From contig NSKI01000001.1 in assembly GCA_003586005.1 (NCBI GenBank), positions 1 through 64,000 on the forward strand: a DNA stretch of 64,000 nt. Reading direction: 5' to 3'. Position 1 is the stretch's first letter; the number at the start of each line of letters is the position of its first letter. The notes beneath the pieces are model-generated. The model searched no databases. It was not told the origin of the DNA and saw only the letters and a program-made list of their open reading frames with translations. Position numbers and translations under genes: made by a program. Source of the stretch: Haloplasmatales bacterium 4B (GTDB lineage Bacteria; Bacillota_I; Bacilli_A; Haloplasmatales; Haloplasmataceae). Of the stretch, positions 1 through 64,000 are shown piece after piece.

Positions 1-151
1 GGAAATTGGATTTATGTCTCTTTTTGTGTACAAAAAAACTGATGTGAGTTTTCACCCACACCAGATATTATAGAACCATTTTAAATTATTTAACTAATCT
101 TGGTAAATGTAAAAATTATAAAACAATTAAAGAGTTGATTCATGGTGAGCT

Positions 152-483
152 GAAGTTGTTATTGATTGTGTTGGTCTGGATGGTAAAATGAGAAAAATCG
201 AAAAAGTTGAGTCATTATTAAAAATACAATGTGGTTCTATATCATCTATAGAAATAGTGTCCAAAGCAGTAAAGTGAGATGATACAATATCATTTGTAGG
301 TATATATGATGCTCGTTGTAAAAATTTTCCTTTAGGAGAATTTTTTTCTCGTAACATTACCCTAAAAATGAGACAAAGCCTGGCCAGATCTATTGTTAAA
401 CCAATATGTTATTACTCATATTTTACCATTTAATAAAGTTGAGCATGTTTATGAAGTATTAAACAATAAATTAGATAATAATA
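152..483 (+). pseudogene. Remnant of a zinc-dependent alcohol dehydrogenase
   Basis: Read from position 152 the plus strand gives EVVIDCVGLDGKM, the Rossmann-fold part of medium-chain zinc alcohol/threonine dehydrogenases. After a stop near 272 it continues as ISFVGIYDARCKNFPLGEFF and NITLKM, the typical segment that follows the NAD-binding domain. A frameshift then leads to ITHILPFNKVEHVYEVLNNK, the usual C-terminus of the family. Only about the last third of a roughly 350-residue enzyme is present, broken by at least one stop and one frameshift, with no start codon or catalytic zinc site. It is a dead gene. The family call is from motif memory, not a search. Confidence 0.7.
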
Positions 484-529
484 ATTAATAAATAATAAAA
501 TACATCTATAAATATAGAAACATTTTAAT

Positions 530-735
530 CTAGTTAGGATTTTCAATTTCTTTCTTTATTAAAAAAATTTTAATAATATCATAAGTAAAATTTAAAATAA
601 AACTAATAATAAAAATTAAAAGAAAGACATTAATTTTAATTTTGTTGACTAATAAATTTGCTAAAAATATAGAAAATATTGCTATAATAACTATTTCAAT
701 TATTTTCCAACACGCTTATTTGATTTAATAATATC
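530..735 (-). pseudogene. Possible small two-helix membrane protein, apparently frameshifted
   Basis: On the minus strand an AAGGAG-like site near 735 is followed by a short basic stretch. A frame change in an A-rich run near 700 leads into about 58 residues ending at the stop at 530-532. That part contains two hydrophobic segments (IIEIVIIAIFSIFLANLLV and VFLLIFIISFILNF) and a charged tail. No family is recognised. It could be a small membrane protein broken by one indel, or chance coding in AT-rich DNA. Confidence 0.3.
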
Positions 736-1100
736 ACTCCTTAAACATAAAATAATATATGCATCTACCTGTGGATAACATTGAAATTCGGTGAACCCTG
801 AAATTTTTAATATTATTTAAATAGATAGAACGAAGTTATTAATTAGTGAAACGACTTTAATTTGTGTATTAAATACGTTATAACACATTATGAAAAAAAG
901 GGGGAGTTATAAGAAAAAGTGTAATAAATTAGTTGATGCTAATAAATTTATTTGGTAGAAAATTCATTTAAATAAGTAAGTAAATTGATTGAAAGCGCTA
1001 TCTCATTGTGATATATTAATGTAGAATTATACTAAAATGTCAAAAATTTAATGACTAGAATATAATAAATAGTATTTTATAAATGTAGGAGAAGATACTT
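736..1100. other. AT-rich intergenic region before the serine dehydratase gene
   Basis: No open frame with a ribosome binding site was seen. The right part holds the promoter and cre-like operator of the downstream gene (reported separately). Confidence 0.5.
989..1017 (+). promoter_or_regulatory. Promoter overlapped by a cre (CcpA) site
   Basis: TTGAAA (989-994) and TATATT (1012-1017) are separated by 17 bp. The 14-mer TGAAAGCGCTATCT at 990-1003 matches the catabolite responsive element consensus TGWAARCGYTWNCW at every position and covers the -35 element. CcpA would therefore be expected to repress the L-serine dehydratase gene when preferred sugars are present. The site is seen; the regulation is inferred. 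Confidence 0.7.
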
Positions 1101-2303
1101 ATGGATAGCTTACGAGATTTATATAAGATTGGTTTCGGACCTTCTAGCTCACATACGATGGGTCCGCAAAAAGCAGCCCTAAATTTTCTAGAAAAGACTA
1201 TAGGTTTACCTGTGGAAAAATATTATGTTGAACTCTATGGGAGTTTAGCATCTACTGGTAAAGGACATTTAACAGATTGGGCTATTTTAAAAACTTTAGG
1301 TGAAGAAAGAACTGAAGTTGTATTTAAACCAGAGGTTGTTTATGACTACCATTCAAATGGAATGAAGTTTTTTGCATTAGATATAAATGGCAATGAATTA
1401 GAAAATTATTTGGTTTTTTCAGTTGGCGGTGGACAAATTCTTGAACTTGGAAAGCAAAGAAAAGGGAATCGTTCAGTTTATGAATTAAATTCAATGAAAG
1501 AAATTATTGATTGGTGCAAACAAAATAATAAAAAAATTCATGAATATGTGGAGACAATTGAAGGAAAAAGTATATTTACTTATTTAGGTGAAATATGGGA
1601 AGTCATGAAAGAAGCTGTTGAATCAGGATTAAATAATACCGGTATTTTACCGGGCTCGTTAAAATTTAGAAGAAGAGCCAAAATGTTTTATGATAAATAT
1701 TTAGAAGCTAAAGATTTTACTACCCTATTGTTTGCGTGTTCAGAGGCTGTTTCTGAACAAAATGGATCTGGAAATAAAATTGTTACTGCCCCAACTTGTG
1801 GAGCAAGTGGAGCTTTACCAGGATTATTATATAGTTTGCAGTTATATTATGGTTATAGCGATGAAGAAATTTTAAAAGCTCTAGCAACTGGTGGAATTGT
1901 AGGTAATTTAGTTAAAGAAAATGGATCAATTTCTGGGGCTGAGGCTGGATGTCAAGCTGAGATTGGTACAGCTTGTGCTATGGCAGCTGGTGCTTGTGCA
2001 TACTTATTAGGCGGGGATGTCAATCAAATTGAGTATGCTTCAGAAATCGGACTAGAACATCATTTGGGATTAACATGTGATCCAGTTAATGGGTTAGTTC
2101 AAGTTCCTTGTATAGAAAGGAATCCGATAGCTGCTAGAAGGGCATATGATGCCGCACAATATGCTTTATTAACTGATGGAATTCATATTATTACTCTTGA
2201 TATGGCAATTTCAACAATGGTTGAAACAGGAAAAGATATAAATAGTAAATATAGGGAAACATCAATTGGTGGTCTAGCAAAATGTGCTATGATGTATAAA
2301 TAA
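1101..2303 (+). CDS. sdaA: L-serine dehydratase, iron-sulfur dependent, single-chain
   Basis: Converts L-serine to pyruvate and ammonia with a [4Fe-4S] cluster as Lewis acid, in the cytosol. The 400-residue protein joins the beta-type domain at the N-terminus (GFGPSSSHTMGPQKAA, about residues 12-27) and the alpha-type domain from about 170 on. The alpha part has the conserved cysteine segments APTCGASGALPG, GAEAGCQAEIGTACAMAAGA and LTCDPVNGLVQVPC. Many Bacillota carry two separate subunits (SdaAA/SdaAB); here they are fused, as in E. coli SdaA (about 454 residues), but shorter. ATG at 1101 follows AGGAGAAG. The gene is monocistronic, between a cre-overlapped promoter and a hairpin terminator, which suggests catabolite-repressed serine catabolism. 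Confidence 0.93.
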   Translation: MDSLRDLYKIGFGPSSSHTMGPQKAALNFLEKTIGLPVEKYYVELYGSLASTGKGHLTDWAILKTLGEERTEVVFKPEVVYDYHSNGMKFFALDINGNELENYLVFSVGGGQILELGKQRKGNRSVYELNSMKEIIDWCKQNNKKIHEYVETIEGKSIFTYLGEIWEVMKEAVESGLNNTGILPGSLKFRRRAKMFYDKYLEAKDFTTLLFACSEAVSEQNGSGNKIVTAPTCGASGALPGLLYSLQLYYGYSDEEILKALATGGIVGNLVKENGSISGAEAGCQAEIGTACAMAAGACAYLLGGDVNQIEYASEIGLEHHLGLTCDPVNGLVQVPCIERNPIAARRAYDAAQYALLTDGIHIITLDMAISTMVETGKDINSKYRETSIGGLAKCAMMYK

Positions 2304-2351
2304 GAAATATTTGGTAATAAATTAAATTGTGTGTAATGAGAAAACTAATTG

Positions 2352-2379
2352 GGAATAATCTAATAAGATTATTCCTTTT
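2352..2379 (+). terminator. Intrinsic terminator after the serine dehydratase gene
   Basis: Perfect 10-bp stem GGAATAATCT / AGATTATTCC with an AATA loop, followed by TTTT. Confidence 0.8.
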
Positions 2380-2399
2380 AAATTTAATTATTATATCAA

Positions 2400-2454
2400 T
2401 TGACTTGTAAATGTATTTACAGTATACTAACAACGTAATTGATAATCATTATCA
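2400..2454 (+). promoter_or_regulatory. Promoter with a perfect Fur box for the iron importer
   Basis: TTGACT (2400-2405) and TATACT (2423-2428) have a 17-bp spacer. TGATAATCATTATCA at 2440-2454 is a perfect 7-1-7 inverted repeat matching the Fur box. It lies just downstream of the -10 element, where Fur-Fe2+ would block transcription. It predicts iron repression of the three genes at 2474-5852. Confidence 0.85.
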
Positions 2455-2473
2455 TTTAGGTGGAGGAACAAAG

Positions 2474-3523
2474 ATGAATTTTCATACAATTAAAAAACTA
2501 TCTTTTCTATTTTTTTCAATATTAACTATCTTTTTATTGGCTAGTTGCCAGTTAGGTCAAAAAGATACGAAAGAAGTTGTTAATATTTATACGGACAGGC
2601 ATTATGATACAGATCAAGAACTATATGACATATTTACAAAAAAAACTGACATAAAAGTAAATGTGGTTAAAGCATCTGCTGATGAATTAATAAATAAATT
2701 AGAATTAGAGGGTGAAGATACAGAAGCCGATATATTTATTGTCGCTGATGCCGGAAGACTATTTCGAGCAAAAGATAAAGGCCTATTACAGGCAATTGAA
2801 AATGATGTTCTAGAAAATAATATCCCTAATAATCTTCAAGATGAAGATAATAATTGGTTTGGATTAACTGTTAGGGCTAGAGTATTAGTTTATGCTAAAG
2901 ATAGAGTTGATGAAGAAGACTTATCTACTTATGAAGACTTAACTAATGAAAAATGGCAGGGGAAAATTCTTGTCAGGTCTTCAGAAAATATCTATAATCA
3001 ATCATTATTAGCCTCATTTATCGCAATTTCAGGTGAAGAGGCGGCAAAAGATTGGGCACAAGGGCTTGTAAATAATATGGCAAGAACACCAGAAGGTAGC
3101 GATCGCGACCAAGCCAAAGCAGTTGTTGCAGGTATTGGGGATGTTGCTATAATGAATACATATTATGTTGGGAAATTAATTAACTCACCCGATCCTGAAG
3201 AAGTTAGTGTGGGTGAAAAAGTTAGTGTCTTTTTCCCAAATCAAGATACTACAGGTACACACATTAATGTTAGTGGCGCTGGGGTTACAAAGCATTCTAA
3301 AAATAAGGATAATGCGATTAAACTATTAGAATATTTATCAGGTGAAGATGCACAATCTCAATATGCAGAGGCTAATTATGAGTATCCAGCAAATCCAAAT
3401 GTTGAAGCTGCAGACTTATTAAAATTATGGGGTGAGTTTAAAACTCAGGATATTAATTTAGTTAAGCTAGGTGAATTTAATCAAAAAGCTGTGGAGATCT
3501 TTAATCAAGTTAATTGGAAATAA
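2474..3523 (+). CDS. fbpA: Ferric iron ABC transporter, substrate-binding lipoprotein
   Basis: A 349-residue extracellular solute-binding protein that captures ferric iron and hands it to the adjacent permease. The start at 2474 is chosen because it follows GGTGGAGGAAC and begins a lipoprotein signal peptide: MNFHTIKK, a hydrophobic stretch, then the lipobox LLASC with the lipidated cysteine near residue 24. An upstream in-frame ATG at 2411 lies inside the promoter. The mature part resembles FbpA/FutA (VVNIYTDRHYDTDQELYD at the N-terminus; IMNTYYVGKL with paired tyrosines typical of iron ligands). First gene of an operon behind a Fur box. Iron is strongly favoured as the substrate because of that box. 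Confidence 0.9.
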   Translation: MNFHTIKKLSFLFFSILTIFLLASCQLGQKDTKEVVNIYTDRHYDTDQELYDIFTKKTDIKVNVVKASADELINKLELEGEDTEADIFIVADAGRLFRAKDKGLLQAIENDVLENNIPNNLQDEDNNWFGLTVRARVLVYAKDRVDEEDLSTYEDLTNEKWQGKILVRSSENIYNQSLLASFIAISGEEAAKDWAQGLVNNMARTPEGSDRDQAKAVVAGIGDVAIMNTYYVGKLINSPDPEEVSVGEKVSVFFPNQDTTGTHINVSGAGVTKHSKNKDNAIKLLEYLSGEDAQSQYAEANYEYPANPNVEAADLLKLWGEFKTQDINLVKLGEFNQKAVEIFNQVNWK

Positions 3524-3544
3524 ATAAAGTGGTGGGTTGATATA

Positions 3545-5194
3545 ATGTTAAATAGGTTATCGATAAAAAGAAATTTGAATATTTGGTTTGTGATTAGTTT
3601 TATTTTTGTATTACTAATTATTTTACCAACATTAAATATTATTTTTAAAGTGTTTGAACAACCAAATGATATTTGGTATCATATTAAAGAGTTTTTACTA
3701 CCTGAGTATACAAAAAATACACTTTTATTAGTAATTGTAACTGCTTTATTAACATCAATTATTGGTGTTAGTTTAGCATGGATTATATCGATATATGATT
3801 TTCCGTTACGAAAAATACTAGTTTGGGGACTTATTTTACCTTTATCAATTCCACCATATATTGCCGCCTATACATATGGCGGCTTATTTAGTTATACAGG
3901 AAGTATCCAAGTATTATTTAGAAATCTAAATATTAACATAGATCAAAAATATTTTGATATTATGTCTTTAAAAGGGACAATATTTGTATTTACTTTTTTT
4001 ATGTATCCTTATATCTATATGATTTCTAAATCATTTTTAGAGAAACAGTCAGCATCACTTTTTGAATCTTCAAGAATTTTAGGGAAAAGTCCTTTTCAAA
4101 CTTTTATTTATGTTGGTTTACCAATTTTAAAAACATCTATTATAGGTGGAGCTATTTTAGTGATTCTTGAAGTCTTGAATGATTATGGTGTTGTTAAATA
4201 TTTTGGTATCCAAACATTTAGTACTGCGATATTTACAGCTTGGTTTTCATTTGGGGATGTAACATCTGCTGTTAGATTAGCAGTTTTGCTCATGTTAATT
4301 GTAGTTTTTGTATTGGTGCTAGAAAGACTAAGTAGGGGAAGAATTGCTTATAGTTATGCTAATACCAAGATTAGACCTTTAAAAAAAATTAAATTAAGAG
4401 GAATTAAGGCAATTTTAGCAACAAGCTATGGCGTGCTTATACTTAGTTTAGGATTTACTATTCCTACACTGCAATTAGTTAGCTGGGGTTTATTTACATA
4501 TTATAAAATTAATATAAGCTATCTATTTTTGACACTAAATACATTCATAAATGCGATAACTGTTACGATTGTTATTGTAATTTTTGCATTAATTATAGCG
4601 AATTATAGTCGTTTATATAAAACAAGATTATCAAAAATTATGTCACGCTTAACCACTTTAGGGTATTCAATCCCCGGTGCAGTTATTGCAGTAGCGGTAA
4701 TTACTTCTTTTATTGCCATAGATAATCATTTTTATAGATTTTATCAGTTATTTAATCCGAACATTAAAAAACTTGTATTAACATCAAGTATATTTATGCT
4801 TTTATTTGCCTATATAATTCGTTATATGGCAATTGGTTATAACTCAATAGAATCTGGCTTTGATAAAATTGGAAGTACTTTTCATGAGGCTTCAAGGTCC
4901 TTAGGGATGAATAGTGTTAAAACATTCATTAAAGTTGATATTCCCATGTTAAAACCAGCAATTATAAGTGCATCAATATTAGTTTTTATTGATGTCTTAA
5001 AAGAATTGCCATTAACACTTATTTTAAGACCATTTAATTATGATACATTAGCTACAAAAACTTATGAATATGCTAATGATGAAATGATTCATGAGGCTGC
5101 AATTCCAGCTTTAATGATTGTAGGAATAAGTGTGTTAGCAATTTTAGGATTAAATAAAGCAATTGGAAAGGCGGGGAAGAAAAATGATTATTAA
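3545..5194 (+). CDS. fbpB: Ferric iron ABC transporter, permease
   Basis: A 549-residue integral membrane protein with about 12 predicted helices, made of two tandem binding-protein-dependent permease domains, as usual for FbpB. Both halves carry the cytoplasmic EAA-type coupling motif: SSRILGKSPFQTFIYVGLP in the first and ASRSLGMNSVKTFIKVDIP in the second. It lies 21 bp after the binding protein gene, and its last 11 bp overlap the ATPase gene, so the three are translated together. ATG at 3545 follows a GGTGG site. It forms the membrane channel of the Fur-boxed importer. Confidence 0.9.
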   Translation: MLNRLSIKRNLNIWFVISFIFVLLIILPTLNIIFKVFEQPNDIWYHIKEFLLPEYTKNTLLLVIVTALLTSIIGVSLAWIISIYDFPLRKILVWGLILPLSIPPYIAAYTYGGLFSYTGSIQVLFRNLNINIDQKYFDIMSLKGTIFVFTFFMYPYIYMISKSFLEKQSASLFESSRILGKSPFQTFIYVGLPILKTSIIGGAILVILEVLNDYGVVKYFGIQTFSTAIFTAWFSFGDVTSAVRLAVLLMLIVVFVLVLERLSRGRIAYSYANTKIRPLKKIKLRGIKAILATSYGVLILSLGFTIPTLQLVSWGLFTYYKINISYLFLTLNTFINAITVTIVIVIFALIIANYSRLYKTRLSKIMSRLTTLGYSIPGAVIAVAVITSFIAIDNHFYRFYQLFNPNIKKLVLTSSIFMLLFAYIIRYMAIGYNSIESGFDKIGSTFHEASRSLGMNSVKTFIKVDIPMLKPAIISASILVFIDVLKELPLTLILRPFNYDTLATKTYEYANDEMIHEAAIPALMIVGISVLAILGLNKAIGKAGKKNDY

Positions 5195-5852
5195 GATTAG
5201 AGGTTTGAACTTTACTTATAAAACGACAAGTACCGAGGTCATTAAAGACTTTGATCTAGATATCAAAGAGGGGGAAATTGTCGCTATTTTAGGGCAAAGC
5301 GGAAGTGGGAAAAGTACTTTATTAAGGTTGGTATCTGGACTAGAAATCCCTAATAGTGGTGAAATAAAGATAAATAATAAAGTGATTTATAATAAAGAAA
5401 CTTTTATTGAGCCAGAAAAGAGAAATGTCGGATTAGTGTTTCAAGATTACGCTTTGTTCCCGCATATGAACATTGAAAAAAACATTATGTATGGTTTAAA
5501 AGGGTTAACTAAAAAAGAAAAAAAAGCTAGAGTTAATGAACTATTAGAATTAGTTAACTTAAAAGATGTTAATAAAAGATATCCCCATGAATTAAGTGGT
5601 GGTCAGCAACAACGAATTGCTTTAGCAAGGGCTTTAGCTCCTAATCCATCACTTCTATTACTAGATGAACCTTTTAGTAATTTAGATGCAAATTTAAAAT
5701 CAAAGATACGTAATGATTTACGACTTATTTTAAAGAAAGCTAATATTACATCTATATTTGTTACTCATGATCAAGTGGATGCTAATGTATTAGCTGATAA
5801 GATTGTATTTTTAAGCAGTGGAAAAATTATGGAAACTATTGAATTAAGATGA
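5184..5852 (+). CDS. fbpC: Ferric iron ABC transporter, ATP-binding protein
   Basis: A 222-residue ATPase energising the permease. It shows Walker A (GQSGSGKST), Q-loop (VFQDYALFPHM), signature (LSGGQQQR), Walker B with catalytic glutamate (LLLLDEPFS) and H-loop (VTHD). ATG at 5184 is preferred over the in-frame TTG at 5163 because of the GGCGGGGAAG site just before it; it then overlaps the permease gene by 11 bp. The protein ends soon after the H-loop region and lacks the C-terminal regulatory domain found in full-length FbpC (about 350 residues), so the usual metal sensing through that domain is absent. It ends in TGA. Confidence 0.9.
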   Translation: MIIKIRGLNFTYKTTSTEVIKDFDLDIKEGEIVAILGQSGSGKSTLLRLVSGLEIPNSGEIKINNKVIYNKETFIEPEKRNVGLVFQDYALFPHMNIEKNIMYGLKGLTKKEKKARVNELLELVNLKDVNKRYPHELSGGQQQRIALARALAPNPSLLLLDEPFSNLDANLKSKIRNDLRLILKKANITSIFVTHDQVDANVLADKIVFLSSGKIMETIELR

Positions 5853-5922
5853 CTGGATTTTGTCAGTTTTATATATATTTATGTATTTTATATAAAAATC
5901 AAAAATTAATAAATATGTGTAC

Positions 5923-5950
5923 TTTAACTAATGATAATATGTGATATAAT
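5923..5950 (+). promoter_or_regulatory. Promoter with extended -10 for the small membrane protein
   Basis: TTTAAC (5923-5928), a 16-bp spacer and TATAAT (5945-5950) preceded by TG at 5942-5943, an extended -10. Confidence 0.5.
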
Positions 5951-5992
5951 TATATAAAATATAATATCAGATAAAGAGATTAGGGGGATTTT

Positions 5993-6328
5993 ATGGATAG
6001 TGAAAAATTGTTGTTAGAATTACTAGAAAAACATCTAGTAAAGCATGAAGTTATCACAAAAGAGGTGTATGAGGGGTATAAAGATCAAAAAGAATTAGAT
6101 TTCTATTTGTTGAAGAAGGCAAAGCATTATATTAATGGCTCAGAACTAGTGTATGAATATATCAAAGTCATGAAAGATGATATAAGTGAAAAATCTTTAT
6201 TATTATTACTTGAAAATAAAACACGAATTATAGAGAAAAAAGTGGGATGTTTATATGCATTTATGATTTTAATTTTAGTCTTGGCAGGAATATTTATTAT
6301 GCTCTTTATAATTAGTTCATTTAATTAA
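5993..6328 (+). CDS. Hypothetical protein with a C-terminal membrane anchor
   Basis: A 111-residue protein I do not recognise. Residues 1-80 are charged and predicted helical (many Lys, Glu, Leu). Residues about 83-108 form one strongly hydrophobic helix ending in SFN, so the protein is probably tail-anchored with its N-terminal part in the cytoplasm. ATG at 5993 follows TAGGGGG, a strong ribosome binding site, and an extended -10 promoter lies upstream. It is single between the iron operon and rlmD. The real coding signal is good; the function is unknown. Confidence 0.7.
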   Translation: MDSEKLLLELLEKHLVKHEVITKEVYEGYKDQKELDFYLLKKAKHYINGSELVYEYIKVMKDDISEKSLLLLLENKTRIIEKKVGCLYAFMILILVLAGIFIMLFIISSFN

Positions 6329-6570
6329 CTTTTAAAAAAAGTTATAGAAGTGTGAAAATAACTAAGAATGAAACGTTGAAAAGTATAAAACAAATAGGTT
6401 TATTAGAAGTTTAAAAGCAGCATTATTGTAATTACAGTGAACCGACTAATGAATAAGTAGATAATAATGTTCTTGTGATTTTTTTGCGAATAGTATCTTT
6501 TTGTTTTTTCTACTAAATTAATAAAAAATAAGGTAAAATATATATGTGATTAAATCAAGAAGGTGTAATA
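6329..6570. other. Intergenic leader before rlmD
   Basis: Contains a possible long-range stem between GCATTATT (about 6419-6426) and AATAATGT (about 6462-6470), followed by a T-rich stretch near 6479-6485. This may be a terminator or leader structure. No T-box or other known riboswitch core was recognised. Confidence 0.3.
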
Positions 6571-7953
6571 ATGAATTTAGTAAATAAACCTGTGGAAAAG
6601 AATCAAATAGTAGATGTTGAAATAACAAGTATGACACATGATGGATTAGGTGTCGCAAAAGTTGGTAATTTTCCGATATTTATCAAAAATACATTGCCCG
6701 GGGAATCGGTTTCTGTCAAAGTTATTGCGATTAAGAAGAATTTTGCGATTGGTAAAGTAATTGATATTTATAAACAAAATGAATTAAGAATTGAACCAAA
6801 GTGTCCTATTTACAAACAATGTGGTGGTTGTAATCTGCAACATTTGTCTTATTATGGTCAGTTGCAGATTAAGACTAAAAATGTTAAAGAAACATTAAAA
6901 AGAATTGGAGGTATTGAAACAACTGTTCATGATTGTATTGGAATGGAAGATAGTTGGAAGTATCGAAATAAAACACAAGTCCCCTTTGGGTTATATAATG
7001 ACGAAGTTGTAGCTGGGTTTTATAGAGAAAATACACATGATATTATAAATATGAATAGTTGTGATATCCAAGATGAAACTGCTGATGAAATTATTAATTA
7101 TTTGAAGATTGTTTCAAAGAAATATCAACTTATTCCATATAATGAAGAAAATCATAGTGGTAATTTACGTCATGTTATTGTTAGAAAAGGTTATGTAACT
7201 AATGAGTATATGGTTACTATAGTAACGAAAGAAAAAAAATTAGAAAATAAAAAAGAATTTATTAATGATTTAGTAAATAAATTTCCAATGATAAAATCAG
7301 TTGTTCAAAATATAAATGAAAAAAAAACTAATACAATTATGGGAAATGCTCAAAAAGTATTATATGGTGAAAATTATATTTTTGATTATATAGGGGATGT
7401 TAAATTTGCGATATCATCAAGATCATTTTATCAAGTTAATCCAATTCAAACTAATAAGCTTTATGATAAAGTATTAGAATATGCAAATTTAACAGGTAAT
7501 GAAATAATAATTGATGCTTATTGTGGAATAGGAACTATTGGTTTATATCTGTCAAAGAAAGCGAGATCTATATATGGTGTTGAAATAATACCTGATGCAA
7601 TTAGAGATGCAATACTAAATGCGAAGATAAATAGCTTTACAAATGCACATTATGAAATAGGTAAGGCAGAAGAAGTGATAAAGATTTGGCAAAAAGATAA
7701 TATAAAAGCAGATATTATTATAGTAGACCCGCCAAGAAAGGGTTGTGAAAAGGCACTTCTTGAAACAATAATTGAAATGAAAATACCAAGAGTTATCTAT
7801 GTTTCATGTGATCCTGCAACTTTAGCAAGGGATTTAAAGATATTAAATGAAAACAATTATAATATTAATGAAGTACAACCTGTTGATATGTTTCCACATA
7901 CGATGCATGTGGAGTCGATAGTGTTACTTAAATTAAAAGAGGCAGATAATTAA
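6571..7953 (+). CDS. rlmD: 23S rRNA (uracil-C5)-methyltransferase, RlmD/RlmCD family
   Basis: Methylates C5 of a conserved uridine (U1939 and/or U747 numbering) in 23S rRNA using SAM. The 460-residue protein has an N-terminal TRAM RNA-binding domain (about 1-65), an iron-sulfur cysteine cluster (CPIYKQCGGCNLQHL, about 80-95), a SAM-binding motif (DAYCGIGTIGLYLS), the DPPRKGC motif and the catalytic segment VSCDPATLARDL. It ends with the family-typical PVDMFPHTMHVESIVLL. ATG at 6571 follows AAGAAGGTG. Bacillota often have one enzyme (RlmCD) that modifies both uridines, so the exact target is uncertain. Confidence 0.9.
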   Translation: MNLVNKPVEKNQIVDVEITSMTHDGLGVAKVGNFPIFIKNTLPGESVSVKVIAIKKNFAIGKVIDIYKQNELRIEPKCPIYKQCGGCNLQHLSYYGQLQIKTKNVKETLKRIGGIETTVHDCIGMEDSWKYRNKTQVPFGLYNDEVVAGFYRENTHDIINMNSCDIQDETADEIINYLKIVSKKYQLIPYNEENHSGNLRHVIVRKGYVTNEYMVTIVTKEKKLENKKEFINDLVNKFPMIKSVVQNINEKKTNTIMGNAQKVLYGENYIFDYIGDVKFAISSRSFYQVNPIQTNKLYDKVLEYANLTGNEIIIDAYCGIGTIGLYLSKKARSIYGVEIIPDAIRDAILNAKINSFTNAHYEIGKAEEVIKIWQKDNIKADIIIVDPPRKGCEKALLETIIEMKIPRVIYVSCDPATLARDLKILNENNYNINEVQPVDMFPHTMHVESIVLLKLKEADN

Positions 7954-7963
7954 GCCTCTCTTA
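7935..7963. terminator. Weak hairpin at the end of rlmD
   Basis: AGAGGC (7938-7943) pairs with GCCTCT (7954-7959), extendable to TAA/TTA with one mismatch. The rlmD stop codon is in the loop. No strong T-run follows. Confidence 0.35.
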
Positions 7964-8194
7964 ATTCAATATATCATCTAATGAGGGTGGGGAAGAGATA
8001 TTATAATATATCCTAATTTTTCCACCTTCAAAAACTTCTATTTTTTGTATAAGACGTTGGAGCACTTGCTTTAATATCTGTTGATCATTAATATCAAGTT
8101 TTGTGAAACTTCTTACTTCAGATTTGAAAGATTCAATATGTTGTTCAATATAATTATAGGTTTCAGTAGAATACCCGAATAACCAAATAACCAT
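7961..8194 (-). pseudogene. C-terminal fragment of a large serine recombinase
   Basis: About 77 residues on the minus strand. The segment FTKLDINDQQILKQVLQRLI followed by QKIEVFEGGKIRIYYNISSP resembles the extreme C-terminus of large serine recombinases of integrative elements, where a leucine-rich helix precedes a KIEV...KI.I.YN strand. No catalytic or zinc domain is present, and upstream of 8194 no continuation was found. It looks like the scar of an integrative element at the edge of the accessory patch. The assignment is from motif memory and is moderate. Confidence 0.45.
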
Positions 8195-8537
8195 ATAGAG
8201 TAGATATTTAAAGAATATAATTCTACTGTAAAAAAAACATAGACATAAAGGTTAATTTATCCTTTAAAGATGACTCCTTTAGTCATTTTTTATAAAAGGA
8301 GGGTACACTTTTTTACAAAACTCTTATTTTCGCGTAATATTAGCAACACGGCAATCTAAACACATGTGGAGAGTGTGGTGATGATAGAGAGGTTAAAGGG
8401 GTTTTAAGTGAATATGTAGTTGTGTTTTTGTTCTCCAAATTTATATTTGGGGAAATTTTTGCTCCTATTCGATGCGCAAAAACAGAAATAAATAATTTGG
8501 AAAATATGATATAATGGTGATAATATATAAACACTAA
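8195..8537. other. Non-coding, degraded sequence in the accessory patch
   Basis: No intact frame. A dyad around TTTAAAGATGACTCCTTTAG (near 8263-8282) and TAAAAGGAGG (near 8293) is visible but not a clear terminator. Confidence 0.3.
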
Positions 8538-8801
8538 ATTCAAAAAAGTGTTGCCTTTCCAAGTAATATCATTTATGATATTGTTAAAAATTATGCTTTT
8601 TTTGATTTTGATGATATTTCAGACAAAAATATTGTGGAATGTGATTTAACTAAGTATATAAATGATGGTAATATAAAAGAGAAAATAATAGAAGTATTTG
8701 GAGGGGAAAGTTCTAAATTATATGTAATTATTGGCAATTCACCATATCTAGAAATGGATGGTGGAGCACAAGCAAGTGCAAGTCCATTAAAGGAATGTTA
8801 G
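8538..8801 (+). pseudogene. Fragment of an N6-adenine DNA methyltransferase (type II R-M type)
   Basis: One open stretch of 87 codons without a start. It ends in YVIIGNSPYLEMDGGAQASA, matching motif IV of restriction-modification adenine methylases, where NPPYQ is followed by EMDGGAQASASPIY. Here the motif reads NSPY rather than NPPY. The upstream part (FDFDDISDKNIVECDLTKYI) also fits the segment preceding motif IV. The frame stops at TAG (8799-8801) right after the motif; the SAM-binding motif and the target-recognition half are gone. A dead piece of a restriction system. Confidence 0.65.
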
Positions 8802-8830
8802 ATTGATATCCTTCGAGAGGGTATGTCTGC

Positions 8831-8947
8831 TTGAACGAAAATAATATGTAAAATCAAGGATCTGCGTGACATTTCAAACGGTTGTTCTCATGTGTTTTAA
8901 GTATAGAGGAAGCGGTTTTGCCGATATGGTTTAACTTTTTGATAAAA
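8831..8947 (+). repeat. Leader repeat copy A (before the GNAT gene)
   Basis: Two blocks, 8831-8861 (starts TTGAACGAAAATAATATG) and about 8912-8947 (contains GGTTTTGCCGATATGGTTTA). They align with two blocks in the leader of the next gene at 9599-9629 and 9701-9736, in the same order and orientation. By hand the first pair matches at about 25 of 31 positions. Copy A is shorter between the blocks by roughly 20 bp. It is probably a repeated non-coding unit associated with accessory genes. Confidence 0.5.
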
Positions 8948-8985
8948 GAATTAAAAGGGAATTTTGTATATTAGGAGGACATAAA

Positions 8986-9513
8986 ATGACAGATTTATAT
9001 TTGAAAAAACCATCAAGAGAATTAGAAACAGATGCTATGAAATATAGAAGTGAATATCTTGAACATGGCGAAACACACATAAACGGGAGTTTCGGGTTTA
9101 TTCACTTCGATAATTACATTAAATGGCTTGAAAAAGTTATGTCGGCACACAAAAAAGAAACATCACCTATTGGTGTGCCTGCAACGACATATTTCACAGT
9201 TCGTAAAAGTGATAATAAAATAATAGGTACTATACAATTGCGCCATGACCTTAATGATGATTTGCTCAAAAGGGGTGGCAATATAGGATATGGGATTAGA
9301 CCTTCTGAACGAGGTAAGGGATATGGAACTAAGCAGTTATCTTTAGTACTTGAAAAGGCAAAAGAACTAGGTATTTCTCGTGTTATGATTTCGTGCGACA
9401 AAGCCAACTTCGCTTCTGCAAATGTTGCAATTAAAAATGGTGCAAAATTGGAATGGGATGGTTATGATGAAGAAGATGGTTTTATTCAAATTTATTGGAT
9501 TGATTTAGTGTAG
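8986..9513 (+). CDS. GNAT family N-acetyltransferase
   Basis: A 175-residue acetyl-CoA dependent acetyltransferase. The acetyl-CoA pyrophosphate-binding motif A is visible as IRPSERGKGYGTKQLSLVLE (about 107-126), preceded by beta-4 (GGNIGYGI), and motif B by NVAIKNGAKLEWDGY. The N-terminal 60 residues resemble the YjdJ-like/antibiotic or small-molecule acetyltransferases common in Bacillota. ATG at 8986 follows TTAGGAGGAC. It stands alone in the accessory patch with a repeat-containing leader. The substrate cannot be told from sequence. Confidence 0.88.
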   Translation: MTDLYLKKPSRELETDAMKYRSEYLEHGETHINGSFGFIHFDNYIKWLEKVMSAHKKETSPIGVPATTYFTVRKSDNKIIGTIQLRHDLNDDLLKRGGNIGYGIRPSERGKGYGTKQLSLVLEKAKELGISRVMISCDKANFASANVAIKNGAKLEWDGYDEEDGFIQIYWIDLV

Positions 9514-9598
9514 ACTATTGTATAATCTACCTAAGGAGATGAATTATGTAAACTTACCTACAAGACTATTTGGTGTCGAACGTAAAGCGATTTGTTTT

Positions 9599-9736
9599 TT
9601 GAACAGAAATAACAGGTAAAATCAGAGATTCTAGCAATATTTTAAATAGACAACCTTAAGTATTTTTGGTAAGTGGAAACAGAAATCAACAGGAAAATTG
9701 TGTAGTTTTGCTGATAGAGTTTAAATTTTTACAAAA
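9599..9736 (+). repeat. Leader repeat copy B (before the phosphotransferase gene)
   Basis: Copy B of the two-block repeat described at 8831-8947: TTGAACAGAAATAACAGG at 9599 and AGTTTTGCTGATAGAGTTTA at about 9704-9723, with a longer middle section. No frame runs through it. Confidence 0.5.
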
Positions 9737-9796
9737 AACAGAACTGTTTAGCAAAAGGGTGAATATAGAATAATTTATATAAAAGGCGGTGCGGGA

Positions 9797-10693
9797 ATGT
9801 TTGAAGAAATTAACGGCAGCGAGTTGTGGTCTAAAATTGAACGAATTAATAAGGGTTGGTCTGATGACACAAAATATTATATTGAAGCAGAAGACAATCA
9901 GAAATTTTTATTAAGAATATCAAATATCGAAAAATATGAAGAAAAGAAAAAAGAATATGATGTTATTTCCATGTACTCAAAACTGGGATTTGAGATGTCG
10001 AAGCCTCTTGGTTTTGGAATCTGTAATAAACAACAACATGTGTATATGCTGTTAATGTGGGTAGATGGTGAAGATTTGGAACAGGTTTTGCCCCAACTAA
10101 AAATTGAGGAACAATATCGCCTGGGAAGTGAAGCTGGGGTAATTCTAAAGAAAATGCATAGTCTTGAAGTGCCTCCTGAAAAAATACCAACAGAAACTAA
10201 AATTTCAAAAAAGAAAGCACAAATACAAAGGTATATTGATTCAAACGTGAGAATTGCTGATGATGAGGCAGCGCTTGATTTTATCAATAAGAATATTGAA
10301 AAGGTATGGTCAAAACCACCGGTTTATCAGCATGGAGATTTTCATCCCGGGAATTTAATATTAACTGCGGAAGGTAAAATAGGTGTTATAGATTTCAATT
10401 GTTGGGAAATAGGAGATCCATATGAAGAATTTTACAAGTTAGAAAGCTTTGGAACAGAGGTGAGTATACCTTATTGTATCGGACAAATTGATGGATATTT
10501 TGCTGGTAATATTCCTGAAGAATTTTGGGATATTCTTGCAGTATACGTAGCACATGCTTCGTTGTATTCAATAAAATGGGCGGAGAAATTTGGACAGCAT
10601 GATATTGACAATATGGTGAATATTTACAAAAAATCAATTGAACACTATGATAATTTTAATAGACGAATACCAAAATGGTATAAAAAAGTTTGA
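9797..10693 (+). CDS. Aminoglycoside phosphotransferase (APH) family kinase
   Basis: A 298-residue small-molecule kinase of the APH/choline-kinase fold. The catalytic loop HGDFHPGNLIL (Brenner motif with Asp and Asn) is near residues 179-189, and the metal-binding IDF of VIDFNCWEIGDPYEEFY near 198-214. The N-terminal lobe has FLLRISNIEKYEEKKKEYDV, with the ATP lysine/arginine strand and the glutamate-rich helix. ATG at 9797 follows GGCGGTGCGGGA. Members phosphorylate aminoglycosides, macrolides or cellular metabolites; whether it gives resistance cannot be said. Single gene with its own long leader; ends in TGA. Confidence 0.85.
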   Translation: MFEEINGSELWSKIERINKGWSDDTKYYIEAEDNQKFLLRISNIEKYEEKKKEYDVISMYSKLGFEMSKPLGFGICNKQQHVYMLLMWVDGEDLEQVLPQLKIEEQYRLGSEAGVILKKMHSLEVPPEKIPTETKISKKKAQIQRYIDSNVRIADDEAALDFINKNIEKVWSKPPVYQHGDFHPGNLILTAEGKIGVIDFNCWEIGDPYEEFYKLESFGTEVSIPYCIGQIDGYFAGNIPEEFWDILAVYVAHASLYSIKWAEKFGQHDIDNMVNIYKKSIEHYDNFNRRIPKWYKKV

Positions 10694-11034
10694 ACACAAT
10701 TCACACATGAGGTAAATTATGAAAAATCATTCAATCACCCAAAATATAAAGCTTATATTTAAATATTGATAAGTGTTTCTAAATTAATAAATTATGCTGT
10801 GCGAAAACGTTATCAAAAGGGGGGGCGTTATGCAAAATCTATATTTACTCGTAAAGCTAGAGAGACTATAGTTCAACCACCCGTTGAGTATGTGGTTTAA
10901 GATCTTATGCGAGTTTTATGCATTTAGTAAAGACAAGAGAATTTTGAGAATAAACAGCAAAAAGGAAATGTGATGTATCATCAAGAACTTTTAAAAATTT
11001 TTGCTTGACAAAATAAACCTAGGGAGGATTAATT
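10694..11034. other. Non-coding leader of the serine hydrolase gene
   Basis: 341 bp without a gene. It contains a G7 run followed by CGTTATGC (about 10820-10832), two later TATGC copies (near 10906 and 10917) and a small stem AACCAC / GTGGTT (about 10874-10896). It does not clearly share the blocks seen before the two preceding genes. AGGGAGG precedes the next start. Confidence 0.4.
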
Positions 11035-12117
11035 ATGAATTTTACAAGAGAGGCACAAGTGATACAAGACATTTTAAGTAAAAAAGAGAAAGAAGATAAG
11101 TATTCGGGAATAGTGTTTATAAAGCATAAAAATAAAGTTTTATATTCATCAACTCGTGGGTATGCAAACAGAACTTGGAATATAAAAAATGATTTAAGTA
11201 CAAAGTTTAGAATCGGTTCAATATCGAAGCTGTTTACAGCAGTTGCTATATTAAAGCTTGTAGAAGAAAAGAATATAAATTTACATGACAATATACATAC
11301 ATATCTAAATTTATATGACTCGAAAATATCGGAAGATGTAACAATCTATCACCTTTTAACTCATACATCAGGAATAGGAGATTACTACGATGAAATGAAT
11401 TCAACAGATGATGATTGGTTTGAACTTTGGAGAAAGAAACCAATATATACAGTTAGAAATTTGAGAGATTACTATGAAATGTTTAAAGAAAAAGAGCCTA
11501 TATTTAAGGCCGGAGAAAAGTTTCATTACAGTGGAGCAGGATACATATTATTAGGAATGCTCATAGAAAAAATAACTAAAAAAAGATATGATTACTACAT
11601 AAAAGAAGTGGTATTTGATAAAATAGGTCTTGAAAACACTAAATTCATAGACAATGAAGGAGTTGAAAAAGGAGTTGCAGATGGCTATGAGCCAGACTTT
11701 GATGATGCGGGAAAGGTAACCACTTGGAAAAAAAATATATTTACAATGACACCACTTCCAGCTTCAGATGGAGGAGCAACATCAACAGCTGAAGACCTTG
11801 TTAAATTTAGCAGAGCACTTAGAAACAACGAACTTTTAAATGAAAAATATACAAAGCTAATTTTAGAGCCAAAAGTACTAGATCAAGATTCAAATGGCTT
11901 TAAGGAGTATACTTGGAAGTATAGCTTTGCAAACTGGTTCTTATTAGAAGACGATAAAATAGTTAGATATGGTCATACGGGAGAAGAGTTTGGAGTAAGC
12001 GCAAGACTCTATTACTATCCTGAAAAGGACATAGATGTGGTTTTACTTGGAAATCTGGGTTTTTGCACTGGTTCTATCGGATGGAAAGTGCATGATTTAA
12101 TAGTGGGAAGAATGTAA
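11035..12117 (+). CDS. Serine hydrolase, beta-lactamase class C / penicillin-binding protein fold
   Basis: A 360-residue protein with the three active-site elements of this fold: SISK (S-x-x-K, in RIGSISKLFTAVAILK, about residue 62), YSG (in FHYSGAGYILLGM, Y-S-G replacing the Y-x-N motif) and HTG (in RYGHTGEEFG, replacing KTG). No signal peptide is visible, so it is probably cytoplasmic and more likely an esterase or D-aminopeptidase-like enzyme than a secreted beta-lactamase. ATG at 11035 follows CTAGGGAGGATT. Third gene of the accessory patch, alone behind a 341-bp leader. Confidence 0.85.
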   Translation: MNFTREAQVIQDILSKKEKEDKYSGIVFIKHKNKVLYSSTRGYANRTWNIKNDLSTKFRIGSISKLFTAVAILKLVEEKNINLHDNIHTYLNLYDSKISEDVTIYHLLTHTSGIGDYYDEMNSTDDDWFELWRKKPIYTVRNLRDYYEMFKEKEPIFKAGEKFHYSGAGYILLGMLIEKITKKRYDYYIKEVVFDKIGLENTKFIDNEGVEKGVADGYEPDFDDAGKVTTWKKNIFTMTPLPASDGGATSTAEDLVKFSRALRNNELLNEKYTKLILEPKVLDQDSNGFKEYTWKYSFANWFLLEDDKIVRYGHTGEEFGVSARLYYYPEKDIDVVLLGNLGFCTGSIGWKVHDLIVGRM

Positions 12118-12369
12118 GACAAAATATTTGTAAAAATTTCTGCCAGGTTGAGGGTCGACATTATTTAACACTTTATAATATCCCATATTATGTTGAAATA
12201 GAAAAAGTTATAGATATTAATTAAACTTATTAAAGAGGAATTAATTGGGTTATCTATTTTATTTATATGTTACTGATATTTTTACTATAGGAATCGTAAA
12301 TAGTTTTTATTCTTTACGTCAAATTAAATCAGTTTATGCAATTAAGATAACTAATCAAGTAGCAAATAG
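12118..12369. other. Intergenic, no gene recognised
   Basis: AT-rich. The short frame near 12250-12350 (TDIFTIGIVNSFYSLRQIKS) has no start site and no recognised family. Confidence 0.3.
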
Positions 12370-12409
12370 AAAATTCTATGTAAAGTTAATCACCTAACAT
12401 AGAATTTTT
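12370..12409. terminator. Terminator downstream of the MarR gene (possibly bidirectional)
   Basis: AAAATTCTATGT (12370-12381) pairs perfectly with ACATAGAATTTT (12397-12408). A-tract and T-tract flank the stem, and it lies just past the stop of the minus-strand MarR gene. Confidence 0.7.
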
Positions 12410-12414
12410 ATATT

Positions 12415-12858
12415 TTATTTTGTTTTAGATAATATTTTATTCACAGCACGTAAATGACCGATGCATTCATCTAGGTCATTTTCTGATAAATCAGAAAATG
12501 CGATAGAAATATGTTCAATCATTTTTTCTTTAATATTAAGAAGAAAAATTTTACCTTCTTCAGTTATACTAGATAAAACAATTCGCCTATTTTCTTCTGA
12601 TGTATATCTAATAACCCATTTATTTTCAACTAGGTAGTCCATAATTCTTGTTAACTGTTGATTAGAAACACCCAGTTTTAGTGCTAAATCAGTCATTGAG
12701 ATATCTTTATTTACAAGTAGAATAGATAGACATAAATGTTGGTGAGGGGATAGTTTTACATCTTGAAAAAAATTGGATGGTTGTATGATATTTTTTCTAA
12801 ATCTAGGAGCCATTTTTAAAGATTCTTCAATGAATAATTTAATTTTATCATTTTTCAT
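12415..12858 (-). CDS. MarR family transcriptional regulator
   Basis: A 147-residue winged-helix regulator. The recognition region is MTDLALKLGVSNQQLTRIMD (about residues 55-74), followed by the wing (VIRYTSEENRRIVLSSITEE) and a dimerisation helix at the C-terminus. It is divergent from a two-gene ABC exporter, 180 bp away. The region between holds a 13-bp inverted repeat just upstream of the exporter promoter. By analogy with MarR/exporter pairs, it likely represses the exporter and is released by a drug-like ligand. Confidence 0.88.
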   Translation of the reverse strand: MKNDKIKLFIEESLKMAPRFRKNIIQPSNFFQDVKLSPHQHLCLSILLVNKDISMTDLALKLGVSNQQLTRIMDYLVENKWVIRYTSEENRRIVLSSITEEGKIFLLNIKEKMIEHISIAFSDLSENDLDECIGHLRAVNKILSKTK

Positions 12859-12908
12859 AGACTAATCACCCATGTTTATTATAGCAAACATTTATTAAAA
12901 TACAAACA

Positions 12909-12949
12909 TTTATTTAACAAAGATTAATATTTCGCATTTGTTAAATAAA
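12909..12949. promoter_or_regulatory. Inverted repeat, candidate MarR operator
   Basis: TTTATTTAACAAA (12909-12921) and TTTGTTAAATAAA (12937-12949) are exact reverse complements separated by 15 bp. A direct repeat CAAACATTTATT occurs twice just to the left (about 12887 and 12903). It lies between the divergent MarR and ABC genes. Confidence 0.6.
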
Positions 12950-12953
12950 ATTG

Positions 12954-12982
12954 TTGACAAACAACAAACCTGAATGTATAAT
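12954..12982 (+). promoter_or_regulatory. Consensus promoter of the ABC exporter operon
   Basis: TTGACA (12954-12959) and TATAAT (12977-12982) with a 17-bp spacer, five bases after the inverted repeat. Confidence 0.8.
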
Positions 12983-13038
12983 TCATAAAAGTGAAACGCT
13001 ACGTTAAATAAGTAATGTTTACTGAGAGGAAGATAAGT

Positions 13039-14802
13039 ATGATAAAACTGTTTAAATATTTGAAATTAAAAGAATGGATATTCATTGGAATAAGTATAAT
13101 ATTTATCGTAACCCAAGTTTGGTTAGATTTAAAATTACCTGAATATATGTCGAGGATTACTAAATTAGTACAAACAGAAGGGAATTCAATGAGTGAAGTT
13201 TGGAGTACAGGTGGATATATGTTACTTTGTACTCTTGGCAGTTTAGTAGCGGCTATAATAGTAGGTTACTTTGCATCAATTGTTTCATCATCATTTTCTA
13301 AAAGGTTACGGGAGAATTTATTTAATAAAGTGGAATCTTTCTCAATGGAGGAAATAAATAAGTTTTCAACTCCTAGTTTAATTACTCGATCAACAAATGA
13401 TATTACTCAAGTTCAAATGCTTGTAGCAATGGGACTTCAAATAATGATTAAAGCGCCAATTCTTGCTGTTTGGGCAATATTTAAGATTTCAGGAAAGAAT
13501 TGGCAATGGACACTATCAACTGGTATAGCTATATTTATTTTACTTATTGTAATTGGGATTCTAATTATTTTCGCAGTACCTAAGTTTAAGAAAATTCAAA
13601 CACTTACAGATAATCTTAATCGGGTTACAAGGGAAAATTTAACAGGAATACGTGTTGTTCGTGCCTATAATGCTGAAAGTTATGAAAATCAAAAATTTGA
13701 AAATGCTAACGAAGAATTAACATCGACAAACCTTTTTGTTTTTAGGTTAATGGCTATTATGAATCCATTGATGACTTCGATAATGAGTGGAATAAGTTTA
13801 GCCATTTATTGGATAGGTGCTTATTTAATTAGCCAAGTTAATATGCATGATTCAATAAATCTATTTAGCGATATGGTAGTATTTTCATCATATGCGATTC
13901 AAATTGTAATATCGTTTATGATACTTACCATGATTTTTATAATGTTACCTAGAGCCTCTGTATCCGCGAAGCGTATTAATGAGGTGCTAAATACTAAATC
14001 AGCAATTATAGATGGGTCTGGTAATAATTTACCAACGACTAAAATAGGTGAAGTAGTATTTAAAAATGTAAGTTTTAAATATCCTGATGCTGAAGAATAT
14101 GTAATAAAAAACATTAGTTTTGTAGTGCATAAGGGAGATACAGTAGCATTTATTGGTTCTACAGGAAGTGGTAAATCTACTCTTGTTAACTTGATTCCAA
14201 GATTTTATGATGTTACCGAGGGTGAAGTATTAGTTGATGGAATTAATGTAAAAGATTATAAACTTAAGGATTTGTATTATAAATTAGGATACGTATCTCA
14301 AAAAGCTGTATTATTTACTGGCTCAATAAAATCTAATGTTGCTTATGGGGAAAGACTTGACGGAACTCCAACTATAGAAGAAGTTAAGAAAGCTGTTGAT
14401 ATCGCACAAGGGAAAAATTTTATTGAGAAAATGGAAGGGCTTTACGACGCATCAATTTCTCAAGGTGGGACAAATGTTTCAGGGGGGCAAAAACAAAGAA
14501 TTGCCATTTCGCGTGCTATATGTCATAATCCAGAAATATTTATATTTGACGACTCATTCTCAGCCTTAGATTATAAAACTGAGAGATTATTAAGAGCAGA
14601 ATTAAAGAAACAATCAAAAGAAAAAACAAGTTTAATTGTTGCACAAAGGATTGGAACGATTATAGATGCTGATAAGATTATAGTTTTAGATGAAGGGAAT
14701 GTGGTGGGAATTGGTAAACATAAAGAATTAATGAAATCGTGTAGTGTTTATCAAGAAATCGCTTATTCACAATTATCAGAGGAGGAATTAGAAAATGAGT
14801 AA
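13039..14802 (+). CDS. Heterodimeric ABC multidrug exporter, subunit with degenerate ATPase site
   Basis: A 587-residue half-transporter: six membrane helices (about 1-320), then an ATPase domain. Walker A is GSTGSGKST and the signature is VSGGQKQR. The Walker B region reads IFIFDDSFSALD, with Asp where the catalytic Glu should be, and the switch reads VAQR with Gln instead of His. Such a non-catalytic site is known for one partner of heterodimers such as BmrC/BmrD or TM287/288. ATG at 13039, after GAGAGGAAG, is preferred over the in-frame ATG at 13015. It overlaps the partner gene by 8 bp. Likely drug or lipid efflux under MarR control. Confidence 0.88.
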   Translation: MIKLFKYLKLKEWIFIGISIIFIVTQVWLDLKLPEYMSRITKLVQTEGNSMSEVWSTGGYMLLCTLGSLVAAIIVGYFASIVSSSFSKRLRENLFNKVESFSMEEINKFSTPSLITRSTNDITQVQMLVAMGLQIMIKAPILAVWAIFKISGKNWQWTLSTGIAIFILLIVIGILIIFAVPKFKKIQTLTDNLNRVTRENLTGIRVVRAYNAESYENQKFENANEELTSTNLFVFRLMAIMNPLMTSIMSGISLAIYWIGAYLISQVNMHDSINLFSDMVVFSSYAIQIVISFMILTMIFIMLPRASVSAKRINEVLNTKSAIIDGSGNNLPTTKIGEVVFKNVSFKYPDAEEYVIKNISFVVHKGDTVAFIGSTGSGKSTLVNLIPRFYDVTEGEVLVDGINVKDYKLKDLYYKLGYVSQKAVLFTGSIKSNVAYGERLDGTPTIEEVKKAVDIAQGKNFIEKMEGLYDASISQGGTNVSGGQKQRIAISRAICHNPEIFIFDDSFSALDYKTERLLRAELKKQSKEKTSLIVAQRIGTIIDADKIIVLDEGNVVGIGKHKELMKSCSVYQEIAYSQLSEEELENE

Positions 14803-16609
14803 TGCTACAATTAGAAATAGAAGTAATAACCCTCATGGTCCGATGATGATTCACGGAAGTGGTGTGAAAGACTTTAAAAAGTCAATTGGGAAACTACTTA
14901 TGTACAGTAAAAAATATTTAGTAGTAATTGGAATAGCATTACTTTTCGCAATTATAGGTACAATCTTATCGATTTTAGGTCCTAATAAACTTCGAGAAAT
15001 GACAGATATTATCACGAAGGGTTTAGTAACAGGTATAAATTTAACATCCATAAAAAATATTGGTTTCTTGCTAGTTACATTATATTCAATTAGTGCTGTA
15101 TTTGCTTATTTACAAGGGTATATAATGGCAACTGTGACTCAAAAAATTTCAAAAGAAATGAGAAGTGATATCTCATTAAAAATAAACAAATTACCTTTAA
15201 AATACTTTGATTCTACAACTTTAGGTGATGTATTAAGTCGAGTTACAAATGATGTTGATACTATCGGTCAAGCCCTTAATCAAAGTTTAGGTTCTTTAGT
15301 TACTTCGATTACAATGTTTTTGGGATCATTAATAATGATGTTTTCGATAAATTGGATTATGACACTTGTTGCAATTGGTTCAACATTTATTGGCTTTTTT
15401 TTCATGATGTTGATTATGACTAAGTCGCAAAAATACTTCGTCTGTCAACAAAAAGATTTAGGAGCTATCAATGGTCACATTGAAGAAATATATTCAGGGC
15501 ATAATGTAGTAAAAGTATATAATGGCGAAAAAAAAGCTTTAAAAGAATTTAAAAAGATTAACGAGAAGTTATATGATAGTGGTTGGAAGTCACAATTTCT
15601 TTCAGGAATGATGATGCCAATTATGGGCTTTATTGGCAATTTTGGTTATGTTGCAGTATGTGTAGTTGGTGCCTCACTTGCAATGAATGGGCAAATAACT
15701 TTTGGAGTTATTGTAGCATTTATGATTTATATACGCTTATTTACAAACCCATTAGGGAGAATAGCTCAAGCTGCAACTCGTCTTCAGTCAGCAGTAGCAG
15801 CAAGTGAGAGGGTATTTGAATTCTTAGAAGAAAATGAACTTGTAGATGAAAGTCATAAAACTAAAGCATTAGATACTATTAAAGGAAATGTTGAGTTTAA
15901 GCACGTTAAATTTGGCTATGATGAGAATAAAGAGATTATTCATAACTTTTCTTCTTACGTAAAAGCAGGACAAAAAATCGCTATTGTAGGTCCTACTGGT
16001 GCTGGAAAAACAACAATTGTAAATCTATTAATGAGATTCTATGAAATTAACGAAGGGGATATAGTAATAGATGGTGTATCAATTAAAGAATTAACAAGAG
16101 AAAATGTTCATAATTTATTTTGTATGGTTCTACAAGATACATGGTTATTTGAAGGTACTGTAAAAGAAAACATTGTCTATAGTAAAAAAGGTGTTAAAGA
16201 CGAAGAGATAGCGACAGCTTGTAAGTCCGTTGGAATTGACCATTTTATTCGTACTCTACCGAAGGGGTATGATACAGTTTTAAATGATAAGGCTAATTTA
16301 TCTCAAGGTCAAAAACAATTATTAACAATCGCAAGAGCAATGATTCAAAATTCTCCATTATTGATTTTAGATGAAGCAACAAGTTCTGTTGATACAAGAA
16401 CAGAGCTTTTGATTCAAGAAGCAATGGATAAATTAATGGTTGGTAGAACATCGTTCGTTATTGCTCATAGATTATCAACAATTAAAAATGCTGATTTAAT
16501 TTTAGTAATGAAAGATGGAGATATAGTAGAAAGTGGTGGTCACAACGAATTAATTGCTAGAAATGGACTCTATGCAGAATTATACAATAGTCAGTTTGAA
16601 GTGAATTAA
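14795..16609 (+). CDS. Heterodimeric ABC multidrug exporter, catalytic subunit
   Basis: A 604-residue partner of the preceding protein: a 30-residue soluble N-terminal extension, six membrane helices, then an ATPase domain with Walker A (GPTGAGKTT), signature (LSQGQKQLL), Walker B with catalytic Glu (LLILDEATSSVD) and the switch histidine (IAHRLSTI). It thus supplies the canonical catalytic residues missing in the first subunit. ATG at 14795 follows GAGGAGG and overlaps the upstream stop. The pair with a divergent MarR regulator is typical of inducible multidrug exporters. Confidence 0.9.
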   Translation: MSNATIRNRSNNPHGPMMIHGSGVKDFKKSIGKLLMYSKKYLVVIGIALLFAIIGTILSILGPNKLREMTDIITKGLVTGINLTSIKNIGFLLVTLYSISAVFAYLQGYIMATVTQKISKEMRSDISLKINKLPLKYFDSTTLGDVLSRVTNDVDTIGQALNQSLGSLVTSITMFLGSLIMMFSINWIMTLVAIGSTFIGFFFMMLIMTKSQKYFVCQQKDLGAINGHIEEIYSGHNVVKVYNGEKKALKEFKKINEKLYDSGWKSQFLSGMMMPIMGFIGNFGYVAVCVVGASLAMNGQITFGVIVAFMIYIRLFTNPLGRIAQAATRLQSAVAASERVFEFLEENELVDESHKTKALDTIKGNVEFKHVKFGYDENKEIIHNFSSYVKAGQKIAIVGPTGAGKTTIVNLLMRFYEINEGDIVIDGVSIKELTRENVHNLFCMVLQDTWLFEGTVKENIVYSKKGVKDEEIATACKSVGIDHFIRTLPKGYDTVLNDKANLSQGQKQLLTIARAMIQNSPLLILDEATSSVDTRTELLIQEAMDKLMVGRTSFVIAHRLSTIKNADLILVMKDGDIVESGGHNELIARNGLYAELYNSQFEVN

Positions 16610-16664
16610 AAAAAATTCATAGGTTATGTACCACATTATCTTTAATGTTTTATTTTGGAAATAC

Positions 16665-16693
16665 AAAGGGAAGGTAAATTATACCTTCCCTTT
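16665..16693. terminator. Hairpin terminator after the ABC exporter operon
   Basis: Perfect 12-bp stem AAAGGGAAGGTA / TACCTTCCCTTT with a 5-base loop. The T-run is part of the stem, so it can act in both directions. Confidence 0.7.
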
Positions 16694-16769
16694 ATGGGGT
16701 TATAAACAATTTATCTTCATTATTTCTTTCAGTTTTCTTATATTGTTTTATTATTTCACTTGAAAGAAC

Positions 16770-16975
16770 CACCAGATATTAGTCATGAATCATTTTTTTA
16801 TCGGTGAATAAATTCTCATATTTACTTCTGTCTCAGTCTCAACTTTCTCTTCAAGAAAGGCTTTAAGTTCAGACAAGTCATATTCATAATTTTTTTGATA
16901 TCACTAATTAGTTTTTTCCATCCATTCGGAATTCTTTCAAATTTCTCAATTTGTTGGGGGAAACATAATTTTACT
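16770..16975 (-). pseudogene. Degraded unrecognised reading frame
   Basis: The minus strand reads FERIPNGWKKLISDIKKI, then after a frame change NYEYDLSELKAFLEEKVE and TEVNMRIYSPIKK before a stop. The flow across the frame change looks like a real protein broken by an indel. No start site was found and no family is recognised. Confidence 0.35.
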
Positions 16976-17114
16976 TAATAATATAAATATTATTATATAT
17001 CTTACTACTTACTAATAAAGGTTATCTTTTTGTGTTTTATTAATGATTGATAATTCCAATTTAATTATCTAGCATTCTTTCCGTGTCTTCATTAGTAACA
17101 TTTCACCAGATATT

Positions 17115-17744
17115 TTACGAAGACAAATGTTTATAGTAGAAAATAGCAAGTTGAGTTCGATCTCTCAAATTGAGTTTTTCGAGAATGACGCTTATGTAAT
17201 TTCGTACTGTCCCCTCACTTAAAAACAAATCCTTTGCAATTTCCTTGTTTGAGAGACCTTTTGAAACCGATAATATAATATCAAATTCCTTATCTACAAT
17301 CCCATAGTCTTGATAATTCTTTTTATTTGCATGAATAGACATAGCTGATGGAAGCTTATTAATTATTTCCTCACCAAACACATTCTGTCCAGAAAAAACG
17401 GCATTTAGTGCTGGTATGATACTATTGTAATGATGTTTTAAAATGTATCCCTTAACTCCTATCTTTAGTGCCTTAATGATATATTCATAATCTTCAAAAG
17501 TAGTTAAAAAAAGCACCTTTGCATTCGTGAAGGTTTTTATTATTTCTTCAGCCGCTTCTAGTCCATTCATTTTGTCCATTCTTATATCCATTATAAGAAT
17601 ATCGGGTTGATGCTCTTTATAGAGTCTTATCGCTTCTTCTCCACTATTCCCTATTGCCATCACTTCAAAACCTTCATTCGCTTCTATAATTGTTTTTAAT
17701 GATGATGAGACGAGAATATCGTCATCTACAATTACTATTTTCAT
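17115..17744 (-). CDS. Response regulator, NarL/LuxR family
   Basis: A 209-residue transcription factor. The receiver domain (1-120) has acidic residues DDD at 7-9, phospho-acceptor Asp53 (in LIMDIRMDKMNG), the switch Thr in LFLTTFED and Lys in GYILKHH. The C-terminal LuxR-type HTH reads LSNKEIAKDLFLSEGTVRNY. Start at 17744 is chosen because GGAGGATAATT precedes ATGAAAATAG. It lies 44 bp after the kinase gene, so the two form a two-component operon. The divergent ABC-2 transporter at 19021 is the probable target. Confidence 0.92.
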   Translation of the reverse strand: MKIVIVDDDILVSSSLKTIIEANEGFEVMAIGNSGEEAIRLYKEHQPDILIMDIRMDKMNGLEAAEEIIKTFTNAKVLFLTTFEDYEYIIKALKIGVKGYILKHHYNSIIPALNAVFSGQNVFGEEIINKLPSAMSIHANKKNYQDYGIVDKEFDIILSVSKGLSNKEIAKDLFLSEGTVRNYISVILEKLNLRDRTQLAIFYYKHLSS

Positions 17745-17788
17745 AATTATCCTCCGCATCTATATTTAAGCAATTGCGTCGCAAAAGC

Positions 17789-18853
17789 TTACTTTTTCAT
17801 AAATGATATAAATATTTTAAATCCTTTTGATTGATTAAGATTTATATTTCCATTTAGTGATGCAACACGCTGCTTTATACTCTCAAGGCCCATTCCTTTA
17901 GAGTTTTCTATATCCGTTTTTCTATTTCCATTATCATAAATAATAAGTTGAAAAAGCTTAGGATGTTCATATAGACTTATTGAAACATAATCTCCATCTG
18001 AATGTTTTATAACATTAGATAGCGCCTCCTTGACGATTGCTATGATAGCGTATTTAGCCTTCGCTGTCATATTACCAGTTATTTCATAGTTTAACTTTGC
18101 TTTACAAAAAGTAAAATTATTGAGAATTTTATTGACCTCAGCGTAAAGGTCAATGGAATCATCATGTAAGTTATGAACACTTTTTCTTATTGAGTTCATA
18201 CCTTCATTCAAGGTATCTTTTACTACCTCAAGGCTTTTTATGGTGCTCTCCTCTTTACTTATAGCCATAATAGCTCCAATTTGTAAAATTGAGCTTGAAA
18301 GCAGATGCCCTACATTATCATGAATTTCTCGTGCAATTCTATTTCTCTCGTTCAGTGTAGCAAGATTAACCTCTATGTCTTGATTACAAACCAATTCATT
18401 AATCTTTTCTTCAAGGGAAATTGAAAACTCTGTTAAGTAATCTCTTTGTTTTATATAATCATTTCTTAATTTATGTTCATTCATTGCACGTGTTTTTAAT
18501 AGGTAGACCATAACATAAATACCAATCAGGGCTAAGATGGTACCTGAAGTAAACTTATTTAAGTGTAACGCATAGGGAATAAGGGCTATCAGTGATACCA
18601 ATTGGTTTTTTGTTTTTAGTAGGTCATAGCTAATTAAAGGTAAAAAGAATACAAACTGAGGATTTAATGCTGACAAGATTAAATAGCCTACAAATAACCC
18701 TATAGTCACTTTCTCATTATTAAAATATTCTAATAGTCCGCTTATAGCAATGGCAACTGCCATAGCGATAATCCCTTGATGAGGAGTAAATTCAATTAAA
18801 AGAATCATTGATGATCCAACAAAAATAAAAATTTTATTAAAAATATTACCCAT
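17789..18853 (-). CDS. Sensor histidine kinase, HisKA_3 (NarX/DesK-like)
   Basis: A 354-residue membrane kinase. The first 120 residues hold about five to six hydrophobic helices with short loops and no large sensor domain, so it probably senses within the membrane, as intramembrane-sensing and DesK-like kinases do. A coiled linker follows, then the dimerisation motif NERNRIAREIHDNVGHLLSS with His178, and an HATPase domain (KEALSNVIKHSDG; MGLESIKQRV). It is transcribed together with the response regulator and divergently from a drug-type ABC exporter. A cue such as a membrane-active compound is plausible but not shown. Confidence 0.9.
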   Translation of the reverse strand: MGNIFNKIFIFVGSSMILLIEFTPHQGIIAMAVAIAISGLLEYFNNEKVTIGLFVGYLILSALNPQFVFFLPLISYDLLKTKNQLVSLIALIPYALHLNKFTSGTILALIGIYVMVYLLKTRAMNEHKLRNDYIKQRDYLTEFSISLEEKINELVCNQDIEVNLATLNERNRIAREIHDNVGHLLSSSILQIGAIMAISKEESTIKSLEVVKDTLNEGMNSIRKSVHNLHDDSIDLYAEVNKILNNFTFCKAKLNYEITGNMTAKAKYAIIAIVKEALSNVIKHSDGDYVSISLYEHPKLFQLIIYDNGNRKTDIENSKGMGLESIKQRVASLNGNINLNQSKGFKIFISFMKK

Positions 18854-18926
18854 GGTGCGCTCCCATTATTTACATAACTTTACTTTTATTATAGCATACC
18901 AAGGCTTATTATCAATATAAGGAATA

Positions 18927-18957
18927 TGACAAATGTCAACTAAAACTAATGACAAAT
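18927..18957. promoter_or_regulatory. TGACAAAT repeats, candidate response-regulator sites
   Basis: TGACAAATGTCA (18927-18938) is a perfect dyad around AA, and TGACAAAT recurs at 18950-18957. They lie in the divergent region between the two-component genes and the ABC-2 operon. A TATAAT at 18973-18978 follows. Confidence 0.45.
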
Positions 18958-19020
18958 AACACTGCCAATTCCTATAATCTTTTAATATAATAGGATTATA
19001 AAAAAGAAAGGAATGGTGTT

Positions 19021-19953
19021 ATGATAGTTAAAATCGAGAATTTAGTTAAAAGATATGAAGAACTAATTGCTCTTGACCATTTAAACCTTGAAATAAACGA
19101 AGGTGAGATTTTTGGGCTTTTAGGACCTAATGGTTCTGGAAAAACAACAGCTATAAATTGCTTACTATCTCTTCTAAAGTTTGATAAAGGTAACATTGAA
19201 ATTTTTGGAAAAGAGATGAGTCCATCCGCGTATGACATAAAACGCAATATTGGAATTGTTATGCAAAATGTAGCTGTTTTTGAAGAAATCAATGTTTATG
19301 AGAACATTGATTATTTCTGTGGCCTTTATGTGACCGATAAGAAAAAACGTAAAGAATTAGTAGAACAGGCTATAGAATTTGTAGGGTTAAAAGATTTCGT
19401 CAAATTTTACCCTCCCAAATTAAGTGGTGGGCTATTAAGAAGACTAAACATTGCTTGCGGTATTGCCCACCAACCTAAACTAATCATTTTAGATGAACCA
19501 ACTGTTGCCGTTGATCCTCAAAGTAGAAATAATATTCTAGAAGGTATCAAAAAACTAAATGACCAGGGTACAACTATTATTTATACTTCTCATTATATGG
19601 AAGAGATTGAACAGCTTTGCTCAAGACTTGTTATTCTAGATAAGGGTAAGGTGATTGCATCAGGTACTAAGGAAGAAATTAAAGGTATGATCTCATTGGG
19701 AGAAAAAATTATTGTCGAGACCTTTAATATAACTGAGAATCATATGGATCAAATACGCGAATTACCAAACGTTATTGACGTTGAACTAAGAGAAAGTACA
19801 TTAACTATCAGACAAAAGAATGGTGCTAATAACCTTGTTAATATAATGAGCTTTATAGCTGATAATGACATTAGCTATGGGAAGATTTATTCTGAATTGC
19901 CAACTTTAAATGATGTGTTCCTTGAAATAACAGGGAAAGAATTAAGAGATTAA
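19021..19953 (+). CDS. ABC-2 type transporter, ATP-binding protein
   Basis: A 310-residue ATPase of the drug/antibiotic export (DrrA-like) group. Walker A is GPNGSGKTT, the Q-loop VMQNVAVFEE, the signature LSGGLLRR, Walker B LIILDEPTVAVD, and the H-loop TSHYMEE. The C-terminal 80 residues form the extension typical of this group. ATG at 19021 follows AAAGGAATGG. It is the first of three genes with two permeases, 167 bp from the divergent two-component genes, which suggests inducible export or resistance. Confidence 0.9.
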   Translation: MIVKIENLVKRYEELIALDHLNLEINEGEIFGLLGPNGSGKTTAINCLLSLLKFDKGNIEIFGKEMSPSAYDIKRNIGIVMQNVAVFEEINVYENIDYFCGLYVTDKKKRKELVEQAIEFVGLKDFVKFYPPKLSGGLLRRLNIACGIAHQPKLIILDEPTVAVDPQSRNNILEGIKKLNDQGTTIIYTSHYMEEIEQLCSRLVILDKGKVIASGTKEEIKGMISLGEKIIVETFNITENHMDQIRELPNVIDVELRESTLTIRQKNGANNLVNIMSFIADNDISYGKIYSELPTLNDVFLEITGKELRD

Positions 19954-19964
19954 GGAGGTATACC

Positions 19965-21080
19965 ATGTCATTTCATATTTTTAAATATAGTATTAAATCC
20001 TTAGTGAAGGATAAGACTGCCTTATTCTGGATGCTTTTCTTCCCTATTATTTTAGCTACATTCTTTAATTTAGCATTTGCAAATCTTATGTCTAATGAAG
20101 ACTTTGAAAAAGTTAATATTGCTATTACAACAGATTATGAAATGCCTGATGGACTAGAGCAAGCAATGAATGATAGTAATCTTTTTATTATATCCTTCTT
20201 AACAGAAAAAGAAGCCAAAGAGCAATTATCAGAAGAAGAAATTATAGGATATATAAAAAATTCAGATGGGATTGAACTTGTTATTTTAGAAACTGGTCTT
20301 AATCAATCTATTGCTAAAGTTTTTTTAGACAATTATGTGCAGGTTTCAACCACCATATATAGGATTATTGAAGAAAACCCTCAACTAATGCAGACAGGGT
20401 TCTTAGATAATATAGATTTTAATGAAGGCTTTATAGAAGAAATTCCTGTAAGCAATTCTATGAATATGGTTGTAGTATACTATTTTGCCTTACTTGCTTT
20501 GACCTGCTTATTCTCAGCAGTTGCAGGGTGTTATAGCAGCGCTTTGATCCAGGCAAACCAAACCGACCTTGCTGCAAGAATCAACGTTGCCCCCACACAT
20601 AAACTAAAGGCCTTTATATCGATGATCTCTGCCACTATTGTTTTTCAATTTTTATCTGCAATTATTTTAATTATCTATATTTCACAAATCTTGAATGTAG
20701 ACTTAGGTAATCGAATAATCCATATTGGAGTTTTATGTTTAGTTGGATGTTTTACAGGTACTATGTTTGGTACTATGTTTGGTGCTCTTACTAAGTTTAA
20801 AACTGAAATCAAAGAAATGTTAGTATCCAATATCATTGTGGTAATGTGCTTTTTATCGGGAATAATGATTTTACAGATGAAATATATTGTTCAGGAAAAA
20901 GTTCCGATTATCGCCTATATTAATCCTGCAAACCTTATTACCGATGGCCTTTATGCGCTCTACTATTATGAGACTTTTGAGAGATATTATCTTAACCTAA
21001 CTTTACTGGCCAGTCTAGGAATAATCTTTTGTACAATTACTACCCTCGTTTTAAGGAGGCAAAAATATGCAAGTATTTAA
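19965..21080 (+). CDS. ABC-2 type transporter, permease
   Basis: A 371-residue permease. One N-terminal helix (about 20-42) is followed by a roughly 130-residue extracytoplasmic domain and then a block of five helices (about 165-365), the ABC2_membrane_3 (YhgE/DrrB-like) layout. ATG at 19965 follows AAGGAGGTATACC. Its last 14 bp overlap the next permease gene. It probably forms a heterodimeric channel with that protein, powered by the ATPase upstream. Confidence 0.88.
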   Translation: MSFHIFKYSIKSLVKDKTALFWMLFFPIILATFFNLAFANLMSNEDFEKVNIAITTDYEMPDGLEQAMNDSNLFIISFLTEKEAKEQLSEEEIIGYIKNSDGIELVILETGLNQSIAKVFLDNYVQVSTTIYRIIEENPQLMQTGFLDNIDFNEGFIEEIPVSNSMNMVVVYYFALLALTCLFSAVAGCYSSALIQANQTDLAARINVAPTHKLKAFISMISATIVFQFLSAIILIIYISQILNVDLGNRIIHIGVLCLVGCFTGTMFGTMFGALTKFKTEIKEMLVSNIIVVMCFLSGIMILQMKYIVQEKVPIIAYINPANLITDGLYALYYYETFERYYLNLTLLASLGIIFCTITTLVLRRQKYASI

Positions 21081-22224
21081 AATTTTTTATAAAATAGTTC
21101 CCAGAAAATTTTTAGGAATTTTTATTATATATACGGCTATTTTCGTTGGAATTATGAGTTTTTTCTCAAAGAGTGGATTTACTCAGGTGGAAGATGCTTT
21201 TGAACTTTCTGAAGTTAAGATTTCTGTAATAAATGAAGATAAGACTACCCTAGCAAATGGGTTAGAAAGTTATATTAACGACATTTCAAAGCCAGTAGAT
21301 ATTAAAAAAGATGATGATAATATCAAAGATGCACTATTTTACAGAGAAACAGAATTTATTGTTATCATTCCTGAAGGATTTCAAAACAATTTTGCAACAT
21401 CAAACAATATAAATATACAGACGATCTCTGTTCCTGATTCTACTAGTTCAGAGTATGCAAAGACAATTATTGATAGGTATTTAAACACTGCTAAAGTCTA
21501 CATTTTAGCTGATCCTGAAATGCCAATTGAAGAAATTAATGAAAATGTTCTTAACGATATATCAATGAAGACTAACGTATCTCTTCTTAATAGAGTAGCA
21601 ACTAATGATTTATCTAATTTTAATACCTACTTTAATTTCTTATCATATATTTTAATAACAATGCTTATATCGATGGTAGGACGTATTATGTTAATCTTTA
21701 ACAATAAGGAAATTAAAATGCGTAATTATTGTGCACCTATAAGTAGTAAAAACTATAATTACCAACTAATTTCTAGTAACCTATTAATTGCTGTTATTAT
21801 TTGGGTCATTTTTGTTGTACTTGCCTTTATAATTAATGATACTACATTTAACCATAATTCATTCTTGTTTATAGTCAATTCATTTTTCTTAACAATTCTT
21901 TGTCTAAGTATAAGTTTCTTAGTGTCTACCTTTGCCACAAAAAAATCTATTGACCCTATAGGAAACTCCCTCTCCCTCGGATTATCCTTCTTAGGTGGGT
22001 CATTTATTCCACAAACACTTTTAAGTGATCAGCTAAAAACCATTGGAATTTTCAACCCGATATATTGGTATGTAAAAGTTAATGATACAATCGGAAATCT
22101 TTCTAGCATTACTCACACTTCACTTCAACCAATCATTTATGGAATAATGGTACAATTAGCTTTTACCTTTGCCTTCTTGGCTATCGCATTAGTCATTACA
22201 AAACAAAAACGAGAAGCTCATTAA
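21067..22224 (+). CDS. ABC-2 type transporter, second permease
   Basis: A 385-residue permease with the same plan as the preceding one: a first helix at about 17-32, an extracytoplasmic domain (KISVINEDKTTLANGLESYI is typical), then five C-terminal helices including SNLLIAVIIWVIFVVLAFII. ATG at 21067 lies within the end of the upstream gene after AAGGAGGC. It ends the operon, and a hairpin terminator follows. Confidence 0.88.
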   Translation: MQVFKIFYKIVPRKFLGIFIIYTAIFVGIMSFFSKSGFTQVEDAFELSEVKISVINEDKTTLANGLESYINDISKPVDIKKDDDNIKDALFYRETEFIVIIPEGFQNNFATSNNINIQTISVPDSTSSEYAKTIIDRYLNTAKVYILADPEMPIEEINENVLNDISMKTNVSLLNRVATNDLSNFNTYFNFLSYILITMLISMVGRIMLIFNNKEIKMRNYCAPISSKNYNYQLISSNLLIAVIIWVIFVVLAFIINDTTFNHNSFLFIVNSFFLTILCLSISFLVSTFATKKSIDPIGNSLSLGLSFLGGSFIPQTLLSDQLKTIGIFNPIYWYVKVNDTIGNLSSITHTSLQPIIYGIMVQLAFTFAFLAIALVITKQKREAH

Positions 22225-22251
22225 TAAAAAATAGCTTTTTAAGAATTCAGG

Positions 22252-22290
22252 AAAAAGCATTTCGGATTATCCGAACTGCTTTCTTTTGTT
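22252..22290 (+). terminator. Terminator after the ABC-2 operon
   Basis: AAAGCA-T-TTCGGAT pairs with ATCCGAA-C-TGCTTT around a short loop (22254-22282), followed by CTTTTGTTTT. Confidence 0.7.
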
Positions 22291-22447
22291 TTAAATTCTC
22301 TGTCTTGAATTTATTCGCCTTTCAAACATAATTGCTTTGTAATATTTACACTATAAAAATTGTGCTTTATTTATATCTTTCTCAAAAAACGCTATGATGA
22401 GACTTATGTAAATCTCTGCTAAGATTAGACGATGTTACAGAGTTTAA

Positions 22448-22705
22448 AGTAATACTTTTAAAATTGATAAGTATTTTATTAATAAAATATTGATGAAAGA
22501 GAACAAAGAACAACTAATAACAGGTGGTATCATTTCTAAGGCTCATAAACTTGGATTTAAAGCTGCAGCTTAAGGTGTAGAGTTTCATGTTCAGCTAATA
22601 AAAAATGAATTTGATATTATGTAAAGTTACTTATTTAGTAAACCTCTTTAGGAGGTAGATGCAATTGAATTTCTTAAATTAAACAATAATATTAAAAAGA
22701 AATAA
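22448..22705 (+). pseudogene. C-terminal remnant of an EAL-domain c-di-GMP phosphodiesterase
   Basis: In one frame the sequence reads FKIDKYFINKI, then LITGGIISKAHKLGFKAAA, GVEFHVQLIKNEFDIM, SYLFSKPL and EVDAIEFLK. These follow the EAL-domain order KIDKxFI, IIxxAHxLG, AEGVExxxQ, CDxxQGYLFSKPL. In-frame stops replace the expected Glu of AEGVE (TAA), the Gln of QGYLF (TAA) and one residue after KPL (TAG). Several catalytic residues and the whole N-terminal half are missing, so the gene is dead. The frame is otherwise intact, which suggests recent decay. A large GGDEF protein is encoded at 52872-58280. Confidence 0.75.
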
Positions 22706-22862
22706 TAAAAAAACCATAGATTAAGAATCTTTGGACCTTTAGGAGTAGATATGCTTAGACGGATATTCTAGTAGAAAATATCGATTTATTTTTTTTACGC
22801 TTTTAAATCTTTATGATAGATGATATTATTGTTATAGATTTAATGATTAGGAGAGTGATATT
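22706..22862. other. Short intergenic stretch before the methyltransferase gene
   Basis: Nothing recognised. AGGAGAG near 22850 serves the TTG start of the next gene. Confidence 0.4.
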
Positions 22863-23483
22863 TTGAAAGAGATTTTTAGGCATAGTCAGTTATATACTTT
22901 TCTTTTATATTGTAGCGGGAAAGGGTTAGAAAAAAAGGTTCTAGATTGTGGTGCAGGTGGTCCTATGCCTCCTTTAGCTATTTTTTCTAACTTGGGATAT
23001 GAAACACATGGCGTAGAGTTAGATAAAAAACAAATAGAGCTTGCAAAGGGATTTGAAGAAAAATATGGTTTGAATTTAAATATCCTTGAGGGAAATATGT
23101 TAGCTCTTCCTTTTGAAGATGAGTTGTTTGGGTTTGCATATTCCTATAATTCCATTTTTCACATGAGTAAAAATGATGTAAATAAATCGATAAAAGAAAT
23201 TAACCGAGTTTTAAAAAAAGGTGGTTTAGCTTTTATAAATTTTGCATCAACACAAGATAATAGAGCTACCTCTGGCAAGAAAGTAAGAGATGGAGAATAT
23301 CTACAATTTGAGCATGGAAAAGAAATTCTTCATAGTTTTTATTCTGAGTTTGAAGCAGAAAAACATTTTGAAGAAAATGGGTTTGATATTATTTATAAAG
23401 AAGTTCGAAAAAGGATTGGTCTTAGAAAAGACGGTGGCAAAGTTACATTAGGTTATATTGATTATATAGTGGAAAAAAAATAA
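22863..23483 (+). CDS. Class I SAM-dependent methyltransferase
   Basis: A 206-residue Rossmann-fold methyltransferase. Motif I is VLDCGAGGPMPPLAIFSNLG, with unusual PMPP after the glycine-rich loop; the acidic end of beta-2 is GVELDKKQIELA, motif II-like ILEGNMLALPFEDE, and motif IV-V ..FAYSYNSIFHM. Start is TTG at 22863, set by TTAGGAGAGTG upstream; no ATG lies nearby. The substrate is unknown. It stands alone between decayed DNA and a small membrane protein gene. Confidence 0.85.
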   Translation: MKEIFRHSQLYTFLLYCSGKGLEKKVLDCGAGGPMPPLAIFSNLGYETHGVELDKKQIELAKGFEEKYGLNLNILEGNMLALPFEDELFGFAYSYNSIFHMSKNDVNKSIKEINRVLKKGGLAFINFASTQDNRATSGKKVRDGEYLQFEHGKEILHSFYSEFEAEKHFEENGFDIIYKEVRKRIGLRKDGGKVTLGYIDYIVEKK

Positions 23484-23596
23484 ATTAAATTTTTAAAAGA
23501 TATAAGAAAAATAATTAACACTTATAGTTTTAGTTGATTAAACTTACTAGAATTGAGTATATTTATTAATGGATAGAATTTCTACGGGAGGCTGAT

Positions 23597-24088
23597 ATGG
23601 GATTTAAAAAAATATTTTTTGGGATGGTATTTCTTTTTGATTTTAGAATTCAGTCAATTGATATCTTACCAGACTTTATTGGTTTTATTTTTATCTTTCT
23701 GGGTTTATCAGAATTATGTCATATTCATCAAAAATTTAATATGGCTAAAACATTATCATTAATACTAATATTTATTTCAATTCCTGATGTCTATGATTTA
23801 ACAATAACAAATCCATTAGTTTTCTTATTTAGTTTAGGTTATACTATATTATTCTTGTTTTTTATCTATTATTTATTTACTGGTATAAGAGATATTGCTA
23901 TTGAAATCGGAAACATGATTTTAGCTAATAGGGCAAATATTACTTGGGTATTAGCACTTGCTTATAGTTTGAGTTTTTATTTAGTTATATTTATACCTTT
24001 TTTGATTTTTATATATTTTATATTTGGTATTGCTGTTTTTGTTTTGGAATTAACGACAATTCATTTAGCAGGATCGACTATAATCTAA
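23597..24088 (+). CDS. Hypothetical membrane protein
   Basis: A 163-residue protein with about four to five hydrophobic helices. The N-terminal motif DILPDFIGFIFIFLGLSEL is typical of a family of small uncharacterised membrane proteins in Bacillota, in which a short helix carrying (I/L)LPDFIG precedes the first membrane segment. ATG at 23597 follows ACGGGAGGCTG. No function is known to me. The flanking 24089-24267 shows no further gene. Confidence 0.7.
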   Translation: MGFKKIFFGMVFLFDFRIQSIDILPDFIGFIFIFLGLSELCHIHQKFNMAKTLSLILIFISIPDVYDLTITNPLVFLFSLGYTILFLFFIYYLFTGIRDIAIEIGNMILANRANITWVLALAYSLSFYLVIFIPFLIFIYFIFGIAVFVLELTTIHLAGSTII

Positions 24089-24270
24089 ACTGAAAAAATT
24101 ATTATTAAAATGGCTTCTAGGTTTAGGCATTACATCAATGGTGTAGCTGCTAAATATAGCGAATAAAAATGTTGCAATTACATGAAATTACATTACAGGG
24201 TTTAATTCATAGAGAAGATTATGAATTACCATATGACAGATAATAGAAACGCTGAGACAATAATATATAA

Positions 24271-24311
24271 AAACAGAGTGTCTAGTTATAAAAGGACACT
24301 CTGTTTTTTTT
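24271..24311. terminator. Bidirectional terminator between convergent genes
   Basis: AAACAGAGTGTC (24271-24282) pairs perfectly with GACACTCTGTTT (24295-24306), followed by a T-run. Confidence 0.85.
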
Positions 24312-25281
24312 ATATATTACTTTTATAATCCTGGTAGGCTGCAAGGATTTCATCAGCAATTTTTAAATTAGTCTCTATTTTTTGTTTTAAAATAATAATC
24401 TCATCTTTTTGGACATATTCATTTTTGTTATATACATCCATAGTATTATATAAGTCTTGTAAATTTTCTATTTTTTTTGATGATGTAGGTCCACTTGCAA
24501 GTAAATAAACTAATAAATCCTTGTACTCATGTTTTTTATCTTTTAATAGTTCACTTATTTGGTTAAGTATTTCTCTTTTATCAGTCGAGCATACATTATG
24601 AATATATGTATCTTCATTAATTACAACTTGTTTGTCGTCGTTATCTCTATCCCATAACTCACCATTATAGAAGATACTGATTTTAATTAAACTGTTTTTA
24701 TCAAAGAAATCAATAATTGAGTCAGTTTTTTGTAGATTAGATTGTAAAATTTGCTGCATAAGTTTTACTTCATTAAAAAGATTATCAACTTGTTCTTTAT
24801 TTTCTTGGTAACTAACTAATAATTTTGTTTCTTTATCTAATCTTTCATGTTTTGCATTTTTAATATCTAAAGCAAGTTGATCGTAATACATATCATATAT
24901 TCCGTTTATTTTAGCAATTTTTTTACATACATCTTTATTGCCTTCATATTTAGAAAGTATTTTCCAAATTTCATTTTCAAATTCTTCAGTACTTAAGGCT
25001 GTAAATACATCTAATTCTTCTTCAAATTTTGGGTACTGTCTAGGGCTAATATATACATTTTGTTTATATCCTTTAAAGAAGTTAATTTGAGTAGATAATA
25101 TCTCATTAATTGCTACAAATTCTGTTTTTTGAAGCCCCATTACAAAAGCAAATTCTGTCATGGTTTTACAAGTTTCTAAAGTTAGATCTAAATCATTTTT
25201 CGTAAGTTTTAGGACTAATTCTAACTTAAACTCTAATACATTAATTCTCTCTTCAATCTTTTTAACATTTTCTATAGTCAT
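24310..25281 (-). CDS. Hypothetical cytosolic coiled-coil protein
   Basis: A 323-residue protein not recognised. No signal peptide or membrane helix. The N-terminus (1-60) and residues about 150-200 (YQENKEQVDNLFNEVKLMQQ) are heptad-like helical. A central segment SLIKISIFYNGELWDRDNDD (about 206-225) looks beta-rich, and the C-terminus is again helical. ATG at 25281 follows GGAGGATTTT on the minus strand. Single gene ending at a bidirectional terminator. Function unknown; a structural or scaffold role would be a guess. Confidence 0.7.
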   Translation of the reverse strand: MTIENVKKIEERINVLEFKLELVLKLTKNDLDLTLETCKTMTEFAFVMGLQKTEFVAINEILSTQINFFKGYKQNVYISPRQYPKFEEELDVFTALSTEEFENEIWKILSKYEGNKDVCKKIAKINGIYDMYYDQLALDIKNAKHERLDKETKLLVSYQENKEQVDNLFNEVKLMQQILQSNLQKTDSIIDFFDKNSLIKISIFYNGELWDRDNDDKQVVINEDTYIHNVCSTDKREILNQISELLKDKKHEYKDLLVYLLASGPTSSKKIENLQDLYNTMDVYNKNEYVQKDEIIILKQKIETNLKIADEILAAYQDYKSNI

Positions 25282-25408
25282 AAAATCCTCCTACATAACT
25301 TTTACATATATTATAACATGTTAAATGAAATATAAAAATAATTTTCTAATATCATTATAATTAAAAACTTAAATTACTTATATATATGACTTAATTCAAT
25401 AATTATAA

Positions 25409-25849
25409 TTATTTCTCCCATTCATACATTAAGTAATAAGTTTGTTTCATTCTTAATTTTCTATAGGCTGCTTAGGCAATTTTATTTTCATGTTCAACAT
25501 AGAGTCTTAATCCGCATACAGTAGTATCATGAATAACCATATTTTTAACGTAATTGAATAGTTCTTGAAATATTCCTCTTCTGCGATACGATTTATGAAC
25601 ATATACACTTTGATCCACCAAAAATAACCATTTCGCCAATCGCTCCATTCTTTAGTTATCATAATTTGACCAATTAGTGTTTGCTAACTTCACATAAAAA
25701 ATATACTCCTTTGTCAGAATCTAAAATAATTGCGGTAATTCCCTTTTTTAAAAGTTGATAATTTAGTTTTGATCCCTCAGTTTCTTTTGCTAGGCTAACA
25801 TTAATTCAAAAATAATATCTAGGTCGTCAATTGTTGCTTTGCGAATCAT
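25409..25849 (-). pseudogene. Decayed GNAT acetyltransferase
   Basis: Minus strand starting MIRKATIDDLDIIFEL, the usual GNAT N-terminus. After frame changes it continues as LLKKGITAIILDSDKGVYFL, then WSDWRNGYFWWIKSVYVHKS, YRRRGIFQELFNYVKN (acetyl-CoA motif A), GLRLYVEHENKIA, a stop, then AAYRKLRMKQTYYLMYEWEK and the terminal stop. At least two frameshifts and one nonsense codon break it. Expected length about 150 residues, so the whole gene is present but dead. Confidence 0.75.
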
Positions 25850-26041
25850 ATATTACAAACTTCCTTTTAAATTTACTAGTTTAATTATATATGAAACTAT
25901 ATTATATGTTAAATATTGTAAAAACTATATATAACAATTATTTTATCGTAATTGTTAACGAATAATATTGAAAAAAAATATAATAGGAGTATAATAAAAA
26001 ATGTTGCGAACAAATAAAGAATGGAAAAGAGATGTATTTAA
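25850..26041. other. Intergenic before the antiporter gene
   Basis: AT-rich promoter region; no specific site was defined. Confidence 0.3.
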
Positions 26042-27322
26042 ATGACATATAATTATTTGCTGGATCTAGCATTAATTTTACTAAGTACAAAGGTTCTAGG
26101 TTTACTTGTAAAAAGATTTCAAATGCCTCAAGTTGTTGGTGCATTGCTTGCTGGATTAATATTAGGTCCTGCTGTATTCGATATTTTACAAGAAACAGAT
26201 TTTATAGCAAAAATGGCAGAATTAGGTGTAATTGTCATCATGTTTACTGCTGGTATGGACACTAATATTCGAGAACTAAAACAAACGGGAAAATCAGGGT
26301 TTATTGTGGCCTTATTAGGAGTACTTATTCCATTAATTATGGGAACTGGACTAATGTATTTATTTAATAAAGGTGAGTCAGAAAATGTTTTATTACAAAA
26401 TGTCTTTATTGGAATTGTCTTAACTGCAACTTCTGTAAGTATTACAGTAGAAACACTAAAAGAGTTAGGGAAATTATCAACAAAAGTTGGAAATACAATT
26501 TTGGCTGCATCACTTATTGATGATATATTAGGACTTATTGCATTAACAATTGTAACTAGTATGGTAGGTTCTGAAGTTAGCATAATTGGTGTGTTAATTA
26601 AAATAGTTTTGTTTTTTGTTTTTGCTGCGATTGCAGGTTATTTATTTTATCGAATCTTAAAGTGGTGCACTAATCAAGTTGATGACAAGAATTTACACAG
26701 ATTCCCAATTGCCGCTTTTGTAATTTGCTTGATAATGGCATATTCCGCTGAACATTTCTTTGGTGTTGCTGATATAATCGGCGCTTTTATTGCGGGGTTA
26801 GTAATCGCAAATACTTCAAAATCTAAGTATATTGCTTCAAAATTTAATCCGCTATCGTATTTATTGTTATCACCAATTTTCTTTGCTAGTATTGGGATTA
26901 AAGTTATCATTCCTTCAATGGATTGGACATTTGTACTATTTTCAATATTGTTAATTTTAGTAGCGATATTTTCGAAGTTGATTGGTTGCGGAATAGGCGG
27001 AAAATTCTGTGGGTTTAATAATAAAGAAAGTATGCAAGTCGGCTTTGGTATGGCATGTCGTGGCGAAGTTGCACTCATTGTAGCTAACAAAGGTGTCGCA
27101 ATGGGATTGATGGATGAAAAATATTTCGGTCCTGTTATTGTCATGGTTGTGTTTGCCGCAATATTTACACCTATAATATTAAAAATAGTGTTTAAATCTA
27201 AAGATGACTTCAAAGATGATTTCCATCAAAGTGATTTAATTGATAGCTATGATAAAGTTGGAAAAATGGATAAACTTCAACATAAATTATTAGATACTCA
27301 AAAAATTAAATTAAATAATTAA
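26042..27322 (+). CDS. Cation:proton antiporter (CPA2, KefB-like membrane domain)
   Basis: A 426-residue membrane protein with about 12-13 helices covering the Na_H_exchanger domain. Family signatures include FQMPQVVGALLAGLILGPAV at residues 26-45 and the central TATSVSITVETL and ASLIDDILGLI, where paired Asp residues in the crossed-helix core bind the cation. The C-terminal 45 residues are charged and cytosolic; there is no RCK/TrkA_N domain, unlike KefB. ATG at 26042 follows AAGAGATG. Single gene, ended by a hairpin. Probably Na+/H+ or K+/H+ exchange. Confidence 0.87.
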   Translation: MTYNYLLDLALILLSTKVLGLLVKRFQMPQVVGALLAGLILGPAVFDILQETDFIAKMAELGVIVIMFTAGMDTNIRELKQTGKSGFIVALLGVLIPLIMGTGLMYLFNKGESENVLLQNVFIGIVLTATSVSITVETLKELGKLSTKVGNTILAASLIDDILGLIALTIVTSMVGSEVSIIGVLIKIVLFFVFAAIAGYLFYRILKWCTNQVDDKNLHRFPIAAFVICLIMAYSAEHFFGVADIIGAFIAGLVIANTSKSKYIASKFNPLSYLLLSPIFFASIGIKVIIPSMDWTFVLFSILLILVAIFSKLIGCGIGGKFCGFNNKESMQVGFGMACRGEVALIVANKGVAMGLMDEKYFGPVIVMVVFAAIFTPIILKIVFKSKDDFKDDFHQSDLIDSYDKVGKMDKLQHKLLDTQKIKLNN

Positions 27323-27349
27323 TTGAATAAAAATAATCACTACTAACCT

Positions 27350-27379
27350 CATCTAGTAATAGATGGGGTCTTTTTAATG
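27350..27379 (+). terminator. Terminator after the antiporter gene
   Basis: ACCTCATCTA / TAGATGGGGT (one G-T pair) with a GTAA loop, then CTTTTT. Confidence 0.85.
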
Positions 27380-27426
27380 TGCACAGCACCGATTTGAATG
27401 CTGTAATTATGTAATGAATTGCATTA

Positions 27427-27898
27427 ATGTATATTCATAGACTTGAAGCAAATAGTAGTTTTAGTAATACCCTTAACTCGCTCAGTGGTGGTATGTTCTT
27501 GTTTACGTCCACGAAATAGAAATACCATATATCATAGGGGAAAAGATTACCCTTTAGCTGATTTAACTATAGATGAAGAACTAGTAGCTAAAATGTCAAC
27601 TTCATCTTCTTGCGAAAGTATAAATTTATATAATAAATCATTTCAATTACCTCTGATGGAGTCACTTCAGGTATGTTTTTATGGAGATGGTTTTATACTC
27701 CGTGTCATTCTGAAGGGGATATCTTTGTTGGTGATGCATTTACAACAACCAAGCAAGAATCCTTAACTACGGTATTAACAAAAAAAACATATAAATTGTT
27801 CACCAGCATACTTTACTACTGATTGGGTTAGTGAAAAAAAATTTTATAAATTCATTAAATGTAATTTTTAATAATGGACTACCTATAAAAGGGAAATA
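27427..27898 (+). pseudogene. Decayed MBL-fold metallo-hydrolase
   Basis: Segments in shifting frames follow the C-terminal half of a metallo-beta-lactamase-fold hydrolase: MYIHRLEAN, YHRGKDYPLADLTIDEELVA, GVTSGMFLWRWFYTPCHSEG followed by DIFVGDAFTTTKQESL, PAYFTTDW and finally NGLPIKG. The expected metal motif HTPGHSPGD reads YTPCHSEGD. The N-terminal HxHxDH metal site is absent. Multiple frameshifts show the gene is dead. Confidence 0.65.
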
Positions 27899-28183
27899 GG
27901 GTAAGTTACATTGAACTTTAATCCAAGTAAGATCAGTATCTAGAATAAACAATTTAAAGATTCATAATAAAACTAAGAAGCTAAAAAAATCATAATGCTT
28001 CTTTATATTTGCATAAGATAATAATAAGTGGTTTAAAATAGATATCATCATTTAACTAAAATTAAAATTTACATTGAATTTAAAATCCTTCAGTAGGCGT
28101 TTTTACCATCTATAATCTCCATCACAAATAGCCTAAATCAAGAATAAAAGATATTGATATAAAAATTATTTACTTTTTTAACA
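27899..28183. other. AT-rich intergenic region
   Basis: No gene. AAGAAGC (about 27984) and GCTTCTTT (about 28006) could form a weak hairpin. Confidence 0.3.
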
Positions 28184-28224
28184 TTGACATGTTATGTTAA
28201 TTAAAATATACTACAAATTGTAGT
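28184..28224 (+). promoter_or_regulatory. Promoter and palindromic operator of the flavodoxin gene
   Basis: TTGACA (28184-28189), 17 bp, TATACT (28207-28212). The perfect 7-1-7 inverted repeat ACTACAAATTGTAGT at 28210-28224 overlaps the end of the -10 box and the start point. It resembles BlaI/MecI/CopY-type operators (TACA...TGTA), but no such regulator is encoded in this window. Confidence 0.65.
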
Positions 28225-28292
28225 TTGTTATTAAATTTAGATGTTATATTTATAGAATTAATTTTATTATTAAATAGGGGGTATAGAGATTT

Positions 28293-28769
28293 ATGAAAAC
28301 AATACTAATTTATCAATCTAAAACAGGATGTACAGAAGATTGTGCACTATTTATTCAATCAAAAGTAGATAACATTGATGTAGTTAATTTAAAAAAAGCT
28401 AAAATAGTTAATATAGAAGCTTATGATAGGGTAATTATTGGCTCTTCTATTTATGTAGGTGGACCACTTAAATATATTAGAAAGTACTGTGCAGGTAATG
28501 AGCAGAAGTTATTAAACAAAGATCTATTTCTTTATTTTTTGGGGGCTAGTAAAAACTATGAAGAAGTTGAAAAAGGACTTAAAAAAACAATACCACAAAA
28601 ATTAATTGAACATGCTAAAGCAATAAGCTTTTTTGGCGGTGAAATTAGATTTGATAAGCTGAATTTTTTCGAAAGAGTAATAATGAAAAAAATTAAAAAA
28701 GAAAACAATCTGTCACCAACAATAAATTATAAAGCCATTGATGAATTCATTAAAATGATTGAAAAATAG
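28293..28769 (+). CDS. Flavodoxin-domain protein, HemG-like
   Basis: A 158-residue FMN-binding flavodoxin-fold protein. The phosphate-binding loop is YQSKTGCTEDCA (residues 7-18), and SSIYVGGPLKYIRKYC (about 54-69) is the isoalloxazine loop typical of the flavodoxin_5 group, which includes protoporphyrinogen oxidase HemG. ATG at 28293 follows ATAGGGGGTATAG. Its promoter is overlapped by a clean palindrome, so it is probably inducible. Heme genes are not nearby, so the HemG activity is only one possibility; a general electron carrier or reductase is equally likely. Confidence 0.82.
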   Translation: MKTILIYQSKTGCTEDCALFIQSKVDNIDVVNLKKAKIVNIEAYDRVIIGSSIYVGGPLKYIRKYCAGNEQKLLNKDLFLYFLGASKNYEEVEKGLKKTIPQKLIEHAKAISFFGGEIRFDKLNFFERVIMKKIKKENNLSPTINYKAIDEFIKMIEK

Positions 28770-28998
28770 ATGATAAAAAAATAGTCAGGATTAAAGGCAT
28801 AATTTTAGAAGTTATATTATGTGCTGGACTATATCTACAATCTGGTTTTTAGTAATAAATCAGAAGTTAAATAACTAATCATAAAACTATAAAAATAATT
28901 GTTATTGATAACGTAGTAGTATTTGAATCTGAAGATATAAAAAGATAATAAAAACATAGTAAGAATATTTGGAAAATAAAGTTTAAAAGGAGGTAAGC

Positions 28999-30171
28999 AT
29001 GTGTTTTGATAATGTTATTAACCGCAAAAATACTGGTTCTATAAAGTGGGATATGATGGAAGAATTTAAAATGCCGAAAGATGTGTTGCCATTTTGGGTT
29101 GCAGATATGGATTTTAAAGCACCAATTGGAGTTTCAAATGCCTTGCATGAAAGAATAAATCACGGTATATTTGGCTATACACTTCCAACAAATACTTATT
29201 ATGAGACTGTAGTCAATTGGATGAAAAGGCGTCATAATTGGAAGATTAAAAAAGATTGGATAATTATTACTCCAGGAATAGTTCCCACTCTAAATTTTAT
29301 TATACAATTATTTACTAAAGCTGGAGATGGGATATTAGTTCAACGGCCAGTTTATAATCCATTTACAGAAGCGGTTATAAATAATGGCCGTAAAGTTGTA
29401 AACTCTTCACTAATTTTAAGAGAAAATGGTTATAAAATTGATTTTGAAGATTTCGAAAAAAAGATTGTCGAAAATGATGTTAAATTATTTATATTGTGTA
29501 GTCCTCATAATCCAGTAGGTAGAGTATGGACTAAAGAGGAATTGTTAACTATGGGAGATATATGTTTAAAAAATAATGTTTTAGTTGTGGTTGATGAAAT
29601 ACATCATGACTTAGTATTTAAAGCTAATAAACATATTCCATATGCTTCTCTTGGACAAAATTATTCCAATAACTGTATTACATGTACAGCACCGAGTAAA
29701 ACATTCAATTTAGGGGGATTGCAAATTTCAAATATTGTTATTGAAAATCAAGAGGTTTTCCACAAATTGAATAAATATTTAGAAAATATTTCTTTAGCAA
29801 TGACAAATGTATTTGGAATAATTAGCTGCGAAGCTGCCTATAATACTGGTGAGGCTTGGCTAGAAGAGCTTTTGGATTATCTTGAAGGTAACAAAAAATA
29901 TGTACAAAAATTTTTAACGGAAAAATTCCCAATGATAAAAGTGATTGATAGTGAAGCCACTTATCTTTTGTGGATAGATTTTAGAGGTATAGCTATGGAG
30001 CAAAATGAGTTAGAAACTTTCATTATCCAGGATGCTAAATTATGGTTAAATGATGGATATACTTATGGTCAAGAAGGAAGTGGGTTTGAAAGATTAAATA
30101 TAGCTTGTCCCCGTGAAACACTGAAGTTAGGCCTAGAAAGATTAGAGAAAGCGATTAATAATAGATTATAG
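28999..30171 (+). CDS. patB: PLP-dependent C-S lyase, MalY/PatB family
   Basis: A 390-residue fold-type I PLP enzyme of the MalY/PatB group, which cleaves cystathionine or cysteine conjugates to thiol, pyruvate and ammonia. N-terminal LPFWVADMDFKAPIGV is diagnostic. Other landmarks are QRPVYNPF, CSPHNPVGRVW, the PLP-phenol Asp/His segment VVVDEIHHDLVF, and the Schiff-base lysine in APSKTFNLGGLQ (about residue 234). ATG at 28999 follows AAAAGGAGGTAAG. Single gene before a TetR-controlled exporter. A role in methionine synthesis or sulfide release is likely; aminotransferase activity cannot be excluded. Confidence 0.9.
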   Translation: MCFDNVINRKNTGSIKWDMMEEFKMPKDVLPFWVADMDFKAPIGVSNALHERINHGIFGYTLPTNTYYETVVNWMKRRHNWKIKKDWIIITPGIVPTLNFIIQLFTKAGDGILVQRPVYNPFTEAVINNGRKVVNSSLILRENGYKIDFEDFEKKIVENDVKLFILCSPHNPVGRVWTKEELLTMGDICLKNNVLVVVDEIHHDLVFKANKHIPYASLGQNYSNNCITCTAPSKTFNLGGLQISNIVIENQEVFHKLNKYLENISLAMTNVFGIISCEAAYNTGEAWLEELLDYLEGNKKYVQKFLTEKFPMIKVIDSEATYLLWIDFRGIAMEQNELETFIIQDAKLWLNDGYTYGQEGSGFERLNIACPRETLKLGLERLEKAINNRL

Positions 30172-30174
30172 TTA

Positions 30175-30235
30175 TTGACAACCTAAATTGAATATGCTAA
30201 GATTAGACCAAGCGGTTTAGACCACTTGGTCTAAT
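30175..30235 (+). promoter_or_regulatory. Promoter with a 34-bp dyad, candidate TetR operator
   Basis: TTGACA (30175-30180), 17 bp, TAAGAT (30198-30203) with an extended -10 TG at 30195-30196. ATTAGACCAAG (30202-30212) and CTTGGTCTAAT (30225-30235) are perfect 11-bp arms. The inside, with GGT...ACC, is also nearly symmetric. It overlaps the start point, as expected for autorepression by the TetR protein encoded next. Confidence 0.8.
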
Positions 30236-30342
30236 TGATTTTGAAAAGAGATATGCTTATGCGTTAGTGGGCTTGGCTGTTAATATTGAAGCAATAATAT
30301 CAAAAAAAAGAAGTAAAATAAAGCTACTAGAGTAAAATTATA

Positions 30343-31005
30343 ATGGAGATAGAAGAAGTGTTTAAATTTAAGAAAAATTTCAATTATTTAGGTTTATTGG
30401 GTGATGAAAATCCACTTTTACGCAATTCTCAACTGCTTGAAGCAACTATAAATGAATTCTCGCAAAAAAAATTTGAAGAAGCATCGTTAAACGATATAAT
30501 AAAAAATGCGAATATGAGTAAGGGTAGTTTATATCATCACTTTGGCGATAAGTTTGGGTTATATTTATCTTTAATGGACATTGTAATAAAAAAGAAGATT
30601 TCATTTTATTCCCAATTTTTAGAGAAAAAAATTGATAGTGGAGATTTTTTTGGTACATTAAAGGAACTAGTTCGGGTAACAATGGAATTTATGTTTAATG
30701 ACAAAAGAATGCATCATTTATTTAATAGGAATCTTGAAGCTAGTGATGAGCTGAAAAATCAAATACTGAAATTTTTTTCATATGATTATAACCAAGGCTT
30801 TGGAGATTTGATAAACTCAGCTATCCAATCAGGGCAGATTGATAATCGCTTTACTCCGGAGTTTGTCGCTTGTATTCTTGAAATACTGTTTTCTAATTCT
30901 CATAAATTATTATCGTCTGATAATACTTCAGAAGAGTTACTTGAATCTATAGATCAGTTAATTGAACTAATGCAATTTGGATTTTCAAAAAATAATAGGA
31001 GGTAG
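30343..31005 (+). CDS. TetR/AcrR family transcriptional regulator
   Basis: A 220-residue regulator. The HTH is ASLNDIIKNANMSKGSLYHH followed by FGDKFGLY, the classic TetR pattern, at about residues 48-75; the remaining 150 residues form the ligand domain. ATG at 30343 has only a weak ribosome site. GTG at 30358, with GGAGA before it, would remove five residues and is a plausible alternative start. It is the first gene of an operon with an ABC-2 exporter (next start 4 bp after its stop) behind a promoter with a large dyad, so it most likely autoregulates the exporter. Confidence 0.9.
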   Translation: MEIEEVFKFKKNFNYLGLLGDENPLLRNSQLLEATINEFSQKKFEEASLNDIIKNANMSKGSLYHHFGDKFGLYLSLMDIVIKKKISFYSQFLEKKIDSGDFFGTLKELVRVTMEFMFNDKRMHHLFNRNLEASDELKNQILKFFSYDYNQGFGDLINSAIQSGQIDNRFTPEFVACILEILFSNSHKLLSSDNTSEELLESIDQLIELMQFGFSKNNRR

Positions 31006-31008
31006 AGT

Positions 31009-31869
31009 ATGAGTATAGCATTTAGTGTGGAAAATTTATATTTTAAATATCCAACATCAAAAACAGATATAATTAAGGGAATTTCGTTTGATGTACAAGA
31101 GGGTGAAATTTTTGGATTACTTGGTCCTTCAGGAGCAGGTAAATCAACAACCCAAAAAATTTTAATTAAACTACTTGAAGATTATTCCGGTAGCATTAAA
31201 TATTTTGGGAAAGATCTAAAAGCAATTGATAAATCATTTTATGAAGAAATTGGCGTTGGTTTTGAAATGCCAGTTCACTTCTCAAAGATGACCGCTTTAG
31301 AAAACATGAAATTTTTTGCAGGATTTTACAAAAATACTGCAAATATCCAAGAATTGATGGAGAGAGTTGGTTTATGGGAGTTTAAAGATGTAAAAGTTGG
31401 GGAGTACTCAAAGGGAATGAAAGTCCGCTTAAACTTTGTCCGGGCAATTTTAAATCAACCACGTGTTCTCTTTATTGATGAGGTTACAAATGGCCTTGAC
31501 CCAAAAAACGCGAGAACAATTAAAGACATGATTGCTGAATATCGAGCAAATGGGGGAACGGTATTTTTAACAACACATCTTATGAATGATGTTGAACAAC
31601 TTTGTGATAGGGTTGCATTTTGTGTAAACGGTAACCTTCAAGAAATTTCAACTCCTCGCGATTTAAAATTAAAATATGGTAAGCGTGAGGTAAAAATTGA
31701 ATATAGGGAGAATGGTGTTACAAACAATGCTTTGTTTCCACTTGAAAAAATAGGATCAAACAACGATTTTCAAAATATCATAAAGAATAAAGAAATTGAA
31801 ACTATTCACAGTGGCGAGACTTCTCTTGAAGACATATTTATCATTGTGACAGGAGTGGATATAAAATGA
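31009..31869 (+). CDS. ABC-2 exporter, ATP-binding protein (TetR-linked)
   Basis: A 286-residue ATPase. Walker A is GPSGAGKST, the Q-loop is degenerate (GVGFEMPVHFS), the signature YSKGMKVR and Walker B VLFIDEVTNGLDP, with Val instead of the usual Pro after DE; the H-loop is TTHLMND. C-terminal extension as in drug-export ATPases. ATG at 31009 follows TAGGAGGTAG, 4 bp after the TetR stop, and overlaps the next permease gene by 4 bp. It resembles the fluoroquinolone-type exporters of Bacillota with two short permeases. Confidence 0.88.
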   Translation: MSIAFSVENLYFKYPTSKTDIIKGISFDVQEGEIFGLLGPSGAGKSTTQKILIKLLEDYSGSIKYFGKDLKAIDKSFYEEIGVGFEMPVHFSKMTALENMKFFAGFYKNTANIQELMERVGLWEFKDVKVGEYSKGMKVRLNFVRAILNQPRVLFIDEVTNGLDPKNARTIKDMIAEYRANGGTVFLTTHLMNDVEQLCDRVAFCVNGNLQEISTPRDLKLKYGKREVKIEYRENGVTNNALFPLEKIGSNNDFQNIIKNKEIETIHSGETSLEDIFIIVTGVDIK

Positions 31870-32585
31870 ATTACCTTTTGAAACTAACCTCAGGTGAAAT
31901 TAATAGGTTAATAAAATATAAAATCCTTCCGGTAAGTCTAATAACATCATTTTTGTGGATAATAATATTTTTATTTATTTCAAAGGAAGATGCTCGTAAT
32001 ATTGCTCCACTACTAATATTCATTGATGTATCTATGATGTCAATTTTATTAATTGGAGCAACTCTTCATCTTGAAAAGCAGGAAGGCACAATAAAATCGA
32101 TGATGGTATTACCTTTGTCAGTTGGACAAATTCTTGTTGCTAAAGCTTTTGCGTCTATTTTATTAGGTATTGAATCAGTAATCGTAACATCATTAGCACT
32201 ATACTTAATTCATGGTATTACCTTTAATTACTTATTATTACTATTGTTTGTTTTCATTGCTGGAGGAGCACATGTTGCGATAGGTTTCTTTTTAGCTCTT
32301 AGCAGTAAGGATTTTAGTTCTATGTTAGGTTTATTAATGGCATATATGTTTCCTTTTGCTATACCGACAATACTGTTTACATTTGGTGTTATTGAAAAAA
32401 AATATGAATGGTTTATCATGATTTCGCCATCACATTCTGCAAGTAATTTAATTACCTCTGTTGTTATTAATGAGTATGATTGGACTAAGATAATTGCTAG
32501 TAACATATATCTATTGATATTAGCATCATTGCTATTTGTTTTTACAGTATATCCAAAATTTAAAGATAATGCGATAAGGGGGTAA
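31866..32585 (+). CDS. ABC-2 exporter, permease 1
   Basis: A 239-residue permease with six predicted helices and short loops and no large extracytoplasmic domain. Typical ABC-2 features include the segment EKQEGTIKSMMVLPLSVGQI, where the cytosolic coupling region EGT meets the second helix. ATGA overlap with the ATPase gene. It pairs with the next permease. Confidence 0.85.
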   Translation: MNYLLKLTSGEINRLIKYKILPVSLITSFLWIIIFLFISKEDARNIAPLLIFIDVSMMSILLIGATLHLEKQEGTIKSMMVLPLSVGQILVAKAFASILLGIESVIVTSLALYLIHGITFNYLLLLLFVFIAGGAHVAIGFFLALSSKDFSSMLGLLMAYMFPFAIPTILFTFGVIEKKYEWFIMISPSHSASNLITSVVINEYDWTKIIASNIYLLILASLLFVFTVYPKFKDNAIRG

Positions 32586-32591
32586 TTAGAA

Positions 32592-33383
32592 ATGAAAAAA
32601 TATCTCTATCTATTAAGATACGAAGCAAAAACAATTTTCCGTGACCCGATGAATCTATATATGTGTTTTTTCCCAATAATTGTTCTCCTTTTATCTTCAT
32701 TTGCTTTTCCTTTGATATTTGAATCAATTGATCCTGAAAAAGGGACAACATTAAAGATTACAATGTTATTGTTAATCATTATAATTCTTTCATTTGGGAG
32801 TTTCTTTTTAGCAGCGATGACAACATTTCTTCTATTAGATCATAAAGATGAATACACTTTGAATTCAATAGCCGTTACACCACTTGGCGCATCAGGGTAT
32901 ATAAAATTCAAAATGACCTATGTATATATAATGACAGTAATAAGTACAACAATTGTGTTAGTTGGGACAAAACTGTTAGCAGGAAAACATTACGTCATTG
33001 GAGGTGTTTCCTTGTTTGACAATATTGGCATTATGCACATAATTTCATTTGCCATAGTTAGTAGTCTCTTTGTGCCAACATTAGCGCTTTTTCAAGGTGC
33101 TTTTGCGAAAAATAAGGTAGAAGGGTTTGCCTTTATAAAAGGAATGGGTATGATAGCACTATTGCCAGCAATATTAATACTAGAGGCTTTTCAAGATGGA
33201 CTACAATTTATTATAGGTATCATTCCTGGCTTTTGGGCTATAAAAGGTATTATTTTAGAACTTTATCCAACAAGCAGCAGTGCTAACCTAAGTTACCCAC
33301 TCTATCTCACAATTGGTGCATTATATAATATCGTTATCCTAATAGCTATGTACAAATTATTTTTAAAGAAAACTCAATATTAA
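32592..33383 (+). CDS. ABC-2 exporter, permease 2
   Basis: A 263-residue permease with six helices and N-terminal YLLRYEAKTIFRDPMNLYM, the usual amphipathic entry helix of ABC-2 permeases; the coupling segment is DHKDEYTLNSIAVTPLGASG. ATG at 32592 lies 6 bp after the first permease. It ends the TetR-ABC operon at a strong bidirectional terminator. Confidence 0.85.
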   Translation: MKKYLYLLRYEAKTIFRDPMNLYMCFFPIIVLLLSSFAFPLIFESIDPEKGTTLKITMLLLIIIILSFGSFFLAAMTTFLLLDHKDEYTLNSIAVTPLGASGYIKFKMTYVYIMTVISTTIVLVGTKLLAGKHYVIGGVSLFDNIGIMHIISFAIVSSLFVPTLALFQGAFAKNKVEGFAFIKGMGMIALLPAILILEAFQDGLQFIIGIIPGFWAIKGIILELYPTSSSANLSYPLYLTIGALYNIVILIAMYKLFLKKTQY

Positions 33384-33400
33384 ATTAATATAAAATGACA

Positions 33401-33451
33401 AAAAAAGGAACTTAATTCTAGATTTATTATCTAGAATTAAGTTCTTTTTTT
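33401..33451. terminator. Strong bidirectional terminator
   Basis: 16-bp perfect stem GAACTTAATTCTAGAT / ATCTAGAATTAAGTTC (33408-33423 and 33429-33444) with A6 before and T7 after it, between convergent operons. Confidence 0.92.
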
Positions 33452-33467
33452 GCTTACTGAGGACTGT

Positions 33468-33986
33468 TTATTTTTTTACAGCCCTTTTTAGTTTTTTAAC
33501 TATCAAAGGAACTATTGTATTACGGTTTTCTAACGTAATAGGTATAAGTTCTACATTAGGATGATATTTTATTGAGTTCAACCAAAAAATAGGAGTATCT
33601 TTTATAACTCCTAATATAGGGATATCTTCACCTAGACATTTAAGAATAATGTTTTGAAATAAGGGTGCATCTTGTTCTAAAAAGCCTAACTCATCCATGC
33701 AAATCAAGTCAGATTTGCTATTTTGCAGAATGGACATACCTAAAGAATTAAAAACATCAGGAATTCCTGTTGCTCCATAAATGTTCCGTTTTGCTACTTT
33801 GTTTTTAATTTCATATTTTCTTGTATCATTAAAAGCAGAAATATAGATATCCATATCATCTCCGATACCTGGATATGTAGAAAACCCACCAACTTTAATT
33901 TTTTGTTCGGTAGTTAAAGTAGCTATAACTTTTTTAATAATAGTACTTTTTCCAATATTTTTAGGCCCTAATAGAAATACATGCAT
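33468..33986 (-). CDS. P-loop NTPase, THEP1-like
   Basis: A 172-residue nucleoside triphosphatase of the NTPase_1/THEP1 type. Walker A is GPKNIGKST (7-15), and Walker B with acidic pair is DLICMDELGFLE (about 95-106); the central GGFST and C-terminal basic tail also fit. It is the last gene of a minus-strand operon with a metal-chelate type ABC permease and ATPase, 19 bp after the ATPase gene. THEP1 proteins have broad NTPase activity but an unclear physiological role. Its fixed place beside an ABC importer suggests a role in handling the imported cofactor or metal, which is inference. Confidence 0.75.
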   Translation of the reverse strand: MHVFLLGPKNIGKSTIIKKVIATLTTEQKIKVGGFSTYPGIGDDMDIYISAFNDTRKYEIKNKVAKRNIYGATGIPDVFNSLGMSILQNSKSDLICMDELGFLEQDAPLFQNIILKCLGEDIPILGVIKDTPIFWLNSIKYHPNVELIPITLENRNTIVPLIVKKLKRAVKK

Positions 33987-34005
33987 GAGTATCCTCTTTT
34001 CCTTA

Positions 34006-34788
34006 CTATTTATGTATTGGCATACAGATATTCATTTCATCATTGAAGCGATCAGTTACTGTCATAATATCCATAGGTATACCATAAACTCTTTCTAATG
34101 CTTTACTAGTTAATACCTCTAGTGGCTTACCGAATCCGACTTTTCTTCCGTTAGAAAGCAGCAACACTTTTGAGGCAATAGAAAATGGTTCAGAAGGGCT
34201 GTGAGTTGTAAGTATAACACTTCTGCCTTCCTTAACTGCTGTAGATATCGCATCCATAACAAGTAGTTTATTTGCGAAATCTAAACTTGATGTAGGCTCA
34301 TCCATTATTAGAATACTTGCATCTTGACAAATTGCTCTAGCTATTAAGACCAATTGACGTTCACCACCAGAAATATTAGTGTATAACTTGTTTGCCATAT
34401 GTGCTATTTTTAATTTCTCTAGAGCCTCGTAGGCGATGTTGATATCGTCTTTTGATGGGGTATTCCATTTACCAATATGACACGTGCGCCCCATTGTTAC
34501 CATTTCAAGAATAGTGTAAGGAAATAACATCCTATCTGATTGAGGCATGTAAGAAAAGATTTGTGCTAAAGTTTTTCGATCTATTTTATCCGTATTCTTT
34601 CCATGTATAAAAACATTCCCAGTCATCTTTGTTATGATCCGTAATAAAAGTTTTAGTAATGTTGATTTGCCACAACCATTAGGTCCCAAAATGCATAGAA
34701 CATCTCCTTCATTTATATTAAAAGATATATTATGAAGGATTTCTTTTTTTCCATAACCTCCTATGAGGTTTTCAACTTGTAACTGCAT
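34006..34788 (-). CDS. Metal-chelate/cobalamin-type ABC importer, ATP-binding protein
   Basis: A 260-residue ATPase of the FecE/BtuD group (type II importers). Walker A is GPNGCGKST, the Q-loop YMPQSDRMLFPY, the signature ISGGERQLVLIAR, Walker B ILIMDEPTSSLD, and the H-loop TTHSP. Starts 7 bp after the permease gene; minus-strand ribosome site AGGTGAAG. The binding protein is encoded divergently at 35945. Iron-siderophore, cobalamin, molybdate and tungstate are all known substrates of this class; the sequence alone does not decide. Confidence 0.88.
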   Translation of the reverse strand: MQLQVENLIGGYGKKEILHNISFNINEGDVLCILGPNGCGKSTLLKLLLRIITKMTGNVFIHGKNTDKIDRKTLAQIFSYMPQSDRMLFPYTILEMVTMGRTCHIGKWNTPSKDDINIAYEALEKLKIAHMANKLYTNISGGERQLVLIARAICQDASILIMDEPTSSLDFANKLLVMDAISTAVKEGRSVILTTHSPSEPFSIASKVLLLSNGRKVGFGKPLEVLTSKALERVYGIPMDIMTVTDRFNDEMNICMPIHK

Positions 34789-34795
34789 CTATACT

Positions 34796-35800
34796 TCACC
34801 TCACACGTTTTAATATCAATATTATGAAAAAAGGTGCACCCATTATTGCTGTTAAAACACCAAGGGGGATTTCCATAGAGTAAAGGGAGCGTGCTAAATT
34901 GTCCATTAATAGTAGGAATAAGCCACCAATTAGAATGTTGATAGGAAACATCCGTCTATAATCAGCACCAACTAGACCTCTAGAAATATGAGGTATCATT
35001 AAGCCAATCCAACCAATAAGACCACCAAGACATACAGCTGAGGCACTAATAACCGTAGCTGAGGCTACAGCGATAAATCTTGTTGCTTTTGGGTCAATAC
35101 CCATAGTTAATGCTTCTTCATCTCCTAAAGTCAAGATGTTCAAGCGCCAGCGTAATAAATAAATTACTAAACAACCAATGATAATTGGAATTGAGCTGAA
35201 TAAAACAGAATCTATAGTCACTTTAGAAAGACTTCCCATCAACCAAAAAGTGATAGCTGGGAGTGTATCATTAGGATCTGCAAGATATTTTAATAATGTA
35301 ATCAAAGAAGAAGCTAATGCTCCAAGCATACTTCCAGCGAGTATTAAGCTAACATCATGGTTGTACTTAGCTCTTGAGCCAATAAAGTAGGCCAAAGAAA
35401 CAACTATTATTCCAAAGGTAAAAGCATACACTTGGACCATAAAATCTGATTGCTGCAAAGTCAGTGCAAGGGCAGCTCCTAAACCAGCTCCAGTAGAAAC
35501 ACCTAAAATATCAGGGGAAACAAGAGGGTTTTTAAACATACCTTGGTATGAGGCTCCTGCTATACTTAAGCCTGATCCAATTGTATAAGCGGCAAGTATT
35601 CTAGGAATACGAATTCTTGTTATGATTATAGAAACTTCATTACTAACGGAATCTTTACCTAGAAATATTAAATTAAGAACTTCTTTTATTGATATATGGT
35701 AAAACCCTACTGTTAATGATCCAACAATAAGTAGAATGTTGAGGAATAACAACAAAAACACCATTAACTTAAATTTCCTTCTCTTTAATCTATCATCCAT
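34796..35800 (-). CDS. Metal-chelate/cobalamin-type ABC importer, FecCD permease
   Basis: A 334-residue permease with about ten helices, FecCD family. Landmarks are the periplasmic/cytosolic pattern GASYQGMFKNPLVSPDILGVS (shown in part), the coupling region LGDEEALTMGIDP, and GGLIGWIGLMIPHISRGLVG near the C-terminus. Start at 35800 is chosen because GGAGAATTTT directly precedes ATGGATGATAG. The first gene of a three-gene minus-strand operon behind a consensus promoter that is back-to-back with that of the binding protein gene. Confidence 0.9.
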   Translation of the reverse strand: MDDRLKRRKFKLMVFLLLFLNILLIVGSLTVGFYHISIKEVLNLIFLGKDSVSNEVSIIITRIRIPRILAAYTIGSGLSIAGASYQGMFKNPLVSPDILGVSTGAGLGAALALTLQQSDFMVQVYAFTFGIIVVSLAYFIGSRAKYNHDVSLILAGSMLGALASSLITLLKYLADPNDTLPAITFWLMGSLSKVTIDSVLFSSIPIIIGCLVIYLLRWRLNILTLGDEEALTMGIDPKATRFIAVASATVISASAVCLGGLIGWIGLMIPHISRGLVGADYRRMFPINILIGGLFLLLMDNLARSLYSMEIPLGVLTAIMGAPFFIILILKRVR

Positions 35801-35831
35801 AAAATTCTCCAAAGCGCATATTATTGTTTTA

Positions 35832-35860
35832 AGTATAATTCATTAAAATATTTCAGTCAA
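35832..35860 (-). promoter_or_regulatory. Promoter of the FecCD permease operon
   Basis: On the minus strand TTGACT (35860-35855), 17 bp, TATACT (35837-35832). Confidence 0.75.
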
Positions 35861-35879
35861 GGATACAATATCCCAAATA

Positions 35880-35908
35880 TTGACAAAAAAAAGAAATTAG
35901 TTTATTCT
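35880..35908 (+). promoter_or_regulatory. Promoter of the binding-protein gene
   Basis: TTGACA (35880-35885), 17 bp, TATTCT (35903-35908). It is 20 bp from the divergent promoter; no Fur-type box is visible. Confidence 0.75.
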
Positions 35909-35944
35909 GAAATTATCAAGAATAATGAAAGGAATAAGTGATTT

Positions 35945-37000
35945 ATGTATAAGGGAAAATTACTAATTCTCCTAGGTTTAGTATTTTATTCTCTAGTTCT
36001 ATCAGGGTGCACTTTTGATAGCTCTGATGATTATAGAGAAATTACTGACATGGGGGGAAGAACAGTTTTAATTCCTGATAAAGTTAATTCTGTATTTTCC
36101 ACAATTGCTTCAGGAACAATTGTCATTTATACTATTGATCCAGAATTACTTGTAGGGGTAAATTATGATTTTAATGAAATGGAAAAAGAGTTTATTTTAG
36201 AAGCTTATCAAGACTTACCATCATATGGACAAGGAAGTAAAATAAATAAGGAAGCTATCATAGCTGCTGAGCCTGATATTATCATTACCTATGGAACAAT
36301 TAATGACTCAGAAATTTCTTTTGCTGATAATTTTCAAGAACAGACCAATATTCCTGTATTAATGGTAGATGGAGCCTTAGAGAAAGCACCAGAAGCTTAT
36401 CGTTTTTTAGGGAAAGTATTTGATCTAAAAGATAGAACTGAATTGTTAGCTACATATGCTGAAGGAGCTTTATATTTTGCTTCAGAAATTAATGCACTTG
36501 TTACTGAGCAAATATCTATTTATTATGGAAATGGTATTGATTCTTTAGAAACAGTTCCAACAAACTCAACTCACGCAGAATTATTTAATTTAGTAAATGT
36601 TAAAAATGTTGCTGTTATCGGGGGAGAAATTATAGACCGAGTTGATGTTAGCTCTGAACAAATAATTGTTTGGAATCCAGAAGTAATAATTCTTAATGGA
36701 GAACCGTCTGAAAATGAATCGCCAATTACTGCTGTTGAATCTTTCAAAAACAATTCTAATTATCAAAATGTTAGAGCGGTAATTAACGACAAGGTTTTTG
36801 CTATTCCTAAATATCCCTATAGTTGGTTTGACCGTCCTCAATCTGTTAATCGCTTAATTGGTATTTATTGGCTAACTGATATTGTTTATCCTGAATTAAA
36901 GGATGTCTTTGTTATTCAAGAAGCAAAAGAATTTTATAAATTATTTTATCACTATGAATTATCAGAAGAAAACATTACATTGTTACTTGGAAATAAGTAA
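35945..37000 (+). CDS. Metal-chelate/cobalamin-type ABC importer, substrate-binding lipoprotein
   Basis: A 351-residue lipoprotein: signal peptide MYKGKLLILLGLVFYSLVLS with lipobox LSGC (Cys22), then a type III periplasmic-binding fold (EITDMGGRTVLIPDKVNSVF at the start; AAEPDIIITYG; IVWNPEVIILNG). The near-C-terminal YSWFDRPQSVNRLIGIYWL and the ending YELSEENI are like binding proteins seen with molybdate/tungstate or iron type II importers, but I cannot fix the ligand. It is divergent from its permease-ATPase-NTPase operon and immediately precedes the NifX/MinD-like cluster. Confidence 0.85.
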   Translation: MYKGKLLILLGLVFYSLVLSGCTFDSSDDYREITDMGGRTVLIPDKVNSVFSTIASGTIVIYTIDPELLVGVNYDFNEMEKEFILEAYQDLPSYGQGSKINKEAIIAAEPDIIITYGTINDSEISFADNFQEQTNIPVLMVDGALEKAPEAYRFLGKVFDLKDRTELLATYAEGALYFASEINALVTEQISIYYGNGIDSLETVPTNSTHAELFNLVNVKNVAVIGGEIIDRVDVSSEQIIVWNPEVIILNGEPSENESPITAVESFKNNSNYQNVRAVINDKVFAIPKYPYSWFDRPQSVNRLIGIYWLTDIVYPELKDVFVIQEAKEFYKLFYHYELSEENITLLLGNK

Positions 37001-37013
37001 AATTTAAAAAATA

Positions 37014-37047
37014 TAGTGAGTTTCAAAAAAAAAACTTACTTTTTTTA
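37014..37047 (+). terminator. Probable terminator after the binding-protein gene
   Basis: AGTGAGTT pairs with AACTTACT (one G-T pair) around an A-rich loop, followed by a T-run. Confidence 0.55.
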
Positions 37048-37057
37048 AAAATAGTTA

Positions 37058-37085
37058 TTGACATATGTTCTAAATAGAATATAAT
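37058..37085 (+). promoter_or_regulatory. Promoter of the NifX/MinD-like cluster
   Basis: TTGACA (37058-37063), 16 bp, TATAAT (37080-37085). Confidence 0.75.
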
Positions 37086-37096
37086 ATAATTGAATA

Positions 37097-37108
37097 GGGC
37101 ATATGCCC
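37097..37108. promoter_or_regulatory. Perfect palindrome GGGCATATGCCC at the transcription start
   Basis: A 12-bp perfect palindrome starting 12 bp after the -10 box, in very AT-rich surroundings. Candidate operator for the DUF134 DNA-binding protein encoded by the second gene of the operon. Confidence 0.6.
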
Positions 37109-37131
37109 AAAACTAAAAGGAGGTGTTAGTT

Positions 37132-37365
37132 ATGCCAGGTAGAGATGGAACAGGTCCGATGGGACAAGGAGCTATGACAGGAAAAGGGATTGGATATTGT
37201 GTTGGAAATAATGCTTCAAGAAAATTAGGATTAAGTTATAGAAGAGGATGCAATAAATTTATTTCAACTGAATCTGAGTCACAGAACGAATTACTACATA
37301 ATAGGCTCAATACTATTAGCCAACAAATAGAAGATTTGAAAGAATCTATTAAGCAACAGGGATAG
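37132..37365 (+). CDS. DUF5320-type small glycine-rich protein
   Basis: A 77-residue protein beginning [19 protein letters not shown], the hallmark of DUF5320 proteins (usually MPRGDGTGPMG...). These small proteins of anaerobes and archaea usually sit beside NifX/NafY-like and MinD-like genes. Residues 45-77 form a predicted coiled coil ([20 protein letters not shown]). One Cys (YCVG) and another (RRGCNK) could bind a metal. ATG at 37132 follows AAAGGAGGTGTTAG, a very strong site. Function unknown. First gene of the cluster; a 14-bp hairpin overlaps its 3' end. Confidence 0.8.
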
Positions 37366-37381
37366 TATATCCCTGTTGCTT
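37351..37381 (+). other. Perfect 14-bp hairpin overlapping the stop of the DUF5320 gene
   Basis: AAGCAACAGGGATA (37351-37364) and TATCCCTGTTGCTT (37368-37381) pair fully around a 3-base loop. The TAG stop (37363-37365) is inside. It is followed by AAAACC, not by a T-run, so it is not a classic terminator. It may protect or cut the mRNA so that the first gene is expressed more than the rest. Confidence 0.7.
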
Positions 37382-37408
37382 AAAACCTTACTTAAGAGGA
37401 GTTTAAAT

Positions 37409-37807
37409 ATGCCAAGACCAAGAAAATGGAGAAAAGTTTGTTGTTTGCCAGAAAATAATCTCTTTGGCCCACTTAGTTCAGCAAGTATCAACAATAAAAT
37501 AATAATAATGACTGTAGAAGAATATGAAACAATCCGCTTAATAGACTTTGAAGGATTAATGCAAGAAGAATGCGCTGAAAGAATGAATGTAGCGCGAACA
37601 ACTGTGCAACGAATTTATAATGATGCACGAAAAAAACTTGCTGATGCTCTTGTAAATGGTAAAATTCTAAAGATAGAAGGCGGAGATTACCAGCTTTGTG
37701 AAGAAAATGAAAAATTATATAGATGTGGTAGATGTTGTGGGCAAGGATTTAGTAGGAATCAAAATAAAAAAAAGGAGATTTCAAATGAAAATATTAATAC
37801 CAAGTAA
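37409..37807 (+). CDS. DUF134 family DNA-binding protein
   Basis: A 132-residue protein of the DUF134/UPF0251 family. N-terminus [20 protein letters not shown] is typical. A sigma-70 region-4-like HTH follows ([20 protein letters not shown] and [13 protein letters not shown], about 53-85), and the tail has Cys pairs ([12 protein letters not shown]) that may bind a metal or cluster. ATG at 37409 follows TTAAGAGGAG. It overlaps the next gene by 23 bp. It is the probable regulator of the cluster, perhaps through the GGGCATATGCCC palindrome (inference). Confidence 0.85.
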
Positions 37808-38153
37808 TGAAAAATCTATGGATTCGAGCGTATGTCAGTCCTTTGGACGTGCACCATATTTTCTTATTTATGATACAAATTCAAAAGAAGATATTTACAT
37901 AGATAATAGTGCTACAGCTAGCCTGGGTGGAGCAGGAATAAAAGCGGCACAGACTGTAGTTGATAACAATGTGTATGCGGTACTTACACCACGTTGTGGA
38001 GAAAATGCTGCTTCTGTTTTAAAAACAGCAAATATAAAAATATTTAAAACAAAAAATAGTTCAATTAAAGATAATATAATAGCATTTAACGAAGACAAGT
38101 TATCATTATTATCAGAAATTCATGCTGGGTTTCACAACCATGGAGATAAATAA
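37785..38153 (+). CDS. NifX/NafY-like (dinitrogenase iron-molybdenum cofactor) family protein
   Basis: A 122-residue protein of the Nitro_FeMo-Co fold: [30 protein letters not shown] at the N-terminus (in part), then [22 protein letters not shown], and [12 protein letters not shown]. In nitrogen fixers this fold carries FeMo-co precursors; stand-alone members such as Desulfovibrio ORP bind Mo-Cu-S clusters. Cys17 and Cys74 are candidate ligands. ATG at 37785 follows AAAGGAGATTTC inside the end of the DUF134 gene. No nitrogenase gene is in the window, so the cofactor is probably not FeMo-co. Confidence 0.87.
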
Positions 38154-38154
38154 C

Positions 38155-38994
38155 ATGAAAATAGCTGTTTTAAGTGGTAAAGGAGGAACAGGAAAAACTC
38201 TTGTTTCTGTAAATTTGGCAGCAGCCGCAAATCATGCAAACTATCTAGATTGTGATGTTGAAGAACCTAATGGACATCTATTTTTCAAACCAGTTGATAT
38301 ACAATCAGAAGATATTTCAATCAAAATCCCGGTAGTAGACAAAATGCTGTGCAATGGTTGCAGGAAATGTGTTGATTTTTGTAAATTCAATGCTTTAACT
38401 TACATCTATGATAGATTAGTTGTTTTTGAATCTATGTGTCACTCTTGCGGTGGTTGTGTACTTCTTTGTAAAGAGGATGCTTTGACTGAAAAAACAAAAA
38501 ATATTGGAGTGGTGCAAAGAGGTGTTTCAGAAAATGTTAATGTTGCTACAGGTATATTAAATACTGGGGAAGCTTCTGGAATCCCAATCATTAAAAACTT
38601 ATTAAATTATTCAAATGAAAATGATAAATATACATTTATTGATTCCCCACCAGGAAGTGCTTGCACAACTATGGAAAGTATTAAAGATGCAGATTATTGT
38701 ATACTAGTAGCTGAACCAACTATATTTGGAGTTCATAATCTAAGTATGGTTTATGAACTTGTAAATTTATTTGGAAAACCACATGGTGTAATCTTGAATA
38801 AATGTTTAGATGAAAAAAACCCTGCTGAAGAATTTTGTATAGAAAATAATATTAAAATTTTAGGTAAAATCCCCTTTGAAGATGAACTTGGAAAATTAAA
38901 TTCAAATGCGTTGATTGCAGTTAGAGAAAATGAAAAATACTATAGTCTTTTTTCTAATTTACTTAAGATAGTTTCAAAAGAGGTAACAAAATGA
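38155..38994 (+). CDS. MinD/Mrp-like P-loop ATPase with ferredoxin insert (first)
   Basis: A 279-residue ATPase with the deviant Walker A LSGKGGTGKT (residues 5-14), an inserted 2x[4Fe-4S] ferredoxin domain (CNGCRKCVDFC and CHSCGGCVLLC, about 63-105) and the Walker B-like FIDSPPGSACT. Proteins of this type (Orp3/Orp4-like, related to the Mrp/Nbp35 scaffolds) are thought to couple ATP use to metal-sulfur cluster handling. ATG at 38155 lies just after the upstream stop and follows GGAGATAAATAAC. Four bp overlap with its paralogue. Cytosolic. Confidence 0.9.
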   Translation: MKIAVLSGKGGTGKTLVSVNLAAAANHANYLDCDVEEPNGHLFFKPVDIQSEDISIKIPVVDKMLCNGCRKCVDFCKFNALTYIYDRLVVFESMCHSCGGCVLLCKEDALTEKTKNIGVVQRGVSENVNVATGILNTGEASGIPIIKNLLNYSNENDKYTFIDSPPGSACTTMESIKDADYCILVAEPTIFGVHNLSMVYELVNLFGKPHGVILNKCLDEKNPAEEFCIENNIKILGKIPFEDELGKLNSNALIAVRENEKYYSLFSNLLKIVSKEVTK

Positions 38995-39854
38995 AACAAC
39001 TGTTAATACTTAGTGGTAAAGGTGGAACAGGTAAAACAACAATCGCTAGTGCTTTTATAAAATTAGCTAATGCGAAAGCTTTTGCTGATTGTGATGTTGA
39101 TGCGCCTAATTTACATCTAGTCATAAATAATACTGTAAATGTAAAAAGTTCACATTATTATGGTTTACCAAAGGCAGAGATAGATTCAAATTTATGTATC
39201 AAATGTGATACTTGTAGAAATTTATGCCGATTTGACGCAATTTACTATGATGATGGATATAAAGTGGATAGTTATGCTTGTGAGGGATGTGGAGTATGTG
39301 AAGCAATGTGTCAAGCTGGAGCAATCTCGCTAAAACCAGCTATAGATGGTAATTTAAAATTGTATGTAAATGATACCGTATTTTCTACTGCTCAACTCAA
39401 AATGGGAAGTGGAACTTCTGGAATGTTAGTAACTGAGGTAAAACAACAGTTGAAATCAGCTGCTAATAATGTTAATCTAGCAATTATTGATGGATCGCCA
39501 GGTATAGGTTGTCCTGTAATTGCATCATTAAGTGGTGTGGATCTAGTTTTAATTGTTGCAGAACCTTCGATATCAGGAATCAGTGATATGAAACGTATTA
39601 TTAAAACAGCTGAAAGCTTTCAAACTAAATCAGTAGTTTGTGTTAATAAATATGATACAAATAAGGAAAATACAGAAAAAATCGAATTGTTTTGCAAAAA
39701 ATATAAGCTACCTTTTGTGGGTGAGATTCCATTTGATAAAAATGTTGTTAAAGCAATTAATAATAACCAAAGTATAGTTGATATAGATTGTTTAGCAAGT
39801 AGAGCCATAAAAGGGATTTTCAAAAAAACAATTGAAATTTTATTTGAAGATTGA
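38991..39854 (+). CDS. MinD/Mrp-like P-loop ATPase with ferredoxin insert (second)
   Basis: A 287-residue paralogue of the preceding ATPase: Walker A LSGKGGTGKTT (6-16), ferredoxin insert with CIKCDTCRNLC and CEGCGVCEAMC (about 66-108), and the switch/Walker B region IIDGSPGIGCP. ATGA overlap with the first ATPase and a 1-bp TGATG overlap with the next gene show tight translational coupling, so the two probably act as a heterodimer, as proposed for ORP-associated ATPases. Ends in TGA. Confidence 0.9.
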   Translation: MKQLLILSGKGGTGKTTIASAFIKLANAKAFADCDVDAPNLHLVINNTVNVKSSHYYGLPKAEIDSNLCIKCDTCRNLCRFDAIYYDDGYKVDSYACEGCGVCEAMCQAGAISLKPAIDGNLKLYVNDTVFSTAQLKMGSGTSGMLVTEVKQQLKSAANNVNLAIIDGSPGIGCPVIASLSGVDLVLIVAEPSISGISDMKRIIKTAESFQTKSVVCVNKYDTNKENTEKIELFCKKYKLPFVGEIPFDKNVVKAINNNQSIVDIDCLASRAIKGIFKKTIEILFED

Positions 39855-40678
39855 TGATTGTAAAAACTTTAGTAGAAAATACATCAATTTCAGAAGATTT
39901 TACATGTGAACATGGGTTAAGTTTATATATAGAGACAAAAAAGCATAAGCTTTTATTTGATTTAGGACAAAATAATTTATTTATTGAAAATGCAAAGAAA
40001 TTGAATGTGAATCTATCAGATGTAGATATTGTAGTTATATCTCATGGGCATTATGACCACGGAGGGGGGCTAGAGGCGTTTTTAAATATTAATTCCAAAG
40101 CAAAAATATATCTCAGTCAAAGAGCATTTAAAGATTATTATTCTTATAGACATAATGGTGAAATAGCTTATATTGGATTGAATAAAGAATTATTACCTAA
40201 TAATCGATTTGTATTTGTTGAGGATTATCTTTATATTGACGAGGAACTTGAATTATTTTCAAATATAAAATGTAAAGAAATGATGCCATTAAGCAATAAG
40301 AACATTTTTGTGAAATCAAATAATTCATTTTTGCATGATGATTTTTCACATGAACAAAACCTAATTATAAGTGAATTAGGAAAAAGGGGGTTATTTGTTG
40401 GGTGTGCTCACTGTGGAATAGTAAACATCATAAAACAGATAAATGAAATAAATGCAGAACCGATAGAATTTGTTGTGGGTGGCTTTCATCTATACAACCG
40501 TACTGCAAAGAAGTGCGAAGACAACGACCTAATAGGTGAAATAGGGAGCTTTCTAAATAATACAGGGTCAATATATTTTACTTGCCATTGTACAGGAATA
40601 CAACCATTTATAAAACTTAAAAAAATAATGGGTGATAAGGTACAATATATATCAACAGGAAGTATAATAGCGTTATAA
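39854..40678 (+). CDS. MBL-fold metallo-hydrolase
   Basis: A 274-residue protein with the metal site ISHGHYDHGGGLEAF (about residues 61-75), VGCAHCGIVNII and GGFHLYN for the later ligands. The N-terminus MIVKTLVENTSISEDFTCEH is typical of the group often annotated as 7,8-dihydropterin-6-methyl-4-(beta-D-ribofuranosyl)-aminobenzene-5'-phosphate synthase-like. The substrate is unknown. Start overlaps the upstream stop in TGATG. The family is recurrently found near NifX/MinD-like genes; a role in cofactor or thiol chemistry is a guess. Confidence 0.85.
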   Translation: MIVKTLVENTSISEDFTCEHGLSLYIETKKHKLLFDLGQNNLFIENAKKLNVNLSDVDIVVISHGHYDHGGGLEAFLNINSKAKIYLSQRAFKDYYSYRHNGEIAYIGLNKELLPNNRFVFVEDYLYIDEELELFSNIKCKEMMPLSNKNIFVKSNNSFLHDDFSHEQNLIISELGKRGLFVGCAHCGIVNIIKQINEINAEPIEFVVGGFHLYNRTAKKCEDNDLIGEIGSFLNNTGSIYFTCHCTGIQPFIKLKKIMGDKVQYISTGSIIAL

Positions 40679-40693
40679 AAAAAGGGGAATTTG

Positions 40694-41385
40694 GTTGTGT
40701 AGTAAATGTAATGTAGATGAAGCAGCAGAATAAAAAAGTAAATGTTGTTATAAGCGTGAAAGTCAGAGTAGGGAAATCGCTTGTTACTTATATGCTAGCA
40801 TTATTAACAAATAGATATAGGTATATTACTGTTTTTCCTATGGGCAGGATCATCTATACCAAAAACATTTTGCATCAAAGACAAAGTAAAGCAGGGGTGC
40901 TGATATTATCTTGATAAAACTAATTGTAGAAAATGAAATAGATCCTGTAGTTTGGAGAGGTTCAATTATTGAAGGGACTGTAAAACAACTTTGAACAGAT
41001 GCCATATGAAGTAATGTAGGTTTTATGTTTATTGATATACCATCTGGAACAGGTTATGTGGTCCTTACTGTTTTTCAATCAATTCCTGTAGATGGAATTA
41101 TTATTGTAACTTCACCTCAGGAATTAGTTTCAATGATTGTTTCTAAAATAGTAAAAATGGCAGAGATGATGAGCATCCCAATTATAGGTTTGTTAAAAAT
41201 ATGGCTTATTTTAAATGTCCGGATTGCGAAAAAGAACATCAAATATTTGGTGATAGCCAGTACAATATTGATATTCTAGGCAAAATACCGATAGATTCAA
41301 AACTTGCCAAAGCCTGCGATAAAGGATTAATTGAACTTTTTAGCGATGATTAGCTTGATAAGATACCGGAAATTTTAGAAAAAAC
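40694..41385 (+). pseudogene. Decayed Mrp/Nbp35-type ATPase
   Basis: Pieces of an Mrp-family ATPase lie in three frames: CSKCNVDEAAE; VNVVISVKVRVGKSLVTYML (a P-loop mutated from GKGGVGKS); ENEIDPVVWRGSIIEGTVKQ; FIDIPSGTGYVVLTVFQSIP; GIIIVTSPQELVSMIVSKIV; MAYFKCPDCEKEH; NIDILGKIPIDSKLAKACDK and GLIELFSDD. Several stops and frameshifts and the altered P-loop show it is dead. In related clusters this gene is intact and follows the paired MinD-like ATPases, so one component has been lost here. Confidence 0.8.
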
Positions 41386-41398
41386 AGGAGGAAAGAAA

Positions 41399-41755
41399 AT
41401 GAAAATTGCTGTTGCAAGTGAAAATGGATATGTTACAGAACATTTTGGTTATTGTGAAAGTTTTATAATTTTTGAAATTGAAAATAATGAAATTATTAAA
41501 AAAGAGATTAAAGCTAACCCTGGACATAGACCAGGTTATTTACCTAATTACCTACATGAATTAGGAGTAAATATTATTATTTCAGGAGGAATGGGTGGTG
41601 GTGCCATCGAAATTTTTAATGAAAAAAAGATTAAAGTTATTACTGGTGCAAAAGGAAGTGCTGATTCAGCAGTAAATAATCTTTTACAAGGTACATTAGA
41701 ATCAACAAATTCAGTCTGTCATGAACATCAGCATCATGATGAATTCGGAAATTAG
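41399..41755 (+). CDS. NifX/NafY-like family protein with His-rich tail
   Basis: A 118-residue second member of the Nitro_FeMo-Co fold: MKIAVASENGYVTEHFGYCE at the start, the EIENNEIIKKE hairpin, and GVNIIISGGMGGGAIEIFNE. It ends with a histidine cluster, CHEHQHHDE, that likely binds metal. It differs from the first NifX-like protein, which has no His tail. ATG at 41399 follows AAAACAGGAGGAAAG. It sits after the decayed Mrp gene and before two half-size permeases. Confidence 0.87.
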   Translation: MKIAVASENGYVTEHFGYCESFIIFEIENNEIIKKEIKANPGHRPGYLPNYLHELGVNIIISGGMGGGAIEIFNEKKIKVITGAKGSADSAVNNLLQGTLESTNSVCHEHQHHDEFGN

Positions 41756-41768
41756 GAGAATTAAATTT

Positions 41769-42242
41769 ATGACGATTGCTTTATATATTGTAGCCTTCTC
41801 AGCATTATTTGCCTCATTTATTAAAAGTAAGCAAAAAACTATACTTTCTTTAAAAAAAGCTTGGAAAGCCTTTGAAAATATCCTTCCACAATTATTTTCA
41901 ATATTAGTAATTATTGGAATTATATTGGCTATATTAACCCCTGAACAAATATCTGTTTTAATGGGTAATGAATCAGGTTGGTTTGGGGTAATATTGGCTG
42001 CTACAATTGGATCTATTACACTTATTCCTGCTTTTGTAGCTTTTCCTTTAGCATCAGCTTTATTAGAAAGTGGTGCTGGATTTATGCAAATTGCTGCTTT
42101 TATATCAACACTTATGATGGTGGGAGTAGTCACTTCTCCAGTTGAAATTAAATATTTTGGTAAGAAAGCGACTATTATCAGAAATGTATTAGCACTTACT
42201 TTCTCCTTATTTGTTGCCTTTGTAATGGCGGTGCTAATGTAA
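41769..42242 (+). CDS. Permease, first half (ArsP/YraQ-like, PF03773 type)
   Basis: A 157-residue membrane protein with four to five helices. Landmarks are KAWKAFENILPQLFSILVII and the conserved GAT/ST-rich loop LAATIGSITLIPAFVAFPLA. It resembles one half of the two-part permeases often found next to NifX-like genes. ATG at 41769 follows TTAGGAGAATT. Stop and start of the next gene overlap by one base (TAATG), so both halves probably form one transporter. The substrate is unknown; metal or arsenic-type compounds are known for distant relatives. Confidence 0.8.
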   Translation: MTIALYIVAFSALFASFIKSKQKTILSLKKAWKAFENILPQLFSILVIIGIILAILTPEQISVLMGNESGWFGVILAATIGSITLIPAFVAFPLASALLESGAGFMQIAAFISTLMMVGVVTSPVEIKYFGKKATIIRNVLALTFSLFVAFVMAVLM

Positions 42243-42787
42243 TGAATAGTTTAATAAAGGGAGTAAATCGCTATAAAGTTTTCATTGTTCTTGTTTTAAT
42301 CAATCTTATTATATTTATAATTAATCCTGATTTAGGAAATAAATCAGCAAAGATAACTTGGAGTAATACTAAGGTAATGGTATCTATTATTCCACCAGTT
42401 TTTATTCTGTTTGGTCTTCTAGATGTTTGGGTTAAGCGGGAAACAATGGTTAAGTACTTGGGTGAAGGTTCAGGATTTAAAGGTGTGATATTAGCATTGT
42501 TTTTAGGCTCAGCTGCAGCAGGTCCTTTATATGCAGCTTTTCCTGTTGCTATTATACTTTTAAAAAAAGGAAGTAGGTTATTTAATGTATTAATTATGTT
42601 AGGTGCTTGGTCGACAACTAAAATACCGCTACTGTTGTTTGAATTATCAGTGATGGGTTTAAAGTTTACTATTATAAGGCTTTTCCTTAATTTATTTGGG
42701 ATCATAGTAATTGCTTATTTTACGGAGAGAATTCTTTCAAAAACTGAAAAGCAAGAGATATATAACATAGCATTTAATCAAAAGTAA
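42242..42787 (+). CDS. Permease, second half (ArsP/YraQ-like)
   Basis: A 181-residue membrane protein with about five helices. ISIIPPVFILFGLLDVWVKR and the loop LALFLGSAAAGPLYAAFPVA mirror the first half. The gene closes the cluster; a strong terminator lies downstream. Together with the first half it makes a roughly ten-helix channel. Confidence 0.8.
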   Translation: MNSLIKGVNRYKVFIVLVLINLIIFIINPDLGNKSAKITWSNTKVMVSIIPPVFILFGLLDVWVKRETMVKYLGEGSGFKGVILALFLGSAAAGPLYAAFPVAIILLKKGSRLFNVLIMLGAWSTTKIPLLLFELSVMGLKFTIIRLFLNLFGIIVIAYFTERILSKTEKQEIYNIAFNQK

Positions 42788-42855
42788 TAGCTACAATTAT
42801 AGAGTTAATTAGATCAGAATTGCGTAATAAAATGATTTGGATAACACTTTAATAT

Positions 42856-42892
42856 AAAAAACCCAATTGGTTTAATTCCAATTTGGGTTTTT
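42856..42892 (+). terminator. Terminator of the NifX/MinD-like cluster
   Basis: AAAAACCCAATTGG pairs with CCAATTTGGGTTTTT (one bulge) around a 7-base loop; T-run at the end. Confidence 0.88.
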
Positions 42893-43058
42893 ATTATGTT
42901 AATTTTTAGGACAAATAACTTAAATGGTATAATATATTGGAGAGAAAATAATATTTGTAGGTTTTTACAGTCTATTAATTTATAGAAAAAAATAATAAAT
43001 CATGGTATAATTTTGATTATTAATGTGGGTAATTTATTGCGGTAAAGAAGTAACAATT

Positions 43059-43412
43059 ATGAAATATGTATTCCAATTAAGTATTATACTTGCAATTACA
43101 TTCTTAGGCGAAGTTATTTATAAATTATTACCATTACCAATTCTAGGAAGTATCTACGGATTAGTCATTATGCTTTTATGTTTGAAAACTAAGATAATAA
43201 AATTAGAAAAAGTCAAACGTATTGGTGACTTTATGTTGGAAATTATGCCATTAATGTTTATACCAGCTGCAGTTGGATTACTTAATGTTTGGGATGAACT
43301 TATTGATATACTATTACCAATAATCACCATTACCTTATTATCAACCATTGTCGTTATGGTTACTACAGGCAAGATTACACAATTGATAATTAACAAGGGA
43401 AAAGGCGGCTAA
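43059..43412 (+). CDS. lrgA: CidA/LrgA family holin-like protein
   Basis: A 117-residue membrane protein with four helices. LSIILAITFLGEVIYKLLPL followed by PILGSIYGLVIMLLCL is typical of LrgA/CidA, as is LMFIPAAVGLLNVWDEL. Start at 43059 (MKYVF) is preferred to ATG at 43023, which would add a non-family extension. It is followed 2 bp later by lrgB. LrgAB modulate murein hydrolase activity or, in several bacteria, pyruvate uptake. Confidence 0.88.
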   Translation: MKYVFQLSIILAITFLGEVIYKLLPLPILGSIYGLVIMLLCLKTKIIKLEKVKRIGDFMLEIMPLMFIPAAVGLLNVWDELIDILLPIITITLLSTIVVMVTTGKITQLIINKGKGG

Positions 43413-43414
43413 AG

Positions 43415-44104
43415 ATGAGAGGTATTTTTTTAAATTCTGCTTATTTTGGACTAGTTATCAGTATAATAGGCTATGCAATAGGTGTAATATTGAATAAAAA
43501 GTTAAAAATTTATTTTTTGAATCCTTTACTTATTTCGATTATTTTTATAATAGTTTTTTTATTAATATTTAATATTGACTTTGAAAACTATAATCAAGGT
43601 GGAAAATATTTGAGCTATTTTTTGACTCCTGCAACAGTATGCTTTGCAATTCCCTTATATCAACAGTTAGAGTTATTAAAAAAGAACATGAAAGCTATTA
43701 TATTTGGTTTGTCAGCTGGAGTTTTATTAAGTCTAGGAAGTATTTTGGGCTTATCATATTTATTTAATTTAACACACACACATTATGTTACACTAATACC
43801 GAAATCGATTACTACGGCAATTGGAATAGGTTTATCAGAAGAACTAGGTGGAATAAAAACCATTACTGTAGCTGCCATTATTATTACTGGTGTTTTTGGC
43901 AATATATCTGCAGTTGGTATATGTAAGATATTTAAAATAAAGGAACCCATAGCTGTTGGATTGGCAATTGGAAGCTCTTCACATGCGATGAGGACATCCA
44001 AGGCAATTGAAATCGGTGAAATAGAGGGAGCGATGAGTAGTTTATCGGTTGCTGTTTCTGGATTATTGACAGTAATCACATCTATTTTCGCATCTTTTCT
44101 ATAA
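43415..44104 (+). CDS. lrgB: LrgB family protein
   Basis: A 229-residue protein with about seven helices. Family motifs FLTPATVCFAIPLYQQLELL, PKSITTAIGIGLSEELGG and IGSSSHAMRTSKAIEIGEIE are clear. Partner of LrgA, 2 bp downstream in the same operon. LrgB-type proteins act with LrgA as a pyruvate transporter or holin antagonist. Confidence 0.92.
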   Translation: MRGIFLNSAYFGLVISIIGYAIGVILNKKLKIYFLNPLLISIIFIIVFLLIFNIDFENYNQGGKYLSYFLTPATVCFAIPLYQQLELLKKNMKAIIFGLSAGVLLSLGSILGLSYLFNLTHTHYVTLIPKSITTAIGIGLSEELGGIKTITVAAIIITGVFGNISAVGICKIFKIKEPIAVGLAIGSSSHAMRTSKAIEIGEIEGAMSSLSVAVSGLLTVITSIFASFL

Positions 44105-44127
44105 TATGTATTTGGAGATAATGAGAT

Positions 44128-44733
44128 ATGGATATATTTATGTATACTCAAAAAGAAATAGAATTTCTAAAAAAGAAAGATAAAAAGCTTGGTCAAGCAA
44201 TCGATAAAATTGGTATAATTGAACGTGAGGTTATTCCTGATTTATTTACTGCACTAATAAAAAGTATTGTTGGTCAACAAATATCAGCGAAAGCAGCAAC
44301 TACTGTTTGGAACAGGATTGTATATAAATTTGAAGAGATAACACCTGCTGTAATAGCTAAAGCCAATGTCGAAGAAATCCAAAAATGTGGTTTGTCTACA
44401 AGAAAAGCGGGGTATATAAAAGGGGCAGCAGAAGCAGTATTACAAGAAAAGATTAATTTAAATGAATTATATTCGTTTTCAGATGATGAGGTTATTACTT
44501 GCCTATCTTCATTAAGCGGAATTGGTGTTTGGACTGCGGAAATGCTTTTAATATTTTCAATGCAAAGGCAAGATGTAGTTAGTTGGAGTGATCTGGCTAT
44601 TCAAAGAGGTATGATGAAATTATATGGACTAGATAGTTTAAATAAAGAAACGTTTAGAAAATATTGTAAAAGATATTCTCCGTATGGATCGGTTGCATCA
44701 TTATATCTATGGAAACTATCTGTAGATAAATAA
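44128..44733 (+). CDS. DNA-3-methyladenine glycosylase, HhH-GPD (AlkA-like)
   Basis: A 201-residue base-excision repair enzyme. The helix-hairpin-helix is LSSLSGIGVWTAEMLLIF (about 129-146), and the catalytic Asp lies in SWSDLAIQRGMMKLYGL (about 154). The N-terminus has SIVGQQISAKAATTVWNRI, conserved in the AlkA group. It excises alkylated purines from DNA. ATG at 44128 follows TTTGGAGATAATG; ATG at 44140 is a possible alternative. Followed 21 bp later by a Nudix gene. Confidence 0.9.
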   Translation: MDIFMYTQKEIEFLKKKDKKLGQAIDKIGIIEREVIPDLFTALIKSIVGQQISAKAATTVWNRIVYKFEEITPAVIAKANVEEIQKCGLSTRKAGYIKGAAEAVLQEKINLNELYSFSDDEVITCLSSLSGIGVWTAEMLLIFSMQRQDVVSWSDLAIQRGMMKLYGLDSLNKETFRKYCKRYSPYGSVASLYLWKLSVDK

Positions 44734-44754
44734 ATAGTAATATAAGGAGAGGCT

Positions 44755-45243
44755 ATGGAATTATGGGATATTTACAATAAAGATAGACAGAAGACAGGAA
44801 AATATCATGAAAGAGGAAAGGAAATGAACGAAGGTGATTATCACCTAGTTGTTCATGTCTGGATTGTTAATAATCAAGGACAAATTTTAATCCAAAAAAG
44901 GCAACCATGGAAAATAGGTTGTCCAAATATGTGGGATTGTTCGGCAGCAGGTTCGGCTATAAAAGGAGATAGTAGTCTTCTTGCAGCATTAAGAGAAACT
45001 AAAGAAGAGCTAGGAATTGATTTTGATATTAATAAAGCGAAAATGTTATTTACAAAGACTTTTTCTAGAGGTTTTGATGATGTATGGTTAGTAAGACAGA
45101 ATTTTGATATAGATGATTTAAGTTTACAATATGAAGAAGTTGCTGATGCAAAATGGGCCAGCAAACAGCAAATTAATGAAATGATAAAAGCTGGGGAATT
45201 TATCGATTATTCATATATTGGCAAAATATTTGAAATGTTTTAA
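44755..45243 (+). CDS. Nudix hydrolase
   Basis: A 162-residue Nudix-fold enzyme. The Nudix box reads GSAIKGDSSLLAALRETKEE followed by LG; the first conserved Glu is replaced by Asp, the RE..EE part is intact. N-terminal ELWDIYNKDRQKTGKYHERG is like the isopentenyl-diphosphate-isomerase-type Nudix group of Bacillota. ATG at 44755 follows TAAGGAGAGGC. It may clean oxidised or alkylated nucleotides with the neighbouring glycosylase, but the substrate is unknown. Confidence 0.87.
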   Translation: MELWDIYNKDRQKTGKYHERGKEMNEGDYHLVVHVWIVNNQGQILIQKRQPWKIGCPNMWDCSAAGSAIKGDSSLLAALRETKEELGIDFDINKAKMLFTKTFSRGFDDVWLVRQNFDIDDLSLQYEEVADAKWASKQQINEMIKAGEFIDYSYIGKIFEMF

Positions 45244-45297
45244 ATTCGAAAATTACAAAAAGATAAGTTAAAATTGTTATCTTAAAAGGAGATAAGG

Positions 45298-45585
45298 ATG
45301 GTTTTTGATATTTTACAGTTAATTGGTGGATTAATTATGGCAATTGGACAAATTCCACAGATTATTCAAATTTTAAAGACAAAATCTGCTAAAGATTTAA
45401 ATTTAAACACTTATATTATGATGTTTTTTGGTATTGTTTTAATGGAGACGTACGCGTTAAATCTCGTAATTAATGGCTCAGGAGAAGCATTTCTAATTAC
45501 AAATTCGATTTCATTGATTGCTATGGCAATAATGCTGGTGTTGATTTTAATATACGGAAAAGGACATAGAGATAAAAAAGATTAA
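45298..45585 (+). CDS. SemiSWEET-type PQ-loop transporter
   Basis: A 95-residue, three-helix membrane protein with the PQ-loop motif GQIPQIIQILKTKSAKDLNL (about 17-36). Proteins of this size dimerise to form a sugar transporter (SemiSWEET). ATG (45298) follows AAAAGGAGATAAGG. The gene is single, between the Nudix gene and a large ABC gene. The sugar is not predictable from sequence. Confidence 0.82.
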   Translation: MVFDILQLIGGLIMAIGQIPQIIQILKTKSAKDLNLNTYIMMFFGIVLMETYALNLVINGSGEAFLITNSISLIAMAIMLVLILIYGKGHRDKKD

Positions 45586-45721
45586 TGACAAGATAGCACA
45601 ATTTAACTGAATTAATTATTAATGACTCTTATGGGTATATGTTTTGTCTTGTTTAGATAATATTATAAAACAAAGCTTAGCTTGTATCTTTTTAAAAAGG
45701 ATTAGAAAGAAGGGTATGAAA

Positions 45722-48703
45722 ATGTTGGAAATTAAAAATATTATTAAAAAATATAAACCGAAAAAAGGTGTTCAGGTCGTTGCGCTAGACAATGTAAGTC
45801 TAAAACTTCAAGATAAAGGAATGGTTTTCATTTTAGGTAAATCAGGAAGTGGTAAGTCTACACTTCTTAATGTTTTGGGCGGTCTAGACAAATTTGACAG
45901 TGGCGAAATCATTATTAAAGGGAAATCATCGAAAGCCTTTTCTCAAAGTGATTTCGATAGCTACAGAAATACTTATGTTGGATTTATTTTTCAAGAATAT
46001 AACATTTTAGATGAGTTTACTGTAGGCGCAAACATCGCATTAGCGATGGAACTACAAGGTAAAAAGGCTACAAATGAAATAATAAATGAAATAATGGATG
46101 AAGTTGATTTGAGTGGCTATGGTTCTAGAAAACCGAATGAATTATCAGGTGGGCAAATGCAAAGAGTCGCTATAGCTAGAGCACTTGTAAAAAATCCTGA
46201 AATAATAATGGCTGATGAACCAACAGGAGCACTTGATAGTAAGACTGGTATTCAAGTTTTTGAGACTTTGAAAAAACTATCAAAGACAAAACTAGTATTA
46301 GTTGTATCTCATGATAGGGAGTTCGCTGAACAATATGGTGATCGAGTTATAGAATTTTCTGATGGGAAAATTATTAGTGATATCGAAAAACATGTTGCTA
46401 GAGCAAATTCTCAATCTGAGGGAGTAAATATCTTAGATGATAGTATAATTTATATTAAAAAAGGGTATAAGCTTTCTCTAAATGATCTTGAACTTATCAA
46501 TCAATATCTTGAAAAATCAACAAATGATGTATTTATATCATCAGACAAAGATACAAATAATCATATTAAAAAAATAGCTAAAATTGATGAGGATGGAAAC
46601 AGAGAAGTATTTAGACCTTCAGATAATAAAGCAATCGAAAATATTATAAATGAAGAAAATAAATTTAAATTGATTAAATCAAAGCTTCCTTTTAAAGATT
46701 CTTTAAAAATTGGTGCAAGTGGATTAAAAGGGAAACCGTTTAGATTATTTTTTACAATCTTTTTATCAATGATTTCGTTTGCACTATTTGGATTAGCTGA
46801 TACAATGGGTTCTTACGATAAGATAAATGCGACTGTAACATCTATTGTTGACAGTAATATTAATAATATTTCTTTTATTAAGAGGATTGAAATTAAAGAT
46901 TCAGAATATTCTTATTATAATGATGCATCTATGAATGATGCTGATATTCAGATATTAAAAGATAAACTGGATCTTGATTTTAAACCAGTTTACAGTGGAA
47001 CAAACAATTATGGAGAACAAATTCCCATAAACTATAATGTTTATGATAATAGTAAACTAGGAGACTCTTGGAATGGTTTTTATCGACAATCCTTATCAGG
47101 ATTTGGAGAGTTTACAACTTCAGATATTAATAATTTAGGTTTTAAAATAGTTGGTGAAATGCCGAAAAATAACAATGAAATTGCAATCTCAGAATATATA
47201 TATGAGCATTTTAAAACTGGTGGATATAAAAATGATGAAATTGAAATTAAGCCAGAAAATATAAACTTAGAAACAGATTTAATAGGTAATAATTTGTTTA
47301 TCAACAATAAAAACTACAAAATTACCGCGATAATTGATACAGAGCTTGACCCATCGAGATATGAATCTTTAAAAAGTGAATTCAAGGATGGTGGATTTGG
47401 TGACTATATAATGATGCAGGAATTTAATACTGTCATAAATTATGGTTATCATGGACTTATTTTTGTACAGCCAGGGTTTATTAATAGTTTAATGGAAGCT
47501 AATGAAAGTAAAGGGGTAAATATCGAATCTATAGGTTGGGTAAATCTATTTACTAATGATATTCATCTCGACCGGGTGCAAAAATTGCTGAAGTCTTCAG
47601 ATATTGATGCTAATACGGTTATGTTTGATGAGGGCAAAGATACACTATCTGAGGGGGAAGTAATCCTAAATGCACAAGAACTTATCAATAGAATTAATAT
47701 TGATGAAATTGTAGTTAAACAAGAAGATGTACCTGACGGGCTTACCCCAGATATTTATTCATTTTCGCAATACCTTAGTGAAGCAATTTATAAAGCAATT
47801 TCTGATTATGCAATAAATAATTACGATGAAGCAGGTATGATTGATGCACCAGAATATAATAATTATCTTTGGGGAGAAGGCTATTCTAAAAACGAGTATG
47901 GTATGAGTGGCTTTGATATTGAGTGGACTGTTAAAAAGGATATATTCGAAAGATATGATTTATTGAATAAACCTAATGAACAATATAAAATGACATCAAT
48001 TATTTATAATAATCCAATTGATGCAGACAAAGAAAAATTTATTGATGTAGTTGGTTATTACATTCCTGATTCTTCATTGTTACAAAATTGTCTTGTTGTT
48101 GATGACGGTTTTTATAATATGTATGCCGAATATACTCCAGGTCCTTACATATATGCAATTGGAAACATGCCTACTAGTAATCAAGGAATTAAGAAAGTAG
48201 TTGAATTTAGTGAAGGCAGTAGCATTGAAGGTGTCAAATATAGCTTGAAAAATGAGGTATCATATATTTTAAATGAGGTTAATCAATTTATAGAGCCAAT
48301 GGCGAAGGGCTTTTTATACATTGGAATTGGCTTTGCAGTATTCTCAGCATTATTGTTATTTAGCTTTATAACATCAAGTATTACTATTAAAAAACGAGAA
48401 ATTGGAATACTTCGTGCACTTGGTTCAAGAAGTAATGATGTTTTTGGAATCTTCCTAAATGAGAGTTTAATTATAGCAGTTATAAACTTTATTTTAGCGT
48501 TTGTATTATCTTTTGGAGTAGTAATTTATATTAATAATTATTTACGTGGAGAATATAGATTACTAATAACATTCTTGAATTTTGGGATACGCCAAATATT
48601 ACTAATGTTATTTGTGAGCGTAGCAGTTGCTTTTGTAGCAAGTTTCATACCAGTATATAGAATATCTCACAAAAAACCAATTGACGCTATTAGAAACCGT
48701 TAA
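45722..48703 (+). CDS. MacB-like ABC transporter, fused ATPase and FtsX-type permease
   Basis: A 993-residue protein. The N-terminal ATPase (1-225) has Walker A GKSGSGKST, signature LSGGQMQRVAIAR, Walker B IIMADEPTGALD and H-loop VSHD. A linker follows, then one membrane helix at about 340-360 (FFTIFLSMISFALFGLADTM), a large extracytoplasmic domain (about 365-865) and three C-terminal helices of the FtsX/MacB type ending in SFIPVYRISHKKPIDAIRN. Start at 45722 gives the best spacing to AGAAGGG; ATG at 45716 is too close. MacB-type proteins use ATP for mechanical signalling or export, often of peptides. Single gene with its own terminator. Confidence 0.88.
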   Translation: MLEIKNIIKKYKPKKGVQVVALDNVSLKLQDKGMVFILGKSGSGKSTLLNVLGGLDKFDSGEIIIKGKSSKAFSQSDFDSYRNTYVGFIFQEYNILDEFTVGANIALAMELQGKKATNEIINEIMDEVDLSGYGSRKPNELSGGQMQRVAIARALVKNPEIIMADEPTGALDSKTGIQVFETLKKLSKTKLVLVVSHDREFAEQYGDRVIEFSDGKIISDIEKHVARANSQSEGVNILDDSIIYIKKGYKLSLNDLELINQYLEKSTNDVFISSDKDTNNHIKKIAKIDEDGNREVFRPSDNKAIENIINEENKFKLIKSKLPFKDSLKIGASGLKGKPFRLFFTIFLSMISFALFGLADTMGSYDKINATVTSIVDSNINNISFIKRIEIKDSEYSYYNDASMNDADIQILKDKLDLDFKPVYSGTNNYGEQIPINYNVYDNSKLGDSWNGFYRQSLSGFGEFTTSDINNLGFKIVGEMPKNNNEIAISEYIYEHFKTGGYKNDEIEIKPENINLETDLIGNNLFINNKNYKITAIIDTELDPSRYESLKSEFKDGGFGDYIMMQEFNTVINYGYHGLIFVQPGFINSLMEANESKGVNIESIGWVNLFTNDIHLDRVQKLLKSSDIDANTVMFDEGKDTLSEGEVILNAQELINRINIDEIVVKQEDVPDGLTPDIYSFSQYLSEAIYKAISDYAINNYDEAGMIDAPEYNNYLWGEGYSKNEYGMSGFDIEWTVKKDIFERYDLLNKPNEQYKMTSIIYNNPIDADKEKFIDVVGYYIPDSSLLQNCLVVDDGFYNMYAEYTPGPYIYAIGNMPTSNQGIKKVVEFSEGSSIEGVKYSLKNEVSYILNEVNQFIEPMAKGFLYIGIGFAVFSALLLFSFITSSITIKKREIGILRALGSRSNDVFGIFLNESLIIAVINFILAFVLSFGVVIYINNYLRGEYRLLITFLNFGIRQILLMLFVSVAVAFVASFIPVYRISHKKPIDAIRNR

Positions 48704-48716
48704 TAAAATTTATAAG

Positions 48717-48760
48717 AAAAACACAGTTCATAACAAATATGTTACTTGCTGTGTTTTTTT
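48717..48760. terminator. Terminator between convergent genes
   Basis: AAAAACACAG (48717-48726) pairs with CTGTGTTTTT (48749-48758), with a partly paired inner part and a T-run. Confidence 0.8.
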
Positions 48761-48776
48761 AAAATTAATATTATAA

Positions 48777-49955
48777 CTATCCATTATTAGGTACGTAGTC
48801 GTGATCAATTGTGATTACAGCGTAAAAGTTAGGGTTAATATCATAAATTTTCTCACAAATTATGCTGATCAATTCCTCATCATTTAAATCAAAATCAAAA
48901 GGAGTAACTACATCAAAAATTAAATTTGAGTGACTCATGCCCCATACTACACGGAAATCATGCATACTAATACCTGGTGATAATTGTTCACAAATCGCTT
49001 CAACTTGTTTTTTTAATGTATTAGTTTTTTTATCATTTGTAATTATAGGATCAAGGTGGATAACAAGATGTATACCTTTATCTTTTAAGAAATCGCGCTC
49101 AATATTATCTATTATATCATGGCTTACCATAATATCTTGTTCTGCAGGAACTTCACAATGAACAGATGCAAAACACTTAGTCTCACCATAGTTATGAACA
49201 GTTAAGTCATGTAAACCCAAAATGCCATCATAACTTAGGATTTTTTTATAAATATTTTCTACAAATTCTTTACTTGGTGCTGTGCCAAGGAGCGGGTTTA
49301 TTGTATCTTTAACTAATTTTATGCCAGATATTAAAATGAAAATAGCGACAATTGCCCCCATATATCCATCTAAATTAAAACCAGTTAGTTTTGTTATGAA
49401 GATAGCAATCAAGATAGATGATGTAGAAAGAATATCATTTCGGCTATCAATAGAAGTTGCAAGTAGCGTGGTAGATTTAATTTTCTTTCCTATTTTTCGA
49501 TAGAACAAGCTTTGCCAAAGTTTAATGAAAATTGAAATTACAAGTACCCATATTGATATCATTCTGAATAATGTATCCTCGGGTTTTACTATTTTGTTTA
49601 TAGAACTTATAACTAACTGAAAGCCCAAAACTAGGATGATGAAAGCTACAATTAAACCAGAGATATATTCCATACGGGCATGACCGTATGGGTGCTCTTC
49701 ATCAGCAGGCTTTCCTGAGATTTTAAATCCTATTAGTGTAATCACTGATGAGCTAGAATCAGTCAAATTATTTATTGCATCAGCTGTAATAGCGATACTA
49801 TTAAAGAGAATTCCGACTATAATCTTAATTATAAATAAAATTATATTCGAAACAATACCAACTACACTAGCAAAAGTACCATATCGTTCTCTAACTCTAA
49901 AATTTCCAATATTTTTATAATCTTTTATGAATAATTTCATTAAAAAATTGGTCAT
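48777..49955 (-). CDS. Cation diffusion facilitator (CDF) metal exporter
   Basis: A 392-residue protein with six helices and a C-terminal cytosolic dimerisation domain. The first metal site is AITADAINNLTDSSSSVI (Asp in helix 2) and HPYGHARMEYISGL, with the partner site in helix 5 (ATSIDSRNDILST): Asp/Asn-Asp patterns of the Zn/Mn/Fe group. The C-terminal domain is longer than usual and has a His/Asp-rich part. Start at 49955 is set by GGAGGTACAT before ATGACC. Exports Zn, Mn or Fe; the Asp-rich site is compatible with Mn or Fe. No metal riboswitch seen. Confidence 0.9.
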   Translation of the reverse strand: MTNFLMKLFIKDYKNIGNFRVRERYGTFASVVGIVSNIILFIIKIIVGILFNSIAITADAINNLTDSSSSVITLIGFKISGKPADEEHPYGHARMEYISGLIVAFIILVLGFQLVISSINKIVKPEDTLFRMISIWVLVISIFIKLWQSLFYRKIGKKIKSTTLLATSIDSRNDILSTSSILIAIFITKLTGFNLDGYMGAIVAIFILISGIKLVKDTINPLLGTAPSKEFVENIYKKILSYDGILGLHDLTVHNYGETKCFASVHCEVPAEQDIMVSHDIIDNIERDFLKDKGIHLVIHLDPIITNDKKTNTLKKQVEAICEQLSPGISMHDFRVVWGMSHSNLIFDVVTPFDFDLNDEELISIICEKIYDINPNFYAVITIDHDYVPNNG

Positions 49956-50188
49956 ATGTACCTCCATTTTTATGCTAAAACGGTGAATAAACTATCCAAC
50001 ATACTTTAACTTAGGAATCAGTCTTATTATCTCCTAAAATAAGGATACTTATATATACAATATTCTGTAATTATACCATAAATATTTATACTTTTGTAGA
50101 TATTTGATATATATAAAATTTATTAACATAACATATCTTGCTACGATTTCTTAAAGATGATACAATTTAGTAATTGGAGGGTGATAGA

Positions 50189-50557
50189 TTGAGAGATTTT
50201 AGTATAGAAAAAGGTAGAATTAAAATCGATATTCAAGCTATTTTAATTGGTGAAGATTTATGTGTTGTTATATCTGGAGGCGATACGCCCCATATAGGTT
50301 GTGTAACCTTAAGTGTACCTAGACCAAGTTTAGAAAATAACAGTATTATTAGCTCTACAACATCTGTTTTAAACTTATTAGGACATAAGGATGATGAAGT
50401 AGCTAGATATGTTTCCCACCTTCTTTCTTCAAAATTGAATAAAAATGTAGTTGTAACTTGTGGAATACACCTAGATAATATCACAAAAGAGGAAATAAAA
50501 ATTACATTGGAACTAGTAAATGAAATTTTCAATCAATTATTAGCAGAATTACTTTAA
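50189..50557 (+). CDS. LpdD-like protein (prenylated-flavin decarboxylase accessory domain)
   Basis: A 122-residue protein: IKIDIQAILIGEDLCVVISG, GDTPHIGCVTLSVPRPSL, VLNLLGHKDDEVARYVSHLL and VVVTCGIHLDNITKEEI resemble the small LpdD-type subunit/chaperone found with UbiD-family decarboxylases. Start is TTG at 50189, given by TTGGAGGGTGATAGA; the in-frame TTG at 50174 overlaps that ribosome site. No UbiD or UbiX gene is in the window, so the partner is elsewhere or the role differs. Single gene followed by a terminator. Confidence 0.65.
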   Translation: MRDFSIEKGRIKIDIQAILIGEDLCVVISGGDTPHIGCVTLSVPRPSLENNSIISSTTSVLNLLGHKDDEVARYVSHLLSSKLNKNVVVTCGIHLDNITKEEIKITLELVNEIFNQLLAELL

Positions 50558-50573
50558 AATAAATAATGAATAA

Positions 50574-50608
50574 AGCAACTCCTATTTTTCAATATAGGAG
50601 CTGTTTTT
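50574..50608 (+). terminator. Terminator after the LpdD-like gene
   Basis: AGCAACTCCTAT pairs imperfectly with ATAGGAGCTGTT, followed by TTTTT. Confidence 0.7.
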
Positions 50609-51071
50609 ATATAAAGTCAATAAAAAATCAAGATTTTATTGTCGATTATCAACAAAAAGGTAATATTAAAAAGCTTGACTGGATCTTCAGGTATAAATAT
50701 AAGAACCATTTTTTAAGTCAAATTGGTATAATAAATAGATTTGACGCTATAGTAACGTAATAGGCAAATATGTATCAATCGCTGATACCTAAATAAATTT
50801 ATACTGATGTGAATTGAATAGGGTTACTATATGTGTTAATATAAAATTAAAAGATGAATCTCATAGTATAATTATGTAGTTAGATTATGGGCTACTAAGA
50901 TTATAAAGAAAATAACAAAAATCATAAACACAAGGGGAAAAGAGTTTAGAAGGAGATTTTAAGTATGGCTTTATTTATTTTAAAAGGAAGGATGAGCGTT
51001 TATTAGCATTTTAGCTAGATTTTAATAAGTAATATACACAAAATTAAATAATATATGGAGATGAAGAAATA
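50609..51071. other. Intergenic region with possible gene debris
   Basis: The frame 50566-50760 has no ribosome site and starts inside the terminator. Near 50958 the plus strand reads GDFKYGFIYFKRKDERLLAF before a stop, faintly like the start of a DUF5808-type membrane protein, after AGAAGGAG. No intact gene. Confidence 0.3.
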
Positions 51072-52295
51072 ATGGATATACTATTTAAAATTAGTATAGT
51101 ATTAATGGTTGGGGTTTTAGGCGGCAAGATAGCTAGAGTTTTTAAACTGCCAAATGTGACAGGTTATCTAGTATTTGGACTATTTATTGGCCCTTCTTTT
51201 ATTAATTTTATCAAAGAAGGAGATATTCAATCTTTTGAATCAATTAATGATTTATCCTTAGCGGTAATTGCTTTTAGTATTGGAAGTGAATTTTTACTAA
51301 ATGATTTATTAAAAGTAGGAAAAACCGTGTTTGTTATTGCATTAACAGAATCGTTAGGAGCTGCTTCATTGGTTTTTTCTTTAATGTATTTTGTTTTACA
51401 TCAGCCATTAGAATTCAGTTTAGTAATAGCTGGTATATCAGCAGCAACAGCCCCTGCAGCAACAATGATGGTTATAAAGCAATATAGAGCGCATGGTCCT
51501 CTTACAAAGACTGTATTACCTGTAGTAGCATTAGATGATGCTATAGGAATTATCGTTTTTGGTGTGACCTTATCAATAGCTAAATTATCAATGGGTAATA
51601 TTGAAACCAACTTTCTACAAATGGTCATTCAACCAATTATGGAAATTTTTGGATCACTAATATTTGGAATAATTATTGGTATAATACTTGCTTTAATTGC
51701 TAAGAAAACTTCTAATCGTGAAGAACTTCTAGCAATAATATTAGCTGTAATAGGTTGTACAGTAGGCATAACCAAAATGTTGAATCTATCTGCATTATTA
51801 ACATGCATGATGATTGGAGCAACTCTAGTAAATCTAGTGCGTAATTCTAATCATGTATTTTCATTAACTGGCAAATTTATCGCCCCAGTTTATATAATAT
51901 TCTTTGCTTTAGCTGGAGCGAGTTTAGATATTAATATTTTGCCAACTGTGGGAATCATTGGTGTGGTATATATATTTGCAAGAGCTGCGGGAAAAATGAT
52001 TGGTGCTTGGGCAGGTGCTGTTTCTATGAAAGCTGATAAAGCAGTCGCCAAATATTTAGGATTAACCCTATTGCCACAAGGGGGAGTGGCTATTGGTTTA
52101 GCGATAATTGTAAGCCAAGAAATTTCAATTTATAGTGAAAAAACTACTACCATTATTATGTTTAGTATACTTATATATGAAATTATAGGTCCTGTCCTAG
52201 CGAAAATTGCTTTTCAAAAAGCTAAAGAGACTAACGAACCTGAAAAATTAAAAAAAGAAAAAAAAGTGGTTAAGCACGTTGAAAGACTAGCTTAA
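51072..52295 (+). CDS. Cation:proton antiporter (CPA family)
   Basis: A 407-residue membrane protein with about 12-13 helices, Na_H_exchanger domain. FKLPNVTGYLVFGLFIGPSF (about 25-44) and the core segment VLPVVALDDAIGIIVFGV with paired Asp are typical; the unwound helix is ISAATAPAATMMVIKQY. The charged tail (KKEKKVVKH) is cytosolic. ATG at 51072 follows TATGGAGATGAAG. A PII-like protein gene starts 23 bp downstream, so the antiporter is probably gated by that protein. It is not closely similar to the antiporter at 26042. Confidence 0.87.
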   Translation: MDILFKISIVLMVGVLGGKIARVFKLPNVTGYLVFGLFIGPSFINFIKEGDIQSFESINDLSLAVIAFSIGSEFLLNDLLKVGKTVFVIALTESLGAASLVFSLMYFVLHQPLEFSLVIAGISAATAPAATMMVIKQYRAHGPLTKTVLPVVALDDAIGIIVFGVTLSIAKLSMGNIETNFLQMVIQPIMEIFGSLIFGIIIGIILALIAKKTSNREELLAIILAVIGCTVGITKMLNLSALLTCMMIGATLVNLVRNSNHVFSLTGKFIAPVYIIFFALAGASLDINILPTVGIIGVVYIFARAAGKMIGAWAGAVSMKADKAVAKYLGLTLLPQGGVAIGLAIIVSQEISIYSEKTTTIIMFSILIYEIIGPVLAKIAFQKAKETNEPEKLKKEKKVVKHVERLA

Positions 52296-52318
52296 ATTAT
52301 TAAAGGGAAGGTGATAAA

Positions 52319-52666
52319 ATGTATGCATTAGTAATTGTTCTTAATGCAACAGAATATCTTGATGACATTTTAGCAAGGTTTCTTGATATTGGTTTAAAAG
52401 GGGCAACCGTATTAGAAAGTCAAGGTATGGCAAGTTGTATAGTAAACCATGAAATTAGAAGTGTACCTCTTTTTAGTTATTTTAAATCACTATTTGATAG
52501 TTCTGGTCCATATAATAAAACAATCTTCACTGTTATAGAAAGCAAAGAACTTGTAGAATTAGCTATAAATTCCGTTAATGAAGTTATGAGTGATTATCCA
52601 AGTGAACATTCAGGATTGATGTTTACAGTACCAATTGCAGATATTTATAGTTTAGGGAAAATTTAA
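52319..52666 (+). CDS. PII-like (ferredoxin-fold) regulatory protein
   Basis: A 115-residue protein with the secondary-structure pattern of the PII-like fold: MYALVIVLNATEYLDDILAR at the start (beta strand then helix), GLKGATVLESQGMAS (the strand before a T-loop position), a loop rich in Ser/Phe, then TIFTVIESKELVELAINSVN and a C-terminal strand GLMFTVPIADIY. No GlnB nucleotide-binding signature. ATG at 52319 follows AAAGGGAAGGTG. It is co-transcribed with the antiporter. A regulatory partner that binds a nucleotide or cation is likely by analogy with SbtB-like proteins, not shown. Confidence 0.7.
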   Translation: MYALVIVLNATEYLDDILARFLDIGLKGATVLESQGMASCIVNHEIRSVPLFSYFKSLFDSSGPYNKTIFTVIESKELVELAINSVNEVMSDYPSEHSGLMFTVPIADIYSLGKI

Positions 52667-52674
52667 ATCATTTG

Positions 52675-52709
52675 AAAAGGTATCAATAAAATATTGCTAC
52701 CTTTTTTTT
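52675..52709 (+). terminator. Terminator of the antiporter/PII-like operon
   Basis: AAAAGGTATCAAT pairs with ATTGCTACCTTTT (one mismatch), then a T-run. Confidence 0.85.
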
Positions 52710-52837
52710 ATTTTGTAGAAGAACTTTAAAATTGAATTTTCATACAATATCAAGAGAAAATCAATTAACGAATAGATGACATAAAAGTGAAAAAATATCA
52801 AAAGTATTTTCAAAAAGTTATTGATATAAATAATTAG

Positions 52838-52862
52838 GCCTAGAGATTTATGTTCTCTAGGC
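52838..52862 (-). terminator. Hairpin after the large GGDEF gene
   Basis: GCCTAGAGA pairs perfectly with TCTCTAGGC around a 7-base loop. It lies 10 bp past the stop on the minus strand; no long T-run follows. Confidence 0.55.
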
Positions 52863-52871
52863 ATTGATTAT

Positions 52872-55800
52872 TTATATTATAGTAACTGCTAAATCACTTA
52901 AGACGTTAATAAAATTAAGATCATTATTTCCAAATTCCTTTATTCTTGTTGATACTGTTAAGTATAATATACCTTTAATCTTATCATGAGCTGAAATTGG
53001 AACTACTAAAATCGAATTCCAATCAGGTAATCCAGTAATAATATCGTGTTTTTTGAAATTATCCCAGTCAATCATATATATACCTTGTTTATTATTAATG
53101 ACGAGTTGTACAGTTTCATCATTGATAAACGAATTTTCTATCCAATCTTCATCTTGAGATTTTCTACCGTAATTTTCGACAATTTCCTCATTTTCAATTA
53201 AAAGTAAATTACCATATTGGGCATCAACTAATTCTATTATCCTACCCAGAAAATTATAAATTTTTCCTTTTTGAGTTATGTTTTTCTTAAATAGCTCTAT
53301 TAGCTCGAGTAGTGCTAGTATGTTCCTAGAATCTTGAACAGCATCGCCAGAAATAATACCACTAAGTTTATTTTTTGGCTTAACTTTGTTTGTAAAATCT
53401 CTATGCCAAACTTGACATTCGTTTCTGCCACTTTCTTTTGCGACATATAATGCTTGATCAACTTTTTCAATAAGCTCTGGCACAGTTTGCCCATGAATTG
53501 GATAAGTAACTATTCCCATACTTACAGTTATTTCTGCCTTGTCACCAAGTACCCGCTCAAGTTGAATTTTTTTTCGTAATTTTTCCGCAAATAATGTAGC
53601 CTTTTCGCAATCAGTGTTAGGTTGAATAATAATAAATTCATCTCCACCATATTTGCCAAGGGAATCATTTTCAGAAATATTATCTAATACAAGTTTTGAT
53701 ATCTTTTTTAATACCTCATCACCTGTCTGGTGTCCAAAACGATCATTAACATTTTTAAACTTATCTAAATCATACATTATAATGCTGAAAGTTTCTCCAA
53801 GACAACTTGATTTTTCTAGTTTTTCATTAAGATCATCTTCTAAGTATTTTCTTGTTAAAGCTCCGGTTAGCTTATCTAGGGATGCATCACGTTTTAATTG
53901 ATGTTTTTCAATTAACAACGCAAGGAAGTTAATGAACTCTAGACACCTTTGAAGCCCTTCATCATTAAAATTATTTAAAGTTCTATCCGATTCTAAGTAT
54001 AGATAACCTAATATGTTGTGTTTAGAACTAAAAGAGTTTTCTTGTTGATAATCGCTTATAATTGGTATACATAAACATGCATTAATGTTTCCAGATAATA
54101 AATTATTGTCAAAGTCATTTTTAGATAATTGCCCAGAGATGCAAATAGGTTTTAAAGAAGACTTTACCCTATCAAATATATACATATTTGAAGGGAGAGA
54201 AAAATTATCATTAATAGAAGATAAAACATTTAGTTCTTGCTTTTGACCTTCTATCACTACAAGTCCCCCAGTAGCTAATATTGTAGTAGCTAAATGTTTA
54301 ATTACTAATTCAATATTATTAATTGTATTACTACCAATTTTAGTCAGAATATCACTAGGATTGTTAGATTCATAAAAATTCGGATTGAATTGTTTACTAA
54401 TAACACGCATAAACGCTTTGTTTTTAATAAATGCAGTTGCTTCGTTATTTTTTAATAAACTAAATAACTGTTCAAATGACGAAACTTCACATTTTTCTTT
54501 TAAATCTTCATTATTATTTTTAGTATTGTGAGATATTAATATATTTTTAATATATTTTATTTTGTAAAATGCTCTAGCAATCTTATAACTATTAACATAC
54601 ATAAGCTTATATTTATCAGGAATTTGACTTATCAAACTTCTAATAACTTCACCAGCTTCAATGTAGTAATTAGCTGAATAGTAGTAATTATTTTCTGAGA
54701 AATAGTAATCTCCAAGTTTTAGGTTGATTTTAGCGATGATTTCTTTATTTTTTATTTTCTTCCCTAATACTAGACCTGTTTGTAGAAATTTAATACATTC
54801 GTTTTTTTCAGAAACAATTCCTTTGGCATAATAATATTTAACCAAGGCCTCGTTATGAATTTGCCCATTCATAGCTTCTTCAGCTTGATCTAGCAATTTA
54901 TTTGCGTTTTTATAGTCCTTTTTTTCGCCTAATACCATTGCTGCAGAACTTAAGGAATTAATAATATATTCTGGCATAACAAATTTTTGACAAGTATTAG
55001 ATATTTCCTCTATTTCTGAGTCATATGAGCCAATTTCTTTGAATCTTATTTTAATTATAAGTGAACGAATCATATATACAAATTTTTCAATATTAACTTC
55101 ATCTTTAAAAAATGTAATTGTTTTATTAGCGAATACTTCAGATTCCTTAAAGTCACCAAAAGCATCATATAGATCTGAACTAGATTTATACATTTCGACA
55201 ATATCCAAACCTTGATTTGGAGACTTTTCAAGTTCTTTTAGGCATAGATTATGGTAATGATATGCCTCTGTATAATTATTCATATTAAGGCATAGCTTTG
55301 TTAAATAGTTATAAAGATAAAATATGTTATTAGAGAAATTATCTTTTGGAATTTTTTCTAATGCCCTTTTTGCATAAACGTAAGCAGATTCATAATTAAA
55401 TCTTGAACTATAAACAAAGGCAATATTCATTAAGCCAACTAATTCTAATGAAGTTAAGCCATATTCTTCACCTAAATTATATACTTTAATGAAGTAGTTT
55501 AAGGCTTTATCCTCATCTTGGTAAACATCAATGTATATGCCACCGATATTGTTAAGGGCAATTAATACACCCCTGATGTCATCAATTAACTCGTATAGCC
55601 TTATTGCTTCTGAGTACAGGTCAAGCGCCTTTTCAATGTTACTTCCTTTAGAGTATCCAAGAGCTAAGATTCTATAGGTATTTGCTTTAATCCTATAATA
55701 GTTATCTCCACATTCACTTAAAATTTCTAAACAGATTTTAGCACTTTCTTCAAGGAAATTAGTATTTAAAAGTATTAATGCTTTTATTCGTTTAAATTCT

Positions 55801-58280
55801 AAATAACCTTCAATATATTCAAAATTTTCTAGCTCTTCTTCAACTTTATCTAGATAAATAGCAGCGTCTTTATTGAGGTATTTAGAGACTAATGTATGGG
55901 CAATGTGTAATAAAGCATCTACAATATTCTTTTTGTTATTTGTGAGATAAGCAAGTTCTTTAGCTTCGTGGTAATATTTTAAAGCCAAATTATTGACACC
56001 AATATCAAAATAGAGTGTACCTATTTGAAAAAGTAGTTCAGTTTTTTTAAAGTTATCTTCAACAAAAGAGATAGCTTTTTCTAAATTTTCCGCTACACCT
56101 TTTAAATTTTTCATTGATTGCATTCTTTTAGCATTTTCAATACAATATTTGACTACCTTTTCTTTGATTGATGCTCTTTCTAAATGCATAATTAATTCAT
56201 TTAAATCAGAAGATGATGTAAGAGTTTTTTCAAGCATGATAGATGCTTGTTTATGTTTTTCAGCTTTTTCAGAATCTTCAATCTTATTATAAACAATATC
56301 TTTTAAAACTCGATTATTTAAATCATAGGCATAACCAGTGTCAACTATCTTTCTGTTTAAAATACCACTGCCCACTAATTTTTGAACAATTTTTTCTATT
56401 TCATCAATAGAAATCTCCATAAATTGAGAGAGATTTTTTATTGTTAACGGGTTATTGAAAATAGAAATAATTTTCAATATTTCGTGACTTAGCTCATCGG
56501 AGTCTTTTAATTGGTTAATTAAAGCTTGTTCTATACTGTTTGGAATAGTTAATAAATTATATGCACCAGTATCTGGCAATTCGATACTCCAATAGCCACT
56601 ATTACTATTTACATAAAGAATTTTACGGCTATAGAAGTCTTTTAAAACCTCACTGATAAAGAGAGGGTTTCCATAAGATTGTGAATATATTCTATCTGAT
56701 AATTTGACTGGAATATGAGACATTGTTAACATATTTTTTATTAGTATTCCAGAATCCTCAGTATCTAGATTCTTCAAGTAGATTGTTTCAGCATCTTGTT
56801 TTATATTAATGTTTTCAATAAATTCTGCAAATCTTGGGTTATTATTGATGTCTCCCTCTTTATATGAAAAAACTAATATAATATTTCTGCTTTTCATAAC
56901 TTCAGTATATAAATATGTAAAAGTATCAATTGTAAATTCATTAGCAAGGTTAATGTTATCAACAACAATAACAGTTGGTTCATTTTTTACACTATCGCTA
57001 ATAAAAGCAGCAATTCGATTAAGTAAACGATATTTTGTATTATCTTCAGTTAAATATTCTGTGGGAACAATATTTTTTCTATCAACTATTTCTGGGAAAA
57101 ATTTCATAAGTTCTGATTCATATTTATCAATAGTTTCTCTATCGGTTTCTAAAATTAATTTTCTTAGAATTTCAATCCACATTTTATTACTACTATCATT
57201 TAAGTTACTTAAACTAAAACTAGAATAAATATTTGCTCTTTTTAGTTCAAGTAAAAATTTGATTTCTTCTAAAAAACGTGTTTTACCAACTCCAACATCA
57301 CCTTGAACTAAGAATATCTTTTTGAATTTCTTAAATTTAATCATATTATCATAAGCGTTCATTATTAAATTAATTTCTTTTTCTCTGCCAATAATCTTAG
57401 TATGAAAATTTAATTTTTCATACCCTTCTTTACTGAAAAGTTTATGCTCCGTATTTAAGGCCCTGTTTAATTCTGTAAAAAAATTATACAAAGTTAAATA
57501 AGGATTATCTTCATCAATTGTAATTAGTTTTTCCACAAACGGAAATAATTTATTTAAAAAATTGATTTCTTCCTCACTAATACTTTTATTATTATTTACC
57601 TCAGTTTTAAAATCTGCCAATTCAACTTTAGGGTCTTTTTTGCATCTTTCCTTTTTAAGCATTGTAAGTAATAAAATACCTAATGAATATATCACAGATT
57701 GTAAGTTCGGATACTCCCCTGATAAGGCTATTGGAGACTTAAAATATGAAACTTCTGACTTATCACCAATAAAACAATGCTTTTCTAATTCAACAGTAGC
57801 TAAATCTTTAAGTTTTAATTTATATCCGTCACTATTTATAATAATAAAAATATTTTTCAAGTTTATTGATTCATAAAGATACCCTTTTAAATTAAGGTAA
57901 TTTATAGCTCTACAAGCTTCAATAAATACGTCCATAATTTCGAAGACATTCAAATTTCCAATGTGATCTAGCAAGTTTTTAGGTTTTTCAATGTATTCAC
58001 ATGTATAATAATATTGATTTGAATTACTTTTTTTATTGTCAAGATATGATATAACATTAAAATTGTAATTGTTAATAATAATATTATTGTTAATATTTAT
58101 TAAACTAATAAATTCACTTGAGTAGAATTCAATTAAGGAATGAGGTGTAAACTCAGGATTTAAAATATTTAATTGCATTACCTTATGATCATCTAAAATA
58201 TCAGAAACTAAATAAGATGTAATAAGTTTATTCTGCATTAAATTCTTAACAATTCTATATCTGTGATTAACCAATTCCAT
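52872..58280 (-). CDS. Giant signalling protein: pseudokinase, STAND-type ATPase, TPR, GAF, GGDEF, GAF
   Basis: An 1802-residue cytosolic protein. Residues 1-270 are kinase-like but degenerate: the HRD loop reads YLYESINLKNIFI and DFG reads KDLA, so no kinase activity is expected. A P-loop ATPase follows (Walker A QGDVGVGKTRF near 326-336; VIVVDNINLANEF as Walker B). About 650-1200 is a long run of TPR-like helices (for example YYHEAKELAYLTNNKKNIVD). A GAF domain lies at roughly 1290-1445, then GGDEF (FKNVNDRFGHQTGDEV; KYGGDEFIII near 1541) and a C-terminal GAF. The active GGDEF motif predicts c-di-GMP synthesis. No RxxD inhibitory site precedes it. ATG at 58280 follows AAGGGTGAG. Confidence 0.87.
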   Translation of the reverse strand: MELVNHRYRIVKNLMQNKLITSYLVSDILDDHKVMQLNILNPEFTPHSLIEFYSSEFISLININNNIIINNYNFNVISYLDNKKSNSNQYYYTCEYIEKPKNLLDHIGNLNVFEIMDVFIEACRAINYLNLKGYLYESINLKNIFIIINSDGYKLKLKDLATVELEKHCFIGDKSEVSYFKSPIALSGEYPNLQSVIYSLGILLLTMLKKERCKKDPKVELADFKTEVNNNKSISEEEINFLNKLFPFVEKLITIDEDNPYLTLYNFFTELNRALNTEHKLFSKEGYEKLNFHTKIIGREKEINLIMNAYDNMIKFKKFKKIFLVQGDVGVGKTRFLEEIKFLLELKRANIYSSFSLSNLNDSSNKMWIEILRKLILETDRETIDKYESELMKFFPEIVDRKNIVPTEYLTEDNTKYRLLNRIAAFISDSVKNEPTVIVVDNINLANEFTIDTFTYLYTEVMKSRNIILVFSYKEGDINNNPRFAEFIENINIKQDAETIYLKNLDTEDSGILIKNMLTMSHIPVKLSDRIYSQSYGNPLFISEVLKDFYSRKILYVNSNSGYWSIELPDTGAYNLLTIPNSIEQALINQLKDSDELSHEILKIISIFNNPLTIKNLSQFMEISIDEIEKIVQKLVGSGILNRKIVDTGYAYDLNNRVLKDIVYNKIEDSEKAEKHKQASIMLEKTLTSSSDLNELIMHLERASIKEKVVKYCIENAKRMQSMKNLKGVAENLEKAISFVEDNFKKTELLFQIGTLYFDIGVNNLALKYYHEAKELAYLTNNKKNIVDALLHIAHTLVSKYLNKDAAIYLDKVEEELENFEYIEGYLEFKRIKALILLNTNFLEESAKICLEILSECGDNYYRIKANTYRILALGYSKGSNIEKALDLYSEAIRLYELIDDIRGVLIALNNIGGIYIDVYQDEDKALNYFIKVYNLGEEYGLTSLELVGLMNIAFVYSSRFNYESAYVYAKRALEKIPKDNFSNNIFYLYNYLTKLCLNMNNYTEAYHYHNLCLKELEKSPNQGLDIVEMYKSSSDLYDAFGDFKESEVFANKTITFFKDEVNIEKFVYMIRSLIIKIRFKEIGSYDSEIEEISNTCQKFVMPEYIINSLSSAAMVLGEKKDYKNANKLLDQAEEAMNGQIHNEALVKYYYAKGIVSEKNECIKFLQTGLVLGKKIKNKEIIAKINLKLGDYYFSENNYYYSANYYIEAGEVIRSLISQIPDKYKLMYVNSYKIARAFYKIKYIKNILISHNTKNNNEDLKEKCEVSSFEQLFSLLKNNEATAFIKNKAFMRVISKQFNPNFYESNNPSDILTKIGSNTINNIELVIKHLATTILATGGLVVIEGQKQELNVLSSINDNFSLPSNMYIFDRVKSSLKPICISGQLSKNDFDNNLLSGNINACLCIPIISDYQQENSFSSKHNILGYLYLESDRTLNNFNDEGLQRCLEFINFLALLIEKHQLKRDASLDKLTGALTRKYLEDDLNEKLEKSSCLGETFSIIMYDLDKFKNVNDRFGHQTGDEVLKKISKLVLDNISENDSLGKYGGDEFIIIQPNTDCEKATLFAEKLRKKIQLERVLGDKAEITVSMGIVTYPIHGQTVPELIEKVDQALYVAKESGRNECQVWHRDFTNKVKPKNKLSGIISGDAVQDSRNILALLELIELFKKNITQKGKIYNFLGRIIELVDAQYGNLLLIENEEIVENYGRKSQDEDWIENSFINDETVQLVINNKQGIYMIDWDNFKKHDIITGLPDWNSILVVPISAHDKIKGILYLTVSTRIKEFGNNDLNFINVLSDLAVTII

Positions 58281-58523
58281 AATATATCTCACCCTTCGTT
58301 TACTTTATAACAGTAAAGCGATAAACTATTTATAAATTAATTTTACAACAGAAATCGCATTTTAACAATTAAAAGTAGCATTTTAGTGCTAAAAAACAAT
58401 TAAATTTCTATTTTTCTTATCAAATATTCTTATTACTAATATATTTAAATCATATAATTATAAAATAGATAATTCATATGGTGTGTTTAAAATAGCAATA
58501 ACAACAAAGAGGTAAATTAACTG
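58281..58523. other. Intergenic upstream of the GGDEF gene
   Basis: AT-rich; no clear gene or consensus promoter defined. Confidence 0.3.
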
Positions 58524-58709
58524 GATAATGTAGTTGACTTAAAAATCAATAAAGAATATCCTAAAGTAATTGAAATAATGAAAAAAATCCAGTTATGTTA
58601 AATACAACTGGACGTTTTATGACTATTCCAAAAGTGCAAAAAAAACGAATTGATTAAAGGAAAAATTAAAGAAATATTTATAGATAAAGGCTATAGGGTA
58701 GCAGATTAA
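58524..58709 (+). pseudogene. Decayed DUF1858-like small protein
   Basis: The plus strand reads DNVVDLKINKEYPKVIEIMK KI, then a stop. After frame changes it continues as MLNTTGRFMTIPKVQKK and ELIKGKIKEIFIDKGYRVAD before a TAA. This follows the DUF1858 pattern (DLxxxVxxLxxEYPEVIEIM ... GRFMTIPKGAKMKGI ... KGKIKEIFxxKGY). It is broken by a stop and frameshifts and ends inside the convergent mnmH gene. Confidence 0.65.
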
Positions 58710-59809
58710 ATATTTTTACCAGATAAAGTCTTTAAAAATTCCATGACTTCTTTTTCGTTACCTTTAAAAATAATATGGTTTTTATTTTTGTTCATTTGGT
58801 AATTATACATTGGATCATAATATTCTTTAAGCAATATTTCTAACCATTTATTGTGACTGTTTTTATTTCCGTTTCTAAGTTGGGAATCATACGAAATCTC
58901 TAATTCTTTCATTACTCGGCTAAAACAATCACCACCAAGCCGTTTTTTAATTCGCAAAATGCTGTTGCTTATATACTTATACCATTCAATAAATCCCTCT
59001 TCTTCACCAAAGTGTATAGTATAATCAAGTTGTGATTTAGTAACATATTCATCTAAAGTAATTTGCAGCCGTTTTTCAAACGGAATTTCCAAAATCACAA
59101 GATTTCCACTCCTGAAATATTCAAACAGTGGTTTGGGAATAACGTTTCGTCCAATATTAGAACTTTCGTCTTCAAGTATATTAAAACAATATCCCTTTTC
59201 TCTATTTTGAATAATGGAATAAGCTAGATTATTTTCAAAAGTTATTTGCGAAGGTTGTGCTGTTAAGTTTTTTCCAAATGACGAGCCTCTATGATTGGCT
59301 AAACCTTCTAAATCAATTGAATTTTCTATTTTTTTTAATAAGAGTGTTTTACCTGACCCTGTATAGCCACCAAGTAAAACTGGTATGCTAGTTTGTTCTC
59401 GTGGCTCTAAAGCTTTGATGAGATAATTTCTAAAAGCTTTATATCCACCATCTAGTCTAGTTATATAAATTCCAAGTTCATTATGAAGCCATTCTTGGCT
59501 AATTCTCGAACGACTACCACCTCGTAAGCAATATATCATACTATTAGGGTGTTTCTTAATATGAGAACCCCATGCTTCTATTCGCTCTCTTCTTTTCTTT
59601 CCTGAAACTAAATGATGTCCTAATTTTAGAGCTTCTTCATTGCCCTTTTCTTTGTAACAAATACCCACTAAATGTCTTTCTTCATCATTCATGAGGGGTA
59701 GATTTATTGAATTAAAAAAAGCTCCTTTTTCATACTCAATTGGAGAACGTACATCAATTAAGGGTATATTTTGAGTTACAATTTTTTTGAAATCATTTGT
59801 TTTATTCAT
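58706..59809 (-). CDS. mnmH: tRNA 2-selenouridine synthase
   Basis: A 367-residue enzyme (MnmH/SelU) that converts 2-thiouridine to 2-selenouridine at the wobble position of some tRNAs, using selenophosphate. The N-terminal rhodanese domain (about 1-130) has IPLIDVRSPIEYEKGAF and the catalytic-cysteine loop IYCLRGGSRSR. The C-terminal P-loop domain has GGYTGSGKTLLLKKI, and the family segment GLANHRGSSFGKN. ATG at 59809 follows GGAAGTG. Single gene. Its presence implies selenophosphate synthetase (SelD) elsewhere in the genome. Confidence 0.95.
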   Translation of the reverse strand: MNKTNDFKKIVTQNIPLIDVRSPIEYEKGAFFNSINLPLMNDEERHLVGICYKEKGNEEALKLGHHLVSGKKRRERIEAWGSHIKKHPNSMIYCLRGGSRSRISQEWLHNELGIYITRLDGGYKAFRNYLIKALEPREQTSIPVLLGGYTGSGKTLLLKKIENSIDLEGLANHRGSSFGKNLTAQPSQITFENNLAYSIIQNREKGYCFNILEDESSNIGRNVIPKPLFEYFRSGNLVILEIPFEKRLQITLDEYVTKSQLDYTIHFGEEEGFIEWYKYISNSILRIKKRLGGDCFSRVMKELEISYDSQLRNGNKNSHNKWLEILLKEYYDPMYNYQMNKNKNHIIFKGNEKEVMEFLKTLSGKNI

Positions 59810-60437
59810 GATTTTAACACTTCCATTTATTTAACTTTAATTATGTTTTCAATTTTTTTGGTAGGTTTTTAAAGATAAACCCTATAATATTATAACATGG
59901 ATCATGTAACATATAAAGGTGCTAAATTTTGAAAAATATAATAAAAATGTAATAAATTTTGCTAAAATTTAGTGGTATAAATTATTTGCAGTTATTCAGT
60001 AATACCTTAAGAAATATTAAAATATGTAGTAAAAATGAGGCTGCAATTTATTTAAAATTTACAACTTCCTTTTTTGTATTAAATTAGCTCATAAGTTTAC
60101 CAACTAGTATTTCTTAAGTGTACTATTATCAGATAATCAGATAAAATGAATGATGATTTTTCAGTGATAATGCTAAAAAAGTTGTTTAAACGATGGCTTG
60201 GTATTCACATAATGCACAGTAATATATGGTCTCAGTACACATCAAATAGATATATCATTCTGTATAATAACGCTCGTTTAATTGAAGAGTTTGTATGCGA
60301 GTATGTTTTGATTGAAATAAGGTAGGGAAAACAGTGTTTGAAATGAAATAATTGTAAAATATTTCAAAATTTTCCATGGATAATTTCTACTAAATCAACA
60401 AATTCTAAGTTTAGATATTTAAGAAGGAGGATTATTC
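59810..60437. other. 628-bp intergenic region
   Basis: No convincing gene. A plus-strand frame at 60170-60325 (51 codons, starts MLKKLFKRWLGIHIM) has no ribosome binding site and no recognised family. The left part is AT-rich and probably holds the minus-strand promoter of mnmH. Confidence 0.35.
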
Positions 60438-60620
60438 ATGAGAGAAGGTTTAATTCCAACTATTTTAGGAACTGGAGTAGTTGCTTCAGGTGTAGCATTA
60501 AAAACAAAAATGGTGAAGAAAAATACTATGAATAATTTAATGCCAATGTTTGCTTGCGGTGTAATCGGCTTTGGTTTAGCTCACATTTTATTAGGCACTA
60601 TAGATTTATTTGGAGAATAA
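60438..60620 (+). CDS. Small conserved-looking two-helix membrane protein
   Basis: A 60-residue protein with two hydrophobic segments (LIPTILGTGVVASGVAL and LMPMFACGVIGFGLAHILLG) joined by a basic loop (KTKMVKKNTMN). ATG at 60438 lies 7 bp after AAGGAGG, one of the strongest ribosome sites in the window, and a clean terminator follows, so it is a real and probably well-expressed gene. Holin-like proteins have similar size and topology, but no function can be assigned. Confidence 0.72.
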   Translation: MREGLIPTILGTGVVASGVALKTKMVKKNTMNNLMPMFACGVIGFGLAHILLGTIDLFGE

Positions 60621-60639
60621 ACCAGTAAAATTAAATTAG

Positions 60640-60665
60640 AAGTAAGGGTTAACCTTACTTTTTTT
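60640..60665 (+). terminator. Terminator after the small membrane protein gene
   Basis: AAGTAAGG / CCTTACTT with a GTTAA loop, then TTTTT. Confidence 0.85.
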
Positions 60666-60835
60666 GCATATAAAGTAAAATATAAATATATAGTAATTTA
60701 TGAGAGAATATTAGACTATGGAAAATGTAAAGAATTATTGGATTTATGGTCAGTTGGATATGATGAAAGTGTCAATATTTTAGATGACAATAACACAAAA
60801 TCTTTATGCGGTAATCGAAATACAGTTATAAGCCA

Positions 60836-60872
60836 AAACAAAGGCAAGGTGATTTTTACCTTGCCTTTGTTT
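60836..60872. terminator. Perfect 15-bp hairpin
   Basis: AAACAAAGGCAAGGT (60836-60850) and ACCTTGCCTTTGTTT (60858-60872) pair completely around GATTTTT. It is terminator-like on both strands. The plus-strand frame running into it (about 60700-60895, ERILDYGKCKELLDLWSVG) has no start codon, so the gene it once ended may be decayed. Confidence 0.65.
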
Positions 60873-61212
60873 AATTATTTCTTTAAGATAGATTAACGCT
60901 ATATTTCAGGACCTTGTGCTAAATATTCCAATTCAAAAAGATTCTCATACTCAGCCATAAATTGATATTTTAATGGGCAAGAATCGTAGTCATTAATAAG
61001 TTTCATTTTTTTCATGATTTAACAAATTTATGAAATGTATTGAAAATAACTGTTAATTATCCCTAGGTTCATATTTTCAAGCATCTATTTGTGATACATT
61101 TTGTGGAATTTTCCATCTTTCTCTATTTAAATTGTTTACAATGCTATTTTAAATTATACATTTGACAAAATGTGGCTAATATCATATATTTGTTTTTTAT
61201 AAAAATAATTTA
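60873..61212. other. Intergenic with one tiny minus-strand frame
   Basis: On the minus strand 61015-60899 encodes 38 residues (MKKMKLINDYDSCPLKYQF...) faintly like the start of a PD-(D/E)XK domain, without a ribosome site. Otherwise nothing recognised. Confidence 0.3.
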
Positions 61213-61243
61213 TTGACATTGACGTTACGTGATAGTATAAGAT
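61213..61243 (+). promoter_or_regulatory. MerR-type promoter with long spacer
   Basis: TTGACA (61213-61218) and TAAGAT (61238-61243) are 19 bp apart, the overlong spacing used by MerR regulators. The spacer contains ACGTTACGTGATAGTA, like operators of TipA-type MerR proteins. It suggests activation of its own gene by the MerR protein encoded next. Confidence 0.6.
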
Positions 61244-61266
61244 AATATTATTCAGGAGGTGATAAA

Positions 61267-62034
61267 TTGGAATATACAGTGCAAAAGCTAAGCCGCTTAG
61301 GCGGAGTTAGTACTAGAACGTTAAGATATTATGATGAGATTGGAATTCTGAAGCCGGCTAGAATTAATTCATCAGGATATCGAATATATGGAAGTAAAGA
61401 GGTAGATATGTTACAACAAATACTTTATTATCGAGAACTTGGCATAAGTTTAGATAATATTAAAAAAATAATAACTGCATCTACTTTTGACAAGACAATA
61501 GCACTGATTGGACATCGTAAAAAACTTCTTGAAAAAAGGCAACAATTAGATTTGTTAATAGAAACTGTTGATAAATCAATTGCGAATGCAGAAGGGAAAA
61601 TTTTGATGAACGATAAGGAAAAATTTACTGGCTTTAAGAAAAAATTAGTAGATGACAATGAAAAAGCTTATGGTAAAGAAATTCGCGAAAAACATGGAGA
61701 TGAAGCTGTCAATAAATCCAATATTAAATTGAAGAAGATGACACAAGATGAATGTGAAGAAGTGACAAGGCTTGGTCACGAAGTTTTAGAAACACTTAAA
61801 GAAGCATATCAAACAAGTGACCCAAATGGTGAGCTAGCACAAAAATGTGCTGATTTACACAGGCGATGGTTAAGTTTTTACTGGGATCGTTATTCAAAAG
61901 AAAAACATGCAAACCTTGTTCAAATGTATGTCGATGATGAAAGATTTAAAACTTATTATGATAATGTACAACCTGGTGGAGCTGAATTTTTAAGAGATGC
62001 AGTATTTATTTATACAAATATAACTAAATATTAG
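61267..62034 (+). CDS. MerR family regulator with TipAS antibiotic-binding domain
   Basis: A 255-residue activator. The MerR HTH is at the N-terminus (YTVQKLSRLGGVSTRTLRYY, then DEIGILKPARINSSGYRIYG), a dimerisation coil at about 75-115, and a C-terminal TipAS domain (about 140-250: EVTRLGHEVLETLKEAYQT; LHRRWLSFYW; HANLVQMYVDDERFKTYYD). TipAS domains bind thiopeptide antibiotics, and such proteins activate their own promoter. Start is TTG at 61267 with AGGAGGTGATAAA immediately before it. No resistance gene follows; the next gene is an LTA-synthase-like protein 261 bp away. Confidence 0.92.
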   Translation: MEYTVQKLSRLGGVSTRTLRYYDEIGILKPARINSSGYRIYGSKEVDMLQQILYYRELGISLDNIKKIITASTFDKTIALIGHRKKLLEKRQQLDLLIETVDKSIANAEGKILMNDKEKFTGFKKKLVDDNEKAYGKEIREKHGDEAVNKSNIKLKKMTQDECEEVTRLGHEVLETLKEAYQTSDPNGELAQKCADLHRRWLSFYWDRYSKEKHANLVQMYVDDERFKTYYDNVQPGGAEFLRDAVFIYTNITKY

Positions 62035-62295
62035 AATTAAAGCGATTATTTATGAACTGATCTCAGTCAAGTGGACAGTGTAAAAAAAATAATATATAGC
62101 TTACTAAGGCTTGGTTTCGATATTTAATCGGAGTCAAGTCTTTCCTAATAAACCAATTACCTTATATTCAAAACCAATTATTGAAGAGTTATTAATATGC
62201 ATTTCTTTTATTTTATATTTAATAATTAAATGTTGAAAAGTGTCTAAAAATGTTGTAATATATTTTATAGATTGTAAAAATAGGGTGGTTATGTT
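62035..62295. other. Intergenic between merR and the sulfatase gene
   Basis: Contains a weak interrupted stem around 62108-62145 (AGGCTTG...CAAGTCT). No gene. Confidence 0.3.
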
Positions 62296-64000
62296 ATGAA
62301 ATATTTAAAAGAAAACAAAAACAAGATTATAGCAAGGTTATTTATTGTTTCATTAGTATTACTGGCTGTTAGATTGACGTTTTTTCTTCAAGATAGAACT
62401 AGTGATTTAGTTGAACAAATTTTAATAATATTGATCGCATTAATAAGTATTGTGGTCATTATTTTAATTGTATTACCAACAAAATTAAGCATGTTAGATT
62501 TTTTTAGGAAATATTTTGATATGGTTCTACTTACTATTTATATATTCACATACGAATTTCTATTTATATTTGAGAATAAATTAGAGTTGACATCGATTAT
62601 TTTCTTTTCTATTGCATTTGCGGTATGCGTAATCATATGTTTATTATTAATAATGCCTCGTAAAGTAAAATCAGTAGTTTTTATAACTTTTATTGTTATA
62701 TACACAGTATATATTTTGGTTCAAGATATTTATTATGAAATTTTTAGTGACTTTTTCTCATTTAAAGAGGCTGTGTCATTAAAAGCAGGGTTAGAGTTTA
62801 CTGGAGGAGTAGTAAAATTTGAGCTTATTCATGTCGTATTTATACTTTTATCATTAATTGCATTAATTTTATACATTATGTTTAGTAAAGAAAATCAAAT
62901 AAAAATCTGCAAAAAAAATAAAGGTTTATTATTTGCACCATTATTTCTATTTGTTTTAGTTAATGTGAATGCTCAATATCCGCCAAAGTCTGCAAGATTA
63001 CACCTTTCAGATCATTATCTCTATCAAAGTGTTTATATTAATAAAAAATTTGTTTCAAGTTTTGGGAATATTAATTTTTTTGTAAGAGATTTCTTTGATG
63101 CTGTTATTCCTGAATTTGTAAGTAAAAAAGATATTTCTTATATAGATAAATATTTTTTAGATAACATGAAAAATCATCAAGAAAATGAATTTTCTGGTAT
63201 TTTTGAAGACAAGAACCTAGTCTTTATAGTTGTTGAATCTTTAGACTATATGGCAATTAATGAAGATTTAACACCAAACATTATGAAATTAATGGATGAA
63301 GGTATAAACTTCGAAAACCATTATGTACCAGTATATCCAAGAACCACTTGTGATAGTGAAATTATTTATAATACAAGTATAATTCCATCTGTTAAAGATG
63401 GACCTACATGTTATATGTTTAATGATAATACTTATTCAAATTCGCTTGCTAATTTATTTAATAATAAAGGCTATAACACAAGTGCATTTCATAGTAACTA
63501 TAAAGAGTTTTATACTAGATTTAAAGTATATGAAGGGTTAGGTTATGATCAGTTTTATGGTCAACATGAAATCGACTTATCAGAAGCAGATAAAAGATAT
63601 GATTCTGTATTTTTTGAAAAAGGTAAAGATTTAATTATTAGAGAAGATGGTAAGTTTTTAAGTTCTATAGTAACTTTAAGTGGACACAGTCCTTATAATA
63701 ATGACAATTTAGCTGTCAAAAAGCACTACGACACTGTTGATGATTACTATGGTGATTCAATATCTAAAGAAGTTAAATCCTATATCGCTGCCGAGATGGA
63801 AGCCGATTTGTTTGTTAAAGGTGTTTTAGAAGACCTTGAAGAAAAAAATCTTTTAGATGATACTGTAATAGTGTTAACAAGTGACCATTATCCTTATACT
63901 ATGGATAATGGTGAATATGAGAATCATACAGGCATAAAGGATGAATATTTAAAAAATAAAGCTCCGCTTGTTATCTGGGGTAATAATATTGAACATCAGT
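62296..64000 (+). CDS. ltaS: Lipoteichoic acid synthase-like sulfatase-fold protein (cut off by window end)
   Basis: At least 568 residues, open to the end of the window. Five hydrophobic helices (about 13-32, 45-62, 76-88, 95-140, 175-195 and one near 215) precede an extracellular sulfatase-fold domain. LVFIVVESLDYM gives the metal-binding Glu, PRTTCDSEIIYNTS aligns with the nucleophile Thr of LtaS (KTSDAE), and VLTSDHYPYT supplies the Asp-His metal ligands. LtaS-type enzymes polymerise glycerol phosphate from phosphatidylglycerol on the outer face of the membrane; other members add phosphoglycerol or phosphoethanolamine to different acceptors. ATG at 62296 follows AGGGTGGTTATGTT. The C-terminus is missing only because the window ends. 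Confidence 0.85.
   Translation, partial: MKYLKENKNKIIARLFIVSLVLLAVRLTFFLQDRTSDLVEQILIILIALISIVVIILIVLPTKLSMLDFFRKYFDMVLLTIYIFTYEFLFIFENKLELTSIIFFSIAFAVCVIICLLLIMPRKVKSVVFITFIVIYTVYILVQDIYYEIFSDFFSFKEAVSLKAGLEFTGGVVKFELIHVVFILLSLIALILYIMFSKENQIKICKKNKGLLFAPLFLFVLVNVNAQYPPKSARLHLSDHYLYQSVYINKKFVSSFGNINFFVRDFFDAVIPEFVSKKDISYIDKYFLDNMKNHQENEFSGIFEDKNLVFIVVESLDYMAINEDLTPNIMKLMDEGINFENHYVPVYPRTTCDSEIIYNTSIIPSVKDGPTCYMFNDNTYSNSLANLFNNKGYNTSAFHSNYKEFYTRFKVYEGLGYDQFYGQHEIDLSEADKRYDSVFFEKGKDLIIREDGKFLSSIVTLSGHSPYNNDNLAVKKHYDTVDDYYGDSISKEVKSYIAAEMEADLFVKGVLEDLEEKNLLDDTVIVLTSDHYPYTMDNGEYENHTGIKDEYLKNKAPLVIWGNNIEHQ

Follow-up and report, generated by a model that had tools for sequence, protein, structure and literature searches.

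The orange-protein (ORP) complex of Desulfovibrio has as its components Orp3/Orp4, Orp8 and Orp9/MrpORP, with Orp3/Orp4 receiving clusters from MrpORP (PMC6345978). Anaerobic microbes employ such little-understood gene sets in dealing with metal-sulfur clusters. A related array is found in the window, by which is meant the whole 64,000-nucleotide stretch of Haloplasmatales bacterium 4B DNA that was analysed. It is an ORP-type cluster, with a pair of MinD-like ATPases, NifX-fold proteins, Mrp, an MBL-fold hydrolase, DUF134 and DUF5320, and represents a variant of the ORP cluster that comes with a putative efflux pump in two parts and sits behind a conserved DNA switch. This operator and its putative regulator, DUF134, provide a direct handle on what ORP complexes do.

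All of the parts that the first-pass annotation had listed are present, the dead Mrp included, and its tie to the Desulfovibrio ORP proteins holds, as the components match Orp3/Orp4, Orp8 and Orp9/MrpORP (PMC6345978). All genes are on the forward strand. The first encodes a DUF5320 protein (37132..37365; PF17253, E 6.5e-12) with a Gly/Arg-rich N-terminus, and is followed by the DUF134 helix-turn-helix protein, a putative repressor of the operon (37409..37807; PF02001, E 2e-23). NifX1 (37785..38153; PF02579, E 3e-21) is a one-domain, Orp8-like NifX-fold protein that matches MTH1175 (1eo1) and ORP (2wfb). The P-loop ATPases MinD1 (38155..38994) and MinD2 (38991..39854) each have a GKGGTGKT motif and two four-cysteine Fe-S motifs. 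The MBL-fold metal hydrolase that follows (39851..40678) begins with TTG and has 2p4z (the nearest solved chain, E 4e-37) and TM1679 (3h3e) as relatives. A decayed Mrp domain (about 40717..41398) then runs in frame with NifX2 (41399..41755; PF02579), and two half-size ArsP_1-like permeases, PermA (41769..42242) and PermB (42242..42787), close the array. The argument that these genes overlap by 1-23 bp and so act together fails for the array as a whole, as only four of the nine junctions overlap (by 23, 4, 4 and 1 bp) and the remainder are gaps of 1-45 bp. A 16-bp hairpin (37349..37383, forward strand; dG -26.7, z -6.2) lies at the DUF5320 stop, before DUF134; several relatives have hairpins at the matching position that are unrelated in sequence, and an Rfam search found no match in the window.

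The array reflects more than chance association, since a NifX gene is found within 5 kb of the MinD pair at 64 of 80 loci in Bacteria and Archaea, as opposed to two NifX genes in 348 kb of flanking sequence. In anaerobic bacteria and archaea alike, the cluster is conserved about its MinD pair, bearing out the expectation that these neighbours would co-occur in other genomes. Anaerovirgula multivorans (L102), which can be cultivated, is one anaerobe that shares the core layout. NifU-type scaffold genes are likewise enriched, with 16 near the 80 clusters versus 1 in 450 kb of flanks. Independence from nitrogenase, which the first-pass annotation had staked on the absence of nif structural genes, is upheld: PF00148 (NifDK/EN-type) has no match anywhere in this genome, which is rated 100% complete, while the controls matched, ruling out a nitrogenase link. 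The MinD-like ATPases also bring to mind cell division or polar positioning, a role that has been put forward for the ORP complex in Desulfovibrio. In D. vulgaris, MrpORP-GFP has a polar location (PMC6345978), and the amphipathic moment of the C-terminal helix reaches the 96th percentile in MinD2 and the 89th in MinD1. Nevertheless, the adjacent MinD pair, although also present in relatives, is patchy in its distribution (17/149 related genomes), and the recurrent neighbours of the inspected clusters are Fe-S, metal and ars genes with no recurring division gene among them, making a division role improbable.

The array is preceded by a sigma-70-type promoter (37058..37085, forward strand) consisting of TTGACA, a 16-nt spacer and TATAAT, which matches the consensus at 12/12 positions and is the top score in the region. 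Around the -35/-10 elements of such promoters lies a paired palindrome, TGRCATATGYCA, present twice about 38 bp apart. It precedes Bacillota ORP operons, the window array (in weaker copies) and a second locus on another contig, C30, and the promoter/operator layout of the window recurs upstream of the clusters of relatives. In the window, the first putative operator copy, TGACATATGTTC (37059..37070), overlaps the -35 element and has two mismatches to the consensus; the second, GGGCATATGCCC (37097..37108), is a perfect palindrome 38 bp from the first, also with two mismatches. Exact pairs of the consensus were found in 9 of 395 genomes, and nine of these ten pairs stand before DUF134, DUF5320, NifX or Mrp (ORP) genes. 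Near-perfect sites number 32 in the 238 kb upstream of MinD2 genes versus 2 in 389 kb elsewhere. The presence of the operator furthermore tracks the DUF134 tree, requiring 5 changes versus 18 with shuffling. As nine of ten exact pairs precede ORP/DUF134 genes and operator presence follows the DUF134 tree, DUF134 is likely to be a repressor acting at the paired palindrome, a role that its distribution points to. DUF134 itself is present in 17/17 genomes with a MinD pair versus 9/132 others, counts that ignore kinship. The operator is missing from archaeal and many other clusters, and DUF134-NifX fusions, which also exist, are without it in one group of Bacilli. In this genome, the C30 pair provides the sole perfect sites, with no more that would extend the regulon beyond C30 and the window array. 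A search of titles and abstracts in the open literature found no report of DUF134 as a regulator or of the paired operator.

The Mrp gene of the window is dead. It has frameshifts and in-frame stops, has lost its N-terminal cysteine region and a Walker A glycine (ISVKVRVGKS where ISGKGGVGKS is expected), and is thus without the working Walker A and CXXC motifs of MrpORP (NF041136). The NifX2 frame that continues from it aligns to positions 265-365 of NF041136 (E 8e-32), the ORP (Di-Nase) domain, and the dead Mrp and NifX2, which share one frame, together made up a single MrpORP fusion that has since been broken. The MrpORP Di-Nase motifs, HFGHCE-type, Pro-rich PGHxPG and a terminal Cys/His motif (PMC6345978), have counterparts in NifX2 as HFGYCE, NPGHRPG and CHEHQHH, the last in a His-rich, acidic tail (CHEHQHHDE). 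The second NifX-like protein of the first-pass annotation therefore does have the PF02579 fold and the His-rich tail ascribed to it, but it is in fact the C-terminal domain, which has survived the breakage of an MrpORP fusion. NifX2 has its own GGAGG Shine-Dalgarno sequence, and GGAGG/AGGAG precedes the internal ATG in 6/7 MrpORP fusions versus 1.4% of internal ATGs; a programmed double product from this internal start was considered and set aside, as a relic of once separate genes fits equally well.

The only intact Mrp-NifX pair found in the genome is at C30, where the two are overlapping genes of 280 and 118 aa, with the deviant Walker A and CXXC motifs present in Mrp. C30 is the rest of a second cluster, mostly deleted, because its Mrp-NifX pair adjoins an OYE gene and what is left of an MBL gene. 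With Mrp dead in the window and an intact pair elsewhere, the notion of a complete pathway at the window locus is not supported. One could suppose that the window copy is a remnant in decay and that other genes have taken over its role, in keeping with the dead Mrp, the weakened operator copies and the deletion of most of the C30 cluster. All reading frames of the array other than Mrp are intact, however, dN/dS between the window and relative G006 is 0.14-0.25 for the measured genes, NifX2 among them, the promoter is perfect, and the losses at the two loci are complementary, rendering such decay improbable. One functional set spread over two loci under the same operator type would amount to complementary loss after duplication or transfer.

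PermB scores 45.2 bits with PF03773 and PermA 22.5, on either side of the Pfam cut-off of 32.3, and the identity of PermA rests mainly on its constant pairing with PermB. The predicted structure of PermB is of moderate confidence (pLDDT 69), and a fold search of the PDB with it gave no match. The pair accompanies 3 of the 80 clusters and is absent from most ORP clusters. Among the closest PermB relatives, 12/14 adjoin NifX/DUF134 or arsenic-resistance genes (ACR3, ArsC, ArsR, ArsE-like and full-length ArsP), versus 1/41 of distant ones, and PermB occurs in 9/17 MinD-pair genomes versus 5/132 others (Fisher, 5e-7; counts ignore kinship). A single contig carries a MinD cluster, DUF134-NifX, PermA/B and ArsR-ACR3-ArsC together. 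The permease pair is thus optional to the cluster but not accidental, in line with a non-random tie to NifX/DUF134, although the ORP and ars contexts of the pair could be independent. Of the import or export that had been left open, export is favoured because the nearest permease relatives are in arsenic-resistance operons.

Import is central to another account, in which the module assembles a heterometal cofactor with Mo, Cu or W taken up by the permease pair or by a FecBCD-type ABC transporter. Orp8-type proteins hold an S2MoS2CuS2MoS2 cluster (PMC6345978), the array has a FecB/FecCD-type ABC importer (34006-37000) and a THEP1 NTPase immediately upstream of it, FecB/FecCD genes are also near a related cluster (L109), and the L104 locus contains a DUF364 "heavy-metal chelation" gene. 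FecCD nonetheless recurs near only 2 of the 80 clusters, and FecBCD/THEP1 were for that reason left out of the module. Moreover, NifX2 is nearer to the MrpORP Di-Nase domain, for which 3Fe-4S has been reported, than to Orp8, and, together with the ars-operon relatives of PermB, this makes the heterometal account unlikely.

Our favoured reading, held tentatively and at a little short of even, is that the locus encodes an ORP-type carrier module for Fe-S or metal-sulfide clusters and a coupled metal(loid) exporter, both under the one repressor, DUF134, with substrate and signal put forward from context. DUF134 on the two palindromes, over the -35 element and the start region, would hold expression down until relieved by a signal from a metal, a metalloid or Fe-S; given the permease link, the candidates for this signal narrow to thiophilic metals and metalloids. 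MinD1, MinD2 and NifX1 may form a heteromeric, ATP-driven carrier like Orp3/Orp4/Orp8, a step for which the composition comes from this analysis and the complex and its receipt of clusters from MrpORP are taken from PMC6345978. Mrp would load this carrier with [4Fe-4S], its source being the intact C30 copy behind an operator of like type, and the window copy has retained only a free ORP domain, NifX2. PermA and PermB would pair into one ArsP-type exporter of a thiophilic metal(loid), for which the gene neighbours make As(III) or Sb(III) species, known to attack Fe-S clusters, plausible candidates. The MBL hydrolase and DUF5320 belong to the module as well. That Bacillota ORP modules at large form a DUF134 regulon, marked by the paired palindrome, that protects or rebuilds Fe-S clusters when metal(loid)s put the cell under stress, while the split ArsP-type pump exports the metal(loid), is a more doubtful extension. 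If true, it would make the orange-protein complex a machine for metal(loid) defence and Fe-S repair, and DUF134 a hitherto uncharacterised repressor family.

Set against described systems, the array shares with the ORP complex (PMC6345978) two MinD-like ATPases with two ferredoxin-type motifs each and a one-domain NifX-fold protein beside them (NifX1 matches 2wfb, E 4e-8). As for MrpORP, the window has a broken copy, and C30 has Mrp and NifX intact as separate genes. The array differs in having a sigma-70-type promoter with a paired palindrome, and a DUF134 gene in the place that a sigma-54 activator gene takes in D. vulgaris; no enhancer-binding-protein gene lies within the array. DUF5320, MBL and the permease pair are further additions. 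NifX/NafY nitrogenase cofactor carriers have the same PF02579 fold, but belong with the nitrogenase that this genome lacks. IssA, in the part of its description consulted (PMC5524996), belongs to PF02579 and carries a tail that is cationic and Gly-rich, and the NifX-fold proteins might similarly scaffold thioferrate for iron-sulfur storage, helped by DUF5320, whose residues 1-45 are Gly-rich and cationic in sequence. Such a tail is absent from both NifX1 and NifX2, and that part of the IssA account involves no ATPases, so that storage is an improbable function. Of the MrpORP/Mrp-NBP35 Fe-S carriers (NF041136), MrpORP aligns with the Mrp remnant and NifX2 taken together, but the window Mrp is dead and the C30 genes overlap rather than being fused. 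Lastly, ArsP/PF03773 permeases, among whose traits is export of trivalent (organo)arsenicals, and SO_0444-type efflux transporters resemble PermB in score and in the ars neighbours of its near relatives, whereas PermA and PermB are two half-size proteins from tandem genes, with PermA below the cut-off.

A gene-by-gene check of the array at 37132-42787, a ten-gene cluster of the orange protein (ORP) type, gives the order DUF5320, DUF134, NifX1, MinD1, MinD2, MBL (an MBL-fold hydrolase), dead Mrp, NifX2, PermA and PermB. Both paired P-loop ATPases, MinD1 and MinD2, retain GKGGTGKT and two four-cysteine motifs, and the array has a sigma-70-type promoter at 37058-37085 with 12/12 matches. The gene overlap described in the first-pass annotation holds at four of nine junctions and is absent from the rest, where the longest gaps measure 43, 38 and 45 bp. 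A strong hairpin (37349-37383, z -6.2) lies between DUF5320 and the next gene and could give DUF5320 a separate mRNA level. Equivalents, unrelated in sequence from genome to genome, follow DUF5320 at relatives' loci L039, L042, L044, L102, L110, L111, L112, L146 and L174, and none is present at others such as L034, L038 and L040.

Immediately upstream of the array is a FecB-type gene, from which THEP1-type NTPase and FecE/FecD genes diverge on the minus strand (33468-37000). In genome G003 (L038), the cluster likewise has a THEP1 gene, ~10 kb downstream. Close to that same cluster is a gene similar to the one at 58706-59809, a Rhodanese-like protein that we take, by eye, to be tRNA 2-selenouridine synthase.

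The expectation that the array's neighbours co-occur in other genomes is borne out by neighbourhood counts around 80 named MinD2 loci, from Bacillota, Thermodesulfobacteriota, Chloroflexota, methanogens, Bathyarchaeota and others. At a distance of up to 5 kb from MinD2, a second MinD-type gene occurs at 69, NifX at 64, Mrp at 32, DUF134 at 24, DUF5320 at 21, MBL at 20 and the permease pair at 3, as counted with family models built here on relatives, which therefore undercount distant family members. Beyond 6 kb, 348 kb hold 2 NifX, 3 DUF134, 4 MBL and 1 Mrp. In total, 16 NifU-type scaffold genes occur near these clusters. Of 149 related genomes, 17 have a MinD2 relative, each with an adjacent MinD1.

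The first-pass annotation listed a dead Mrp and a second NifX-like protein; both are present, but not as separate genes. A translated search with the MrpORP fusion (Mrp plus NifX-fold domain) of the same-family genome G006 (L034) found one reading frame spanning the Mrp remnant and NifX2 (ILEKTGGKK-MKIAVASENG), so that the two are a single broken MrpORP gene. The remnant has lost the Walker A glycine and carries frameshifts and in-frame stops 5' of the NifX2 start. NifX2 aligns with the MrpORP C-terminal domain (NF041136 positions 265-365, E 8e-32) and bears HFGxCE, PGHxPG and terminal Cys/His features, as described for that domain (PMC6345978). Its ATG is preceded by its own GGAGG. The dN/dS of NifX2 against G006 (0.25) is somewhat higher than that of the other measured genes (0.14-0.18), yet far below 1, which is weak evidence for present function because the ratio also includes the period when the gene was still whole. 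GGAGG or AGGAG also stands before the in-frame ORP-domain ATG in 6/7 MrpORP fusion genes (L034, L102, L104, L109, L122 and L164), versus 1.4% of background internal ATGs, reflecting a second product or else the trace of once-separate genes.

A third NifX of this genome (G000) lies on contig C30, directly behind an intact Mrp. C30 10139-12791 (L050) holds, in order, an OYE-family gene, a pair of operator sites (11282/11320), an MBL C-terminal remnant, the intact Mrp and NifX. The remnant comprises the last 74 residues and shares 70% identity with the G006 MBL. Because G006 has the order OYE, operator pair, full cluster and MrpORP, the simplest reading of C30 is a second, once complete cluster that underwent an internal deletion. 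The C30 Mrp shares 89% identity with its G006 counterpart, more than the window genes do with theirs (62-74%), which suggests that C30 came separately, by transfer, or else diverged more slowly. The losses at the two loci are complementary, and C30 would supply the Mrp missing from the window locus, completing the set.

The operator, TGRCATATGYCA, occurs in duplicate upstream of relatives' clusters, 32-39 bp apart, with copy 1 over the -35 and copy 2 immediately past the -10. Upstream of MinD2, 238 kb of sequence contain 32 near-perfect sites, versus 2 in 389 kb elsewhere, and the pair is found at 14/30 Bacillota/Synergistota loci and 0/50 other loci. Since the motif came to light in these very clusters before it was tested, the scan of 395 genomes is the cleaner evidence: it yields 10 exact pairs in 9 genomes, 9 of the 10 pairs being ahead of DUF134, DUF5320, NifX or Mrp genes. 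In this genome, perfect sites occur only at the C30 pair; the window pair has two mismatches per copy. DUF134 is present in 17/17 genomes with the MinD pair versus 9/132 without, and at several loci is fused to NifX. Where DUF134 lies outside the cluster, the palindrome precedes its own operon (L287, L288, L290, L292, L299, L301), and it likewise precedes DUF134 in four genomes that lack the MinD pair (L289, L304, L306, L311). Site presence on the DUF134 tree requires 5 changes, versus 18 in shuffles. By this distribution, DUF134 is the candidate regulator of operator-bearing operons.

In the 395-genome class sample, strong relatives of PermB, a half-size ArsP_1-like permease, are paired with an adjacent PermA in nearly all regions read out. 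NifX/DUF134 or ars genes lie within 5 kb of 12/14 PermB relatives at ~50% identity or more and near 1/41 of the more distant ones (55 in total), some of the latter judged on only 1.5 kb per side. Among the closest relatives, PermA/B occur between DUF134-NifX of a MinD cluster and ArsR-ACR3-ArsC (L112/L243), alongside a MinD cluster with MrpORP (L109/L244), after Mrp, a C_GCAxxG-NifX fusion and NifU (L242), and after DUF134-NifX (L082, L083); several of ACR3, ArsC, ArsR, ArsE-like and ArsP genes lie near the PermB relative at L245, L246 and L250. In the PermB tree, the window protein belongs to a group of 10 rows, 7/10 with ORP-type neighbours, deep branches being only moderately supported. Among the 149 genomes, PermB is present in 9/17 with the MinD pair versus 5/132 without (Fisher 5e-7, genomes taken as independent). 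In L082 and L083, PermB is directly followed by a small membrane protein that carries two Cys-rich motifs (L082_9, 6710-7303; L083_11, 7433-8023); L082_9 has no Pfam match.

The sole ACR3 match in this genome is a truncated fragment with stops, below cut-off, following ArsR-like and ArsC-like frames (L317, G000:C77, ~55856-56155) named by eye from their resemblance to identified genes. A dedicated arsenite exporter thus seems to have decayed, which fits a possible role of PermA/B in metalloid export.

In composition the array is nearly identical to the ORP complex of Desulfovibrio (PMC6345978), and the module is predicted to function like it. Unlike that complex, it seems to be regulated otherwise, carries DUF5320, MBL and permease genes in addition, and has a broken MrpORP; what is new here is the association with permeases, the operator together with the regulator proposed for it, and the losses that complement each other between two loci.
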